Below the pieces are notes generated by a model. It saw nothing but the letters and a program-made list of their open reading frames with translations. It was not told the DNA's origin and made no database searches. DNA of 64,000 nt from Trifolium pratense. Its lineage: Eukaryota > Streptophyta > Magnoliopsida > Fabales > Fabaceae. The stretch covers positions 23,842,127 through 23,906,126 of the forward strand of contig NC_060062.1 in NCBI RefSeq assembly GCF_020283565.1, given 5' to 3'. Both the position numbers and the translations under genes were made by a program. Numbering within the stretch: position 1 is the stretch's first letter; every line of letters starts with the position of its first letter. Of the stretch, positions 1 through 64,000 are shown in pieces.

Positions 1-116
1 GATAAGGGAGAATCATTCCAATATTGAGAGAAAAATTACAATTTTAAAAGACTTTCAAGAGAGCTTAAGAGATATTTAATTAGTGAAATTTTGGAGTGTA
101 ATAATTAGACTAAGGA

Positions 117-634
117 TTAGTGAGAGATCATAAGTTTTTTTAAACACTTTATGTAAATTTCTTTTTAATAGAAAAAAAATTCTCTTTAATAGAAATTTCT
201 AGATGACGCAGATAAAATTTGTCGATAAAATAATTTTTTTTTTTTGTACATGGATAAAATGATATTTTAATTAACAATAAAGTGGTTTGAAGGTGGAGAG
301 CTGAGGGATTGTGGTTTCAACTTTCAACTTTCTATACTAAGACCATAAGTGATAAGTGTGATATGAATATAGTATCATACCCATTGTTAAATAATAGTTA
401 TATTATATTATTGTAGGGGTAGTTTAGTGAGAGATCATAAGTTTTTTTAAACACTTTATGTAAATTTCTTTTTAATAGAAAAAAAATTCTCTTTAATAGA
501 AATTTCTAGATGACGCAGATAAAATTTGTCGATAAAATAATTTTTTTTTTTTGTACATGGATAAAATGATATTTTAATTAACAATAAAGTGGTTTGAAGG
601 TGGAGAGCTGAGGGATTGTGGTTTCAACTTTCAA
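117..634. repeat. 211-bp direct repeat, two copies
   Basis: Positions 117-327 and 424-634 carry essentially the same 211-bp sequence at an offset of 307 bp, separated by 96 bp of unrelated A/T-rich DNA. No coding potential is seen. The near identity, including the length of the T-run, points to a recent local duplication. The surrounding 1-1000 stretch is A/T-rich with no gene that I can support. Confidence 0.9.
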
Positions 635-1124
635 ACCAATTCCAAACTAAATAACAAAATGTGGTTATGGTTTATAATTGGTATTTTTTTATTGGAGTGG
701 TGTGGTTTTTTTTTTTTAAATGAATTTTGCAAACTAAGATTGAATATAGATTGGTTAGTAATTTGGTTAAGGATAGCCAAATTTTTTGCACACCCCTAAT
801 AATAATGCAAGTTGGAATTAAGATGAATTAGAATTGATGCTCCAAAAAATAGTGGAGATGAAGCAATTAGTGAAAAAGAGAGATTGTTAAGGTAAACTTT
901 TTATACCTAACCATTCTCTCAATCAAATTTTTTGGGTACTCATGAGTCAAGATCGAATCTCTGACTATTTATTCAATTAAAAATCGTTATTACTTGAACT
1001 AATTTATGTTCGCGGAATCAACACGAAAAATCAGTTCACCCACACCAAGAGAAGAAAACAGAAAAGAATAAATAAATAAATAAATAAATAGAGAAGATCA
1101 AATGCATCGGAAAGACCATAAGAG

Positions 1125-1220
1125 TTTGATCCCCACAACTGCGATCGGAAAGAGGCTGAAACCATTTGATGTTAGAACTGACCTCCGAATCAGATTCAAC
1201 TGATGGTGAAAACCAAAAAA
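1125..1220 (+). repeat. SINE-like fragment (3' part)
   Basis: The stretch has a weak pol III box-B-like start (GTTTGATCCCCACAACTGCG) and the body of a SINE that recurs at 31545-31650, 36474-36575 and 37720-37880. The shared core reads: gatcgg, an a/g-rich run, TGAAACCA, TTTGATGT, AGAACTGAC, then a lysine-codon-like A-rich tail. It is degenerate. An apparent minus-strand reading frame across it is not a gene. Confidence 0.5.
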
Positions 1221-1331
1221 AATGCGAGAGAAGTTGGAGAGAGCTGGACATCCTAATTAGTTTAGATTAGAAAATAATTAAGATAGGGTGTGGATAATTT
1301 TTTGAATAATTGTTTTTATTAGATATCACAC

Positions 1332-1470
1332 AAAAGGCAAAAAAACTACCATCCTAATTGTTTTTATTACATCTGAAATTTTTTACAAACCAAATGAAAT
1401 TGGGCTTACAAAGGGCCAACCTATAGACATAGAGTGAAATAAAATTAGGATGGTAGTTTTTTTGCCTTTT
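1332..1470. repeat. Foldback with perfect 28-bp arms
   Basis: Positions 1332-1359 and 1443-1470 are perfect inverted complements of 28 bp (left arm begins AAAAGGCAAAAAAACTACCA), separated by 83 bp. A transcript of either strand would form a strong stem. It is most simply a small MITE-type foldback. I see no flanking target duplication that I would defend. Confidence 0.75.
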
Positions 1471-2359
1471 TAATTGCTCACACTATTAGAAAAAACACAT
1501 CAAGAAATACTTCCTGATAAAATTTACACTACTATCAAATGATATCTTTCAATAAGATTTGTACTACCGGAAGATATCTCCTGATAGATGGAGGACATAG
1601 GGAATTATGATCAATTTAGGGGCGAGAATCAACCATCTAAAATATTCTAATTAAAAAACATCTAACAAAAAACAATTAGGAAGATTTTCCAAAACTCTTA
1701 TATAATGTGATTCTCCATGTCACTCTGTAGTGGGTCACACCATGGTACGTGATATTGTCTGCTTTGAACCACATGTGAGGTGAGTTCTTACGGTTTTGTT
1801 CTTTGCAAAAGACATCTTGTAGCCTTTCGATCGATATGGAGGGCATGTAGCTTTTGTGAAAGGCACCTCGTGGATATTGTATATAAACTACTTTAGCTTC
1901 AACAACCAAACGATATGAGACTTTTAGGTATACCGGAACAGTTACCCCCTAGTCGAGGCCAAGGGGTTAGAGGGCAGGTAGTGTCTGCCCCTCCTCACAA
2001 TTTTAGCCTTTGTAAAAGGCGCATCGTGGGTTGAAAAGTGCGAGTGTTTTATGTAAATTTTCTTTTGCCTAAATTCTCAAATAATGTAAGAAATTTTAAG
2101 TATACGGAACACCGATTATTACTACATTCTCAAACTCCACTCCAAGCTTAAATCAATTACACTCTTAAACATCATATTTGAATCAAAACTTTATCTCCAA
2201 ATTATACAAAAAATTCTCAACTTTAACACAACCGTAACCACACAAACATAAGAATACACAGAAAAAATAAATCAAATCAAAAGCTCTAAATATTACATAG
2301 GAATACAAAGAAAAATGTCCAACACCACACTATAGAGAAGCTCTTGATTATAAACTGTC
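1471..2359. other. Intergenic, A/T-rich, no gene seen
   Basis: It holds short dispersed-repeat pieces: two related patches near 1800-1870 and 1985-2030 share the wording 'agccttt...gaaaggc(a/g)c(c/a)tcgtgg'. A phrase, TATACGGAACACCGAT, at 2101-2116 has relatives near 16779 and 38155. Nothing here reads as an exon. The 3' UTR of the minus-strand ankyrin gene probably extends into the right end. Confidence 0.5.
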
Positions 2360-2499
2360 CTACTAGAAAAATCGGAATTAGACGAGAATATTCCGTCTAT
2401 ATGTGGCATAAATTCCACCGCCACGCAATAGAGACGGATTCAGAGACGGAACAAAATCTGTCTCTGATATTGGCGTCGCTAAACAAACAGCAACGGATT
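2360..2499. mobile_element. CACTA-like terminal fragment with 12-bp flanking duplication
   Basis: The 140-bp stretch begins CTACTAGAAAAATCGG, close to the CACTA(CTAGAAAAA) terminus of plant En/Spm-type elements, and carries several gagacgga(t/a)-type short repeats as subterminal regions do. It is flanked by the same 12-mer TTATAAACTGTC at 2348-2359 and 2500-2511. A 12-bp duplication is too long for a canonical CACTA insertion (3 bp), so the mechanism is uncertain. The right-hand copy contains the stop codon of the ankyrin gene. Confidence 0.5.
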
Positions 2500-5400
2500 T
2501 TATAAACTGTCACCTTTATCAGTTGCCTTTGGCACCTTGGTTAAAATAGCCGTTAGAAGATCAAAGTACAGAGGAAACTGTGCAACAGCATAGAATGTCA
2601 CAGGCAAACAAGTGGCTGCATAAATCGGAAACAAAATCGACTTAAAATTATGGCTTAGCAGAAAAAAATGTCCGGTGCAGAACGAAACAAACATAGAAGC
2701 AATGGCCACAAAAAGAGAACTCAACCCAAGAAGAAGTTTGAATGGCAAATCACGACGAAAATCTTTGGCTTGTTTCCGCGAAGTGAGAATAGAAAGGAAC
2801 ATGATGAGTCCGGTTACAGAGAAACAAAGACCAATGAGTGAAGAAATTGCGAAGACATCAAATGCAGGTTTGCCTTCTAGTATTGGTCTGCCTTCATCGG
2901 TTGTCCCACCGGGTACAGCACTTGCTGTCGCAAAGGAGACACCAGCGACAAGAGCAGCTACGACAGAGCAGGATTCGGATGTGTCTTTTAGCCATTCACT
3001 GCTTTCTTTTATAAGATCTGCATGTGATTTCTTGAAGATTTCTCGCGATGTTTTGCCATTGTTGTTGCTTCTAAAGTAGAAGTGTTGTGGTACAAGGCTT
3101 CTGATATACTGGTCCAAGGTAAAAACGAAAAAAATTGAATCAACTTATGCAAACATTTTTACTTGAAGATATAAAAAAATTATTATAAATTTTTGCTTCA
3201 TAGTCATATACTCTATTGTAAACTAATTTTCAAGTCCTATCTCATGATATTTTTAACACTTCCTCATACGCATGATTAGTATGCGGAGTGTGACCCGAGT
3301 GACCAGATAACATGTGGTTGATGAATCTTAGATAGAATATGATATAATTAATCTTAAAATTTTGGTTAGATTCAACTCAAATCCTAATATCATACATGAC
3401 TTTCTAGTTACCAAAAAAATGCTTATAAGCTTATATGGAAATTTAAGATAAAGAAACTAATTTCAAAACAAATAATAGAAATATTTGATCGACTAGTGAG
3501 CTACCACTTCGGAGTTTTTTTGTTTTATTTGGGGGTCTGTTGACAAAGTGATAAACATTAGTGAAACTCAGACACAATTGTGAGGTCCTGGATGAAGGTG
3601 TTCAGCCTAATAATATCGACATTGTCAGATGAGTCCGGACTTATAGTTATGGACACTTCGGAGTTAGTTATTACTCTATTAAGAGCTAGTTAGAGTTCAT
3701 TAGTAGGTAGTTAGTTATTGGTAAGTAGTTAGTTTGTTGATTTTGTACAAACTCTATATATAAAGCATCTCATTTACTTATTAACCATTTTTATGATATT
3801 GAATATTTATCTCTTTGATCATGTGATTTGTAACAAGAACTAAGAAATATGTTGTTAAAGAATATGAGATTATACATAATTTTTAATTATTGTACCTGAA
3901 ACCATTTTATATCCCACATCATTTGCAAGGCAGCACCAGCAATCTGCCAAGGTTTATCACCACCAAGTGCCTCTGCTGCCAAATGCAACACTGTATTCTC
4001 TTCCACATCCACTGCAAGAATCAAATTATTCCAAAGTTCTGGTTTTGAGTGCTTAATACTTCTCAATGTCTCAACAATAAGGGGTTGCCTATACTTCACT
4101 GCAACATGCAATACATTTTCTTTTCTTGAGTTTGTGTTATGGATAGCACTTGGTATTTTTATTAGTATTTCGTTCACCATTTCGACTATGCCATTTTTCG
4201 CTGCAACCAAAAACGGTGTCATCTTTTTGTTAATTTCCTTTTCATATTTCGCTTCCTTCTTTGTTTCATTTGGAGTTGATGCCTCTTCCTTTATAACATC
4301 CGACTCCGATTCTTGCTCTTGTTCTTGTTCTTGTTCGTCTTCAAACCTGCTGGGTCCACCTGCCATTGTCAAGTCAAAGTATGGACAGTAAAAATAATAT
4401 CGTTTTTTGATTTAAGATGAGATGGCTGAAATTAACAATAATGACACGCGTGTGTAATTCAAATTTCATAATAGTACTTTACCTACCTTGTTTCCATAAG
4501 GGAAAAACGTTAAACATGTCAGGGTCAATTTCCCTATCAGTTGGTCGACCACCGCTTCCGGTGAATGCTGCATAAGGTCTTTTCATTAGTGCCTTCAACA
4601 GCTGACTACTCCATAAGTGCTTTTTCCTTGCAACCTTTACATCCTTTAACTCTTATAAAAAGAACATTCAAACATGTGACCAATTAATTATAGAAACAGA
4701 ATTTTTTATTAGTATACATTTTTGTTGTAAAACGTTTAAGAAACGGAGAGGATCTTTACTCTATAAATACTACTAGAGATATTTAAAAAATTAATTTAAC
4801 AAAATGACATTATATTATAATTTGATTGAAGAAGACATACCCACTCCTGAAAGGCCTAGAGTATGTACATATGCAGACTTGACAAATTGATGAAATGTTT
4901 CATAATTTGGTGGGAAAAATCCAACCCAATGTTTCTCTGATCTAATCGGACGATGATTATCGTTTGACGGGTCTTCTGTGTCGTGTTGTTTCTTTTTTGA
5001 AACCTGTTTTCCTGACAAAATTCACACAAATTAAAATGTTTTTACAATCAAATAAATATATTTTAACCATTAATCAGTAATGTACTCCCGCTTCCATTGA
5101 AATGGTAAGTTAGTAAGTTATAAATTACTTATGATCCAAAAAAAAATTACAAATATAATACATTCATATTCATGCACGTTTGGATTTTCTGCCGCGAATG
5201 TGACATATTGCTAGAGTCGTTGACTCGACGACTCTGCAGTATGTTGTCTAGTGGTAACGGATTATACCCAATTACTGCGTTAACACAGTGTTAACGCAGT
5301 AATTGTTGTTGACCGTTCAATAAGAAATGAACAATTAAGATAAAAAATGTGTGAAACTGTATTGAATAAACTATAGACGTTTGATAATTTGGCTACTGCG

Positions 5401-7862
5401 TGAAACAATGTTTTAAGAACTGGACCGGAGGTCGAACCGGTGTGGCTATTGGTTCAAGGGTCAACCGGTCGGACCGGTTCAATCGTTATTAAACCGTTTA
5501 TATTGAACCGTTCATATAACTTTCTTATTTCACAACTAATAAACAAATTAATAAAGTAACATTAACAAAATAGAAAATTTAGAAACTTAAAATAAAGAAA
5601 TCATAAATCCAAAATGCATAATTTATACCAAATAATTATACATAAATTCGAAATTCATAATTCATATAAATTGTTAAACTTTAAATTGGACAAAATCATA
5701 TAAACTTTACATAATCATATAAACTTAAAATTGTTTGTTAAGAATTAAGAATATATTATACAATTAAGGCAAATATCAAGATATCAATGAATGCATATTA
5801 ATGCATATCAATAAGGTAGACATGTAAAAAATGCTGGTCAATGCATATCAGAAAAGTATATCAATTATATTAAATTGTATCAATTGTATTTAATAGGTTT
5901 TCCAATAAACTCAAATTATAGGCTAGACATTAAATTGTATTTAATATAGGTTTTCCAATATAGGCTATGGATTAATTCCTTACTACTCCTTTGTTTACTT
6001 CAGAAAAATATTAATTAAAGAAAACGAAAAAAAAATTGAAATTTTTTTTTTAATTTTCAAAAGATTCCGAACCGGCCGGTTTTTTCAAACCGCCCCCAGT
6101 TCACCGGTTCGAACGGTTCCGGACGGTTCGTACCGGTTTCAAGCGGTTTTTTTCCGGTTCTGCAGACTACCGGTTCTCAGCACTAGCCCGGACCGCTGCT
6201 GTGTCCGGTTCCCGGTTGAACCGGCCGATCTGGTCCGGTTCTTAAAACATTGGCGTGAAACTGCATGTGGCAGTTACAGCAGACGAGCTCGGTCCTTGTA
6301 AGGTGCACGTAGCTGTAGAGGATTCAAATCTCATGTGTAATAAGGTAACAAAAGGTTATAAAAGCTTGTGAGATAAGCTAATTCCTTCTTTTTACATGCT
6401 CAAGTTAAGTTATTATCCCTTTTGGGGGACCAATGTCTATGATGCTGTATCCATGAAAGACACATTAAATTTTGTTTCATTAAATTAAGTATCAATAAAG
6501 AATAAAGCAAAAAAATAAAGAAGAATTAAGAAAGTACTGATGGAATGAGAATCTATATCACATACCAAATAAAAATGCAAATAACCATATAGAAACAAAA
6601 TCATATAAAGTAGTATAGTTTTCTGGAAACTTCATCTTATCACAATCTGGATTAGCCTCCATCTTTCTCAAATTTGACTTCATTGTTCTTTCAGCATCCA
6701 GTGGTTCCACAAGTATGCCTAATTGGAAACAAATACAGTTAAAGACTCAACACGCGTACTCCAGGTAAAATCTGGTCGGGAAATGGATTAAGTGCAGTCA
6801 AGTTTGGTGTAGTCAAATCTTTGACACATTTTTTTATCTATATTTTATATAAAAATCTGAGTTAAATCTAGACCTCCTGATCTTAACCAGACGGTCACAT
6901 ATTATTGACTACATGCATGACTGCATGCTCCTCCGAATGCACATAATCCAGATCCATCTGGTCGTAGTTGATATATCTGATACATTAATTTTCTTTGACT
7001 CAAATGTCAAACATAGGATGTATTATTACTTACAGTGATATAGGATTCTTTTATACCATGAAAGATTGCTAGCACTTTTGAAGGCTGAAGGTCTAGTTGC
7101 AAGGACTTTGAGAGGAGTAGATTCCTCTTTGTTCAAATGTGTGCTTAGAAAATCATAGTGATGCACTATTATCACAGCCAAATCTGTTTGATAAAAAAAT
7201 AACAAAACTTATTAATTTTTTCGTATGTAATGTATAAATAACATTAAAACGACAATTAAAAAGGAACAGAAAAAATATAACTTACCGAAATATTCTCCAC
7301 GGATTGCAGTGTGAAGAATACTATCACCATCTTCTCGTACAAGATCTTGCAAAGTGACTCTCTCTTTAGAAATATGAGCAAGATAAGCAAAAGTTTGTTT
7401 TCTCCAATTAATAGCAGCTTGAAAAAGAGGCGTCTCACCGTGTTCATTTTTACGACTCAACAAATATATTCTCTCATTATTTCTCCCAATAATAAACTTA
7501 CATATTCTAGCAAAACCTCTTGATGCTGCAAAATGCAATGGCGTGTCACCGCGTTCGTTCTGCATTTCCAGTGCTTCAACTCTTTCATCAATATTTTCTT
7601 GTCGACTATTATGAATTAAAATTGCATTCACAAGCTCTTTAACAACATTTTCTTCATCTAAATCTATTGCTACATGTAATGCAGTGCCAGTTGAATCAGA
7701 GATTATTGCTCTGTGAGCTTGTTCTGGATATTCATAGTATAACATTATAACATTTTCCCATTTACCTTCCCATGTGTATTCACCTAGAAAATCATTTACT
7801 TCCTCAGGTGAAATGTTGAGTAATATGTTGTCTCTATCACCAGACATCATAGTTGATGTCAT
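2500..7862 (-). CDS. Ankyrin-repeat membrane protein with PGG domain (ACD6/ITN1-like)
   Basis: Seven exons join in frame: 7862-7286, 7183-7034, 6718-6566, 5011-4841, 4651-4487, 4359-3896 and 3108-2500, all with GT-AG introns, giving 762 residues. Exons 1-2 carry ankyrin repeats (TALHVAID, DTPLHFAASRG, ETPLFQAA, DSILHTAIRGEYF). Exon 3 holds a linker and exon 4 the HWVGFFPPNYETFHQFV stretch. Exon 6 has an acidic EQEQEQEQESESD run near residues 412-424, then further repeats (MTPFLVAAKNG, ENVLHVAV, NTVLHLAAEA). Exon 7 is the PGG domain: EWLKDTSESCSVVAALVAGV, PGG at 626-628, and about four membrane helpoints between residues 608 and 740. In this family, known plant members act at membranes in salicylate-linked defence or stress signalling; the role here is inferred. 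The start is the first ATG, about 70 bp from a TATATATA at 7932-7939. Intron 3 holds a hAT element. Confidence 0.9.
3538..3850. repeat. Possible LTR remnant in ankyrin-gene intron 6
   Basis: The stretch starts TGTTGACAAAGTG and contains a TATATATAAAGC core promoter-like box at 3757-3768 followed by a T/A-rich segment, an arrangement typical of small Ty1/copia LTRs. No target duplication or partner LTR is visible, so this is tentative. Confidence 0.3.
5213..5304. repeat. Two short palindromes in ankyrin-gene intron 3
   Basis: Positions 5270-5304 form a perfect 35-base palindrome, AATTACTGCGTTAACAC on each arm around one central base. Just upstream, AGAGTCGT (5213-5220) and its complement ACGACTCT (5228-5235) form a smaller hairpin. 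They are probably remains of a MITE; nearby wording (gaccgttcaataag) matches the dispersed MITE group seen elsewhere in the window. Confidence 0.7.
5406..6252. mobile_element. hAT-type non-autonomous element (847 bp) in ankyrin-gene intron 3
   Basis: The ends are inverted repeats, CAATGTTTTAAGAAC at the left and GTTCTTAAAACATTG at the right. A perfect 8-bp target duplication, GCGTGAAA, sits at 5398-5405 and 6253-6260, as expected for hAT transposases. Subterminal regions are packed with CCGGT/ACCGG-type words (accggttc, ggaccgg), while the centre (5500-6050) is A/T-rich with no open frame. It belongs to the same family as the two shorter copies at 51737 and 53962, but it is longer and clearly diverged. 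Confidence 0.9.
6784..6950. mobile_element. Small MITE, GGATTAAGTGCAGTCA family
   Basis: The ends TGGATTAAGTGCA and TGCACATAATCCA are near-perfect inverted repeats. The interior has TGACTGCATG and gaccgt-type words shared with copies at 41621-41809 and 58717-58905. It lies in intron 2 of the ankyrin gene (between exons ending at 7034 and starting at 6718). No clear target duplication was read. Confidence 0.6.
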
Positions 7863-7931
7863 AGTGGCAAAAATGAAGGTTTTTTTGAAATGGAGTAATT
7901 GATGTAGTTATGTTTCAATGTTACTATATAG

Positions 7932-7939
7932 TATATATA
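7932..7939 (-). promoter_or_regulatory. TATA box of the ankyrin gene
   Basis: A TATATATA run lies 70 bp upstream of the ATG at 7862 on the minus strand, a normal distance for a short 5' leader. This is a positional inference without transcript evidence. Confidence 0.45.
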
Positions 7940-8157
7940 GCTAGATTAATTTTGTTCTTGGTCCTATGTATCATTATTTATGAATTGCATGCTGCTATTT
8001 TTATACCAAAGAATCTAATGCTTCAATAAAAAATGATCTCATGTGAATCATGTGATGTAACTTTATCCATATGACAAGGGAAGAATAAGTATTCACTAAA
8101 AGAAAAGAATGGGTTGATAGAATGAGTAATTAATTAATGGTTTTTTTTTTTATAGAG

Positions 8158-8365
8158 TGAAATAGATCGAGTGCAGTCAACTGCACGCAGTCAGTATATA
8201 TGGACCGTTCGATAAAAATCGGACAATTAAGATTTTAAGTTTAGATTTTAGTTATTTTTTAAATATAAAATTTACTTTAAAATTTAACCGCTCGATTTGA
8301 CACTATGACTCAGATCTACCAGAATGCACTACAGTCAAAAAGCACTAAGTGTATTCAATCCTAGT
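8158..8365. repeat. Degenerate MITE of the gcagtca/gaccgttcgat group
   Basis: It contains gagtgcagtca, tgcacgcagtcag, gaccgttcgataaaaatcgg and, at the right, gcactacagtcaaaaagcact. These are the same words that mark the 6784 and 41621 elements. Ends are eroded. It lies about 300-500 bp upstream of the ankyrin gene start. The rest of 7940-8860 is A/T-rich with no gene seen. Confidence 0.45.
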
Positions 8366-8985
8366 CAGTTAATTAATAGATGTAAAATTAATAGAAGGGA
8401 AAAATTACGGATTCAACGTTAAAACATGTACCCAACATATTAAACTTCTCCACGGCCTTTTTATTATTTTTTTGACAGTAAAAAAAAAAAAAAACTTTAC
8501 TTTGCTTGTTAAATTCAATTTGCTATTATGTGGTGTAAAACTTTTTTTGTTTTTGCTGGCTTCTTCCTTTTTATGAACTATTCATTTGTCGTTATTGTTA
8601 CATTAATTTTCTAGCTTTTCACTGTGTGACCGAGAGAATCAGGCAAAAAGAGAGAGTTTAAAATATAGGACAACATAAGAACACTTGTGTAAGGTACAAA
8701 TACAAACTATATAAATTTGAGATCCGATTTTTCTAAAGTGACTGATTCACTTAGAGTTAAAATCAACCATTAATTTACAAATTAAAGGTAAATTTTATAA
8801 GTACATCATAATAAATTACGAGGTTTGTTATAACTATAACCGTTGAATTTGTAAGAATTGAATTCTTTGCCTTTTCATTGATATGATTTGCAATAATATA
8901 CAAGTATATCAATATCTAAATTTGGAAGCTAATAATATACAATTATATATGATTATCCTAATTATAGAGATATTATAATACTCCC

Positions 8986-9500
8986 CCACAGTCGAAGCGG
9001 GAGGTGGTTGGACGCTGAGACTGTCTCTAAAGTCTTGAAAAAGTATCAGGGGGTCCTTTGGTAAAAAAATCTGCAATTTGATGTTTGGAGGGTACGTGGA
9101 GAACCCGGACTTGACCCTGAGCTACTTTTCCAAGAACGAAATGAGTGTCCATCTCAATGTGTTTCGTCTGTTTTTTTTTATAAGCAATGTGTTTCGTCTG
9201 TTGATGCTGAACCAGATTACTTGAGGGATAAATTGCAATGATGTTGTCACATTATGCCATGGTGGCCTTATCAATAGGACAATGTAACTCGAGCAGAAGA
9301 TTTCTTATGCAGTAGGATTTATAGACCATGTTGGCAACTACACGACACATAATCTGTCTTGGCACTAGATCGTGAGAGTGTGGGTTGCCGTTTAGACGAC
9401 CAAGAAAGTAGATTATCTCCTAGGAACACATAGTAGCCAGAAGTGGAATGTCTACTGTCAGGACAATATATCCCTCCGATCTACATCTGTATAAGATATT
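8986..9500 (-). pseudogene. Ty1/copia pol remnant (RNase H end)
   Basis: Minus-strand translation gives hallmark copia RNase H wording in broken frames: STSGYYVFLGDNLLSWSSKR and QPTLSRSSAK around 9490-9370, then QTKHIEMDTHFV and GQVRVLHVPSKHQIADFFTK around 9210-9060, ending near 8986 next to a GGGGGAGT polypurine tract. Frame shifts and in-frame stops make it non-functional. A/T-rich DNA at about 8860-8984 is then the expected start of a decayed 3' LTR. Inside it, a 17-bp phrase (caatgtgtttcgtctgt) is repeated at 9155 and 9185 around a short T-run. Confidence 0.88.
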
Positions 9501-9683
9501 AAGGAATTAGTAGATGAGGGATATAGATGTAAATCGTATTGTGTCTTGAATGTTGCGTAATATTCAGCGGAGAGCATGCATGTGGGTGTCCATCGGATTA
9601 TGCATAAAAGACAGATTTGTTATACTGCATATAAGATATCAAGTCGTGTGAAAGTAAGATAGATATTTATCTGATCTATCTAT

Positions 9684-9873
9684 TAACGTAGTACGGGTCT
9701 TGGTCCCCTTAAACATGTGGTCAGTGATTCGATTCTGAGTTCATGCGTATGGAGAAAATTTGGTTGAAAGAAGAGAACTCATCTTGTGGGCCCCACAGGT
9801 TCCGCGATCGACAGAGATTAGTCATCGCTAATGTCGTTGAAAACTTCGTACCAATATCATGGTTAAAAAAAAG
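9684..9873 (+). repeat. tRNA-derived SINE
   Basis: It has the box-A-like gtcttggtccccttaa, the box-B-like GATTCGATTCTGAG, a conserved body (catgcgtatggag, gagaactcatcttgtg, cttcgtaccaatat) and an A-rich tail. The same family recurs at 15417-15600. Confidence 0.7.
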
Positions 9874-10159
9874 TGTATATTTATTTTCTAAATTTTTTAA
9901 TCCTTTTTTCCCATTTAAATGAGGTTTGGTGTATTAATTTATCCCAATTTTTTTAATGGCGCAAAACATAATTGTTCTTAATAGGTCCTAAAGCAGTTTT
10001 GCAGTTTTATTGTCCAAGTCCAAAACCACTTTTTTTTTTATAAGGTTTAAAGATATATTATTCTTTTTTTAAAGGCCAAGAAAATTTATTAAAATAGGAA
10101 TCAATCATCATCATGTCATAAAACAAGTCTAATTCATACGTTAGACAACCCCATATTAG

Positions 10160-10400
10160 GTTTGGTCTAGTGGTGAATGATTTGGGTAGTATGCGCAAAT
10201 CCTATAACCGATTCTTTCTTTAAATTGGGTTTCCTGTAACCGATTTAAAATGTCTGATTTAAAATGTGTATTTTTCACTAGTGTTCATCAAGTATGCCAT
10301 TAAGTTTGGTCTAATAGTGAAAGATTTGGGTAGTATGTTATAGGTCATGGGTTCGATCCCTAGCTCATTGTAAACAAAACTACCCACTCCGCTATCCCTA
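10160..10400 (+). repeat. Two overlapping tRNA-derived SINE copies
   Basis: Both 10164-10210 and 10310-10375 begin with tttggtcta(g/a)t(g/a)gtgaa, a box-A-like motif, followed by gatttgggtagtatg. The second copy retains a textbook box B, GGTTCGATCCC (10351-10361), and the ending agctcattgtaaacaaaac. The first is broken after the box-A part. A third, decayed member lies at 35905-36000. Confidence 0.7.
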
Positions 10401-10463
10401 AAGCCTACGTAAGATAAATCACCATATTTCCCGTAACATGAGATCTTAGAACAATGAACCGTG

Positions 10464-10807
10464 CAGGGGCGTCTCCGAGTTTTAGGAGGCTCTGTGCAAA
10501 ATATAAAAGTGGCCCCTTAAAATGGAACATCATAATCTAAGATTAAATTTTATGCAAAGATTAAATTGGACTAGAACTATACGAGTATATAGATAACTAA
10601 TATATTGATACTCATGATATTTATAAACATTAACAATATATAACTATTATTTTAGGGCCTAAAAATTAATCTATTAATATACATCTGATATTTTATGGGT
10701 ATAAATAATATATAAATAATATTATAGGACCTCAAAATTTTGAGTTGAGACTCTCAAAATTTTGAGACCCTATGCCGTCGCACACCTGGCACATGCATGC
10801 GAGCCTG
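10464..10807. mobile_element. hAT-type MITE (344 bp)
   Basis: It starts CAGGGGCGTC and ends GCGAGCCTG, an imperfect inverted repeat of the CAGGG...CCTG kind typical of hAT elements. A perfect 8-bp duplication GAACCGTG flanks it (10456-10463 and 10808-10815). The interior is A/T-rich without an open frame. Confidence 0.8.
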
Positions 10808-10815
10808 GAACCGTG

Positions 10816-11593
10816 TTGCGTGAGCCTTTTCCCCAAAACATTAATTTGAGTTGCCACAGCTAAATACAGGCCTAGCGATACGCATCTAACTGTTTAGGAT
10901 CTCTGTCCGGCTGAGAGTCACGGATAAGCCGCGGAAATTTGAAGAGAATGATAGCCAGAAACTGCTCTCAAATAAACTCCAAGCACCTGCAACAAAGAGA
11001 AAGCATCCGGCAAACTCAATCATTGGTTCCTACACAAAAAATAATCTGCAGCATGCAAAACTAGCTCAATCACGCGATTCACTTGAAATATCATCCACTG
11101 TGAAATATCATAATTGAAACTTCTTGACTTTACTCTCAGTCAATTCCAAGATAGAGGTTTTGATTCTTCCATGATTGCTCTCATGAATTTTAATTATGGA
11201 TATTAATAATTTAATAAATAATTTTATTTACTTAAATAATTAAATATATGTATAAAATGGGTGTTCGTCGATGGTTCACGGCAGTGCGGTGATGACCGGT
11301 GAGTTTCCGGCGTTGACCACGACGCCGGGAGGGGGAGCTTCGCGGTATTTGACATATTGTACTCCGACGTTAATCGGCACATTATTGTTTTTCAACTTTT
11401 AATATATTTTTATTAAAATGGCTTCTTCAAAAAAATTATTTCATGAAAAAAAATTAAACTTAAAATTTTTAATTTTTTTTTGAATAATTATCTTTTATTT
11501 ATTCAATATTAAAATTTATTTATTTTTCCATTATTTTATTTTAATAAATTATTAAGGTTTTGCTTTTATAAATCTATTTTACTTTTTTTTTTA
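10816..11593. other. Intergenic, no gene seen
   Basis: Mostly A/T-rich. A G/C-rich patch at 11260-11350 (cggcgttgacc, gacgccggga) stands out against its surroundings and may be a fragment of a GC-rich element or exon. No reading frame of substance is present. Confidence 0.5.
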
Positions 11594-11599
11594 AAAGCA

Positions 11600-12690
11600 A
11601 TCGAACTTAGTGCATTTCATTTATAATAATAGTTTACATAGTGGACAATAATCAAAAATTTGGGGACTAGCATTAAAACGAGTTGTCTGCGCAAGATCAT
11701 GAGCTACTCGATTGGCTTGTCTCTTAACATAACTGACCTTACAGTTTTGACTCATATTTAATAATCTATGACACGACTCAATAATAACACCAAACTTGGT
11801 ATTATTTCTAGACTTCTTATTTATAGCTTGTACCACTTGGAGACAATCGGTTTCAATTTGAACATTTGACATATTAGCACATTTTGTAACCATTGAAGTG
11901 GTGCCAGAACACCCAGTGCTTCCGCCTTTGCTATCTCTGGTTTTCCGTCAAGTCTTCTCGTGTATGCACGCACAAATTTCCCTTGATCATTACGAACACA
12001 TGCCCCTATACAATATATGTTCAGCTCCGCATAGCATGATGTATCTATATTACATTTTAGTGCTCCCACTGGAGGTTTGGTCCATGTATGCCTCGCCGTG
12101 ACTGCGTTACTACTGCTGCTGTTTGTCTTTAGCTTCACCCGTGCCACTTTAGCTGTTGCGCCAATTCTTAATTATAAAGTGTGTTTTTTGTTCTTCTAAT
12201 TACCTCATACACCGTTGGTAATTTCTCGTGTCAACATTTTTTATTCCTCCGCCACCATATATTCCATACCAGCATAGCAATATAGGATAAATCATTAGCA
12301 TTTATTTCTTCCATCATTTGAAACATCATAGGAACTATGCCAACTGCTAAACAAATATGTTTCTCTCCATACTTCTTCAGCTGCTAAACAACCAAAAAAA
12401 CAGTGCCACTCATTCTCTTCATAACTACCATAATTGGGACATTTATTATCCCAAGACACACCTTTTCTCACTAGCCTACTTTTAACGGGAAAGCAACCTC
12501 TCAGCAAACGCCACATAAATATTTTTACTTTGTTCGAGACTTGTATTTGCCGAAGTTTCCTCCAGTTACCTTGTTCTTTGAGATGATTATTGTCAACAAT
12601 ATTCTCCATAAGCTGGTAATAGGCTGACCGAACCGTGTAAGCCTTTTTTACTATACCTCTATATTGACTCATCATCTTGAGTAAATAAGT
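11600..12690 (-). pseudogene. LINE 3' end: zf-RVT and RNase H-like (RVT_3) domains
   Basis: The minus strand encodes, in order, a zinc-binding reverse-transcriptase-associated block at 12675-12295 (VRSAYYQLM, VSNKVKIFMWRLLRGCFPVK, then a C..C.....H.FFGC region), and an RVT_3 RNase H-like block at 12120-11625 (PPVGALKCNIDTSC, IGACVRNDQGKFV, EAEAL-like KAEALGVLAPLQWL, VQIETDCLQVVQAI, VSYVKRQANRVAHDLA). A frameshift near 11880 splits the RNase H block, and the two blocks are not in one frame. This domain order is standard for plant L1-type LINE ORF2 C-termini. It is a 5'-truncated, decayed copy. Confidence 0.82.
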
Positions 12691-13428
12691 TGAGTTGTAT
12701 TTTGAAAATTGCAGTCACATCCTTTCATTAAAAATTTGCTGCACAAATAAATCTATTTTACTGTCAACTAGTAAAAAATATTATTTATAGACAAAAGAAT
12801 AATTTGTGTTACTAAATAATGATCCATTGAATTTTTAAAATAAGTTGGATGGATTTTATCCATCCATCTACATTAACTAATTTTATACTTGGTGGATAGA
12901 TTGGATAAATAATGGATTAGTATATCAAGTTGTCTCTCTTAATTGGTCTAGTTGAGAATTTGGGTATCGGGGGTATGAAAAGATATGGGGGGTATGCAAC
13001 TATTCTGGTTGAGAGTTTGGGTAGAATTTTTCGCTATTGTAAATGGGTTGTTCATTTTAAAATAGATAAAATAAAGATGCATATATTTAGTGAGGTTAGG
13101 TCACACACACATTTGTGTCAAAAAAAAAAAAGGTCACACGCATTTAACACGCTCATCACACTTATGGTGTGATACCATATACATACATATCCTTTATATA
13201 GTGTGATTAATTAAGATAAACTTTGACAATAATTTGGATGGTACGTGACGTTCAAGGGATTGTTAATGATATAATAAAGCGTTGTATTTCACAAAAAAAA
13301 AAAAAAACATTTAAAGCGTTGTAATTTATTAATCATGTTAGAAATGATGGAATTATAAGGATGAAGATAATATTCATAAGCAAGATAGAGTACATGAGTA
13401 TTCATGAGAAAAATACTTGTAAGAATTC
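12691..13428. other. Intergenic, no gene seen
   Basis: A/T-rich, with a short direct/inverted cluster of tggat words at 12846-12920 and an A-run at 13119-13130. Small open frames exist but show no recognisable domain or codon structure. Confidence 0.5.
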
Positions 13429-13436
13429 ATATTGAA

Positions 13437-13998
13437 TAGGCATGGCAACAGAACCCGTACCTGCGGGTACCCGCCCGAACCCACCCCGAGTTTGACGGGG
13501 AAAAACCGATTTGACTGGGTTTGGGTTCGGGTTTGGGTTTTCCCCGATTTCAAAACATGGGGGTGGGGCGGGTAACGGAGATATTGGTACCCACCCCGAA
13601 CCCGTCCCCGAACCCGCCCGTTTATATAAAATTACTATATTTTGGAATATTGGTTTGTACCGGTACTATTTTATGGTTTTGATAATTTTGGTTTGATATT
13701 TTGGAATATCATTTCATTTGTATGTTTAATGCATTGAAATTTTGGTTTGTACTTTATTATTTGAAATTTTTTGTATTGTATGTATGTCAGCGTTTAGGAA
13801 AATTTTGGGTTCGAGTAAGGTTCAGCAGGGCAGGGCAGGGCAAGGTTCGGGGATACCCGAACCCATTTGGGACGGGGATTGGGTTCAATTTTTCATCCCC
13901 GTCGGGTAATGGGCGGGGAACGGGTATTTATCAATGATTCGGGTATGGGGAACGGGGAAGGTAAAAACCGTACCCGCGTGTACCCATTGCCATGCCTA
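13437..13998. mobile_element. hAT-type MITE with GC-rich CGGGTACC ends (562 bp)
   Basis: The terminal inverted repeats TAGGCATGGCAA and TTGCCATGCCTA bound the element. A perfect 8-bp target duplication ATATTGAA lies at 13429-13436 and 13999-14006. About 170 bp at each end are unusually G/C-rich (cgggtaccc, cccgaacccg, gggttcgggt repeats) while the centre (13620-13800) is A/T-rich. Open frames inside (for example around 13511-13696) are translations of the repeat, not genes. Confidence 0.9.
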
Positions 13999-14027
13999 AT
14001 ATTGAACGAATATAGATTGGTAAAAGA

Positions 14028-14350
14028 GTGAGTAAAATGTACTCCAAAACCATTTTAAACCATTTTAAATCATTTCAGAGATTTGTACTCCAAAACCATT
14101 TTAAATCATTTTGCTGTGAAATGGTTTCGGAGATATGTACTCCAAAATCATTAGATGTACTTAATCATGCCAAAACCATTTTGATGTGGAATTGTTTCAG
14201 AGGGTTGTACTCCAAAACCATTTTATTGTGCAATGGTTTCAGAGATATGTACTCCAAAACCATTAGATGTAATATACTTAATCATGTCAAAACCATTTTG
14301 CTGTAGAATAGTTTCAGAGGGTTATACTCCAAAATCATTAGATGTACTTA
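14028..14350 (+). repeat. Degenerate minisatellite, 'gtactccaaaaccatt' units
   Basis: The phrase (t)gtactccaaaa(c/t)catt occurs about seven times between 14037 and 14335. It is interleaved with ggtttc(a/g)gag and higher-order doublets such as cattagatgta...cttaatcatg. An open frame across it is a by-product of the repeat. Confidence 0.75.
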
Positions 14351-15416
14351 ATAGTTTTTATGTTAATTGTGATAAATTAAACCATAATTACATTACATAT
14401 TTTAGTATGTAATTTTAAATTATAATATGGCTATATAATCATGCAACACAGTTAATTTAAAATGAGTTCTTATAGCTAATATGTACTTCAAAGGAACAAA
14501 AGTAATTATTTAATTAAAAATGGTGGCAGTTAGAAATTTTGGGACCGCGCTAAAAATCTCGAGGAGAAAAAAAATTCGGGGGCACGTTACAAATCTGGGG
14601 AGGAAAAAAAGCTTTTGTTTTGTTTGGTTTAGCAGTGAAAAGCAGGCGAGAGAGCAAAACATGTGGGGTCAACCACCTTTTTCTTTTCTTCGCTGATATG
14701 GGAAGAAACACAACATGTAAAACATTTTTGCCTTATTTTCCACTATTGCCCCTGGGTCAACATTCTCTATTTCATATAACAAGCATTCTTTCTTTTTACT
14801 CGGACACGTACGTTGAGTTTGTTTTGCAAAGGTACAGTAAAATAGTTAAGTCAATTAAAATGTTAAAAATAAATAATATTAAATTACTCATTAAATTTTA
14901 GTAAATAAATATTTACTCAAATTAAAATTTATTTTTTAATAATAGAAACTTGTATATTGAATTTTTAGTATAAGGATATTTTTGTCCTTTCAAAAATTAA
15001 ACACACTTCTCTCTTATTTATCTCTTCTTTCTCTTATACCAATCAACACATCAAATATACTCTATTTCTCACATCTTTCTCTCTTCTTACACTTTCTTTC
15101 ACCTATTTCTCTCATCTCATTTTCTTTTTACACTTCCTCTCACCTATTTCTCTTTTCTCACCATCGTTCTAATGGTGTTAACACATTATGTGGAGAAAAG
15201 AGAGTTGGATTTGATGTTTTCTATTTTTATCTAGCAAACAAATATTTCACATGAAAACAACACAAACAACATAATTATAACAAATAGTTAACATGTGTAC
15301 CAAAAACACATGTTAAGAAGATAAATGTGGTAAAAAATTAAACTTTGTCCTCATTGTTATCATCATTATTATGCACCATAAAAAATAGTGAACAACAAAA
15401 TCAAAATAATTGGTCC
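14351..15416. other. Intergenic, pyrimidine-rich tract
   Basis: No gene seen. From 14990 to 15170 the plus strand is a long C/T-rich tract (ctctc, cttctttctc words), resembling a plant 5' leader or promoter pyrimidine patch. No recognisable coding exon follows. Phrases with gttaacaca(t/c) near 15178 and 15280 recur near 36740-36890. Confidence 0.4.
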
Positions 15417-15600
15417 AAGTGATAAGGGTTTTGGTCTCCTTAATCATGTAGTAAGAGGGTCGATTCCTGGCTCATACGTATGGAGAGAATTCGGTTGGAA
15501 TGAGAGAACTCATCTTGTGTGCCCAACATATTCTTCGACGAAGATTAGTCACCAATAACTATAGTAAAAACTTCGTACCAATATTATAATAAAAAAAAAT
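15417..15600 (+). repeat. tRNA-derived SINE
   Basis: Same family as 9684-9873: gataagggttttggtctcctt at the start (box-A region), the box-B-like GGTCGATTCCTGG, catacgtatggagagaa, gagaactcatcttgtg, cttcgtaccaatat and an A-rich tail. Confidence 0.75.
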
Positions 15601-15737
15601 CAATTAAAATTTCCTTGACTATACTTAAAATGAATATCAACTTCAATTTTGTAAGTTCCAACCAATTCAGTAATTTCATATCTAGCTCAAATATAATTAA
15701 TCAAGTGTACGTAAATATATGAACCTTGAATTCAGTG

Positions 15738-15950
15738 AATTTTAAAAGTAGTTTGTACTCATATATTTTAGATTGTATGATCTTTATCGGACAGTTCAGA
15801 TGTTATCTCAAATTTTATATTAAACAAAAATAAAAACTATCTTAAAATCTAAACAATCTAATCTTAATTAAGCTGTTCTAATCTTAATTAAATGGTTCTA
15901 AGTGTCGCTAACTGCTTGCGGTGACAAGTGCAGTTATTCCCACCATACAA
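15738..15950. repeat. Degenerate MITE of the gcagtca/gaccgttcgat group
   Basis: It contains tttatcggacagttcag, repeated taatcttaatta(a) words and the ending cgctaactgcttgcggtgacaagtgcagtt, matching the vocabulary of the 6784/8158/17790/41621 copies. Ends are not defined. Confidence 0.4.
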
Positions 15951-16261
15951 GGCTCATTACAAGGTTACCATTAATGAGCACTCCATTTCTCACATATATG
16001 TGCTTGTTTGGATGAGCTTTTGAAGACATCAAACGTGCGTCTACAGAGTAAAGTTGTTTGGTTTGCAAAATTTAAAGCACTTCTATAGCTCAAAACGTGA
16101 TTCTAAGTGAAGTTGGAATAGGGAGCTTCTGCGTCATTTACAATCGATTCCAATAAATTTATTGGTGTGTGGGACATCTATATTTCCTTTATTCCGTAAT
16201 TATCCTCAATATCTTCAATGTATATTGCTTATTTCTCCTGAAGTATTTGTTGACCTTTAGA

Positions 16262-16502
16262 CTGTGTTTGATCCGCTAAAAAATAGGGGACCAGACTAGA
16301 CAACTTTTACCGTACTCTGTTTGATTTGAAACTGGTTATGGGACTGGACAAATTAGATAACAAGGGACAGGACAAAAATAAGATTTATATAAAGATATTA
16401 TCGCCCTATATCTCTCCGATACAGTTTTGTTCTGTCTTGTATTATCTTGTTCTGTCATGTACTATCTTATCCAGTACTTATTGTTCTACGAATCAAACGC
16501 AC
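16262..16502. repeat. Possible MITE with GTGTTTGAT ends
   Basis: The left end GTGTTTGATCCG and right end CGAATCAAACGC are near inverted repeats. The interior has ggac(a/t)gga-type words and their complements (gttctgtcttgtattatcttg), giving a self-complementary stem. The flanks show accttta/acctta, an imperfect possible duplication. Confidence 0.45.
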
Positions 16503-16515
16503 CTTACTGTGTTAA

Positions 16516-17789
16516 ATATAGCTTGAATAAATGAGTACTTTTGTTACAATAATTAGTATGACTATTGGTGGATTATTATTTTATTTTTTTTGACGTAATA
16601 TTTGTGGATTAATAAGTGTTGCATAATTATTGTCAAAAGAAAAATAAGTTTTGTATAATTTTTGTTTAACGACAAATATATTATTAATGAGTTCCTCAAA
16701 AAAAATATTATTAATGAGATCTCTGCACAAGACGAACAGAAACCGTTATAAAATTAAATATATAATAGGGCGCCGTGTATATACGGAACGCCAAAAATAA
16801 TGTTGCATAATTTTGTACAGTATGTAATTTTTGTGGACCACTTCAATGTCTTTATTTTCTTTTTATCAATTTGTCTTGTGGCTAGAATTTTACCTTTTAA
16901 GGTGAATTAGTAGGAGTATCATGATTTGAACTCTGGTCCCTGCAATAATTTGCAATGTCCCTTGTCAATTGAGCTATAGTTACGAAGATATGTCTCTACT
17001 TATTATTTATAAAAATTAAATAGTTTTTTTAAGGGTCTGATTATATTTAAATATTTAACTATTAGTAATTTAGTTTTATGTTTTATGAAAATATACATAT
17101 TAAAACCCAATATGATAATTATACATACAAAAACAATTTTGGTTCAAATTGTTCAAACAACATCAAATTTTGAGAATCACTTTTACATTAATGTATCCAA
17201 ATATAAATCAACTCTGTTCATCTCACTTATAATCAAACTCAATTATGTCAAACTCAATTATGTCAAAATTAATTATATCCACCGAAAACCAAACACATAC
17301 ATATTCTATAGAAGCTCAAGTCATTCCTTACAAGGAAGCATATAAGTAATTAAGAACAAGAGTAACATAAATTTGTCATTCTCCAATACAAAGATGCTAT
17401 AATTGTGGAAGTGCTGAGTCAAAAAAATTATTTTGGAAGTGCATGGAGTTATCCTTCCTAGAAGTTACCTTTATATCATATGACCCCAAAATAAAAGTCA
17501 CAACTCATAAGGAAAAAGTAAATTCCAGAATAGATAGATAGAGAGGTGGCAGCTTGTATTGTACTGTTTTAGTCAAACTTTTAGAAAGAGAAAAGAAATC
17601 AGCCACCAAGTGGGTCCATAACTTACACAAAGTTGATAGACAATTCAAATACGGAACCAAAATAAACCATAATAAAGATAAAACTTGACCAAAAAAATAG
17701 TAAACATAAAATATAGTCATCCAAATATTGAACAAAGTATTTTTTTTTTTAGTGATTGGTCCTCATCATAGCTAGGTCTATGGAATTAG
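16516..17789. other. Intergenic upstream of the ACC oxidase gene
   Basis: A/T-rich. It contains a possible reversed SINE scrap at 16909-16985 (gaactctggtccctgcaat and gtcaattgagctata, a box-A complement) and a LINE-tail-like phrase GTGTATATACGGAACGCC at 16774-16791. No coding exon recognised. Confidence 0.4.
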
Positions 17790-17935
17790 ATTCGTTTTAT
17801 AACTGCGACATGCAGTTTCAACTCTCAGCCGTCCGATTTAGAATGTCGGCTAAGATTACTTTACTATGTGAATTGATAGTGATTTCGACCGTTCGACTTC
17901 AAATTAACAGCTGAGATTTATTAATACCTTAAAGT
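17790..17935. repeat. MITE-like segment in the ACC oxidase promoter
   Basis: It has the words aactgcgacatgcagtttcaactc, gccgtccgatttagaatgtcggctaagatt and gaccgttcgacttcaaattaacagctgagattt, belonging to the same dispersed group as 15738 and 20025. It ends about 30 bp upstream of the gene's TATA box, so it forms part of the proximal promoter. Confidence 0.5.
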
Positions 17936-17965
17936 AGGACAATAGGTGATCTTGATCTCTAGGTC

Positions 17966-17973
17966 TATAAATA
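17966..17973 (+). promoter_or_regulatory. TATA box of the ACC oxidase gene
   Basis: TATAAATA lies 96 bp upstream of the first ATG, which implies a 5' leader of about 60-65 nt. Confidence 0.7.
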
Positions 17974-18055
17974 CCATGCTGCCTAACTCCAACATGCATA
18001 AAGCAAAAGAGCAATAGGAAAATAGAAACTAGAAAGAGAGTTACTTTGAGTTTAA

Positions 18056-19673
<1,618 letters not shown>

Positions 19674-20024
19674 AATGTGTTCCTGAAAAGAAAATAATCA
19701 AAATTAGGCTAAGATGTTAGTCAGGACAAATATAGTTTTTTTTTTAGTCCCTATAAGTTTCTTTAATTTGGGTTGAGTTCTCAACTCCTGCAAATTCAAA
19801 AATTATCATTGTTAATCCTAATTATCATATGTGGCTTGATATAATGTGGCCTAATAAAGTTGTGTTAGGATTAAAAATAACAATTTTTAAATTTGTAGAG
19901 ATTGATGAACCCAAACAAAATAAATTATAAGAACTAAAACCAAAAAGTGATATATTTTTGTAGGACTAATGCTATATTCAAATCTAAAAATTATTATTAT
20001 ATTTGTTACGGTGTTTTTGGATTC
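19674..20024. other. 3' flank of the ACC oxidase gene
   Basis: A/T-rich 3' UTR and flank. AATAAA-like AAAATAATCA lies at 19690-19699, 17 bp past the stop. Nothing else recognised. Confidence 0.4.
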
Positions 20025-20200
20025 AATTTGTCTGTAGTTGCAAAATCAAATGGATCTGACCGTTTCTTTAAGGTTCGATTAAGATTATACGATTTCAATT
20101 TAAAGTAATTTTATTCTTTTGTCTTAATTACTTATCATCTGAACCGTTCAATCTTAATCGGACGGTTAGATTTATTATGACCGAATTACTTATACAATCC
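20025..20200. repeat. Degenerate MITE with gaccgtttc / gaaccgttcaatc words
   Basis: Left part: ggatctgaccgtttctttaaggttcgattaagatt. Right part: atctgaaccgttcaatcttaatcggacggttagatt. The two are partly complementary, as in a worn MITE of the group described at 15738 and 17790. Confidence 0.45.
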
Positions 20201-20527
20201 AAATTCGATGTTTTTGAAGTGATCCATTGAACTGTTCATAATAGGCAACACATATTGTTCTGTACAAGATCTCTTAATGATAAAACCGGGACTTGAACTC
20301 TAGATTTTTAATTTTTTAACTCTTTATCCTTAGCTTTTGTCAAGAGAAAAAAAAAATTCTTTTTATCCTACTTATTAGTGTTTATTTCTATGACTCAATT
20401 ATATTCATTCTCCTTCTATTCTATATTACTCCCTATATTACTCCCTTTTTGTATTGGACCGACCTTGTTACTACTCTGTCCATTCGATATATACTAGTAC
20501 GGTATAGATGCTATTTTTGATTATTTT

Positions 20528-20668
20528 AAATACTTCCTTTGGTTTTAAATATAAACAAAAAATTGTTTTCTAAATTTGTTAAATAATTAATAAATCTAGT
20601 CTATAATTATTCAATGAATATGAAAAACATTAGTTTGTTTATATTTGAAATTGAAACTAACGAGACTA
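20528..20668. mobile_element. Stowaway/mariner-like MITE, worn
   Basis: Left end tacttcctttggttttaaatataaacaaa and right end tagtttgtttatatttgaaattgaaactaacga are imperfect inverted repeats around an A/T-rich centre. This matches the 'ctccctccg' Stowaway pattern of plants. The TA target duplication is plausible but not unique in such A/T-rich DNA. Confidence 0.5.
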
Positions 20669-21071
20669 ATTATAGAGTATAATTTTCACTCGGTTACATT
20701 TAAAAAATGCAATAATTAGAAGAAATATATTTTATCTCATCAGGATTGATATGTGAGATTTGAATTGGGCGATATGTTCATAGGCGGATAGACAGGCCAG
20801 CCAGCTCGAATATTTGCTCCGACTTTGGTAAAAGAAATTGGTATTTTAGGGGTTAATTTAGAGAAAAGTGTGATTTTTAGTGATTAGTTTAGAGTAAAAC
20901 TATATTTATTTTTTCAATTTTGAAATTTTGCAATATAAAATTGAAATTTTTATTTAACACTGAAATTTTTCTCATACTTTATAAATTTTCTAGCTCTGCC
21001 AATGAATGATAACAATATAGTAGTGTGATGTAACTGATATTAGATGAAGGAGCATTAATCATGGCATAATA

Positions 21072-21400
21072 ACTTGCTCCTCCAAATAATGTAGGTCCAA
21101 GAATGTTGATTAAACCTATACTATATTGAAGTCTTGAAGACATTCAATCAATGCCAATAAAGTAGGAAGTAACCCAAGTGGATTGGTTTGATTGCATTGT
21201 AGTACTACTTTACTGGTAGGTGGAGAGTGAGAAAATGATATTAGATTCAAAGTTGTGAATAACTGGATATATTGCTCCAAATAATGTAGGTCCAAGGATG
21301 TTGATTTAATTAACCAATTGAAAATTATTCTATGCCGATAAAGTAGGAACCAAAGTGGATTAGTTTGGTGGCATTCAACTAAGTCCAGAGTGAGAAAATG
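21072..21400. repeat. Degenerate tandem duplication (about 190 bp unit)
   Basis: The segments 21072-21237 and 21270-21400 share ccaaataatgtaggtccaag(a/g)atgttgatt, aataaagtaggaa, aa(a)gtggatt(g/a)gtttg(a/g)t and gagtgagaaaatg in the same order. Identity is clearly lower than in the duplications at the right of the window, so this one is old. A minus-strand open frame across it is not convincing. Confidence 0.7.
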
Positions 21401-21424
21401 TGTAACATGCAATCTACAAATAAA

Positions 21425-21545
21425 GTCTTAAGTACATTGGTATTGACTTGGGACCTGGGAGTGTGCTCCTCTTGAAGTCTGAAATTCGATTCTCTTTGGC
21501 GCCAATTTGGGTGGGCTAATTTAGTTTCTTCAAAATAAAAATAAT
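21425..21545 (+). repeat. tRNA-derived SINE fragment
   Basis: A box-B-like AAATTCGATTCTC is followed by ggcgccaatttgggtgggctaattt and an A-rich tail. The 5' part holds gacttgggacctgggagtgtgctcct. Confidence 0.6.
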
Positions 21546-22815
21546 AAACTCTTAATTGAAATGTCTCATTTTCGAACTTTTGAAAAATGAGATGAGATTC
21601 TATACCGACAATAGATTTTCAAGAGCTTTGCTTATAAAAAAAAAATAATATATAAATTTTCAAGAGCTTTTGTGGAATTTCTTTCTAATAAAAGTAGTTT
21701 TATTAGGAATGTGTGCGGGTTGAGTTTGTTAGGAGGTGGGGAGGAGGATTGACCTAGTGGGACGATGTGGAAAACTATTTATAACGAAAAATAATCAAGT
21801 TTTAAATTGACAAATAGGTCGTGACTTATTTCTTTGTGCGATTTTTTTTTAGGTTTTTTTCGATTTCTCTTCAGTCGAGTTAGCTTGTGTCAAATCTCAA
21901 GTTTGGGAGTTTGGGAAAATGATAAGTGGATTTATAAGTTTATTTTTTTTAGAAAAGATTTTTTTTGTGTGTGTGGAAGAAGGAATTAGTAAATAACTTG
22001 TTGAATCTTATCAAAACTACAAAATCGGCCGGAGCAAAGAGGCTCATTGCTATTATAAAATTGATGTCGGAGATTTCATTTTCGTGAAAGTGTCATATAT
22101 TTTTTTATCAGGATCGGTTCCTCTCCTTTAGAATGGGATGAGGATAAGGGGAAGTGGATGGATTGTGGGGGAGTTATGCTCCACCATAAGTGATTATTTT
22201 TTCTTGCCAATTGCTTCGGAGTCGACTCCTAGGCAAAACTTGAGCTTTGGGAATTCTTTGTGGCGGAAGAGGAGCAAAGGTTATGCTCCAATTAATATCC
22301 ACATCATTATCTTAGGTTGATCCTGAAATTCATGAGCTGCTTAGTACTTGTGCCGGGTGATTTTGAAATGAAATTCATGAGTTTGATTTAAACACAAGGT
22401 TAAAAATAACAAATTCATACAACTTTTCCTTAGCCAACACAACGCAAAATACAAGGGATCATCCTAAAAACAATTACATTTGCTACCATAATTATGAGTT
22501 TAATTGTTAGAAAAAAAAATCATATTTTAATTAATTAATCATATGATTGAGTTAACTAGTTAACGAGCTCTTTAGGACGAATTGTTCAAAAAATTATTAT
22601 TTTTTGTTTGAGAAATTCAAAGTATAATTACACTTATCTTCCATTCAAGTGTAATTATCTTACATGTATATATATAAAAATATAAGTTTGACTTTTCTCT
22701 TTTTTCACCATCATAATCAAAATATACCGCGTCGTCATCCTCAATTTATGTTGAAACAAAGATGAAAGAACTACATAAACACTAAACCTTACAAATTTGA
22801 ATTTTTGTTTGATAC
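21546..22815. other. Intergenic, no gene seen
   Basis: A/T-rich DNA. The patch 22080-22320 is less A/T-rich (ggataaggggaagtggatgg, tcgactcctaggc) but contains only a 60-codon frame without a recognisable domain. Confidence 0.4.
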
Positions 22816-22824
22816 ATCCCCGCA

Positions 22825-24092
22825 TTTTTTCCCAAAATATACCCCTACCCCCCTCTTATTTCCTGTAATACCCCCCTCTCAAAATTATTTCCCGTAATAC
22901 ACCTCTCAGGAGACAAAATTTGACGACGCAGCAGGGGGGAAGGGTAGCGCCATTCAGAATGGCTCCATTGCCTTTGGGTAGCGCCATTCTGAATGACTCC
23001 ATTGACCAAGGCTAATTTTTTTTGTCTTTTTCCTGTCGGGTCTGCATGCGCATGGGAGGGAGAGAATAACCGGGATAGTAAGCATTTTCTAAATTTTCAT
23101 TGAAACGTTGAGTTCCTGGTGATTCAAATGGTTGGTCGTCGTAAATGAAGAAAATGAAAATTTCGCGGAATTTTCATTTTCGCGGAATTTTCATTTACTC
23201 TAAATTTTCATTGAAACGTTGAGTTCCCGGTGATTCAAATGGTTGGTCGTCGTAAATGAAAATTCAGCGAAAATGAAAATTTTGCGTAAATGAAAATTTC
23301 CCGGAATTTTCATTTACGCGGCATTTTCATTTTCACGGAATTTTCATTTACTATAAATTTTCATTGAAACGTTGAGTTCCCGGTGATTCAAATGGTTGGT
23401 CGTTGTAAATGAAAATTCTGTGAAAATGAAAATTCTGCGAAAATGAAAATTTCGCGGAATTTTCATTTACGCGGAATTTTCATTTACTCGAAATTTTCAT
23501 TGAAACGTTGAGTTCCCGGTGATTCAAATGGTTGGTCGTCGTAAATGAAAATTCTGCGAAAATGAAAATTTTGCGGAATTTTCATTTACGCAGAATTTTC
23601 ATTTTCGCGGAATTTTCATTTACTCTAAATTTTCATTGAAACGTTGAGTTCCCGGTGATTCAAATGGTTGGTCGTTGTAAATGAAAATTCTGCGAAAATG
23701 AAAATTTTGCGGAATTTTCATTTACGCGGAATTTTCATTTACGCGGAATTTTCATTTTCGCGGAATTTTCATTTTCGACGACCAACCATTTGAATCACCG
23801 GGAACTCAACGTTTCAATGAAAATTTAGAAAATGCTTACTATCCCGGTTATTCTCTCCCTCCCATGCGCATGCAGACCCGACAGGAAAAAGACAAAAAAA
23901 ATTAGCCTTGGTCAATGGAGCCATTCAAAATGGCGCTACCCAAAGGCAATGGAGCCATTCTGAATGGCGCTACCCTTCCCCCCTGCTGCGTCGTCAGATT
24001 TTGTCTCCTGAGAGGTGTATTACGGGAAATAATTTTGAGATGGGGGTATTACGGGAAATAAGAGGGGGGTAGGGGTATATTTTGGGAAAAAA
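22825..24092. mobile_element. Mutator-type foldback element (1268 bp)
   Basis: Long terminal inverted repeats of about 320 bp (22825-23150 and 23770-24092) start TTTTTTCCCAAAATATACCC and end with its complement. They differ at only a few positions. A perfect 9-bp target duplication ATCCCCGCA (22816-22824 and 24093-24101) is the Mutator signature. The interior is a tandem array whose units begin with taaattttcattgaaacg at 23090, 23201, 23353, 23489 and 23626 (period 111-152 bp). Each unit is rich in the self-complementary words tttcatttacgcggaa and cgcgaaaatgaaaatt. Within each inverted repeat a 15-base palindrome GCCATTC(A/T)GAATGGC occurs twice. No transposase frame is present, so it is non-autonomous. 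Confidence 0.92.
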
Positions 24093-24301
24093 ATCCCCGC
24101 ATGTAAGTTATGAGGCGAATCGGTGTAATTTCAAAAATGTTTATTTTTTTTATGGATTGTGGAGGTAAGGAGAATAATTGTGGGTTATGGAGTAATTTTC
24201 CCATCTAGGTGTGCTTGTTTATGGGCTTACCTACCATTGTTTTTGTTGAGGAAACCTACCAATTATTATTGTTTTTTGAAAACCCCTACCAAGTTCCCAT
24301 A

Positions 24302-24320
24302 CCCCCCCCCCCCCCCCCCC
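24302..24320 (+). repeat. Poly-C run of 19
   Basis: An uninterrupted run of C, unusual in this A/T-rich window. It lies about 200 bp right of the Mutator element. Its length is prone to sequencing error. Confidence 0.8.
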
Positions 24321-26391
24321 AACACCCACTAAAATTACAAACGAGTCCATCAATACTTTTACACCTTCGGCTGAGTATTTCTTGAAAAAAATAATAAATG
24401 TGGTTAAAAATTGAAAAGAGATAAAAATAAAAACTCAAACAATTGCCAAAATGATACTATATTCGTCCTTAATTATAATATAATTAGAAATTTATTTAGG
24501 AGAATTAAAAATATATTTAGCGCTTAGAAAATGTATTATTGGCATTTCTCTTCAAGGAAAAGTTTTCTTTACATTGAAAAGGCCACCCAAGCAAGCTGTT
24601 CTTGCACCCCAAGCAACCTGTCCTACTTCACCAACCTTTGCTGTTCTGAAGCATTTCTTAGTAGTTTTGATCCAATCTATAAAAAATATCAATTCAATTG
24701 TCAAATTGAAAGAAATTTAAATTTAAAACTACCAACTTAAATACTTTTAGAATGTGTTTGAATGAGATTATTGACGTATATATAGTGTATTTTTAATGAA
24801 TAATTTTTAATATAAATATTTTGTTCGATACAAATTTGATGATTTTTTTTTTTTAAAAAAAAAAAAAAAAGAAAAAAAAGAGGAAGATATAGGATTTTAG
24901 AGGTATAGTCTAAAGGTAAGAACATCAAAGCAATTTGTTTTAGGCCTTTAAAAATATAAAAAATTTTACTTAATGAAAATGTTTCTCTTAATTTGTTATT
25001 TTCAAAATTAATATTAATTAATACTATTTCAATAATGATTAAATCAATTGATTTAACCATCAGATGAAAAATAAATGTTAAACTTAATAGATTACATTAG
25101 TTTAACGAGTGAAAGTGAAAAAATTGTGGCCTATTGGAATTGGAATAGGCAACGACTACATAGTTCATGATTGAAAATTTGTTACCTAATTGTATTTTAT
25201 AGGTTATTTCTACCCTAATTATTAATTAAATTAAGAAAATCTTATTTAGATTTATCATTTTTTTTCAACAGTGAGTTCATCATTATTTCTAATAATCACT
25301 AATTTACCTCTTTTATTTATCAGATTCAGAATGGGGAGATATGTGAGCAAAAAACATGGACCATTGAAGCAAACAGCTGCTTATAATTTCATGATAATTA
25401 ACCTCTCACCAATCATTTGAGAAATTGCTCTAAAATAAAAACTTAAAAGATCATGAGCTTAGCTCATCCTTAAAAATCAATTTGTTAGACCTTATCTTTT
25501 TTTTATTTCAATGTGATTTGACATAAGCTATTTGAGGGTGGATGCAACATTAGAACTTTTCACCATAATAAAAGTACTATGCATGGAATAACTTGTAACA
25601 AATATATATATTTTTTTTTATCAGGTAATCTAGTAGTTAAAAAATTCACTTTTTAAGGTGAATAAGTGGATATACTAGAATTCAAACCTCGATTTCTACA
25701 TATTACATGCAATGTCCTGAATATTTCAGTGTGGTTAACTCCTAAATAAATTAAGGACATTGTAACATTGAAGAAGTTAGCCTTGATATTGCCGTAAAAT
25801 ATAAACAAATGAGGCCACAATCGCAGAGATATCTAAATTAGTTATATTAGAGCCGCAATTGCGGTTGCATACCACAATTTAAAACTATAATAATGATACT
25901 ACTTCCAAAACACTCCCACATTATCAATTATCACAAGATAATAATGATAATCACCACACTGAAATGGGCTTAAAAATCAATATATCAAATAAAATATGAT
26001 AATAAGATAATTATGATAATTTCTCTGCTGACAAAACAATGCTTGTTTTTCAAGCTTTCTTGAATTTCTCTTAGCCTCAAGAAAAAAATCAAGACTAATC
26101 TACACTCATTGCTCATGAATATGGAGCAGCAAAGAAAACACAAAAACAAAGAGAAAATAAAGACAGATACATCTTAATACCATATACTACTTGATGAATT
26201 TTCTTATATCTTATTCTAAAAAATGGGAGAAAAATAATTATTCCTTTGTTGCTGCAATGCATTGAAGGAGTTCATCACTTTTTCCTATTTTATTATTCAT
26301 AATAAGGTAGAACTTTGAATTCACTTTCACTAGCTATGATGAAAGGAAAATCCAATTTAGCATAACTTTTTTGTGTCTGTTACTGTTACTG
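24321..26391. other. Intergenic with SINE scrap; 3' flank of the phosphatase gene
   Basis: A/T-rich, no gene seen. At 25625-25745 a reversed SINE-like scrap is present (gtggatatactagaattcaaacctcgatttct, with a box-B complement, and acatgcaatgtcc). An A/T slippage patch lies at 24841-24880. The right end contains the 3' UTR of the phosphatase gene read on the minus strand. Confidence 0.4.
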
Positions 26392-29589
<3,198 letters not shown>

Positions 29590-29590
29590 T

Positions 29591-29622
<32 letters not shown>
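29590..29622 (-). repeat. (GA)n microsatellite in the phosphatase 5' leader
   Basis: A pure GA run (CT on the transcribed strand) ends about 31 bp upstream of the ATG, just inside a likely TATA-like stretch at 29658-29670. CT-rich leaders of this kind are common in plants and this one probably lies in the 5' UTR. Confidence 0.75.
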
Positions 29623-29624
<2 letters not shown>

Positions 29625-29659
29625 AGAAGTGTTTTGGAGTGTGTGTATGAATGTTTGGA

Positions 29660-30711
29660 TATATAATATAATAATGATGATAATTATAATAATATTAATT
29701 TAATTATTAATTTAACAAAAATAAAAAGAGGAAGAAATTAAATAGGGAAAGGGGGAAGGTTTTTAGGATCAAAGGGTATATTCCTTTTGTTTGTTGATTT
29801 GGTACTATTTGGAGGGAGAGAGTGAGAGAGAGATCAGAGAGTTTGAATGGTCTTATGTGAGAGGTGAAACAAGAAGAAACAAAATAAAAGTGTTTGTTTC
29901 CTTTGAAGAGAGGAAAGAGTGGAAGTTAAGAAATGGGATTGAGTTGAGGTGAAAGAAGAGGTGAAGTTGTTACCTATATATATACAAATTTGATAGAGTG
30001 GTCACCAAGGAGAAAATGTCAATTAGTGAGTAAGAGAGAATGTAGTGTTTGGTTTTTCTTTTGTTTCACAAATGAAATGAGAAGTTTTGTTAAAAAAAGG
30101 GTAGAATATTTAATTAGTGGATTTTGATTTATTTTCTTAACAATGTTTTCAATAAAAAATTAGAAAACACTCATGAAGCTTGTGGTTTGATGGAAGCACT
30201 ACATTGAATTAAAATTTGAGTTATACTAACGTATCCATAAAACTAGATTGTAAATTAGTAGTAGACGGTGTTGCCGGTAAACTCAACTTTCGAATTTATT
30301 AAAAGACAAGTCAATAATGTTGTTTAGATGATAATTTGAGCATCAACTGCTAGTTACTTAAAATTGGACTATATACCATCTTGAATAAAATAAGTTAAGT
30401 TTTTTTATTGTAAAACATAAGGTCTAGTAAAATATATTTTACTCGCTCTGTTCTTTTTTAAGTGTTCAAAAACGTCGGATTTAGAGTTTCTATTTAACTG
30501 TCTATTTGGTGTTTTAAAGATACAATTTGTCAATTACTTTTATCTTTTTCAATAAAACTAATTAATATTATATATTTAGAAAACTAAATACAAATAATCT
30601 CTATTTGGTGTTTTAAAGTTTTATCTGATGGATATTAGACAAAAACACTTATGTAATTTTATATACAAATAATGTTTAAATGGTGAGGGGTTTGTCTCGT
30701 CGCTACTTTTA
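29660..30711. other. Upstream region of the phosphatase gene
   Basis: Promoter-side DNA on the minus strand, with further GA-rich patches at 29813-29840 and a TATATATATA at 29973-29984. A stretch starting actcgctctgttcttttttaagtgttc at 30441 resembles one end of a Stowaway-type MITE; a partner end was not located. No gene. Confidence 0.4.
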
Positions 30712-31112
30712 GGGTCTGTTTGGTAAAAATAAGCTATAAGCTAGCTGATAGTTGATAAGCTAGCTGATAGCTGAAAAGCTAGCTTATAGCTGATAGCTGA
30801 AAAGCTAGCTAATTGAAATTAAAGTGCTTGGTAAAATTAGCTTTTGAAGTGGTTAATAAATATAAAATGACATAATTGATAGTGGGTAGTTTATTTTTTA
30901 GAGTGGGTAGTTATTAAATTAAAGGGTAAAAATGGAATAAAGTGTAAAAAGCTATAAGCTATAAGCTCAAACGCTACTTGAAATAGCATCCGGAAAAAAG
31001 CTATAAGCTAGTAAAAAAAGCTTGTTACCAAACACCTCTAATTTTTTGAAACAAGTCTATAAGCTCATAGAATAAGCTATAAGCTAGCTTATTTATGTTA
31101 CCAAACACACTC
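30712..31112. mobile_element. PIF/Harbinger (Tourist)-like MITE (401 bp)
   Basis: The left end GGGTCTGTTTGGTA and right end TACCAAACACACTC are inverted repeats that continue into aataagctataagctagct. A 3-bp TTA duplication (30709-30711 and 31113-31115) fits the Harbinger preference for TWA. The interior repeats the words agctataagctagct and tagctgatagctgaa many times, so nearly all of it can fold on itself. No open frame. Confidence 0.8.
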
Positions 31113-32429
31113 TTAGCTTATTTTTATTTTTTTTAACAGTTTAGCTTATTTTTATTGATATGCTATGTTCAATTAATGATCTGATAAGTCACGGAGAGAT
31201 ATGATCATATGATAATGCATATATCTTAGTTTTTTTTTTTTTTTTACAATTAGAAAATTTTATTTTAAGTTTTACATATTTTATTTTAATTTTTAAAACA
31301 TTATTTTAACGATATGAAAAATAAAATAATAAGATTTGATCAACATATATATTGTCAAACTTAATACATCAGCAAAAAAATCCCTCAAATATACATGAAT
31401 ATTAGAAATAATTTTATTTTGGTACGGTCCTAATAATAGATTCAGAAGGTACCGAGTCACCTCACCTTTGTTTTTATGTTGTTAATATTAATAATATTCA
31501 TCCTTTAAAATTTTATAATTTTATCGATGGACGCTGAACAAAGATCACGGTTCGATCCTCCGCAACTACGATCGAGAGTGTGCTGAATCAGAACTGATCT
31601 CTAAATCAGATTAGATGATTTAGTGAACCAGAGATGATGATTTGTTTTTTAAGTTTTGATGATTAAAAGTCAAATATAAATGTGTCAAAAAAAGTCAAAT
31701 ATAAAACTGGACTTATTTAATGATGTAAATATTAAGCACTCGCGTGCACTTAAACTTCAATAAATTCATAACAAAATATACCAACATTATACTGGAGTAT
31801 TAAAATTATCTTACAAAGGATTTCAATTGAAAAACATTTTTCAAAGTTAAAATTTTAAAGCGTGCAAAGGCAATATTAGTGGTTTTAGCGTGCAAAGGCA
31901 ATGTTAGTCATTCATTCAATTTTTTTCTCTCGTTATGCTCTTTGTGATTTATCAACCATCAGATTAAAAATATGAGAGAAAATATGAGAGAAAAAAATTG
32001 AAGAGAATCCAAATTCGTGGTTTTATTTTTTAGCGGTGATATTCAAACACACAAATTTGCAACCTAAAGTAAACTGAAATATATTGTGTGTTTATTGGAT
32101 TAAGGCCAGGGAAAATTTCTTAAAAATACGGAAACTATATGTGTCTGTGAGATGTCTGAAGTTAAAAGTAATTTGACACCTTCATTTTTTTTTTTGGGTT
32201 AAAATTTGACATGAATGTATAAGTATCTTCTTACTACACACAAAATTCTCTAAGCTCCCAATTCTACCTCTTCCCATACCAAGGACCCTCTCTATTTTTG
32301 ATATTCTCCATTTTTGAAATTACCAAAGTTTTAAAAATATAAATACAATAATGTGACATTTTGTGAGTCTAATTATTTAATATTGATTCTAAAACTCTTT
32401 AAAACTAGTAATGAAGAGATAAAATAAAG
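31113..32429. other. Intergenic, with one SINE scrap
   Basis: A SINE piece with a perfect box B, GGTTCGATCC (31551-31560), then ctgaatcagaactgatctctaaatcag lies at 31545-31650. A 23-bp phrase, agcgtgcaaaggcaat(a/g)ttagt, is repeated in tandem at 31858 and 31887. The rest is A/T-rich with no gene. Confidence 0.5.
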
Positions 32430-33090
32430 AGGATCCTATTTCACCAGTTACCCATTGACGCTGCACTCTTTTTGCAAAGAAATATTTAGGTGAATCCCTT
32501 TTGTCAATAAATTTCATATGTACTCGACCAACATAAATATCTTCAAAAGCCTCAAGTCTTTGACCACAAGACCACCACCATTAATAGGTCGACACTCGAC
32601 ACATCCTCCCATTGAACCCAAAAAAAGTCTTACTTCCACCCTATAAGAAACCCTTTAAATATGAAGAACAACCTTCCATATATACTTGCAAAAGTATTTT
32701 AAAGAAAGATAAGTAGACGATAGAAATTGCAACCAACACCGAATTAATAAGCATCAACCGACTACCTAAGCAACTTGTATGTCAATTCTTCCACGACGAT
32801 GACCTCCTTAATGACCCCTCCGGTCTACATAAAAATTCTCCTATGGTTCGCCCCAATCGATAGTCCAAGATAGATGAATGATAACCTTATCACCCTACAA
32901 TTTTAAAAGATGTCGTCGAGGAATATATCAGATATCAAGATTGATGCTAAAAAGCTTGCTTTTGTAGAAATTCACTTTTTAAACCAAACATTATAGTTCA
33001 AACTCTTTCAATCTAACTTTCATCCTTTACAAATTCTCCACATAAACCTCATAAAAATCGCATCATCCGCATATTAAAGATACGATAACA
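32430..33090 (-). pseudogene. LINE reverse-transcriptase remnant
   Basis: Minus-strand translation shows the catalytic-site wording YADDAIF (about 33077-33057). Further along, in broken frames, come plant L1-type RT/thumb-region words (LDYRLGRTIG..., a GSRLMLINSVLVA block, EGCSSYLKGFL, MCRVS). Multiple stops and frameshifts mean it is dead. It may be part of the same LINE lineage as 11600-12690 but covers a different section. Confidence 0.7.
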
Positions 33091-33129
33091 CACAGTATTC
33101 GAAATATAGAAATATATAAATAGATTATT

Positions 33130-33350
33130 ATAATTATAATATATTCTTCAATTGAGACAGTTGTTCATGGCATACGTACCTAATGTTCACTAATGTTAGT
33201 TGATTACTAATTAGTTAGATTATATAAAGGCTTAGTGTAAAGTATTTTCATTTTTGTGCCAAATTCATCTTAATCAATACACTACACAAGTGATCAATCA
33301 TTTCTCTCTATTCTCTTTCTATTTTATGGATGTCATTTTTACTATAATAA
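33130..33350 (+). repeat. Possible LTR remnant
   Basis: A TATATAAAGG box (33223-33232) is preceded by gttagttgattactaattagttag and followed by a leader-like tcattttt...ctctctattctctttct, as in small Ty1/copia LTRs. Borders were not identified. Confidence 0.35.
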
Positions 33351-33804
33351 CTATAACACACCACCTTCGAATTACTCATCGGATTCCTCTTAAAAAGCTA
33401 TAAGGTCAACAGTTTTTTCCATTAAAGAGCTCAACCATTCCATTATTGGCCGTTAAGTATTATCATAAAGAATTATACATATGGTGACATATAATAAAAT
33501 TTAGAGTACTGTACACAATATATCAAATTCAGATGCAAATTGGATCCAACTACGGCTGCAACATGTGCACCGCTGACTAGATTCCTAGTGACTTAAGTGA
33601 GAGCAAATTTATTTCACATTTTCATCAAAGATAATTAAATATTAGCTATACAAGCCTATAAAACAATGAGTTAAGCTGTGGACATACTTTTGAAATCAAT
33701 ATAAGTTTCTTTCCTTAAGTAAAAAATTAACAAAGTTAAAATGATGTTTAATCTCAATTAGATTTCGATTCTTTGGGTTGGATAAATGTCAAGATACGTC
33801 AACG

Positions 33805-33927
33805 ACTTCTAGCTCAATTGGTATAAAATTTCAAAGTTATTAGGTCGGACATCATTCTCAAGATTCAAACTCAGCTCTTCCACTTGAGTGTTTGAGTTTA
33901 TAATAATTTTATCATTTAGACTACGTA

Positions 33928-33960
<33 letters not shown>
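33805..33960 (+). repeat. tRNA-derived SINE followed by (ATA)n
   Basis: TAGCTCAATTGGTA (33813-33826) matches a tRNA box A, and aagattcaaactcag about 45 bp on is a decayed box B. The copy ends in a trinucleotide (ATA)n run at 33930-33958, which could have grown from its tail. Confidence 0.6.
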
Positions 33961-33963
<3 letters not shown>

Positions 33964-34030
33964 GAAATGCCAAAATGTTTCATAGTTTTTTTTTTAAGAA
34001 AAAAATACTTCATAGTTATTGTCATGGATT

Positions 34031-34207
34031 TAATTGATATGCATCGACGGTGTAAAATAATTTTACACTGTCAACCAATATCAACCATATTTTTCGCCAC
34101 ATCACCCCACTTCACTCCATTTTCTTGATATGACATGGCAAAATAATGGTAATTTATTGGACGATTGTGTAAAACTATTTTACACTGTCGGTTCATATCA
34201 ATTAATA
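34031..34207. mobile_element. MITE with GGTGTAAAATAATTTTACAC ends
   Basis: The left end ttgatatgcatcgacggtgtaaaa and the right end ttttacactgtcggttcatatcaa are inverted repeats, each containing a small palindrome of its own. The interior gccacatcaccccacttcactcc is shared with the worn copy at 28670-28805. The target duplication is ambiguous because the flanks are themselves symmetric (aatt). Confidence 0.7.
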
Positions 34208-34274
34208 TGCTAAAAACTAAAAAGACAAATTCGATTGTATTATTTTAAATTTTAATGCTATTACCTTCTTTTTT

Positions 34275-34445
34275 TTTGCGTTAGCCCTCCGGTTTTTAGG
34301 GAAAGTGAACTCTAGTAATTTAGAGTTTGACCGTGAAGTAAATAAAATCTGATCAATAATTTGTTTCACCTAAAAATTGAACTTGGATTCTTTCAAACGA
34401 TCCGTCATTTGGTGAAACTTATTAAGCACTTGAATTCAAATATTT
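34275..34445 (-). repeat. SINE copy (family also at 61500-61665)
   Basis: It shares gttagccctccggtttttagg/ctctggttcccagga, a gtaatttaga/gtaatccaga block and a tta(t/a)gcactt end with the copy at 61500-61665, in the same orientation. It is diverged. Pol III boxes are better kept in the other copy. Confidence 0.5.
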
Positions 34446-37400
34446 AGATTACACATTAAGCGGTTTGAGACTAAACAAAAACTAAAATCTTTGTGAGTCA
34501 CTAAACTATGTCAACTTTTTTATCTAAAAAAATATAATTTGTATAAAATACTAAAATATTTTAAAAGTTTGTCATGTTCTATACTAGTAGTATTTAGTTT
34601 TTGCAAATTAAAATAATGACTCGAATGTTTATAATTACTTATTTTTTTATAATAGATTTATGATTACTACTCCTCCAATCCATTATTATAGAGTAGATGG
34701 TACATTCCCGGGAATATGCTGTACCAAGCCTTTTGTACTTTTTATACTATTTTGAATGAAAAATTCCTTTTGTACTTTTGAATTTTGATTGACGCTTGGA
34801 AAACGATCAAATAATAAATAAATAGAAAAATAAATAATGATGATGATGGTAAGTAATATACGAGGGCTATGCGCCACATAAATACATGATTTTACTTATT
34901 TCTTTTGCATCTCACTCTCACGCTACAAAGTGCAACAAAAAGTGCATATTCTTCTCTAATTTCTTTTGCTTGGACTTCGAATCTATTGAGATTGTAGGAC
35001 CAACACAACTTGGTATTTTTTTAATCTTTTAATAGACAAAAATGTATTATTGATAAAAGCACAAGTTATGCTAATAGTAAGTAAACCCAATAGAATAACA
35101 CTAAAATCACATCAAACAGGTTCGAATTTCGACGAAAGATATATTCACATTTAATGTTTAATAATATTTTGGACAAGATTTTTTTTTTTTCAATGGAGAA
35201 AATCTATAGAAAAAATCACCAATAAAAGTTGATGAATTGGTATTTTTATCTACGAACATTATAGAAAATAGAAGCATAACAAGCCAAGTAAAAAATTATG
35301 ACTCAATAAATTGACAACATGAAGGCGAATCTACAACCGTGATGAACGCTCGTCTTTTTTGGCTTCGATGGATTTAAATCGTGAACCCGTGTATTATGAC
35401 ATTAAGTATACCTGGTTGCAAATTCAAATAGCCAGTGATCCAAACACCGCATAAAGCATTGATCGGAGAAGTTGAACTAAGAAAACTTGTCCAAGATAAA
35501 TCATCTTCCACGGTCTAATAGGTTTCCATAACTTCTCTAGCTTAGACTACAAAGCAAAGGTAGGCATGACTGTTATTACATTTTTTTTTTTTTATTTTAT
35601 ATTGACTTCTGTTATTACTTATTACATTTGTTTATGATCAAAGAACCATACGTTATATGGATCTTCATTAATAGCAACCTTGCGTATTTGGAAACCTAAG
35701 CTAATTAATTAGTGAAAACTACTTGTGGGGATAAATATTATTTGACGTGGGTGTCAAAAAAAATATAGTAGAATCTTATACAATGGTTTTTTATGCGTGC
35801 AAACAACATCAAAGAACCAAAACTAATAAGTCAACAGTTATCGAATCCGATATTCAATTCCCATTATTGATGTAATTATAAAATCTAACATCACAAAGGT
35901 ATTAGATTTAGTTTAGTAGTGAGGGATTTGCGTAATATGCATGATATTTTAGGTCTTATTTGCAGCTACATTGTAAACAAAAAAAAAATCTAACATTCAC
36001 ATATTTAAATTCAAATTAACTTCATTCATCTATCGTATAACTAAAGTTACCATGTGTATAGCTCAACTGGTAAGACATTTCACGCAGCTTATATCTTTGT
36101 AAAGATAATAAATTGAACAAAGATAAGGTGGTTATTTATTTTTATTTTATAGAATATAAGGTGGTTATTCTCTTAATTATAAGAAATTAATGAGATCCAC
36201 TATTTGAATTTTTCCCTACTAGAAAAATACAATTTAAAATTAAAATAAATTTTGAAACAAATTTATAATTATTATTTCTAATTTTTTGTTGTAAACTTAA
36301 GTTTTTTAGTACTAATCAAGAGTTTTATAGTTTTATTTAGTGTAGTTTCGAGTGGTTAATAAACTCTCCTAAAAGACGAATAATTAGGAAGACTCATATT
36401 CAAGTTCAATTTTTTGGGTAAAATAAATTTTTGTTAGATATTATTTATCTTTTAGTCAAATTTAAATTATCGCGGTTCGATCCACCGTAACTGCGATCGG
36501 GAGGGGACTGGAACCACTTGATGTCAGAACTGACCCCTAAATCAGATTAAACTGGTGGTGAAAAATAAAATAAAAAATAAAAAAATTACCAGAGTCTCTT
36601 ACTCTAAAAATCAGAAAATTAACACCAAAATTTTATTCTTTTAATATAGGTAAAATGCATTCACGAGTCCATTAAGTTTCGTGTTTGTAACAGTTAGCAT
36701 TTAAGTTTTTTAAGTAATAAATAAATCATTGGGCCATGTTAACATGTAGACCAAATGCACATGTTAAGGTATCTAAAAATATAAATTTACATTTAATAAC
36801 ATAAAAGAATTTAATGTTCAAAAAATATAATGCACAAAAAACAAGAGAGTATTACTATATTTGTATTGTTAACATATGTCTTTGGTGCACAAGTTAACAT
36901 TTTCCTAAATCTTTAATTTGTGTTTTTTTAGCTATCAATTAAATTGGTCATTTAAGTTTCTAATTTGTTGCATCATTACCCTTCTTTAAGTTATTCTCCC
37001 TTTCAGTTGAGTCTCAATTGTCTAGGCCTCATGGTTCACATCAACTTGAACATATGATAATATCACCTCAAATTCATCATGATTAATATCAAAATTAATG
37101 GTCAAGTCAATGTTCTTATGAACATATGATAATTTGAAGGATAACGATGCAACAAGTTAAAATTTAAACTACCTATCATATTTATTACATAAAAAATTAA
37201 AAGACCTAAACTATTACACTTAACCTATTATATTTGTTTAAAAAAAAAAAAAAACCTATTATATAAAACCAAGTTGCTAAGCTAAAGCAACGGTTTAGAA
37301 TTAACTTTTGTGGAATGTGACTTGTAATTAATATGGTCCCCTCCAACGGTGCGTATCAATTAATATGAATGATTGAGGACATGTTATTTATTTATTTGAA

Positions 37401-37460
37401 TCAGTATTGAGGACATTTTATTAAACTCTTTTTTTTTTTTGACCAAACATTTTATTAAAC
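34446..37460. other. Intergenic, SINE pieces only
   Basis: No gene seen over 3 kb. SINE pieces: 35905-36000 (tttagtttagtagtgagggatttg...cattgtaaac), 36056-36110 (TAGCTCAACTGGTAAG, a good box A), 36345-36420 (gtttcgagtggttaataaactc and attcaagttcaa) and 36474-36575 (box B GGTTCGATCC and a full body with A-rich tail). Phrases with gttaacatg and catgttaa near 36738-36765 and 36868-36895 suggest a worn MITE. Confidence 0.5.
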
Positions 37461-38989
37461 TCTTGATAGTTAGTTTCAAGCATTATCTAGAATAAAATAT
37501 ACATTTTCAAATTAAGCTGCGGTGGATAAGTTAAATGGTCATTTAATTGGCCAAAATTAGAGCAACCCTCTCTATAATTGGCATAATTTGTTGATGTCAC
37601 AACAAGGTAACCGAAAGACAAAGTTCCATATGAGCAAACCAATGAAGGTGCATTTGGTATTGTGTTTTTAAAAAGTGATATTATTGCCTGTTAAAGTATG
37701 CAATATTTTATGAATCATTGGTTGGTTTAACGATAATTGCTGCGGGACATAATAGGAAGACTACAATTTGATCCTGACAACTATAATTGATTGGAAGAGG
37801 ACTGAAATCACTTGATGTCGGAACTAATCCACGAACGAGATTAGGTCTAGTGAGCCGAATACTGATGATAAAAAAAAAGTATGCAATATTTTTATTTTGA
37901 ACTAATTACTTTTGATATTTTTTCTTAAATTGTAGCATATTTTAGTTTCAGTATATTTTGATCGACTTTGTTTTTATCGGATTTTTTTTAAGTAGCTTAT
38001 TGATTAGAAATTTCACTCTTGAATCTTAAGAAATTTCACTCTTTTATGACACAGTTGTTAAGGAGCTAAATATTTTTTTTGAACGAAAAATATATTATTA
38101 AAGGAGGAGCATATACCCGTAAAGGAGGAGCCACAAAACAGAGATACTGTATATATGCGGAACACCGATAAAAATATCAAAACAAATACCACATAATAGA
38201 GTTTAAATATTGTAAACAAGTCTTACAACTTTGTGTCGAGAGCACCGGTTAGCACGACCGTTTAAACCATTCATGCATGCAGGTGTTACAATTCAATTGC
38301 ATCATTAATTAATTACTTGCACACGTGTCGTGTCCAATTAAAACACAAAGTAGCTAGCGCAACTAATACTCCAATTCCAATCCCAACCAACCAACCAACC
38401 AACGTTCAAACATGAAACTTGCAAATAATCTTCTTTTGAAAATTTAAATTTTACACTAATTAATTACTTTGTAGCATGCTCTCAGCCATGACGCTGTCAA
38501 TAATCAATATTATTGAAACAAATATAAAATTGAAGTAGAATTATGATTCCATGAATACAGTAGTAGAATGTATAAATAAAAGTACGTACACTAGATTAAT
38601 AAAACTAATGAAGTTAATCCTTGAAGTCATGAGGTGTAATTTTGGTACGGAAACCAAGATTATAAATATGAGATGCTTCAACAATAGTTCAAGTGACCAC
38701 GTAAAGTACAAAAGTACTTCTCCTTATCCATATTGCTCAATAGTCAATAATAGATAGATCAAATTCAATTATTGTCACGTTAGTTGCAATGTTACATTGC
38801 AATTATTGCCAATGTACGTTGTGATTGTGAGGGTAATTAAGAAGCAAAATTATTGACTTTGAGATGAACTACAAGATGATAGTTGATGTTGTACACAATA
38901 AAAAACAAAATAATTTAGAGTATGATTCATTTGATGATTGTAGACTCATATTTCAAATCATAGCGATTTTATAGTTGCTTTTACTAGGC

Positions 38990-39135
38990 ATTAAGCAAAC
39001 AGAAGCGTTCATGCTCTCGCATGAGCAACTCTTTCCCATGCTTCTCGCGCTACTTCGATGTTATTTTGAGTTGTATTACCGCGATTATTATTATGAATGA
39101 AATACTTTGAGTTTGCTTGCGCCCAAAAAAAAATT
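38990..39135 (+). repeat. LINE 3'-tail-like segment (also at 56086-56231)
   Basis: The stretch ends with attattattatgaatgaaatactttg...cttgcgcccAAAAAAAAA, the kind of non-coding tail and A-run that closes plant L1-type insertions. A hairpin, catgctctcgcatgagca, lies near its start. No coding part is attached. Confidence 0.4.
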
Positions 39136-40304
39136 ATTTGGGTTTTTGTCCTCTTTTGTACCAAGAAGAAAAAGCAAAATTATTGACTTTTCACTCTATA
39201 AGACTCAAATTGCAAAATATATAAATTCATGAGGTATTTAGTTCAACAAGAATTTGATTATTTTTTTTTTACCATTGAAGAAAATATAAGTTTATTTTTT
39301 TTTAACCTTGACATGATTCAAATATCAATTCTAAAATAGTCATTAGTGACATTTTAATTAGTAATAACTTCTTTTTTTCAATTCCATCAAAAAATCACGA
39401 TTAGCAATGTTGTGACTCATAGATCTATGAAGGTTGATTTTAAAAGTATTGATTTTGTCATTAAAAAATGATGAGTGTTGCAACTTGTTCATTCATGTAT
39501 AATTATCATATAATGAGTAGAAAGAGCATCACTTCATGTAAGTTTTTTTTTTTTTTAAAAAAGCAAAATATTAAGGAAACCATTTTAGGTTCTATAGCTA
39601 CCATCAAATGACTTTCACACTATCTCACGTAATAATTAAACAATCCATTCATATTTTACTCTAATATTTGAAATTTTAAATAGTAATACATAAGCAACTC
39701 ATTTTTATAATATTTGATTGTACTAAACCTTGTCACTATCTAGTATGGTCATCAATATACACAACAAATAATTTTTATGTGTATAGTATGATTCCTTATG
39801 TAAAATATATTTATAAAAAAAATACAAAATCCAACTTAAAATTAACCTTCAACTAATAGAGAAAAAAGCTAAGAAATTGTTCAATAAAACTATACTTTGG
39901 AACTCATTTGGGAAGTTTTAGTTTGACTTGAATTGTGAAGAGCGCATGCCTCTTGAATTATTGGGTATAAAACGTACCATTCAAGGCATGAATCACAAAT
40001 GATTTTAGGATGACATAGATAGGTTTCTGAATAATATATGTAATTTATGACTTGGAATGCCTTATTTTTCAAAGCTCCAACTCATCAAAAATAATACTGA
40101 AATTTAAAGGTTTATGATTTGTGGACATAGAACAGTGATAGCAACGGGTAGAGAAAGAAGAAAAATATGAGACATACTGATGATCATTAGATAAAAATTG
40201 ATCTTTAGATATTATACATATCCAAATCATCATAGTAATGACGATGTCAATTTAATAGAAGAAATAGAGTGAATCTCTACTTTTTTTTTATTTTAGCGAT
40301 ATCC

Positions 40305-40600
40305 ACTTTGTTAAGAGTGTCTCACATATGTTGGAAGATGGTCCGAATATATATATTTATAAAGTAAAGACAATTATCACCTTAAGTTAGTTTTATAGTG
40401 TTGAGTTAGACTCAACTTCTAATTCTAAGATAGTATCAAAACCTCCTCCACGTTCTATTTGGGCCACATCTTATTAGATTTTTAATCGGGTCACCCACTA
40501 TTTATATCCACGTATTAAGCTCAATAGTGTTGGGAGCGAGAGTGTATGTTAAGAGTTTCAAATCGGTTGCGAGATGGCCTAAATATATCTATACTAATAT
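40305..40600. repeat. LTR-like segment (also at 57401-57696)
   Basis: Wording such as gttaagagtgtctcacat, tgttgagttagactcaact, tttctaattctaaga and gttgggagcgagagtg...ttaagagtttcaaatcggttgcgagatggcc is familiar from a widespread plant LTR-type repeat, here rearranged. TGGCC AAATATA-type words occur at both ends of the segment, implying an internal duplication. Confidence 0.45.
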
Positions 40601-40617
40601 ATAAAGGGAAAACTTAC

Positions 40618-41110
40618 TTTTGGTAGCCTACCTGATTTGCCAGCATATTCGCTACTTGATTTGCCTCTCTCAACACATACGAAAGAGGAGAGTCGGAAAA
40701 ACCTTAGGAAGATTATGAATGTCTACAACTGTTTTGAATTGCAAATGAAAAGAACACTGCATTTGAACTACTTGAGTTGCAAGAAATGAGTTTAACACGA
40801 TAATATCTGTGAATGATTTATCCGTGTTGAAGGTAATTAATCTCATAAGGGTTGCCCTTAATTATCTCTGTTCCATAATTGAACAAGCACCAGTATCACT
40901 TGTAAAGCCAAAAGAAAATTATCTCTGTTCCATAATTGAACAAGCACCAGTATCACTTGTAAAGCCAAAAGAAAAATGACAACTACCATTTCGGACAATA
41001 CCTTCCGCGAAACTGCTATTGTGAATGTTACAAACAACGCCATCACAATTTAGCTTAACAAAATCAACATGAGAAACGGAGAATTAGGAGTTCATCCTAA
41101 CTCACGTCTT
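40618..41110 (-). pseudogene. LINE RNase H-like remnant with 57-bp internal duplication (also at 57714-58206)
   Basis: The minus strand encodes KLNCDG near 41055 and PLSYVLREANQVANMLANQV near 40688-40627, the first and last motifs of the RVT_3 RNase H-like domain. Frames between them are broken. A 57-bp segment (19 codons in one frame) is perfectly duplicated in tandem within 40858-40975. It starts about 20 bp after a Helitron-like 5' end at 40600. Confidence 0.7.
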
Positions 41111-41620
41111 CCCATCTTTACAAGTCAACAATAGCTTTTTCTTTCCTATTAGTAAGTAAAATCTGGTTGGTCTGTTATCCCAGCCTTGCATTCATCTGGT
41201 AAGAAATTACCTTTGAGAACTTGGGAGACACATTTGGTGAAAGATTCTCATACAATGAGGTGACTTTCTTCATTTTATTTTTGGAACACCACTTCATTCC
41301 TACTTATCTATAGATTTGTGAGGCAACTATTCCAACACTATTTCTCTTGTGACATTAATTTTCGTTTAAAAATTGCATATTTCGTGTTGCTAATTTCACC
41401 ATAAACACACTTGAATCCTCACCCATGAAAAAAAATTAAAAATAGTGACAGTGACCATAACATAGTAATTGAACATTTTTTGAACAAATACAGGCATATA
41501 ACTTATAAGTTACAATTCATATAAGATTTTATCTACGAACACAACCAATATGATAGCTTATTCACATAGTATTAGCCTATTTGATGTTATAGTAAGATTA
41601 TCACAAGTGTGTTTTTCGGA

Positions 41621-41809
41621 AATGGATTATGTGCAGTCACGTTTTCTGTGCAGTCACGATGTTTGTGACGGTCCGATCAAGAACAAAAGGTCTAATAAAT
41701 GTATGTTATTTATGTTTAATAATTATGCGCTTAAATTAGGACTTTCCGATCTTAATCGGTCAGCTAACGATGTTTGACTGCATAACTGCATGCACTTTAT
41801 GACTGCACT
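41621..41809. mobile_element. MITE, GGATTATGTGCAGTCA family (also at 58717-58905)
   Basis: The left end GGATTATGTGCAGTCA and right end TGACTGCACTAAATCC are near-perfect inverted repeats. Internally, gacggtccgatcaag and ttccgatcttaatcggtcagc mark the family. The copy at 6784-6950 is a relative. Confidence 0.75.
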
Positions 41810-42519
41810 AAATCCTGGTCCGGGTTTTTCTTTCTCATTACCGACCATCAGAAAGGGCAATTCATTCTAGGGGGAGCACAAATTTTTGAAAGCTAATTAT
41901 CATATATAGACACTATGGTAAACTTTGAACAACTAAGTTTGACAAGCAAATAAATTCCAGAAGAACCACCCTGTTACATATATAACTACTTAACTGAACT
42001 GCATTGACATCAAATTACATTGCAACAACAATGCATACAATCAAACAAATGAAAACAGATGCATGATTGATTGATACTATTAAATCCTCTCGACACTCCC
42101 TATTTGCATTTAAATTAAGTTCGGAGAAGCGGAGGAACACAGGCAAATACACAAACAAAAGATAAATTATAAATGACATACCTGTGTAGTGGCAGGACAT
42201 TCAATATAAACAAATAACTCTTAAATTCACATCCTAAAAACCATAAACTCATAAATCCGTCCATGATAAAAATTAGAACGACAAAAATGAAGAGATAAAT
42301 TTATTTTTTTGAAAAAGCAAATGAAGAGATCAAATAGGCAATGAACCTAATGGATGCAACAGCAACCATTGTCAAATTTCATGAAACCCTTGTTGTCAAT
42401 ACTCAAGTTAAACACTTCAGATGTAAATAAGCTATGCTGTTTATCCACGTAGATGTAACCAACTGCAGAATATAAACTATTCATAAAATCAATTTCCTAA
42501 AAAAAAAAAAAAAAAAAAA

Positions 42520-42584
42520 ATATCACTTCTTTTTCTTGAGTTGTTTAACTTTTGCATTAGGTTGGTCTTTGGATTTGCGTTTCT
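42520..42584 (-). pseudogene. 3' stub of RPS19
   Basis: Read on the minus strand this is the last 21 or so codons of the RPS19 gene plus stop (ending KVKQLKKKK), identical to 59620-59680. At 42585 homology stops abruptly, so the rest of the gene was never copied or has been lost. It marks the break of the 5.1-kb duplication. Confidence 0.9.
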
Positions 42585-44101
42585 TGAGTTGCCTCTGCTG
42601 CTTTGAAATTAGACCCTCTGCAGCTTTTGAAAACATGTATTGATGTGGTCTAATTTTGAAGAATAAAAACAATGAGGGTTTAAATCTACTTAGCTTAAAA
42701 TTTTGAGTTACTTTGGAAAAGAAATTTTTAAGTTAAGATAAGCTTTTGATGATTGTTTTATACAAGTAGATTATTGGTTTTGGGAATGAAATGTTTGAAC
42801 TAGCCATGTTTTATTGAGAGGCCGAGGCATGTTAGCATGTATAGTATATCTATTATGCTTCTTTTCAAAATTTTGATGCTATTTTAAAAAGAGAATGATC
42901 TTGGTTTAGAAGAAAACAATTAATTATTTAGTAACTCAATTAAATTTGCTTTGTTTGGAGATGAAACTAGAAACTTTTTATTTAGTAACCAAGCTAAAAC
43001 TCTTGAGTTAGAATGTTATTGCATAGCGTTTTACAGTAGGCTTGGAGTTATCCAATGTTACAACAAATGAATAATGTTCCTTTGGGAATATTGAGATATT
43101 CTCATGACTTTTCACTTTTCAGGTACTAAAATGAGGTGGTGAAGGAAGATACTCATTGGAGTGGATTAGATATAGCACACTCTTTAATTTCAAATATTAT
43201 AATCATGAATCATAGTTTTATAGGAATATAAGAGTAACAATCTCGCTTTTGCTTATGTAACTTACCAGTAAGTTCTTACTCTTTCTCCCTTCTCTTTTAC
43301 GATGTATCATTTCTGATTTCTGAATTTGCATCAACCATTGCCCTTTGTTTGTCTCAGTTTTTCATTTGCAATGTCTTCTTATGTCTATTTTCATTTTCAA
43401 TCTACATCTTTCAGATGTTGATGCTTTCAGCAAATTGAATCGATTATGGAGCAATTGAAGGCACTGAGATTTAGTTCATTAATTATAACACAGGTTTGAC
43501 ACAATGTATTTTTGTTTTCCAGTTCTGTAGTTTTTTATGTACAGTTTTGACACAATGTACAAAGTTATTTTGACATTATAAATTTTTGGTGCTAGCCTTT
43601 TGACAATCTAGTAATAAGTGTTGGAATTTGTCTTTATTATGATGTTTTGTATTTTGGATTACAATGTGGTTGTACTTTAATGACATTATTACTATATATA
43701 TGTTGAATTTGGCTATGGATATTGAATGTTGAATTTTAGTATTATGTTCTTGATGCAAGTTATGTTATATTGTTGGCATTGTGGGTTAGATTTTTTTAAT
43801 TAAAAAAAAGGATTTAAAATATATATAAAAAAAAAAACGCAGGTTTTTCAAAAAAATAAAAATAAATAAAGTTAAGATTTCACATCTGGTGGGCTTGGTC
43901 AGATGTAAAAGGTCCAATTTAATTTTAAAAAAAATAATATTTGATTTTCGCCTTGGTCAGAGGTAAAAAGTGTTTTTTTACATCTGACTACGCCAGATGT
44001 AAAACATGTATACTTACTAAGTCTCGTGCGCCTACATCTGACATTTTTCAGATGTAAAAAGTGTTTTTCGCCAGATGTAAAAAAGCTTTTTTCTACTAGT
44101 G
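42585..44101. mobile_element. CACTA-like element, right end only
   Basis: The right border reads TTTTTTCTACTAGTG (44087-44101), the complement of the CACTAGTAGAAAAA terminus of CACTA elements. Over 43885-44090, at least six direct or inverted copies of (c)cagatgtaaaa are the expected subterminal repeats. No matching CACTA left end was found, and the interior to 42585 has no transposase frame. How far the element extends leftwards is unknown. Confidence 0.65.
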
Positions 44102-44937
44102 AAACAAATAAGCATAAATTTCAATGGAAAAAGTTTCTAAGCAAGATTTCCCAAACACATAACACAAATTTCAATTATTTTTAAGCTAACCAAACACACC
44201 CCTAAATCCAATCATTGAAACACAACACACATTTATTACACTAAAAAATCAATAGTACTAACATTAACACGAATGAACAATAACAATGAAGATAGTAAAA
44301 GTAGGTAAAGTTTTGATTTTTAAGTTGTAAAGTTAGTAAAGTTTTGATTTTTAAGTTGTTCTTGATTGTTGGCTCTCTAGTTATCTTGGTTTAACATTCA
44401 TGGAGTGATCTTAAAAAAAAAAAAATTGAGTTTCTTTTTTGTATTTTTGTTCCTGTTAAAACATGACATTGAAATATAAAAAATCTCAATAGATGAAAAA
44501 CAAGCATAAAAGATTGTGTTTATGATGGAGGAAGAACAAGCATTATCTAACCTACTTTTGCTAATAACACCTTCAAACTCATTTTTCATCTTTTATGCTT
44601 GTTCTTCATAAAAGCATAAAAGGTTGTTCTTCATAAAAGGTTGCTGATGGTGGAAGAACAAGCATAAAAGGTTGTTGATAGTGTTGTGCAAGTTTTAACA
44701 AAGATAGAAAACATACCTGAATTAGGACGTGATTACACTGAAATCCAAAAACAAACTCGTATAAAATCCAAAGCTGAGTTGAAGAGGTGAAGAGAGAAGA
44801 GAGAGGGTTTTGGTGTTGGTGTGAGGAAAAATAAGAAAAGAAATGATTTATGAGAGAGAAGAGGTGAAGAGAGAAGAGAGAAATGGAATGGAATTGAAAT
44901 GTAGTAGTAGTACTGCTAACACAGATAAATTCAGAGC

Positions 44938-44992
<55 letters not shown>

Positions 44993-45887
44993 CACCATAT
45001 TAACCAACCAGCTTCATCCATCCTTTTACAAAGATAATAAACAAAAAGTAAAACAAATAAGCATAAATTTCAATGGAAAAAGTTTCTATGCAAGATTTCC
45101 CAAACACATAACACAAATTTCAATTATTTTTATGCTAACCAAACACACCCCTAAATCCAATCATTGAAACACAGCACACATTTATTACACTAAAAAATCA
45201 ATAGTACTAACATTAACACGAATGAACAATAACAATGAAGATAGTAAAAGTAGGTAAAGTTTTGATTTTTAAGTTGTAAAGTTAGTAAAGTTTTGATTTT
45301 TAAGTTGTTCTTGATTGTTGGCTCTCTAGTTATCTTGGTTTAACATTCATGGAGTGATCTTAAAAAAAAAAAAAATTGAGTTTCTTTTTTGTATTTTTGT
45401 TCCTGTTAAAACATGACATTGAAATATAAAAAATCTCAATAGATGAAAAACAAGCATAAAAGATTGTGTTTATGATGGAGGAAGAACAAGCATTATCTAA
45501 CCTACTTTTGCTAATAACACCTTCAAACTCATTTTTCATCTTTTATGCTTGTTCTTCATAAAAGCATAAAAGGTTGTTCTTCATAAAAGGTTGCTGATGG
45601 TGGAAGAACAAGCATAAAAGGTTGTTGATAGTGTTGTGCAAGTTTTAACAAAGATAGAAAACATACCTGAATTAGGACGTGATTACACTGAAATCCAAAA
45701 ACAAACTCGTATGAAATCCAAAGCTGAGTTGAGGAGGTGAAGAGAGAAGAGAGAGGGTTTTGGTGTTGGTGTGAAGAAAAATAAGAAAAGAAATTATTTA
45801 TGAGAGAGAAGAGGTGAAGAGAGAAGAGAGAAATGGAATGGAATTGAAATGTAGTAGTAGTACTGCCAACACAAATAAATTCAGAGC

Positions 45888-45949
<62 letters not shown>

Positions 45950-46845
45950 AAGCACCATATTAACCAACCAGCTTCATCCATCCTTTTACAAAGATAATAA
46001 ACAAAAAGTAAAACAAATAAGCATAAATTTCAATGGAAAAAGTTTCTAAGCAAGATTTCCCAAACACATAACACAAATTTCAATTATTTTTAAGCTAACC
46101 AAACACACCCCTAAATCCAATCATTGAAACACAACACACATTTATTACACTAAAAAATCAATAGTACTAACATTAACACGAATGAACAATAACAATGAAG
46201 ATAGTAAAAGTAGGTAAAGTTTTGATTTTTAAGTTGTAAAGTTAGTAAAGTTTTGATTTTTAAGTTGTTCTTGATTGTTGGCTCTCTAGTTATCTTGGTT
46301 TAACATTCATGGAGTGATCTTAAAAAAAAAAAATTGAGTTTGTTTTTTGTATTTTTGTTCCTGTTAAAACATGACATTGAAATATAAAAAATCTCAATAG
46401 ATGAAAAACAAGCATAAAAGATTGTGTTTATGATGGAGGAAGAACAAGCATTATCTAACCTACTTTTGCTAATAACACCTTCAAACTCATTTTTCATCTT
46501 TTATGCTTGTTCTTCATAAAAGCATAAAAGGTTGTTCTTCATAAAAGGTTGCTGATGGTGGAAGAACAAGCATAAAAGGTTGTTGATAGTGTTGTGCAAG
46601 TTTTAACAAAGATAGAAAACATACCTGAATTAGGACGTGATTACACTGAAATCCAAAAACAAACTCGTATGAAATCCAAAGCTGAGTTGAAGAGGTGAAG
46701 AAAGAAGAGAGAGGGTTTTGGTGTTGGTGTGAAGAAAAATAAGAAAAGAAATGATTTATGAGAGAGAAGAGGTGAAGAGAGAAGAGAGAAATGGAATGGA
46801 ATTGAAATGTAGTAGTAGTACTGCCAACACAGATAAATTCAGAGC

Positions 46846-46929
<84 letters not shown>

Positions 46930-47058
46930 AAGCACCATATTAACCAACCAGCTTCATCCATCCTTTTACAAAGATAATAAACAAAAAGTAAAACAAATAA
47001 GCATAAATTTCAATGGAAAAAGTTTCTATGCAAGATTTCCGAAACACATAACACAAAG
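44102..47058. repeat. Three tandem units of 0.95-0.98 kb plus a partial fourth
   Basis: Units start at 44102, 45051 and 46011 (949, 960 and 980 bp), and a fragment runs from 46991 to about 47058. They differ at a handful of bases and mainly in a (GA)n tract: 44941-44988 (48 bp), 45891-45945 (55 bp) and 46849-46925 (77 bp). On the minus strand each unit reads like a plant gene start: a CT-tract, a CT-rich leader and a consensus donor, CAG|GTATGTTTT (near 44717 in unit 1). An acceptor-like TTTTAACAG sits further on. Open frames of repeated Ser-Leu or Arg-Glu are translations of the GA tract, not genes. Confidence 0.93.
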
Positions 47059-47060
47059 AT

Positions 47061-47850
47061 TTACCAAACACAAAGTTTCTTATTTAGTATTGATAAATAT
47101 ATCTATATAAATCAGTATGTTGCAGACCTTTGACTGGAGTGTCTGATTTATATATTCACTAAGATTTACCAAGAGCCACATTGACATAATATTAAGAGCC
47201 ACATTGGTGCAATAGGGTTAATTTATATATATTCACATATGATTTACCAAACATAAAATGTAGTAAAATTAAAGTAGATACTTCATGTGATTAAGTAGGT
47301 ATTATATGTGTGTGTGTGGTGTTTTGTTTCGGAAAAATTGATCACCACCTGAACCAAACAGATTAGTTGATTGAAAAAGTGATGCGAACATATGCAAACC
47401 AAAACGATTTTTTTTACAGTTTTTAGTTTGAGTTGGTTCGATTTTCATTTTTCTATTGGTTTGAATTTGATTCGATTTTGAATACCCCTAAACACCGCTC
47501 TAAGAAAGAATGATTGTTAAATGCTTAAAGCGATGATATATACTGCAAAATTAAAGATATGTTCGTTAATTAATAATGTTAATAGACTTACAAAATTTTC
47601 TGGCCAAGTTAGCCCCTATCTTCATCTAATTGAGTAGAAGTCGAGTTTTGTTCATATTTAAGTAAACCTTCATGTGATGGCTTTTAATACAATTTTTTCT
47701 AAAGCAAAGTATTTTTGTGAAATTTTATGTACTGTTTGTCCCAGCTTATTTTAGACTTTTTACTCTAAAAAAAGGAGAAGTCGGGTCAAACAATATTTTT
47801 TAGAAATCCTTAATAAAAAAAGTTACTTAATTTTTAAGTGTAAAATTGAT
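47061..47850. other. Intergenic, no gene seen
   Basis: A/T-rich. Short phrases repeat (agatttaccaa at 47058, 47161 and 47250; aagagccacattg at 47170 and 47194). A phrase ggttcgattttcatttttctattggtttgaatttgattcg at 47436 looks like the worn end of a foldback. No coding potential. Confidence 0.4.
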
Positions 47851-48387
47851 GTAAGTTCAAAGCAAGTATGTAAATTATCGTATCCACAGGGACTAGTGTG
47901 ATATTAAATGCATTTCAACAATTGCCATTGGTTTCAAGTTTGAGTTTTAAAAGGTTTCGTATTGTAATTTTTGATTGCGAACAAAATATAAAGTGCGATA
48001 AAATAAAGGTTTAGCTTCAGAGAAATAAAATTGCCGGGATTAGACTTTACATACTCATTCCTATGTATTAACTTAACCAAACGTATATATGCTTTAGATA
48101 TTGATTAATAATTTCACATATTGCTCATCGAATGTTTCCGTGTCCGGAATACATCGCGAAATCTATTGTATCGATTAACATCCGATGTCTCGTTTATCAA
48201 CATATACAATAGCATTAAGATTCAATATTAAAAGTGAATATCAAAACCTAAATCCATGTCTAGAGTTTAAAGTTTTGACATGTGATTATCCTATTTCTTA
48301 AGACTCAAACAATATATGTCTATATCATTTAAATCATTGAATAAATATGAAAAGCAAGGATAACACAAATATTAATGAATAATCTAA

Positions 48388-48390
<3 letters not shown>

Positions 48391-48466
<76 letters not shown>
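48391..48466. repeat. (AT)n microsatellite, 76 bp
   Basis: Uninterrupted AT dinucleotides, a likely polymorphic locus. Confidence 0.95.
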
Positions 48467-48468
<2 letters not shown>

Positions 48469-48621
48469 AAAGATTAAGATCAATACATAGTCATGAATAT
48501 TTACATCTAATCCCAACAATAAAGAAGTTTAGTCACTCATTGTCATGGTGACAATCTTACAAAGATGAGTAGAAGCACAAAGGAAGAACATCAACTCTTG
48601 AAGTCTCAAGATAATTGAATC

Positions 48622-50612
48622 TGTAACGACCCGATTTTTAGTAAATCGATATTTTATATATTTGCATATATTTTGGGTTAGTGTTAAATATTTATTTACG
48701 CGACCTATTATTATTTATCGCGAACATAAGTTTGTGAGCGAAACCTTTGTCGTGTTAGTGGGCTTGGGCGTGTGATAGAAGCTTAATGGGCTTAGGCTAT
48801 TGGGCTTGGTTCATGATCCAATAGAGAGTAGTATAAGTACCAAGTCAAACCAATGAATAGTCTCATAATTCATTTTTCATGAGAAGTTAGAAGTAGCAAG
48901 AGCAAGAGCAAGTAACCTAGGAGAGCTAGAAGAACTCGAGCAAGGAGAAGAGTTTAGAGGCAAGAATCATCATTCAATCTAAGGTGAGAGTGGTTTAGCA
49001 TAAGCTTGGGTGATCCAAGAGAGGGGAGGTGTCTAGCCTCCATTCCTGAACTCTCTCATCCAATTTCTTTGGGGTTTGGGTGAAGTTTCTTTATCATAAA
49101 CATGTCTTTTCATCTTAGTATGCTTAATGAACATCTAGGAGGGAATATGTATATGTTTGATGATGGTTTTGCATGTTTTTGCAACTTTGCTTATTTTGCA
49201 AGAAATTGACATGATTTTGTATGTGTGATGTGTTTTGGTGTTTTTGATTGTTGATACATGTATATATGTATGGTATATACATGATTGATCACTTGTTATG
49301 CATTTATAACATGTCTAGATGGATTTTTGAGTGGATTCAAGGTTAAACCGCCTTATTGAAACTCAAGAACAGATATTTTTCTGGTGTAGTTCGCTAAGCG
49401 ACCAGGAGTTCGCTGTAGCGAACATGTTCGCTGAAGCTCGCCAAAGCTCGCCATGAGCAGGTGACTTCCTGGTGTGGTTCGCCAAGTCTCGCTAAGGCTT
49501 CGCTTAGCGAAGGCCTCAGTGACAGCAATTTTTGCTGATGTTTGTAAAGTGCGTGTATCCATGTATTTGGTTTCGTTTTGGTTTGGAATTATTATATGTT
49601 TAATAATTGTGTTGTGTGATGGCATTTATATAAAATGTCAAAGAAGTATATGTATGTTTGTATATCGGGTTGTCCGATAAAGAAGAATATCAGTTTGTCT
49701 GATAAAGAAGTTTAATGGATTATGTTATCCATGTAGTGAGCAGTAGCTTCGTGCTAAGTGATTATCATATGTTTGGTAAATGCATGGCATTCATAAACTC
49801 ATGCATTATTTAGGGATATCAGACTTGTCTGATAAAGAAGGATATTGGACTTGTCCAATAAAGAAGGATATCAATGGTAAGTTCCTTGATAAAGAAGATG
49901 GTACCACATGCATTAGTCGTGTCTAGGTTGGCATGACATTGAATGTTTGGCATTAGTCGCATTTGAGTAAATGTGCAATTATGTGTTATGTGTTATGTGA
50001 GTTCTTTGTGTTGTCCGAGACGACGTGAAACTATCTGGTTGTGTATTTGTGAGTATGTGTTATCTGGTGTATTGCTTTTGAGGCATGTGTGTGAGTTAGT
50101 AATACGTGATAGGTTGAATATAGGTGCGTTTCTATATTCGTATGTATGTGATTATGTTTACTAACTCTCTACCTAATTGTTATGTGCTGGACCTTTGGGG
50201 GTTCAGGTATTCAGGTCGAGGTTTTCGACGAGTTTTAGCTGCAGATCGTTTTGGTGTGGAGCACTTTTGGTGAGGAGCTAGTGTAGGCTACCTTTGTATA
50301 GTTTTGATTAAGTTTAGATGGGTTGTGATGTATATTAGTGCTCTGGTATGTTGTAACATCGAGTCGGGGATCGTTTGTATTCCGTCGTATATCGATGTGA
50401 ACATCTTAACTTATGTTTTATGTTAATGAATTATCTTTGGAACTATTTTGTTCATTGCTTTGAAAATCCTTTATGTTAATGTTTTCCGCTGCGACGTTTC
50501 GTGTCGTGTGCACGATCGTTTTATAAAATGTTTTTCCGTAGCGCTCCGGCTACTTATCTTTAAAAAGTTTTTAAGATCACGTTTTTAAGGGTAGTTAGTT
50601 CGGGGTGTTACA
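48622..50612 (+). mobile_element. Solo LTR with 5-bp target duplication (1991 bp)
   Basis: The element starts TGTAACGACCCG and ends GGGGTGTTACA (TG...CA with TGTAAC/GTTACA inverted ends). It is flanked by GAATC at 48617-48621 and 50613-50617. It has no internal primer-binding site, gag or pol frame and no second LTR, so a solo LTR left by recombination is the simplest reading. Terminal TGTAAC...GTTACA is typical of Ty3/gypsy LTRs. It includes ttcgctaagcgac, ttcgctgtagcgaac and cttcgcttagcgaag palindromes (49390-49520), and a run of four variants of 'tatc(a/g)g(t/a)ttgtc(t/c)gataaagaag' at 49663-49880. Confidence 0.82.
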
Positions 50613-50898
50613 GAATCCACCTTAAATCTCCTAAGAAAATAACTCTCTAGTGTTCTCTGAAGTTTGGCTGCACAAAGATATTAATTAACCTAATTTTCTG
50701 CATCTCATGGCTTTATATAGTGTCCAAATTTTTGATGTTCGCTGGGCGAAGAATGTGTTCGCTGCAACGAACAAGCTTAATTCACCCTGTAGATTGCTGA
50801 CACGTGCCTTAAACCGCCTTGGATCTGAGATGTTCGCTACCATTCGCTGCAGCGACCTTGTTAGCGAATGTTCGCTGCTTGGTTCGCTGTGGCGAATG

Positions 50899-52668
50899 GT
50901 TAGCGAATGGTTGCCAAAAGCTCCTGGAGATGTTCGCCTCTCATTCTCTGCAGCGAACCTGATAGCGAATGTTCGCTGCATGGTTCGCTGTGGCGAATGG
51001 TTAGCAAACACTTATCAAAAGTTTCTGTTGATGTTCGCTGCATGCTCGCTGTGAGTTCGCTGCAGCGAACATTCCAAAATCAAAATTCATCCTTTAGCTT
51101 CAAATTTATTCCATGTGTTAAAACCTGGCAAAATGTTGGGAAAAAGTATCATTCGACAATATTTACTCAAATTTACTCAAAATACAAATATTTACACAAA
51201 TAGGGGATAAATTAGTACATGTTTCTTAAAGTTTAAGTTAATAAGTGTCTAAGTTTGATATGTATTTGTACTACTTTTGGGCACTTATCAAAAATACATA
51301 TATAATGAGCTTTTGGTTAAGTTGATATATGAAACTTTTTGGAACAAATTACAGCTTTTCTCTGCTCTAGCCACTTCCCCAGCAAATACATATTATAATA
51401 TCCCACATTAATTGTCTTGAGTTCCAATTTTGGGTGTGACAAAAACTGTTTTTATTTCTTTTTTTTTTTGGTTTGTTGAAAAAGGCTAAGATTTTATTAA
51501 AAAGAGACAGAAGAGACAAAAGGCCCAAAGAAATAGCACATGATTAGAAACAACCCCACCTTTCCCTGATTGTTCGCCGAATCAAAAACAAAAGCATAAC
51601 AAGTGTAGCAGTAGCCATCTCCTTAACCAACCAATAGAAAACGCAGCAAAAAAAACCGTATAAATGTGGGAAGAGAGAGAGAGTGAGAGAAACCTTTGTG
51701 AGTGGGGGAAAGGACCTTATGTGTGAGTGGTGAAACCAATGTTTTGAAAACCGGACCGGACCGGCCGGTCCGACCGGTTCGACCACGAACCGGTGCCCTC
51801 GGCGGTCCGGTCGACTAGCAAGAACCGCTAGTCAGTGGAACCGGTCAAAAACCGGTGTGAACCGGTATGAACCGGTGTGAACCGGTGTGAACCGGTGAAC
51901 CGGTGAACCGGAAAACCGGCCGGTTTTTCTCTCACTTAAAAAAAAAAAAAAAAAAAACTGATTTTTTAATTAAAAAAAACAATGGATTGAAATTGAAAGG
52001 TTAAAAAATCAAAAATCTTTCCTTTCCAACCATAGACTCAAACACGTGAAAAAATTATATGAACGGTTCAATATAAACGGTTCAATAACGGTTGAACCGA
52101 TCCGACCGGTTGACCCTTGAACCAGTTGTCACAACGGTTCGACCTCCGGTCCGGTTCTTAAAACATTGGGTGAAACTGAAAAGGGACCTTATGTGACTGA
52201 GTGAGAGAGAGAGAGAGTGAGAGAGAGCCACTATGCAATATAGAAGATGTGGTAGAAAGATTAAAATCGGTCGTGAATAATAATATTGGGGCACACTGAA
52301 AATGAGAAGAGGTTATATGAAAATAGAGGTTATATTGTAGGAGTAGGACCACACATATGATTGTGTGGAGATTCATTCATTCCGTACAACATAAAAGAAA
52401 CGAGTCTTACTTTAATAAAAAACTATCGTCCAAGTCGGATCATCTATTCCTTTACAAAAAATATCAAAACTATCTATTTATTTTAATTATGTGAATAAAT
52501 TGATAAATTAAATTTTATTCTCTCAAAAGTTTACTAAGTGAAGATCAATTTTATGGAGTTTTAAAAATTATCCTCTATTTGTCAAGTCTTTAATATTCTG
52601 AAAGTCGATCCTCTAAAGATTTAATCTTATCTTGCACAGTTTTTCCTCGCAAATTAAAATATAGAGGA
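50899..52668. repeat. 1.77-kb tandem duplication, copy A
   Basis: It matches 52771-54538 (offset 1870-1872) outside the hAT insertion that each copy carries. The left edge lies in a TTAGCGAATGG word within the TTCGCTG-rich segment. It includes the right end of the interrupted LTR-derived element, a LINE-tail-like A/T stretch (51440-51510) and GA-rich patches. No gene; a minus-strand frame across the GA patches is not credible. Confidence 0.95.
51737..52168. mobile_element. hAT-type MITE in copy A (432 bp)
   Basis: The ends are CAATGTTTTGAAAAC and GTTCTTAAAACATTG. The 8-bp duplication GGTGAAAC lies at 51729-51736 and 52169-52176. The corresponding site in copy B, 53601-53608, has a single GGTGAAAC and no insertion. 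Subterminal ccggtgtgaa repeats (51850-51910) and an A-run at 51939-51958 are present. Confidence 0.95.
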
Positions 52669-52770
52669 GGAAGTTGAAAATATATAGTAGTACCCAAAGT
52701 ACAATAGTAAGTAAAAGTTATATGCAAACGCGACCAAATATAATTAAACAAAATGCTTTTAAAGTTATAT

Positions 52771-54538
52771 GTTAGCGAATGGTTGCCAAAAGCTCCTGGA
52801 GATGTTCACCTCTCATTCTCTGCAGCGAACCTGATAGCGAATGTTCGCTGCATGGTTCGCTGTGACGAATGGTTAGCAAACACTTATCAAAAGTTTCTGT
52901 TGATGTTCGCTGCATGGTCGCTGTGAGTTCGCTGCAACGAACATTCCAAAATCAAAATTCATCCTTTAGCTTCAAATTTATTCCATGTGTTAAAACCTGT
53001 CAAAATGTTGGGAAAAAGTATCATTCGACAATATTTACTCAAATTTACTCAAAATACAAATATTTACACAAATAGGGGATAAATTAGTACATGTTTCTTA
53101 AAGTTTAAGTTAATAAGTGTCTAAGTTTGATATGTATTTGTACTACTTTTGGGCACTTATCAAAAATACATATATAATGAGCTTTTGGTTAAGTTGATAT
53201 ATGAAACTTTTTGGAACAAATTACAGCTTTTCTCTGCTCTAGCCACTTCCCCAGCAAATACATATTATAATATCCCACATTAATTGTCTTGAGTTCCAAT
53301 TTTGGGTGTGACAAAAACTGTTTTTATTTCTTTTTTTTTTTGGTTTGTTGAAAAAGGCTAAGATTTTATTAAAAAGAGACAGAAGAGACAAAAGGCCCAA
53401 AGAAATAGCACATGATTAGAAACAACCCCACCTTTCCCTGATTGTTTGCCGAATCAAAAACAAAAGCATAACAAGTGTAGCAGTAGCCATCTCCTTAACC
53501 AACCAATAGAAAACGCAGCAAAAAAAACCGTATAAATGTGGGAAGAGAGAGAGAGTGAGAGAAACCTTTGTGAGTGGGGGAAAGGACCTTATGTGTGAGT
53601 GGTGAAACTGAAAAGGGACCTTATGTGACTGAGTGAGAGAGAGAGAGAGTGAGAGAGAGCCACTATGCAATATAGAAGATGTGGTAGAAAGATTAAAATC
53701 GGTCGTGAATAATAATATTGGGGCACACTGAAAATGAGAAGAGGTTATATGAAAATAGAGGTTATATTGTAGGAGTAGGACCACACATATGATTGTGTGG
53801 AGATTCATTCATTCCGTACAACATAAAAGAAACGAGTCTTACTTTAATAAAAAACTATCGTCCAAGTCGGATCATCTATTCCTTTACAAAAAATATCAAA
53901 ACTATCTATTTATTTTAATTATGTGAATAAATTGATAAATTAAATTTTATTCTCTCAAAAGCAATGTTTTGAAAACCGGACCGGACCGGCCGGTCCGACC
54001 GGTTCGACCACGAACCGGTGCCCTCGGCGGTCCGGTCGACTAGCAAGAACCGCTAGTCAGTGGAACCGGTCAAAAACCGGTGTGAACCGGTATGAACCGG
54101 TGTGAACCGGTGTGAACCGGTGAACCGGTGAACCGGAAAACCGGCCGGTTTTTCTCTCACTTAAAAAAAAAAAAAAAAAACTGATTTTTTAATTAAAAAA
54201 AACAATGGATTGAAATTGAAAGGTTAAAAAATCAAAAATCTTTCCTTTCCAACCATAGACTCAAACACGTGAAAAAATTATATGAACGGTTCAATATAAA
54301 CGGTTCAATAACGGTTGAACCGATCCGACCGGTTGACCCTTGAACCAGTTGTCACAACGGTTCGACCTCCGGTCCGGTTCTTAAAACATTGCTCAAAAGT
54401 TTACTAAGTGAAGATCAATTTTATGGAGTTTTAAAAATTATCCTCTATTTGTCAAGTCTTTAATATTCTGAAAGTCGATCCTCTAAAGATTTAATCTTAT
54501 CTTGCACAGTTTTTCCTCGCAAATTAAAATATAGAGGA
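52771..54538. repeat. 1.77-kb tandem duplication, copy B
   Basis: Second copy of 50899-52668, separated from it by 102 bp. It differs by few substitutions (for example gttcgcc versus gttcacc near 52805) and lacks the copy-A hAT insertion but has its own. It is followed after 22 bp by copy 2 of the 5.1-kb duplication. Confidence 0.95.
53962..54391. mobile_element. hAT-type MITE in copy B (430 bp)
   Basis: As far as I can read, it is the same sequence as 51737-52168 apart from a 2-base shorter A-run. Its duplication is CTCAAAAG at 53954-53961 and 54392-54399. The matching position in copy A, 52522-52529, is the unoccupied CTCAAAAG. Confidence 0.95.
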
Positions 54539-54560
54539 TAATAACTTGAAGGATAATAAC

Positions 54561-57500
54561 TCTTGAGGTTAGTTTCAAGCATTATCTAGAATAAAATATA
54601 CATTTTCAAATTAAGCTGCGGTGGATAAGTTAAATGGTCATTTAATTGGCCAAAATTAGAGCAACCCTCTCTATAATTGGCATAATTTGTTGATGTCACA
54701 AGGTAACCGAAAGACAAAGTTCCATATGAGCAAACCAATGAAGGTGCATTTGGTATTGTGTTTTTAAAAAGTGATATTATTGCCTGTTAAAGTATGCAAT
54801 ATTTTATGAATCATTGGTTGGTTTAACGATAATTGCTGCGGGACATAATAGGAAGACTACAATTTGATCCTGACAACTATAATTGATTGGAAGAGGACTG
54901 AAATCACTTGATGTCGGAACTAATCCACGAACGAGATTAGGTCTAGTGAGCCGAATACTGATGATAAAAAAAAAGTATGCAATATTTTTATTTTGAACTA
55001 ATTACTTTTGATATTTTTTCTTAAATTGTAGCATATTTTAGTTTCAGTATATTTTGATCGACTTTGTTTTTATCGGATTTTTTTTAAGTAGCTTATTGAT
55101 TAGAAATTTCACTCTTGAATCTTAAGAAATTTCACTCTTTTATGACACAGTTGTTAAGGAGCTAAATATTTTTTTTGAACGAAAAATATATTATTAAAGG
55201 AGGAGCATATACCCGTAAAGGAGGAGCCACAAAACAGAGATACTGTATATATGCGGAACACCGATAAAAATATCAAAACAAATACCACATAATAGAGTTT
55301 AAATATTGTAAACAAGTCTTACAACTTTGTGTCGAGAGCACCGGTTAGCACGACCGTTTAAACCATTCATGCATGCAGGTGTTACAATTCAATTGCATCA
55401 TTAATTAATTACTTGCACACGTGTCGTGTCCAATTAAAACACAAAGTAGCTAGCGCAACTAATACTCCAATTCCAATCCCAACCAACCAACCAACCAACG
55501 TTCAAACATGAAACTTGCAAATAATCTTCTTTTGAAAATTTAAATTTTACACTAATTAATTACTTTGTAGCATGCTCTCAGCCATGACGCTGTCAATAAT
55601 CAATATTATTGAAACAAATATAAAATTGAAGTAGAATTATGATTCCATGAATACAGTAGTAGAATGTATAAATAAAAGTACGTACACTAGATTAATAAAA
55701 CTAATGAAGTTAATCCTTGAAGTCATGAGGTGTAATTTTGGTACGGAAACCAAGATTATAAATATGAGATGCTTCAACAATAGTTCAAGTGACCACGTAA
55801 AGTACAAAAGTACTTCTCCTTATCCATATTGCTCAATAGTCAATAATAGATAGATCAAATTCAATTATTGTCACGTTAGTTGCAATGTTACATTGCAATT
55901 ATTGCCAATGTACGTTGTGATTGTGAGGGTAATTAAGAAGCAAAATTATTGACTTTGAGATGAACTACAAGATGATAGTTGATGTTGTACACAATAAAAA
56001 ACAAAATAATTTAGAGTATGATTCATTTGATGATTGTAGACTCATATTTCAAATCATAGCGATTTTATAGTTGCTTTTACTAGGCATTAAGCAAACAGAA
56101 GCGTTCATGCTCTCGCATGAGCAACTCTTTCCCATGCTTCTCGCGCTACTTCGATGTTATTTTGAGTTGTATTACCGCGATTATTATTATGAATGAAATA
56201 CTTTGAGTTTGCTTGCGCCCAAAAAAAAATTATTTGGGTTTTTGTCCTCTTTTGTACCAAGAAGAAAAAGCAAAATTATTGACTTTTCACTCTATAAGAC
56301 TCAAATTGCAAAATATATAAATTCATGAGGTATTTAGTTCAACAAGAATTTGATTATTTTTTTTTTACCATTGAAGAAAATATAAGTTTATTTTTTTTTA
56401 ACCTTGACATGATTCAAATATCAATTCTAAAATAGTCATTAGTGACATTTTAATTAGTAATAACTTCTTTTTTTCAATTCCATCAAAAAATCACGATTAG
56501 CAATGTTGTGACTCATAGATCTATGAAGGTTGATTTTAAAAGTATTGATTTTGTCATTAAAAAATGATGAGTGTTGCAACTTGTTCATTCATGTATAATT
56601 ATCATATAATGAGTAGAAAGAGCATCACTTCATGTAAGTTTTTTTTTTTTTTAAAAAAGCAAAATATTAAGGAAACCATTTTAGGTTCTATAGCTACCAT
56701 CAAATGACTTTCACACTATCTCACGTAATAATTAAACAATCCATTCATATTTTACTCTAATATTTGAAATTTTAAATAGTAATACATAAGCAACTCATTT
56801 TTATAATATTTGATTGTACTAAACCTTGTCACTATCTAGTATGGTCATCAATATACACAACAAATAATTTTTATGTGTATAGTATGATTCCTTATGTAAA
56901 ATATATTTATAAAAAAAATACAAAATCCAACTTAAAATTAACCTTCAACTAATAGAGAAAAAAGCTAAGAAATTGTTCAATAAAACTATACTTTGGAACT
57001 CATTTGGGAAGTTTTAGTTTGACTTGAATTGTGAAGAGCGCATGCCTCTTGAATTATTGGGTATAAAACGTACCATTCAAGGCATGAATCACAAATGATT
57101 TTAGGATGACATAGATAGGTTTCTGAATAATATATGTAATTTATGACTTGGAATGCCTTATTTTTCAAAGCTCCAACTCATCAAAAATAATACTGAAATT
57201 TAAAGGTTTATGATTTGTGGACATAGAACAGTGATAGCAACGGGTAGAGAAAGAAGAAAAATATGAGACATACTGATGATCATTAGATAAAAATTGATCT
57301 TTAGATATTATACATATCCAAATCATCATAGTAATGACGATGTCAATTTAATAGAAGAAATAGAGTGAATCTCTACTTTTTTTTTATTTTAGCGATATCC
57401 ACTTTGTTAAGAGTGTCTCACATATGTTGGAAGATGGTCCGAATATATATATTTATAAAGTAAAGACAATTATCACCTTAAGTTAGTTTTATAGTGTTGA

Positions 57501-59680
57501 GTTAGACTCAACTTCTAATTCTAAGATAGTATCAAAACCTCCTCCACGTTCTATTTGGGCCACATCTTATTAGATTTTTAATCGGGTCACCCACTATTTA
57601 TATCCACGTATTAAGCTCAATAGTGTTGGGAGCGAGAGTGTATGTTAAGAGTTTCAAATCGGTTGCGAGATGGCCTAAATATATCTATACTAATATATAA
57701 AGGGAAAACTTACTTTTGGTAGCCTACCTGATTTGCCAGCATATTCGCTACTTGATTTGCCTCTCTCAACACATACGAAAGAGGAGAGTCGGAAAAACCT
57801 TAGGAAGATTATGAATGTCTACAACTGTTTTGAATTGCAAATGAAAAGAACACTGCATTTGAACTACTTGAGTTGCAAGAAATGAGTTTAACACGATAAT
57901 ATCTGTGAATGATTTATCCGTGTTGAAGGTAATTAATCTCATAAGGGTTGCCCTTAATTATCTCTGTTCCATAATTGAACAAGCACCAGTATCACTTGTA
58001 AAGCCAAAAGAAAATTATCTCTGTTCCATAATTGAACAAGCACCAGTATCACTTGTAAAGCCAAAAGAAAAATGACAACTACCATTTCGGACAATACCTT
58101 CCGCGAAACTGCTATTGTGAATGTTACAAACAACGCCATCACAATTTAGCTTAACAAAATCAACATGAGAAACGGAGAATTAGGAGTTCATCCTAACTCA
58201 CGTCTTCCCATCTTTACAAGTCAACAATAGCTTTTTCTTTCCTATTAGTAAGTAAAATCTGGTTGGTCTGTTATCCCAGCCTTGCATTCATCTGGTAAGA
58301 AATTACCTTTGAGAACTTGGGAGACACATTTGGTGAAAGATTCTCATACAATGAGGTGACTTTCTTCATTTTATTTTTGGAACACCACTTCATTCCTACT
58401 TATCTATAGATTTGTGAGGCAACTATTCCAACACTATTTCTCTTGTGACATTAATTTTCGTTTAAAAATTGCATATTTCGTGTTGCTAATTTCACCATAA
58501 ACACACTTGAATCCTCACCCATGAAAAAAAATTAAAAATAGTGACAGTGACCATAACATAGTAATTGAACATTTTTTGAACAAATACAGGCATATAACTT
58601 ATAAGTTACAATTCATATAAGATTTTATCTACGAACACAACCAATATGATAGCTTATTCACATAGTATTAGCCTATTTGATGTTATAGTAAGATTATCAC
58701 AAGTGTGTTTTTCGGAAATGGATTATGTGCAGTCACGTTTTCTGTGCAGTCACGATGTTTGTGACGGTCCGATCAAGAACAAAAGGTCTAATAAATGTAT
58801 GTTATTTATGTTTAATAATTATGCGCTTAAATTAGGACTTTCCGATCTTAATCGGTCAGCTAACGATGTTTGACTGCATAACTGCATGCACTTTATGACT
58901 GCACTAAATCCTGGTCCGGGTTTTTCTTTCTCATTACCGACCATCAGAAAGGGCAATTCATTCTAGGGGGAGCACAAATTTTTGAAAGCTAATTATCATA
59001 TATAGACACTATGGTAAACTTTGAACAACTAAGTTTGACAAGCAAATAAATTCCAGAAGAACCACCCTGTTACATATATAACTACTTAACTGAACTGCAT
59101 TGACATCAAATTACATTGCAACAACAATGCATACAATCAAACAAATGAAAACAGATGCATGATTGATTGATACTATTAAATCCTCTCGACACTCCCTATT
59201 TGCATTTAAATTAAGTTCGGAGAAGCGGAGGAACACAGGCAAATACACAAACAAAAGATAAATTATAAATGACATACCTGTGTAGTGGCAGGACATTCAA
59301 TATAAACAAATAACTCTTAAATTCACATCCTAAAAACCATAAACTCATAAATCCGTCCATGATAAAAATTAGAACGACAAAAATGAAGAGATAAATTTAT
59401 TTTTTTGAAAAAGCAAATGAAGAGATCAAATAGGCAATGAACCTAATGGATGCAACAGCAACCATTGTCAAATTTCATGAAACCCTTGTTGTCAATACTC
59501 AAGTTAAACACTTCAGATGTAAATAAGCTATGCTGTTTATCCACGTAGATGTAACCAACTGCAGAATATAAACTATTCATAAAATCAATTTCCTAAAAAA
59601 AAAAAAAAAAAAAAAAATATCACTTCTTTTTCTTGAGTTGTTTAACTTTTGCATTAGGTTGGTCTTTGGATTTGCGTTTC
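54561..59680. repeat. 5.1-kb segmental duplication, copy 2
   Basis: Partner of 37461-42584 with the same internal pieces: SINE 54822-54972, LTR-like 57401-57696, RNase H remnant 57714-58206 with the 57-bp tandem repeat, and MITE 58717-58905. Its right end runs into the intact RPS19 gene, so this is the natural 3' flank of that gene and probably the source copy at this end. Confidence 0.95.
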
Positions 59681-60000
59681 CTGGTGAGAGCGAATTCACC
59701 AAACTTATGACCCACTTTTCCTTCAGTGATCTTACAGCGAATAGTGGTTTTCCCATTGTAAATTTTGACCTGGGAATCAACAAATTCTGGCAAGATAGTG
59801 GATCTCCGCGACCAAATGGTTTTGTTCTTCAAAAGTTCTGGATTCTTTTTCATCTTATGTAGGAATGCATCTATAAACGCTGGTTTGCGCGACACAACAG
59901 GAGCCGACGACGCCAGCTTCTTAGCAACAGGATTTGCAGTGTCACCGGCGATTCCAAGAAACTGCTTGTTCAGAACCCTAAGCAAATCGGTTGGCCTCAT
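59620..60000 (-). CDS. RPS19: Mitochondrial ribosomal protein S19, nuclear-encoded
   Basis: A single coding exon of 126 residues. The S19 core is unmistakable: [52 protein letters not shown] and [13 protein letters not shown]. The wording is that of the plant mitochondrial protein rather than the chloroplast or cytosolic ones. Mitochondrial S19 is usually about 93 residues; the roughly 40 extra N-terminal residues, with Arg, Lys and Ser/Ala and few acids, are a likely import presequence. The protein binds 16S-type rRNA in the head of the small subunit. An acceptor TATGAATAG at 60006 just before the ATG suggests a 5'-UTR intron. A 23-base A-run lies directly past the stop in the 3' UTR. Confidence 0.93.
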
Positions 60001-60324
60001 TCTTCCTATTCATACACAAAACTCACTCAAATTCAAAATTGTAAAACTAAACATCGAAAATCAAACCAAAATGAGGTAACTTTATGGAGCATTTAGGAAA
60101 AAGATATTGCAAAATTTAGTTTATAAATCACTACTTAATGACATAACTAATACACACAAAAAAACATTTCACTCATACAAAAACAGCAGTACACAATAAT
60201 AATCCTCACACCTTGAAGGAGCAAGTGATTCCAACCCTTCAAAGTCCCCAATAACTTTTAATAATTTGTTGATTCCCTAACAAATTCACTTGCACCTTAA
60301 CAAATTATTAGTGTTAGCCTGTTA

Positions 60325-60470
60325 CGTACACAGACACCGGACACAATATGGACATTGACACGTCGACACCGCTAATAATTTGAAAATATGACATAATATA
60401 ATTTGATCATAAGTGTCGGTGTCGTGTCTAACACAAACGCGTGTCCAACACCGGGACACGCCTAATCCGA
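60325..60470. repeat. Repeat with gacaccggacac / gtgtcggtgtcgtg words
   Basis: Left: cacagacaccggacac...gacacgtcgacaccg. Right: tgtcggtgtcgtgtc...gtgtccaacaccgggacacg. The two halves are partly complementary, as in a MITE. Borders not set. Confidence 0.45.
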
Positions 60471-61499
60471 TAAGTGTTTGTTCTTCATAGTTTACAATAC
60501 AAAATGCCACCCCTATTTTTACCTAAACAGGCTAACAATAACACTGCAAGCTCTCCTCCAACGCAACCTCTGATTATCAGCAAAAGCAACCACCCATATA
60601 CTTTACAAGCTGAATAATAAACCTACTGCATAATCCTCAACAGCAACCAAAGAGAAAAAGAAGTACAGTATAAGACAGATAAAACAACCAACACTGATTC
60701 CAACTAGTACCCCAAGCCAAAAATCTTATGATAGAGCTAAGGGATGAATAGCTCCATGTGCTCTTCCATTCTCAATTAAATCTACTTCCTTCTTGACTAA
60801 CACAACCACACAAAACCATTGTCCCACTGAGACCGCCAATAATGCTTAACACAAACGCTCAACGCTAATGACGTTACAAAGATCTCAAGCCACTAAATTT
60901 AGACCCTACACACTTTTGTAGAATCATACTCAAACCTAGTAATCCCCAAACAAGCAAGAGGGTTTGCAAACTATTGCCCAATTTTATTGAAGGATCAAGC
61001 GATATGAATGACACTGTTTAAACAAGTCCTTCCTCTTCAATCAAGGACTACTAAAATGAAATCTTTTGTATCTGTTTTGGCAACTTTCTGACATGTATAT
61101 TTCTTTCACCAAATAGGCTAACAGGTATGAAATATGCGCAGAGAACTTAAAAAAAAAAAACCATAATACTATATACACCAAAGTTGCTATATAGAAGCTG
61201 TAGCGGAGCTTTACCAATCACCACTATAGCATAGCAAAATTTGGACAAACCGCTATCGTTCAACGATATGCTATGTAGTAGAAAATGTTGTCAAAATAGT
61301 GGCTATAGTGGCACCATAATACTATTGCATAGCGGAATTTTAACAATCTGGTATCCGCAATTGACAACACTAGTTAACACAATGAAACCAAACACAATGT
61401 CAATGTCTAACACTATGCTTTTATTTACAAGACACCTCACATCGAACGCATAAAGAATAAAAACAGCGCGAAAGGGAAAATACTACTCAATTTTTTCTT

Positions 61500-61665
61500 T
61501 TTTGTATTAAACCTCTGGTTCCCAGGAGAACGCCCCCCAGTAATCCAGAATTCAGCAGCGAAGTAAGTAACGTCTTGCAAAAAATTGTTACCACCAGGAA
61601 TCAAACTCAGGATCGCCCAAACGATTTATTCTAGGGAAGCTCATTAAGCACTTTTGTCCAATAAG
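61500..61665 (-). repeat. SINE copy in the RPS19 5'-UTR intron
   Basis: On the minus strand it reads agtgcttaatgagc, then gagtttgattcctggtgg (box-B-like), then gctgaattctggattac and ctcctgggaaccagaggttt, ending in an A/T-rich tail. Its relative is at 34275-34445. Confidence 0.55.
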
Positions 61666-61850
61666 AATTTTTATTTACATGACACTATACAATAAAAGCA
61701 GGATGAATTAAAACAAATTCAAGTAAATACATATACGCAGAACATAAACATATAAGTGCATAGGAAATAATATTCATATCTTCAATTTTTCATTTTCAGA
61801 TTATGCATAAGTGCTTTTTTCTAAGTAACGATTTTGAATGATTGACTTAC

Positions 61851-62018
61851 AAGGAGAGAGGTGCGAGTGAGACGGTGAAGGGAGGGCTGGCAGCTAATGC
61901 GATCGAGAAGAGGACTGACCGAGCGAGCGAGATTGGAGACAGGAAATGGAAAAATCAGGGTTCTAACATTTATCTTTTATATTATAAGCTTGTATACACA
62001 AGCAAACTCTAAACCCTA
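61851..62018 (-). promoter_or_regulatory. RPS19 core promoter and 5' leader exon
   Basis: In transcription order there is a telo-box (AAACCCTAA at 62010-62018 on the plus strand), a TATAAAAG box (61981-61974), a C/T-rich leader from about 61950, and a donor CTT|GTAAGTC after 61851. Telo-boxes are a known mark of plant ribosomal-protein promoters, which supports this as the start of the RPS19 transcript. Confidence 0.65.
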
Positions 62019-63146
62019 ATTTGTTTTCCCTGTTTTTCCTCCATTTTATCTTGCAATTTTTATAACCCGCAACCTTTCAATGTAAGGCAATATTTCCAAC
62101 CATTATGGCAAGTATATCAATTATGATTAAAATTATGTGCAATAATTGATAAGCACCATCAATTTTAAAAGTATATCATATCAAAATTATTGTTGACTAT
62201 ATTATTCATCACGAAATATTTTTACGTCTTTCCTGGTCAATGATTTTTTTTCTACCGGATCATAAATTTAGAGAATAATTATCATGTGAGATTTAGAAAG
62301 TTATTATCACGTGTAATTTAGAAAGTTATTATCAAACTCAATTCTGCTAAATCAATTTTTTTTTGCAATACAACCAAACACAACCATAGTCATGTCACTA
62401 ATCACATTCATTATTTTGATTTTAACATTGCAGATTTAATATTAACCGATGATCAATTGATATATTATGCACTAGCAGACCAATTGTGATTTAAATTATG
62501 TCCACAAAGTGTTAAGCTCCATCAACTTTCATAGGAAATATTTCATACGACAATTAAGCACCATCAATTTTCATTGCACAATTTAAACAATTAAAAACCG
62601 ATAATCTCTTATATTATAAGCTTGCTAACATAAGCTAACCCTAAACCAAATTTTTTCCCCTCTCATTTTCTCTTTCTTTTTATTGCAGCTTTATATTAAA
62701 AAAAAATACATATTTGTCATCGAACCTGTACCCCTTACTTACAATAAAACCTTTCAACCGCTAAAACATGTGCTTCAATTATGAAAGAATTTAGGAATCC
62801 TAATATGTTAACCCTGTTTTCAATAAATTTGAACGGCAGAATTAATCACGATTTTTATTTATTTATGGATGTCTACTTAAGTTTATGTTCTTGATTATGT
62901 CTTTAATTTTTTTTTTAACCTTTAATTATCATCAATTTTTTAACCTTTAGTTATCAGCAATTTTTTTTTAATAAGTAAACAAAACGATGGGGTTCCAAAA
63001 TTATTTAAAAAATATATAAAATATAAAATAAGCACATAAACAAATATAGAATAATTAGTCCATGAAATTCCCTATACTACTCTTATTGAAAATGCACTTA
63101 GAATTTTTGTATTTTATTTTTTATTGTTACATATTACACCTAATTA
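62019..63146. other. Upstream flank of RPS19, A/T-rich
   Basis: No gene. A worn duplication is visible: 61970-62055 (tattataagcttg...aagca...ctctaaaccctaat...ttcc) resembles 62607-62690 (tattataagcttgctaacataagctaaccctaaacca...ttcccc), and gataagcaccatcaatttt recurs near 62148 and 62553. Confidence 0.5.
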
Positions 63147-63177
63147 GACCCATACACCGCATGGGTCAAAGTTCTAG
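63147..63177 (+). mobile_element. Helitron-like 3' terminus
   Basis: A perfect 7-bp stem GACCCAT / ATGGGTC around ACACCGC (63147-63167) is followed after 6 bases by CTAG (63174-63177) and then T. This matches the 3' hairpin plus CTRR end of plant Helitrons. The 5' end of this element was not found. Confidence 0.55.
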
Positions 63178-64000
63178 TTTTAAAAAACAAAAAAACTAAA
63201 AGGTGGGTTTGTTTTATTTAAAAAAAAAAATGATTTGTATAGGGTATTATTTTTGGTTAAAAGTTTTTTAACAAAATTTTTTTTTATAAAAGTTAAAATA
63301 GTTTATCTTAAAATATCATTTTAAGCATTTCATCGTTTTGTTATAGATTTTTTGGATTATAAAATTTTAGAAAAATCTTTAAAAAATTATTTTAAATAGT
63401 TTTTTTAATAAAAATCATTTTTTTAGAGATATTTTTTTTAAAAAAAAATCGTGATTTTTATTAAGTAAAAATGTCTAACATGAATATTTAAGTTATTTAA
63501 TATCAAATTTATTTTTTTAATTTATGAAAAGATGAATTTGAAACAAATTTTACTATTTTTAATTAAGTTATCATAAAAATTATTTTTTTAAAAAAATCTA
63601 TTTTCTCATAATTATTTTTTATTTTGAAGGCTTTTTTTTTGTGTCAAGTAGTCTATGCTAGTTTAAAATATAATTATTATCAAGTTTTATAATTTTTCAA
63701 CAAGTTTGAAAGTAAACTTCAAAGCCATCACGTCCTGAGACAATATCTTTATTTAAGGCAAAAATAGTAGAATGAATCTCTAATTTAGAAGGCAATTTTT
63801 TTTCAACAAGTAAAAGTGGGATTATATTGACGCCTGCTGGAAGTTCTGTCTAACTAGCACAAGATGTGTCAGACAGAACCTCAAAAGTTTACAACCTTTA
63901 CACAATTAGAAACTGCAAAACGTATGCTTAGTCAATGTCCAGACAAACTAAAGGGCTCGACCACCACATATGAAAGTTAAGACCAAGATAAACATTATAG
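63178..64000. other. Unassigned A/T-rich end of window
   Basis: Very A/T-rich to 63700. The last 200 bases are more balanced (cacgtcctgagacaat, gacgcctgctggaagttctgtc) and could be an exon or the edge of a retroelement cut by the window. No frame of substance is seen on either strand. Confidence 0.35.

Follow-up and report, generated by a model that had tools for sequence, protein, structure and literature searches.

A hAT MITE with reciprocal filled and empty sites in a red clover tandem duplication, with a second locus version that bears on its history

Results

Two tandem units carry the same element at different positions

We analyzed a stretch of 64,000 nucleotides from the genome of red clover (Trifolium pratense; assembly GCF_020283565.1, NC_060062.1, positions 23,842,127 to 23,906,126), hereafter the window. 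Two tandem units with a short spacer between them lie in its last quarter, and each is interrupted by one copy of the same element (Table 1). Once the element and one copy of its target site duplication (TSD) are removed from each, the units align over 1330 bp with six substitutions and no indels. Open reading frames near the locus are all short. Other repeats lie close by, among them a 5.1-kb direct duplication (37458-42586 and 54558-59683, 99.86% identity), the second copy of which begins 20 bp past unit 2, and a unit of about 0.95 kb that forms three tandem repeats with long GA/CT runs (44098-47057).

The two elements, A and B, occupy different places in their units, and each unit keeps a clean empty site at the place where its partner is filled. 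Both empty sites consist of an exact single TSD with no bases missing. They are therefore not deletion scars, a reading that we considered and rejected. Between A and B there are no substitutions, and the only difference is one 2-base gap in the A-run (20 versus 18). This reciprocal pattern had been described in the initial annotation, whose coordinates for the units, elements, TSDs, and empty sites were all confirmed by alignment. It had also held that the locus gives the exact ends of the element, which the TSDs and clean empty sites support, that the copies differ in A-run length alone, which we likewise find, and that the family moved recently, which agrees with the lack of substitutions between A and B. 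Two outcomes had been named as counting against it: empty sites that lack bases, and a divergence of more than a few percent between the MITEs. We instead observe a single complete TSD at each empty site and two elements without a substitution.

Table 1. Features of the locus and related elements.
Feature	Position	Strand	Description
Tandem unit 1	50899..52668	+	1330 bp minus element A and one TSD copy
Spacer between units	52669..52770	+	102 bp; identical in second locus version
Tandem unit 2	52771..54538	+	1330 bp minus element B and one TSD copy
hAT MITE copy A	51737..52168	+	432 bp; 24-bp TIRs, 22/24 match; A-run 20
hAT MITE copy B	53962..54391	+	430 bp; same orientation as A; A-run 18
TSD left of A	51729..51736	+	GGTGAAAC; 8 bp, perfect
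TSD right of A	52169..52176	+	GGTGAAAC; 8 bp, perfect
Empty site A in unit 2	53601..53608	+	GGTGAAAC, single
TSD left of B	53954..53961	+	CTCAAAAG; 8 bp, perfect
TSD right of B	54392..54399	+	CTCAAAAG; 8 bp, perfect
Empty site B in unit 1	52522..52529	+	CTCAAAAG, single; filled in unit 1 of second version
Private base A, copy A	51981..51981	+	Element position 245; G in 35/35 other aligned copies
Private base A, copy B	54204..54204	+	Element position 245; same as copy A
MITE relative	5406..6252	-	847 bp; same kind of ends; TSD GCGTGAAA
Coding hAT element L066	126-3886 of L066, C2:11.45 Mb		3761 bp; TSD CTTTGAAT both sides
L068			2211 bp; deletion form; TSD GTATTAAT

The element belongs to a hAT MITE family with many near-identical copies

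By its features, the element is a hAT MITE: short, non-coding, and present in many near-identical copies. That label, given initially, is supported by the terminal inverted repeats (TIRs), the 8-bp TSDs, a bias in the TSD sequence, and a coding relative with hAT domains. The ends of the element read CAATG...CATTG, and its 24-bp TIRs are identical at 22 positions; CARNG is the consensus of hAT TIR ends. ACCGG words are numerous near the element ends (15, counted on either strand). The longest stop-free stretch is 48 codons. The RNA fold of the MITE has an energy of -171.6 kcal/mol (z = -10 relative to 100 shuffled sequences), a strong fold that is expected because the element is built on an inverted repeat.

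We searched a genome of 413,558,439 bases (413.6 Mb) in 90 contigs and aligned the best 40 of 980 first-look candidates, five of which come from this locus and its second version. The 8-bp TSD matches at all eight positions in 38 of the 40 aligned copies and at seven in one more; L008, which has a damaged end, has none. When the second locus version and L008 are left out, 36 independent insertions show a bias toward nTnnnnAn, with T at position 2 in 27 and A at position 7 in 27 (P = 3e-7 for each, assuming a background of 0.33). This Ac-type pattern is the one reported for Hermes (PMC10368747, PMC2803484). Site A is an exception, with G at TSD position 2.

Counted by exact word, at least 48 copies occur genome-wide. 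The TIR word has 400 genome matches (reversed control, 0), not all of which come from the MITE's own subfamily. Among the first 100 of these 400 places, many inverted TIR pairs 0.8-1.3 kb apart lie on C1 and C2, so a longer non-autonomous subfamily is common. The window holds an 847-bp relative, a non-autonomous member of this hAT group that exceeds the MITE in length and resembles it over the last 118 bp (92%) and the first 189 bp (71%) of the MITE. Four unlinked copies (L002, L003, L005, and L034) are mutually identical in their tree rows, so the family has a common active sequence, from which the locus pair differs. A literature search on red clover MITEs or hAT elements and on the terminal letters of the family found no paper on it, and a term search for Trifolium in the main text of a paper on 207 plant genomes (PMC12550479) found no mention.

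A coding relative has matching ends

We searched the genome for PF05699, scored the best 150 of 362 candidates, and compared these places by eye with the 100 listed of the 400 TIR places, noting one neighboring pair 2.66 kb apart on C2. The coding hAT element L066, found in that stretch, has the left end of the MITE, with the first nine bases identical, and a right end that is one base off (TATTG). Its ends are 88% identical to MITE positions 315-432 and 70% identical to positions 1-233. The transposase domains are split over two separate open frames within one element bounded by TIRs and TSDs: a frame of 537 residues with DUF659 (E = 5e-55) and zf-BED (E = 1e-5), and a separate frame of 105 residues with Dimer_Tnp_hAT (E = 3e-14). 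No PDB chain matched the 537-residue frame at 0.01. L066 resembles the MITE in its first nine bases, its TIRs, and its ACCGG-rich subterminal ends but, unlike it, is 3761 bp long and carries transposase domains. We treat it as a coding relative and a candidate parent that may be active, and a transposase of the L066 type may have moved the copies at the locus.

The second locus version differs in which sites are filled

A second version of the locus lies at C4:22,726,500-22,736,000 (L009), collinear with the window locus and 1.16 Mb from it. There, both insertions are present in unit 1, whereas unit 2 carries B alone. In L009 coordinates, GGTGAAAC occurs at 4171 and 4609 and singly at 6479, and CTCAAAAG occurs at 4962, 5397, 6834, and 7269. 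Across the two versions, each unit 1 has site A filled, each unit 2 has it empty, and three of the four units have site B filled. The reciprocal pattern of the window belongs to one of two locus versions.

Around the locus, the two blocks show many differences in transposon presence or absence. At 48622-50612, the window has a solo LTR (TGTAAC...GTTACA) with the TSD GAATC; at the same place, the second version has a full LTR-gag-LTR element without pol, with the same TSD, and the LTRs of this element differ at 2 of 1991 bases. A 1.3-kb palindromic stretch with internal tandem repeats (22825-24092) is skipped by the second version in the alignment chain.

We consider that the second version is probably the other haplotype, at odds of roughly three to one. 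A real paralogous segmental duplication would be consistent with its place on the same pseudomolecule, 1.16 Mb away, and with a 1.5-kb probe at 24.10 Mb that has no partner, so that the block either ends before that point or has a local gap there. Against this, order and orientation are conserved across a compared length of 74 kb (22.690-22.764 Mb, 90-99.9% identity), with a further collinear point at 23.600/22.451 Mb (94%), the collinearity having been established at sampled points. The many transposon differences, including the solo LTR versus the full element with the same TSD, also argue against paralogy. Furthermore, the red clover assembly ARS_RCv1.1 is described as coming from an outbred plant, with 10.4% of BUSCOs duplicated (PMC9650271), and is named among assemblies with many haplotypic duplications (PMC10548655). 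On this evidence, a paralogous duplication is unlikely.

Five differences between unit 1 and unit 2 are fixed across both versions, and all lie in the first 230 bp. The remaining 1100 bp have no unit-fixed differences but hold four of the six version-specific changes (Fisher one-sided P = 0.045, with the 230-bp cut chosen post hoc). Because unit-fixed differences are confined to the first 230 bp and version-specific changes lie mostly beyond it, the data suggest that the 3' part of the units had already been homogenized between units. A candidate outgroup for polarizing the units (C4:6.89 Mb) was rejected, as it covers core positions 1237-1330 alone, at 79-84%, which is too little.

Copies at the locus share a private base

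At element position 245, all five locus copies in the 40-copy alignment have A, and all 35 others have G. A 24-base word with A245 occurs five times in 413.6 Mb, always at the locus or its second version, and the corresponding word with G245 has 43 matches, all elsewhere (reversed controls, 0 for both). With 0 of 43 exact-word copies, the frequency of A245 elsewhere is below 6.7% at 95%. In the copy tree, the five locus copies form one group with support of 91/81; the group depends on a single substitution, and the bootstrap had not settled. A245 sits at a CpG, and the partner base of that CpG is changed in 3 of the 35 copies. Taking the 43 other exact-word copies as a lower bound on family size, approximately 0.0005 further copies are expected by chance at 2.2 kb or less from any one copy, and approximately 0.01 copy pairs within that distance genome-wide.

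In the second version, the B copies of unit 1 and unit 2 (B1 and B2) are identical over 427 bp, including A-runs of 15, compared with 18 in the B2 of the window. Zero differences over this length would be observed with a probability of 0.20 at the fixed divergence between units (5/1330) and of 0.0001 at 5/230. Of 35 other copies, 2 have an A-run of 15, and 97 of 595 random copy pairs share their A-run length.

Discussion

The initial annotation placed the duplication first and the two insertions after it. This order holds at site A: since A is present in unit 1 and absent from unit 2 of each version, the pattern fits an insertion after the duplication and before the two versions parted. At site B, the same order is unproven. 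Because B is filled in three of four units, the window by itself does not tell whether B came before or after the duplication, and either gene conversion or the loss of an older B from unit 1 of the window is needed.

We favor a history in which duplication was followed by seeding and a local hop, and then by conversion of B in the second version, and we give the whole of it a probability of about one half. A 1.33-kb segment would first have been tandemly duplicated. One member of the family would then have inserted in one of the units, with a transposase such as that of L066, and a short-range hop would have put a second copy in the other, leaving A in unit 1 and B in unit 2. Either copy may have been the donor. 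The donor could have been kept if the element moved while the DNA was being replicated or afterwards, or if the gap was repaired from the sister. After the versions parted, unit 2 of the second version would have given B, with its TSD, to unit 1 by gene conversion, resulting in A+B+ and A-B+ units.

For site B, we favor copying within the second version, with unit 2 as donor and unit 1 as recipient, over clean loss from unit 1 of the window. The identity of B1 and B2 there, A-runs included, and the signs of earlier homogenization in the 3' part of the units speak for it. The putative conversion tract is marked by the B insertion and the A-run length alone, with no substitution near site B, and is bounded on the left by the length of a GA repeat at core position 864. 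The A-run match between B1 and B2 is weak evidence for conversion because 97 of 595 random pairs agree as well, and A-runs are error-prone. We hold tentatively, at somewhat less than even odds, that the element and TSD at site B spread by gene conversion to the neighboring unit without transposing, at a few hundred bases from a sister copy that had hopped locally.

A different order of events would make B older than the tandem duplication, which would itself have produced B1 and B2; A would have entered unit 1 later, and the window version would have lost B1 cleanly. Such a history agrees with the filling of site B in three of four units and accounts for B1 of the second version without any transfer from one unit to the other. 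However, hAT excision normally leaves a scar, yet site B of the window is perfect. Among 128 sequenced Ds excision footprints, all 28 types are reported as short deletions or palindromic insertions (PMC5873905). Because Ac/Ds excision leaves footprints and site B has none, B1 would have to have been lost through recombination with a haplotype lacking B, or else by a rare precise excision. The identity of B1 and B2 over 427 bp is a further difficulty, most of all at the rate of the first 230 bp. We therefore regard an older B as unlikely.

The local hop itself, offered initially as a guess, is probable. It is supported because A245 is confined to the copies of this locus, being present in 5 of 5 copies here, 0 of 35 aligned copies elsewhere, and 0 of 43 exact-word copies. 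The argument rests on a single diagnostic base, which, at a CpG, could have changed twice, and conversion between the MITE copies could also have spread it. Two independent arrivals are conceivable, from an A245 source elsewhere that is absent or missing in the assembly, or with A245 arising twice. Absence from the assembly is not full proof, position 245 lies at a CpG, and active sources exist, as the four identical copies at unlinked sites indicate. Nevertheless, A245 was found in none of the 43 exact-word copies elsewhere, and chance would place only approximately 0.01 pairs at 2.2 kb or less in the whole genome, which makes independent arrivals improbable.

The least probable history is one in which B1 transposed to site A after its own replication, yielding twin sister products, A+B1+ and A+B1-, a model that reportedly comes from maize Ac genetics. 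Its predicted states are exactly the two unit-1 states seen, all four unit states fit if B predates the duplication and a single hop occurred, the hop is backed by A245, and Ac/Ds is reported to tend toward linked sites (PMC5873905), but a scar-free donor site and the survival of both sister products as the two versions are required, the problem of B1 and B2 identity is inherited, and the reading asks for more luck.

TSDs and empty sites are usually the only basis on which insertion histories are reconstructed. At this locus, the window taken by itself tells a tidy story that is partly misleading because, given the second version, one filled site must have been copied or lost by recombination. 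A245 is direct evidence, at the sequence level, that a plant hAT MITE probably hopped over a short range. If the favored conversion of B is true, a single 3.6-kb stretch in two versions would show a MITE multiplying by two routes, and transposition events could not be counted from intact TSDs alone. With due care, haplotypes retained in the assembly of an outbred plant can serve as a population sample that is already built in. A literature search for transposable elements carried between tandem repeats by conversion produced no paper matching four or more of its five terms. We see a hAT MITE with related empty sites as a known kind of finding, and the two-version, two-site case as a good specimen of it rather than a new mechanism.

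Three known systems provide a comparison. Like other hAT MITEs, such as Mar of Drosophila willistoni (PMC3517528), the element is short and non-coding, with imperfect short TIRs, 8-bp TSDs, and a coding relative. Mar has another TIR sequence and another host, and its TSDs are described as nnnTAnnn, of the Buster type (PMC3517528), compared with nTnnnnAn in the family studied here. The maize Ac/Ds elements are reported to make short-range moves to linked sites (PMC5873905), and a similar movement is deduced at our locus from the copies themselves. Footprints remain after Ac/Ds excision, but the empty sites at the locus are clean; we therefore read them as sites that were probably either never filled or restored by homology. 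Finally, related empty sites (RESites) have been used to prove MITE insertion (for example, PMC3562271, PMC3626606, and PMC2213677), and here, too, paralogous or allelic empty sites fix the element ends. What sets this locus apart from those cases is the presence of two reciprocal empty sites in one tandem pair, together with a third state in the second version.
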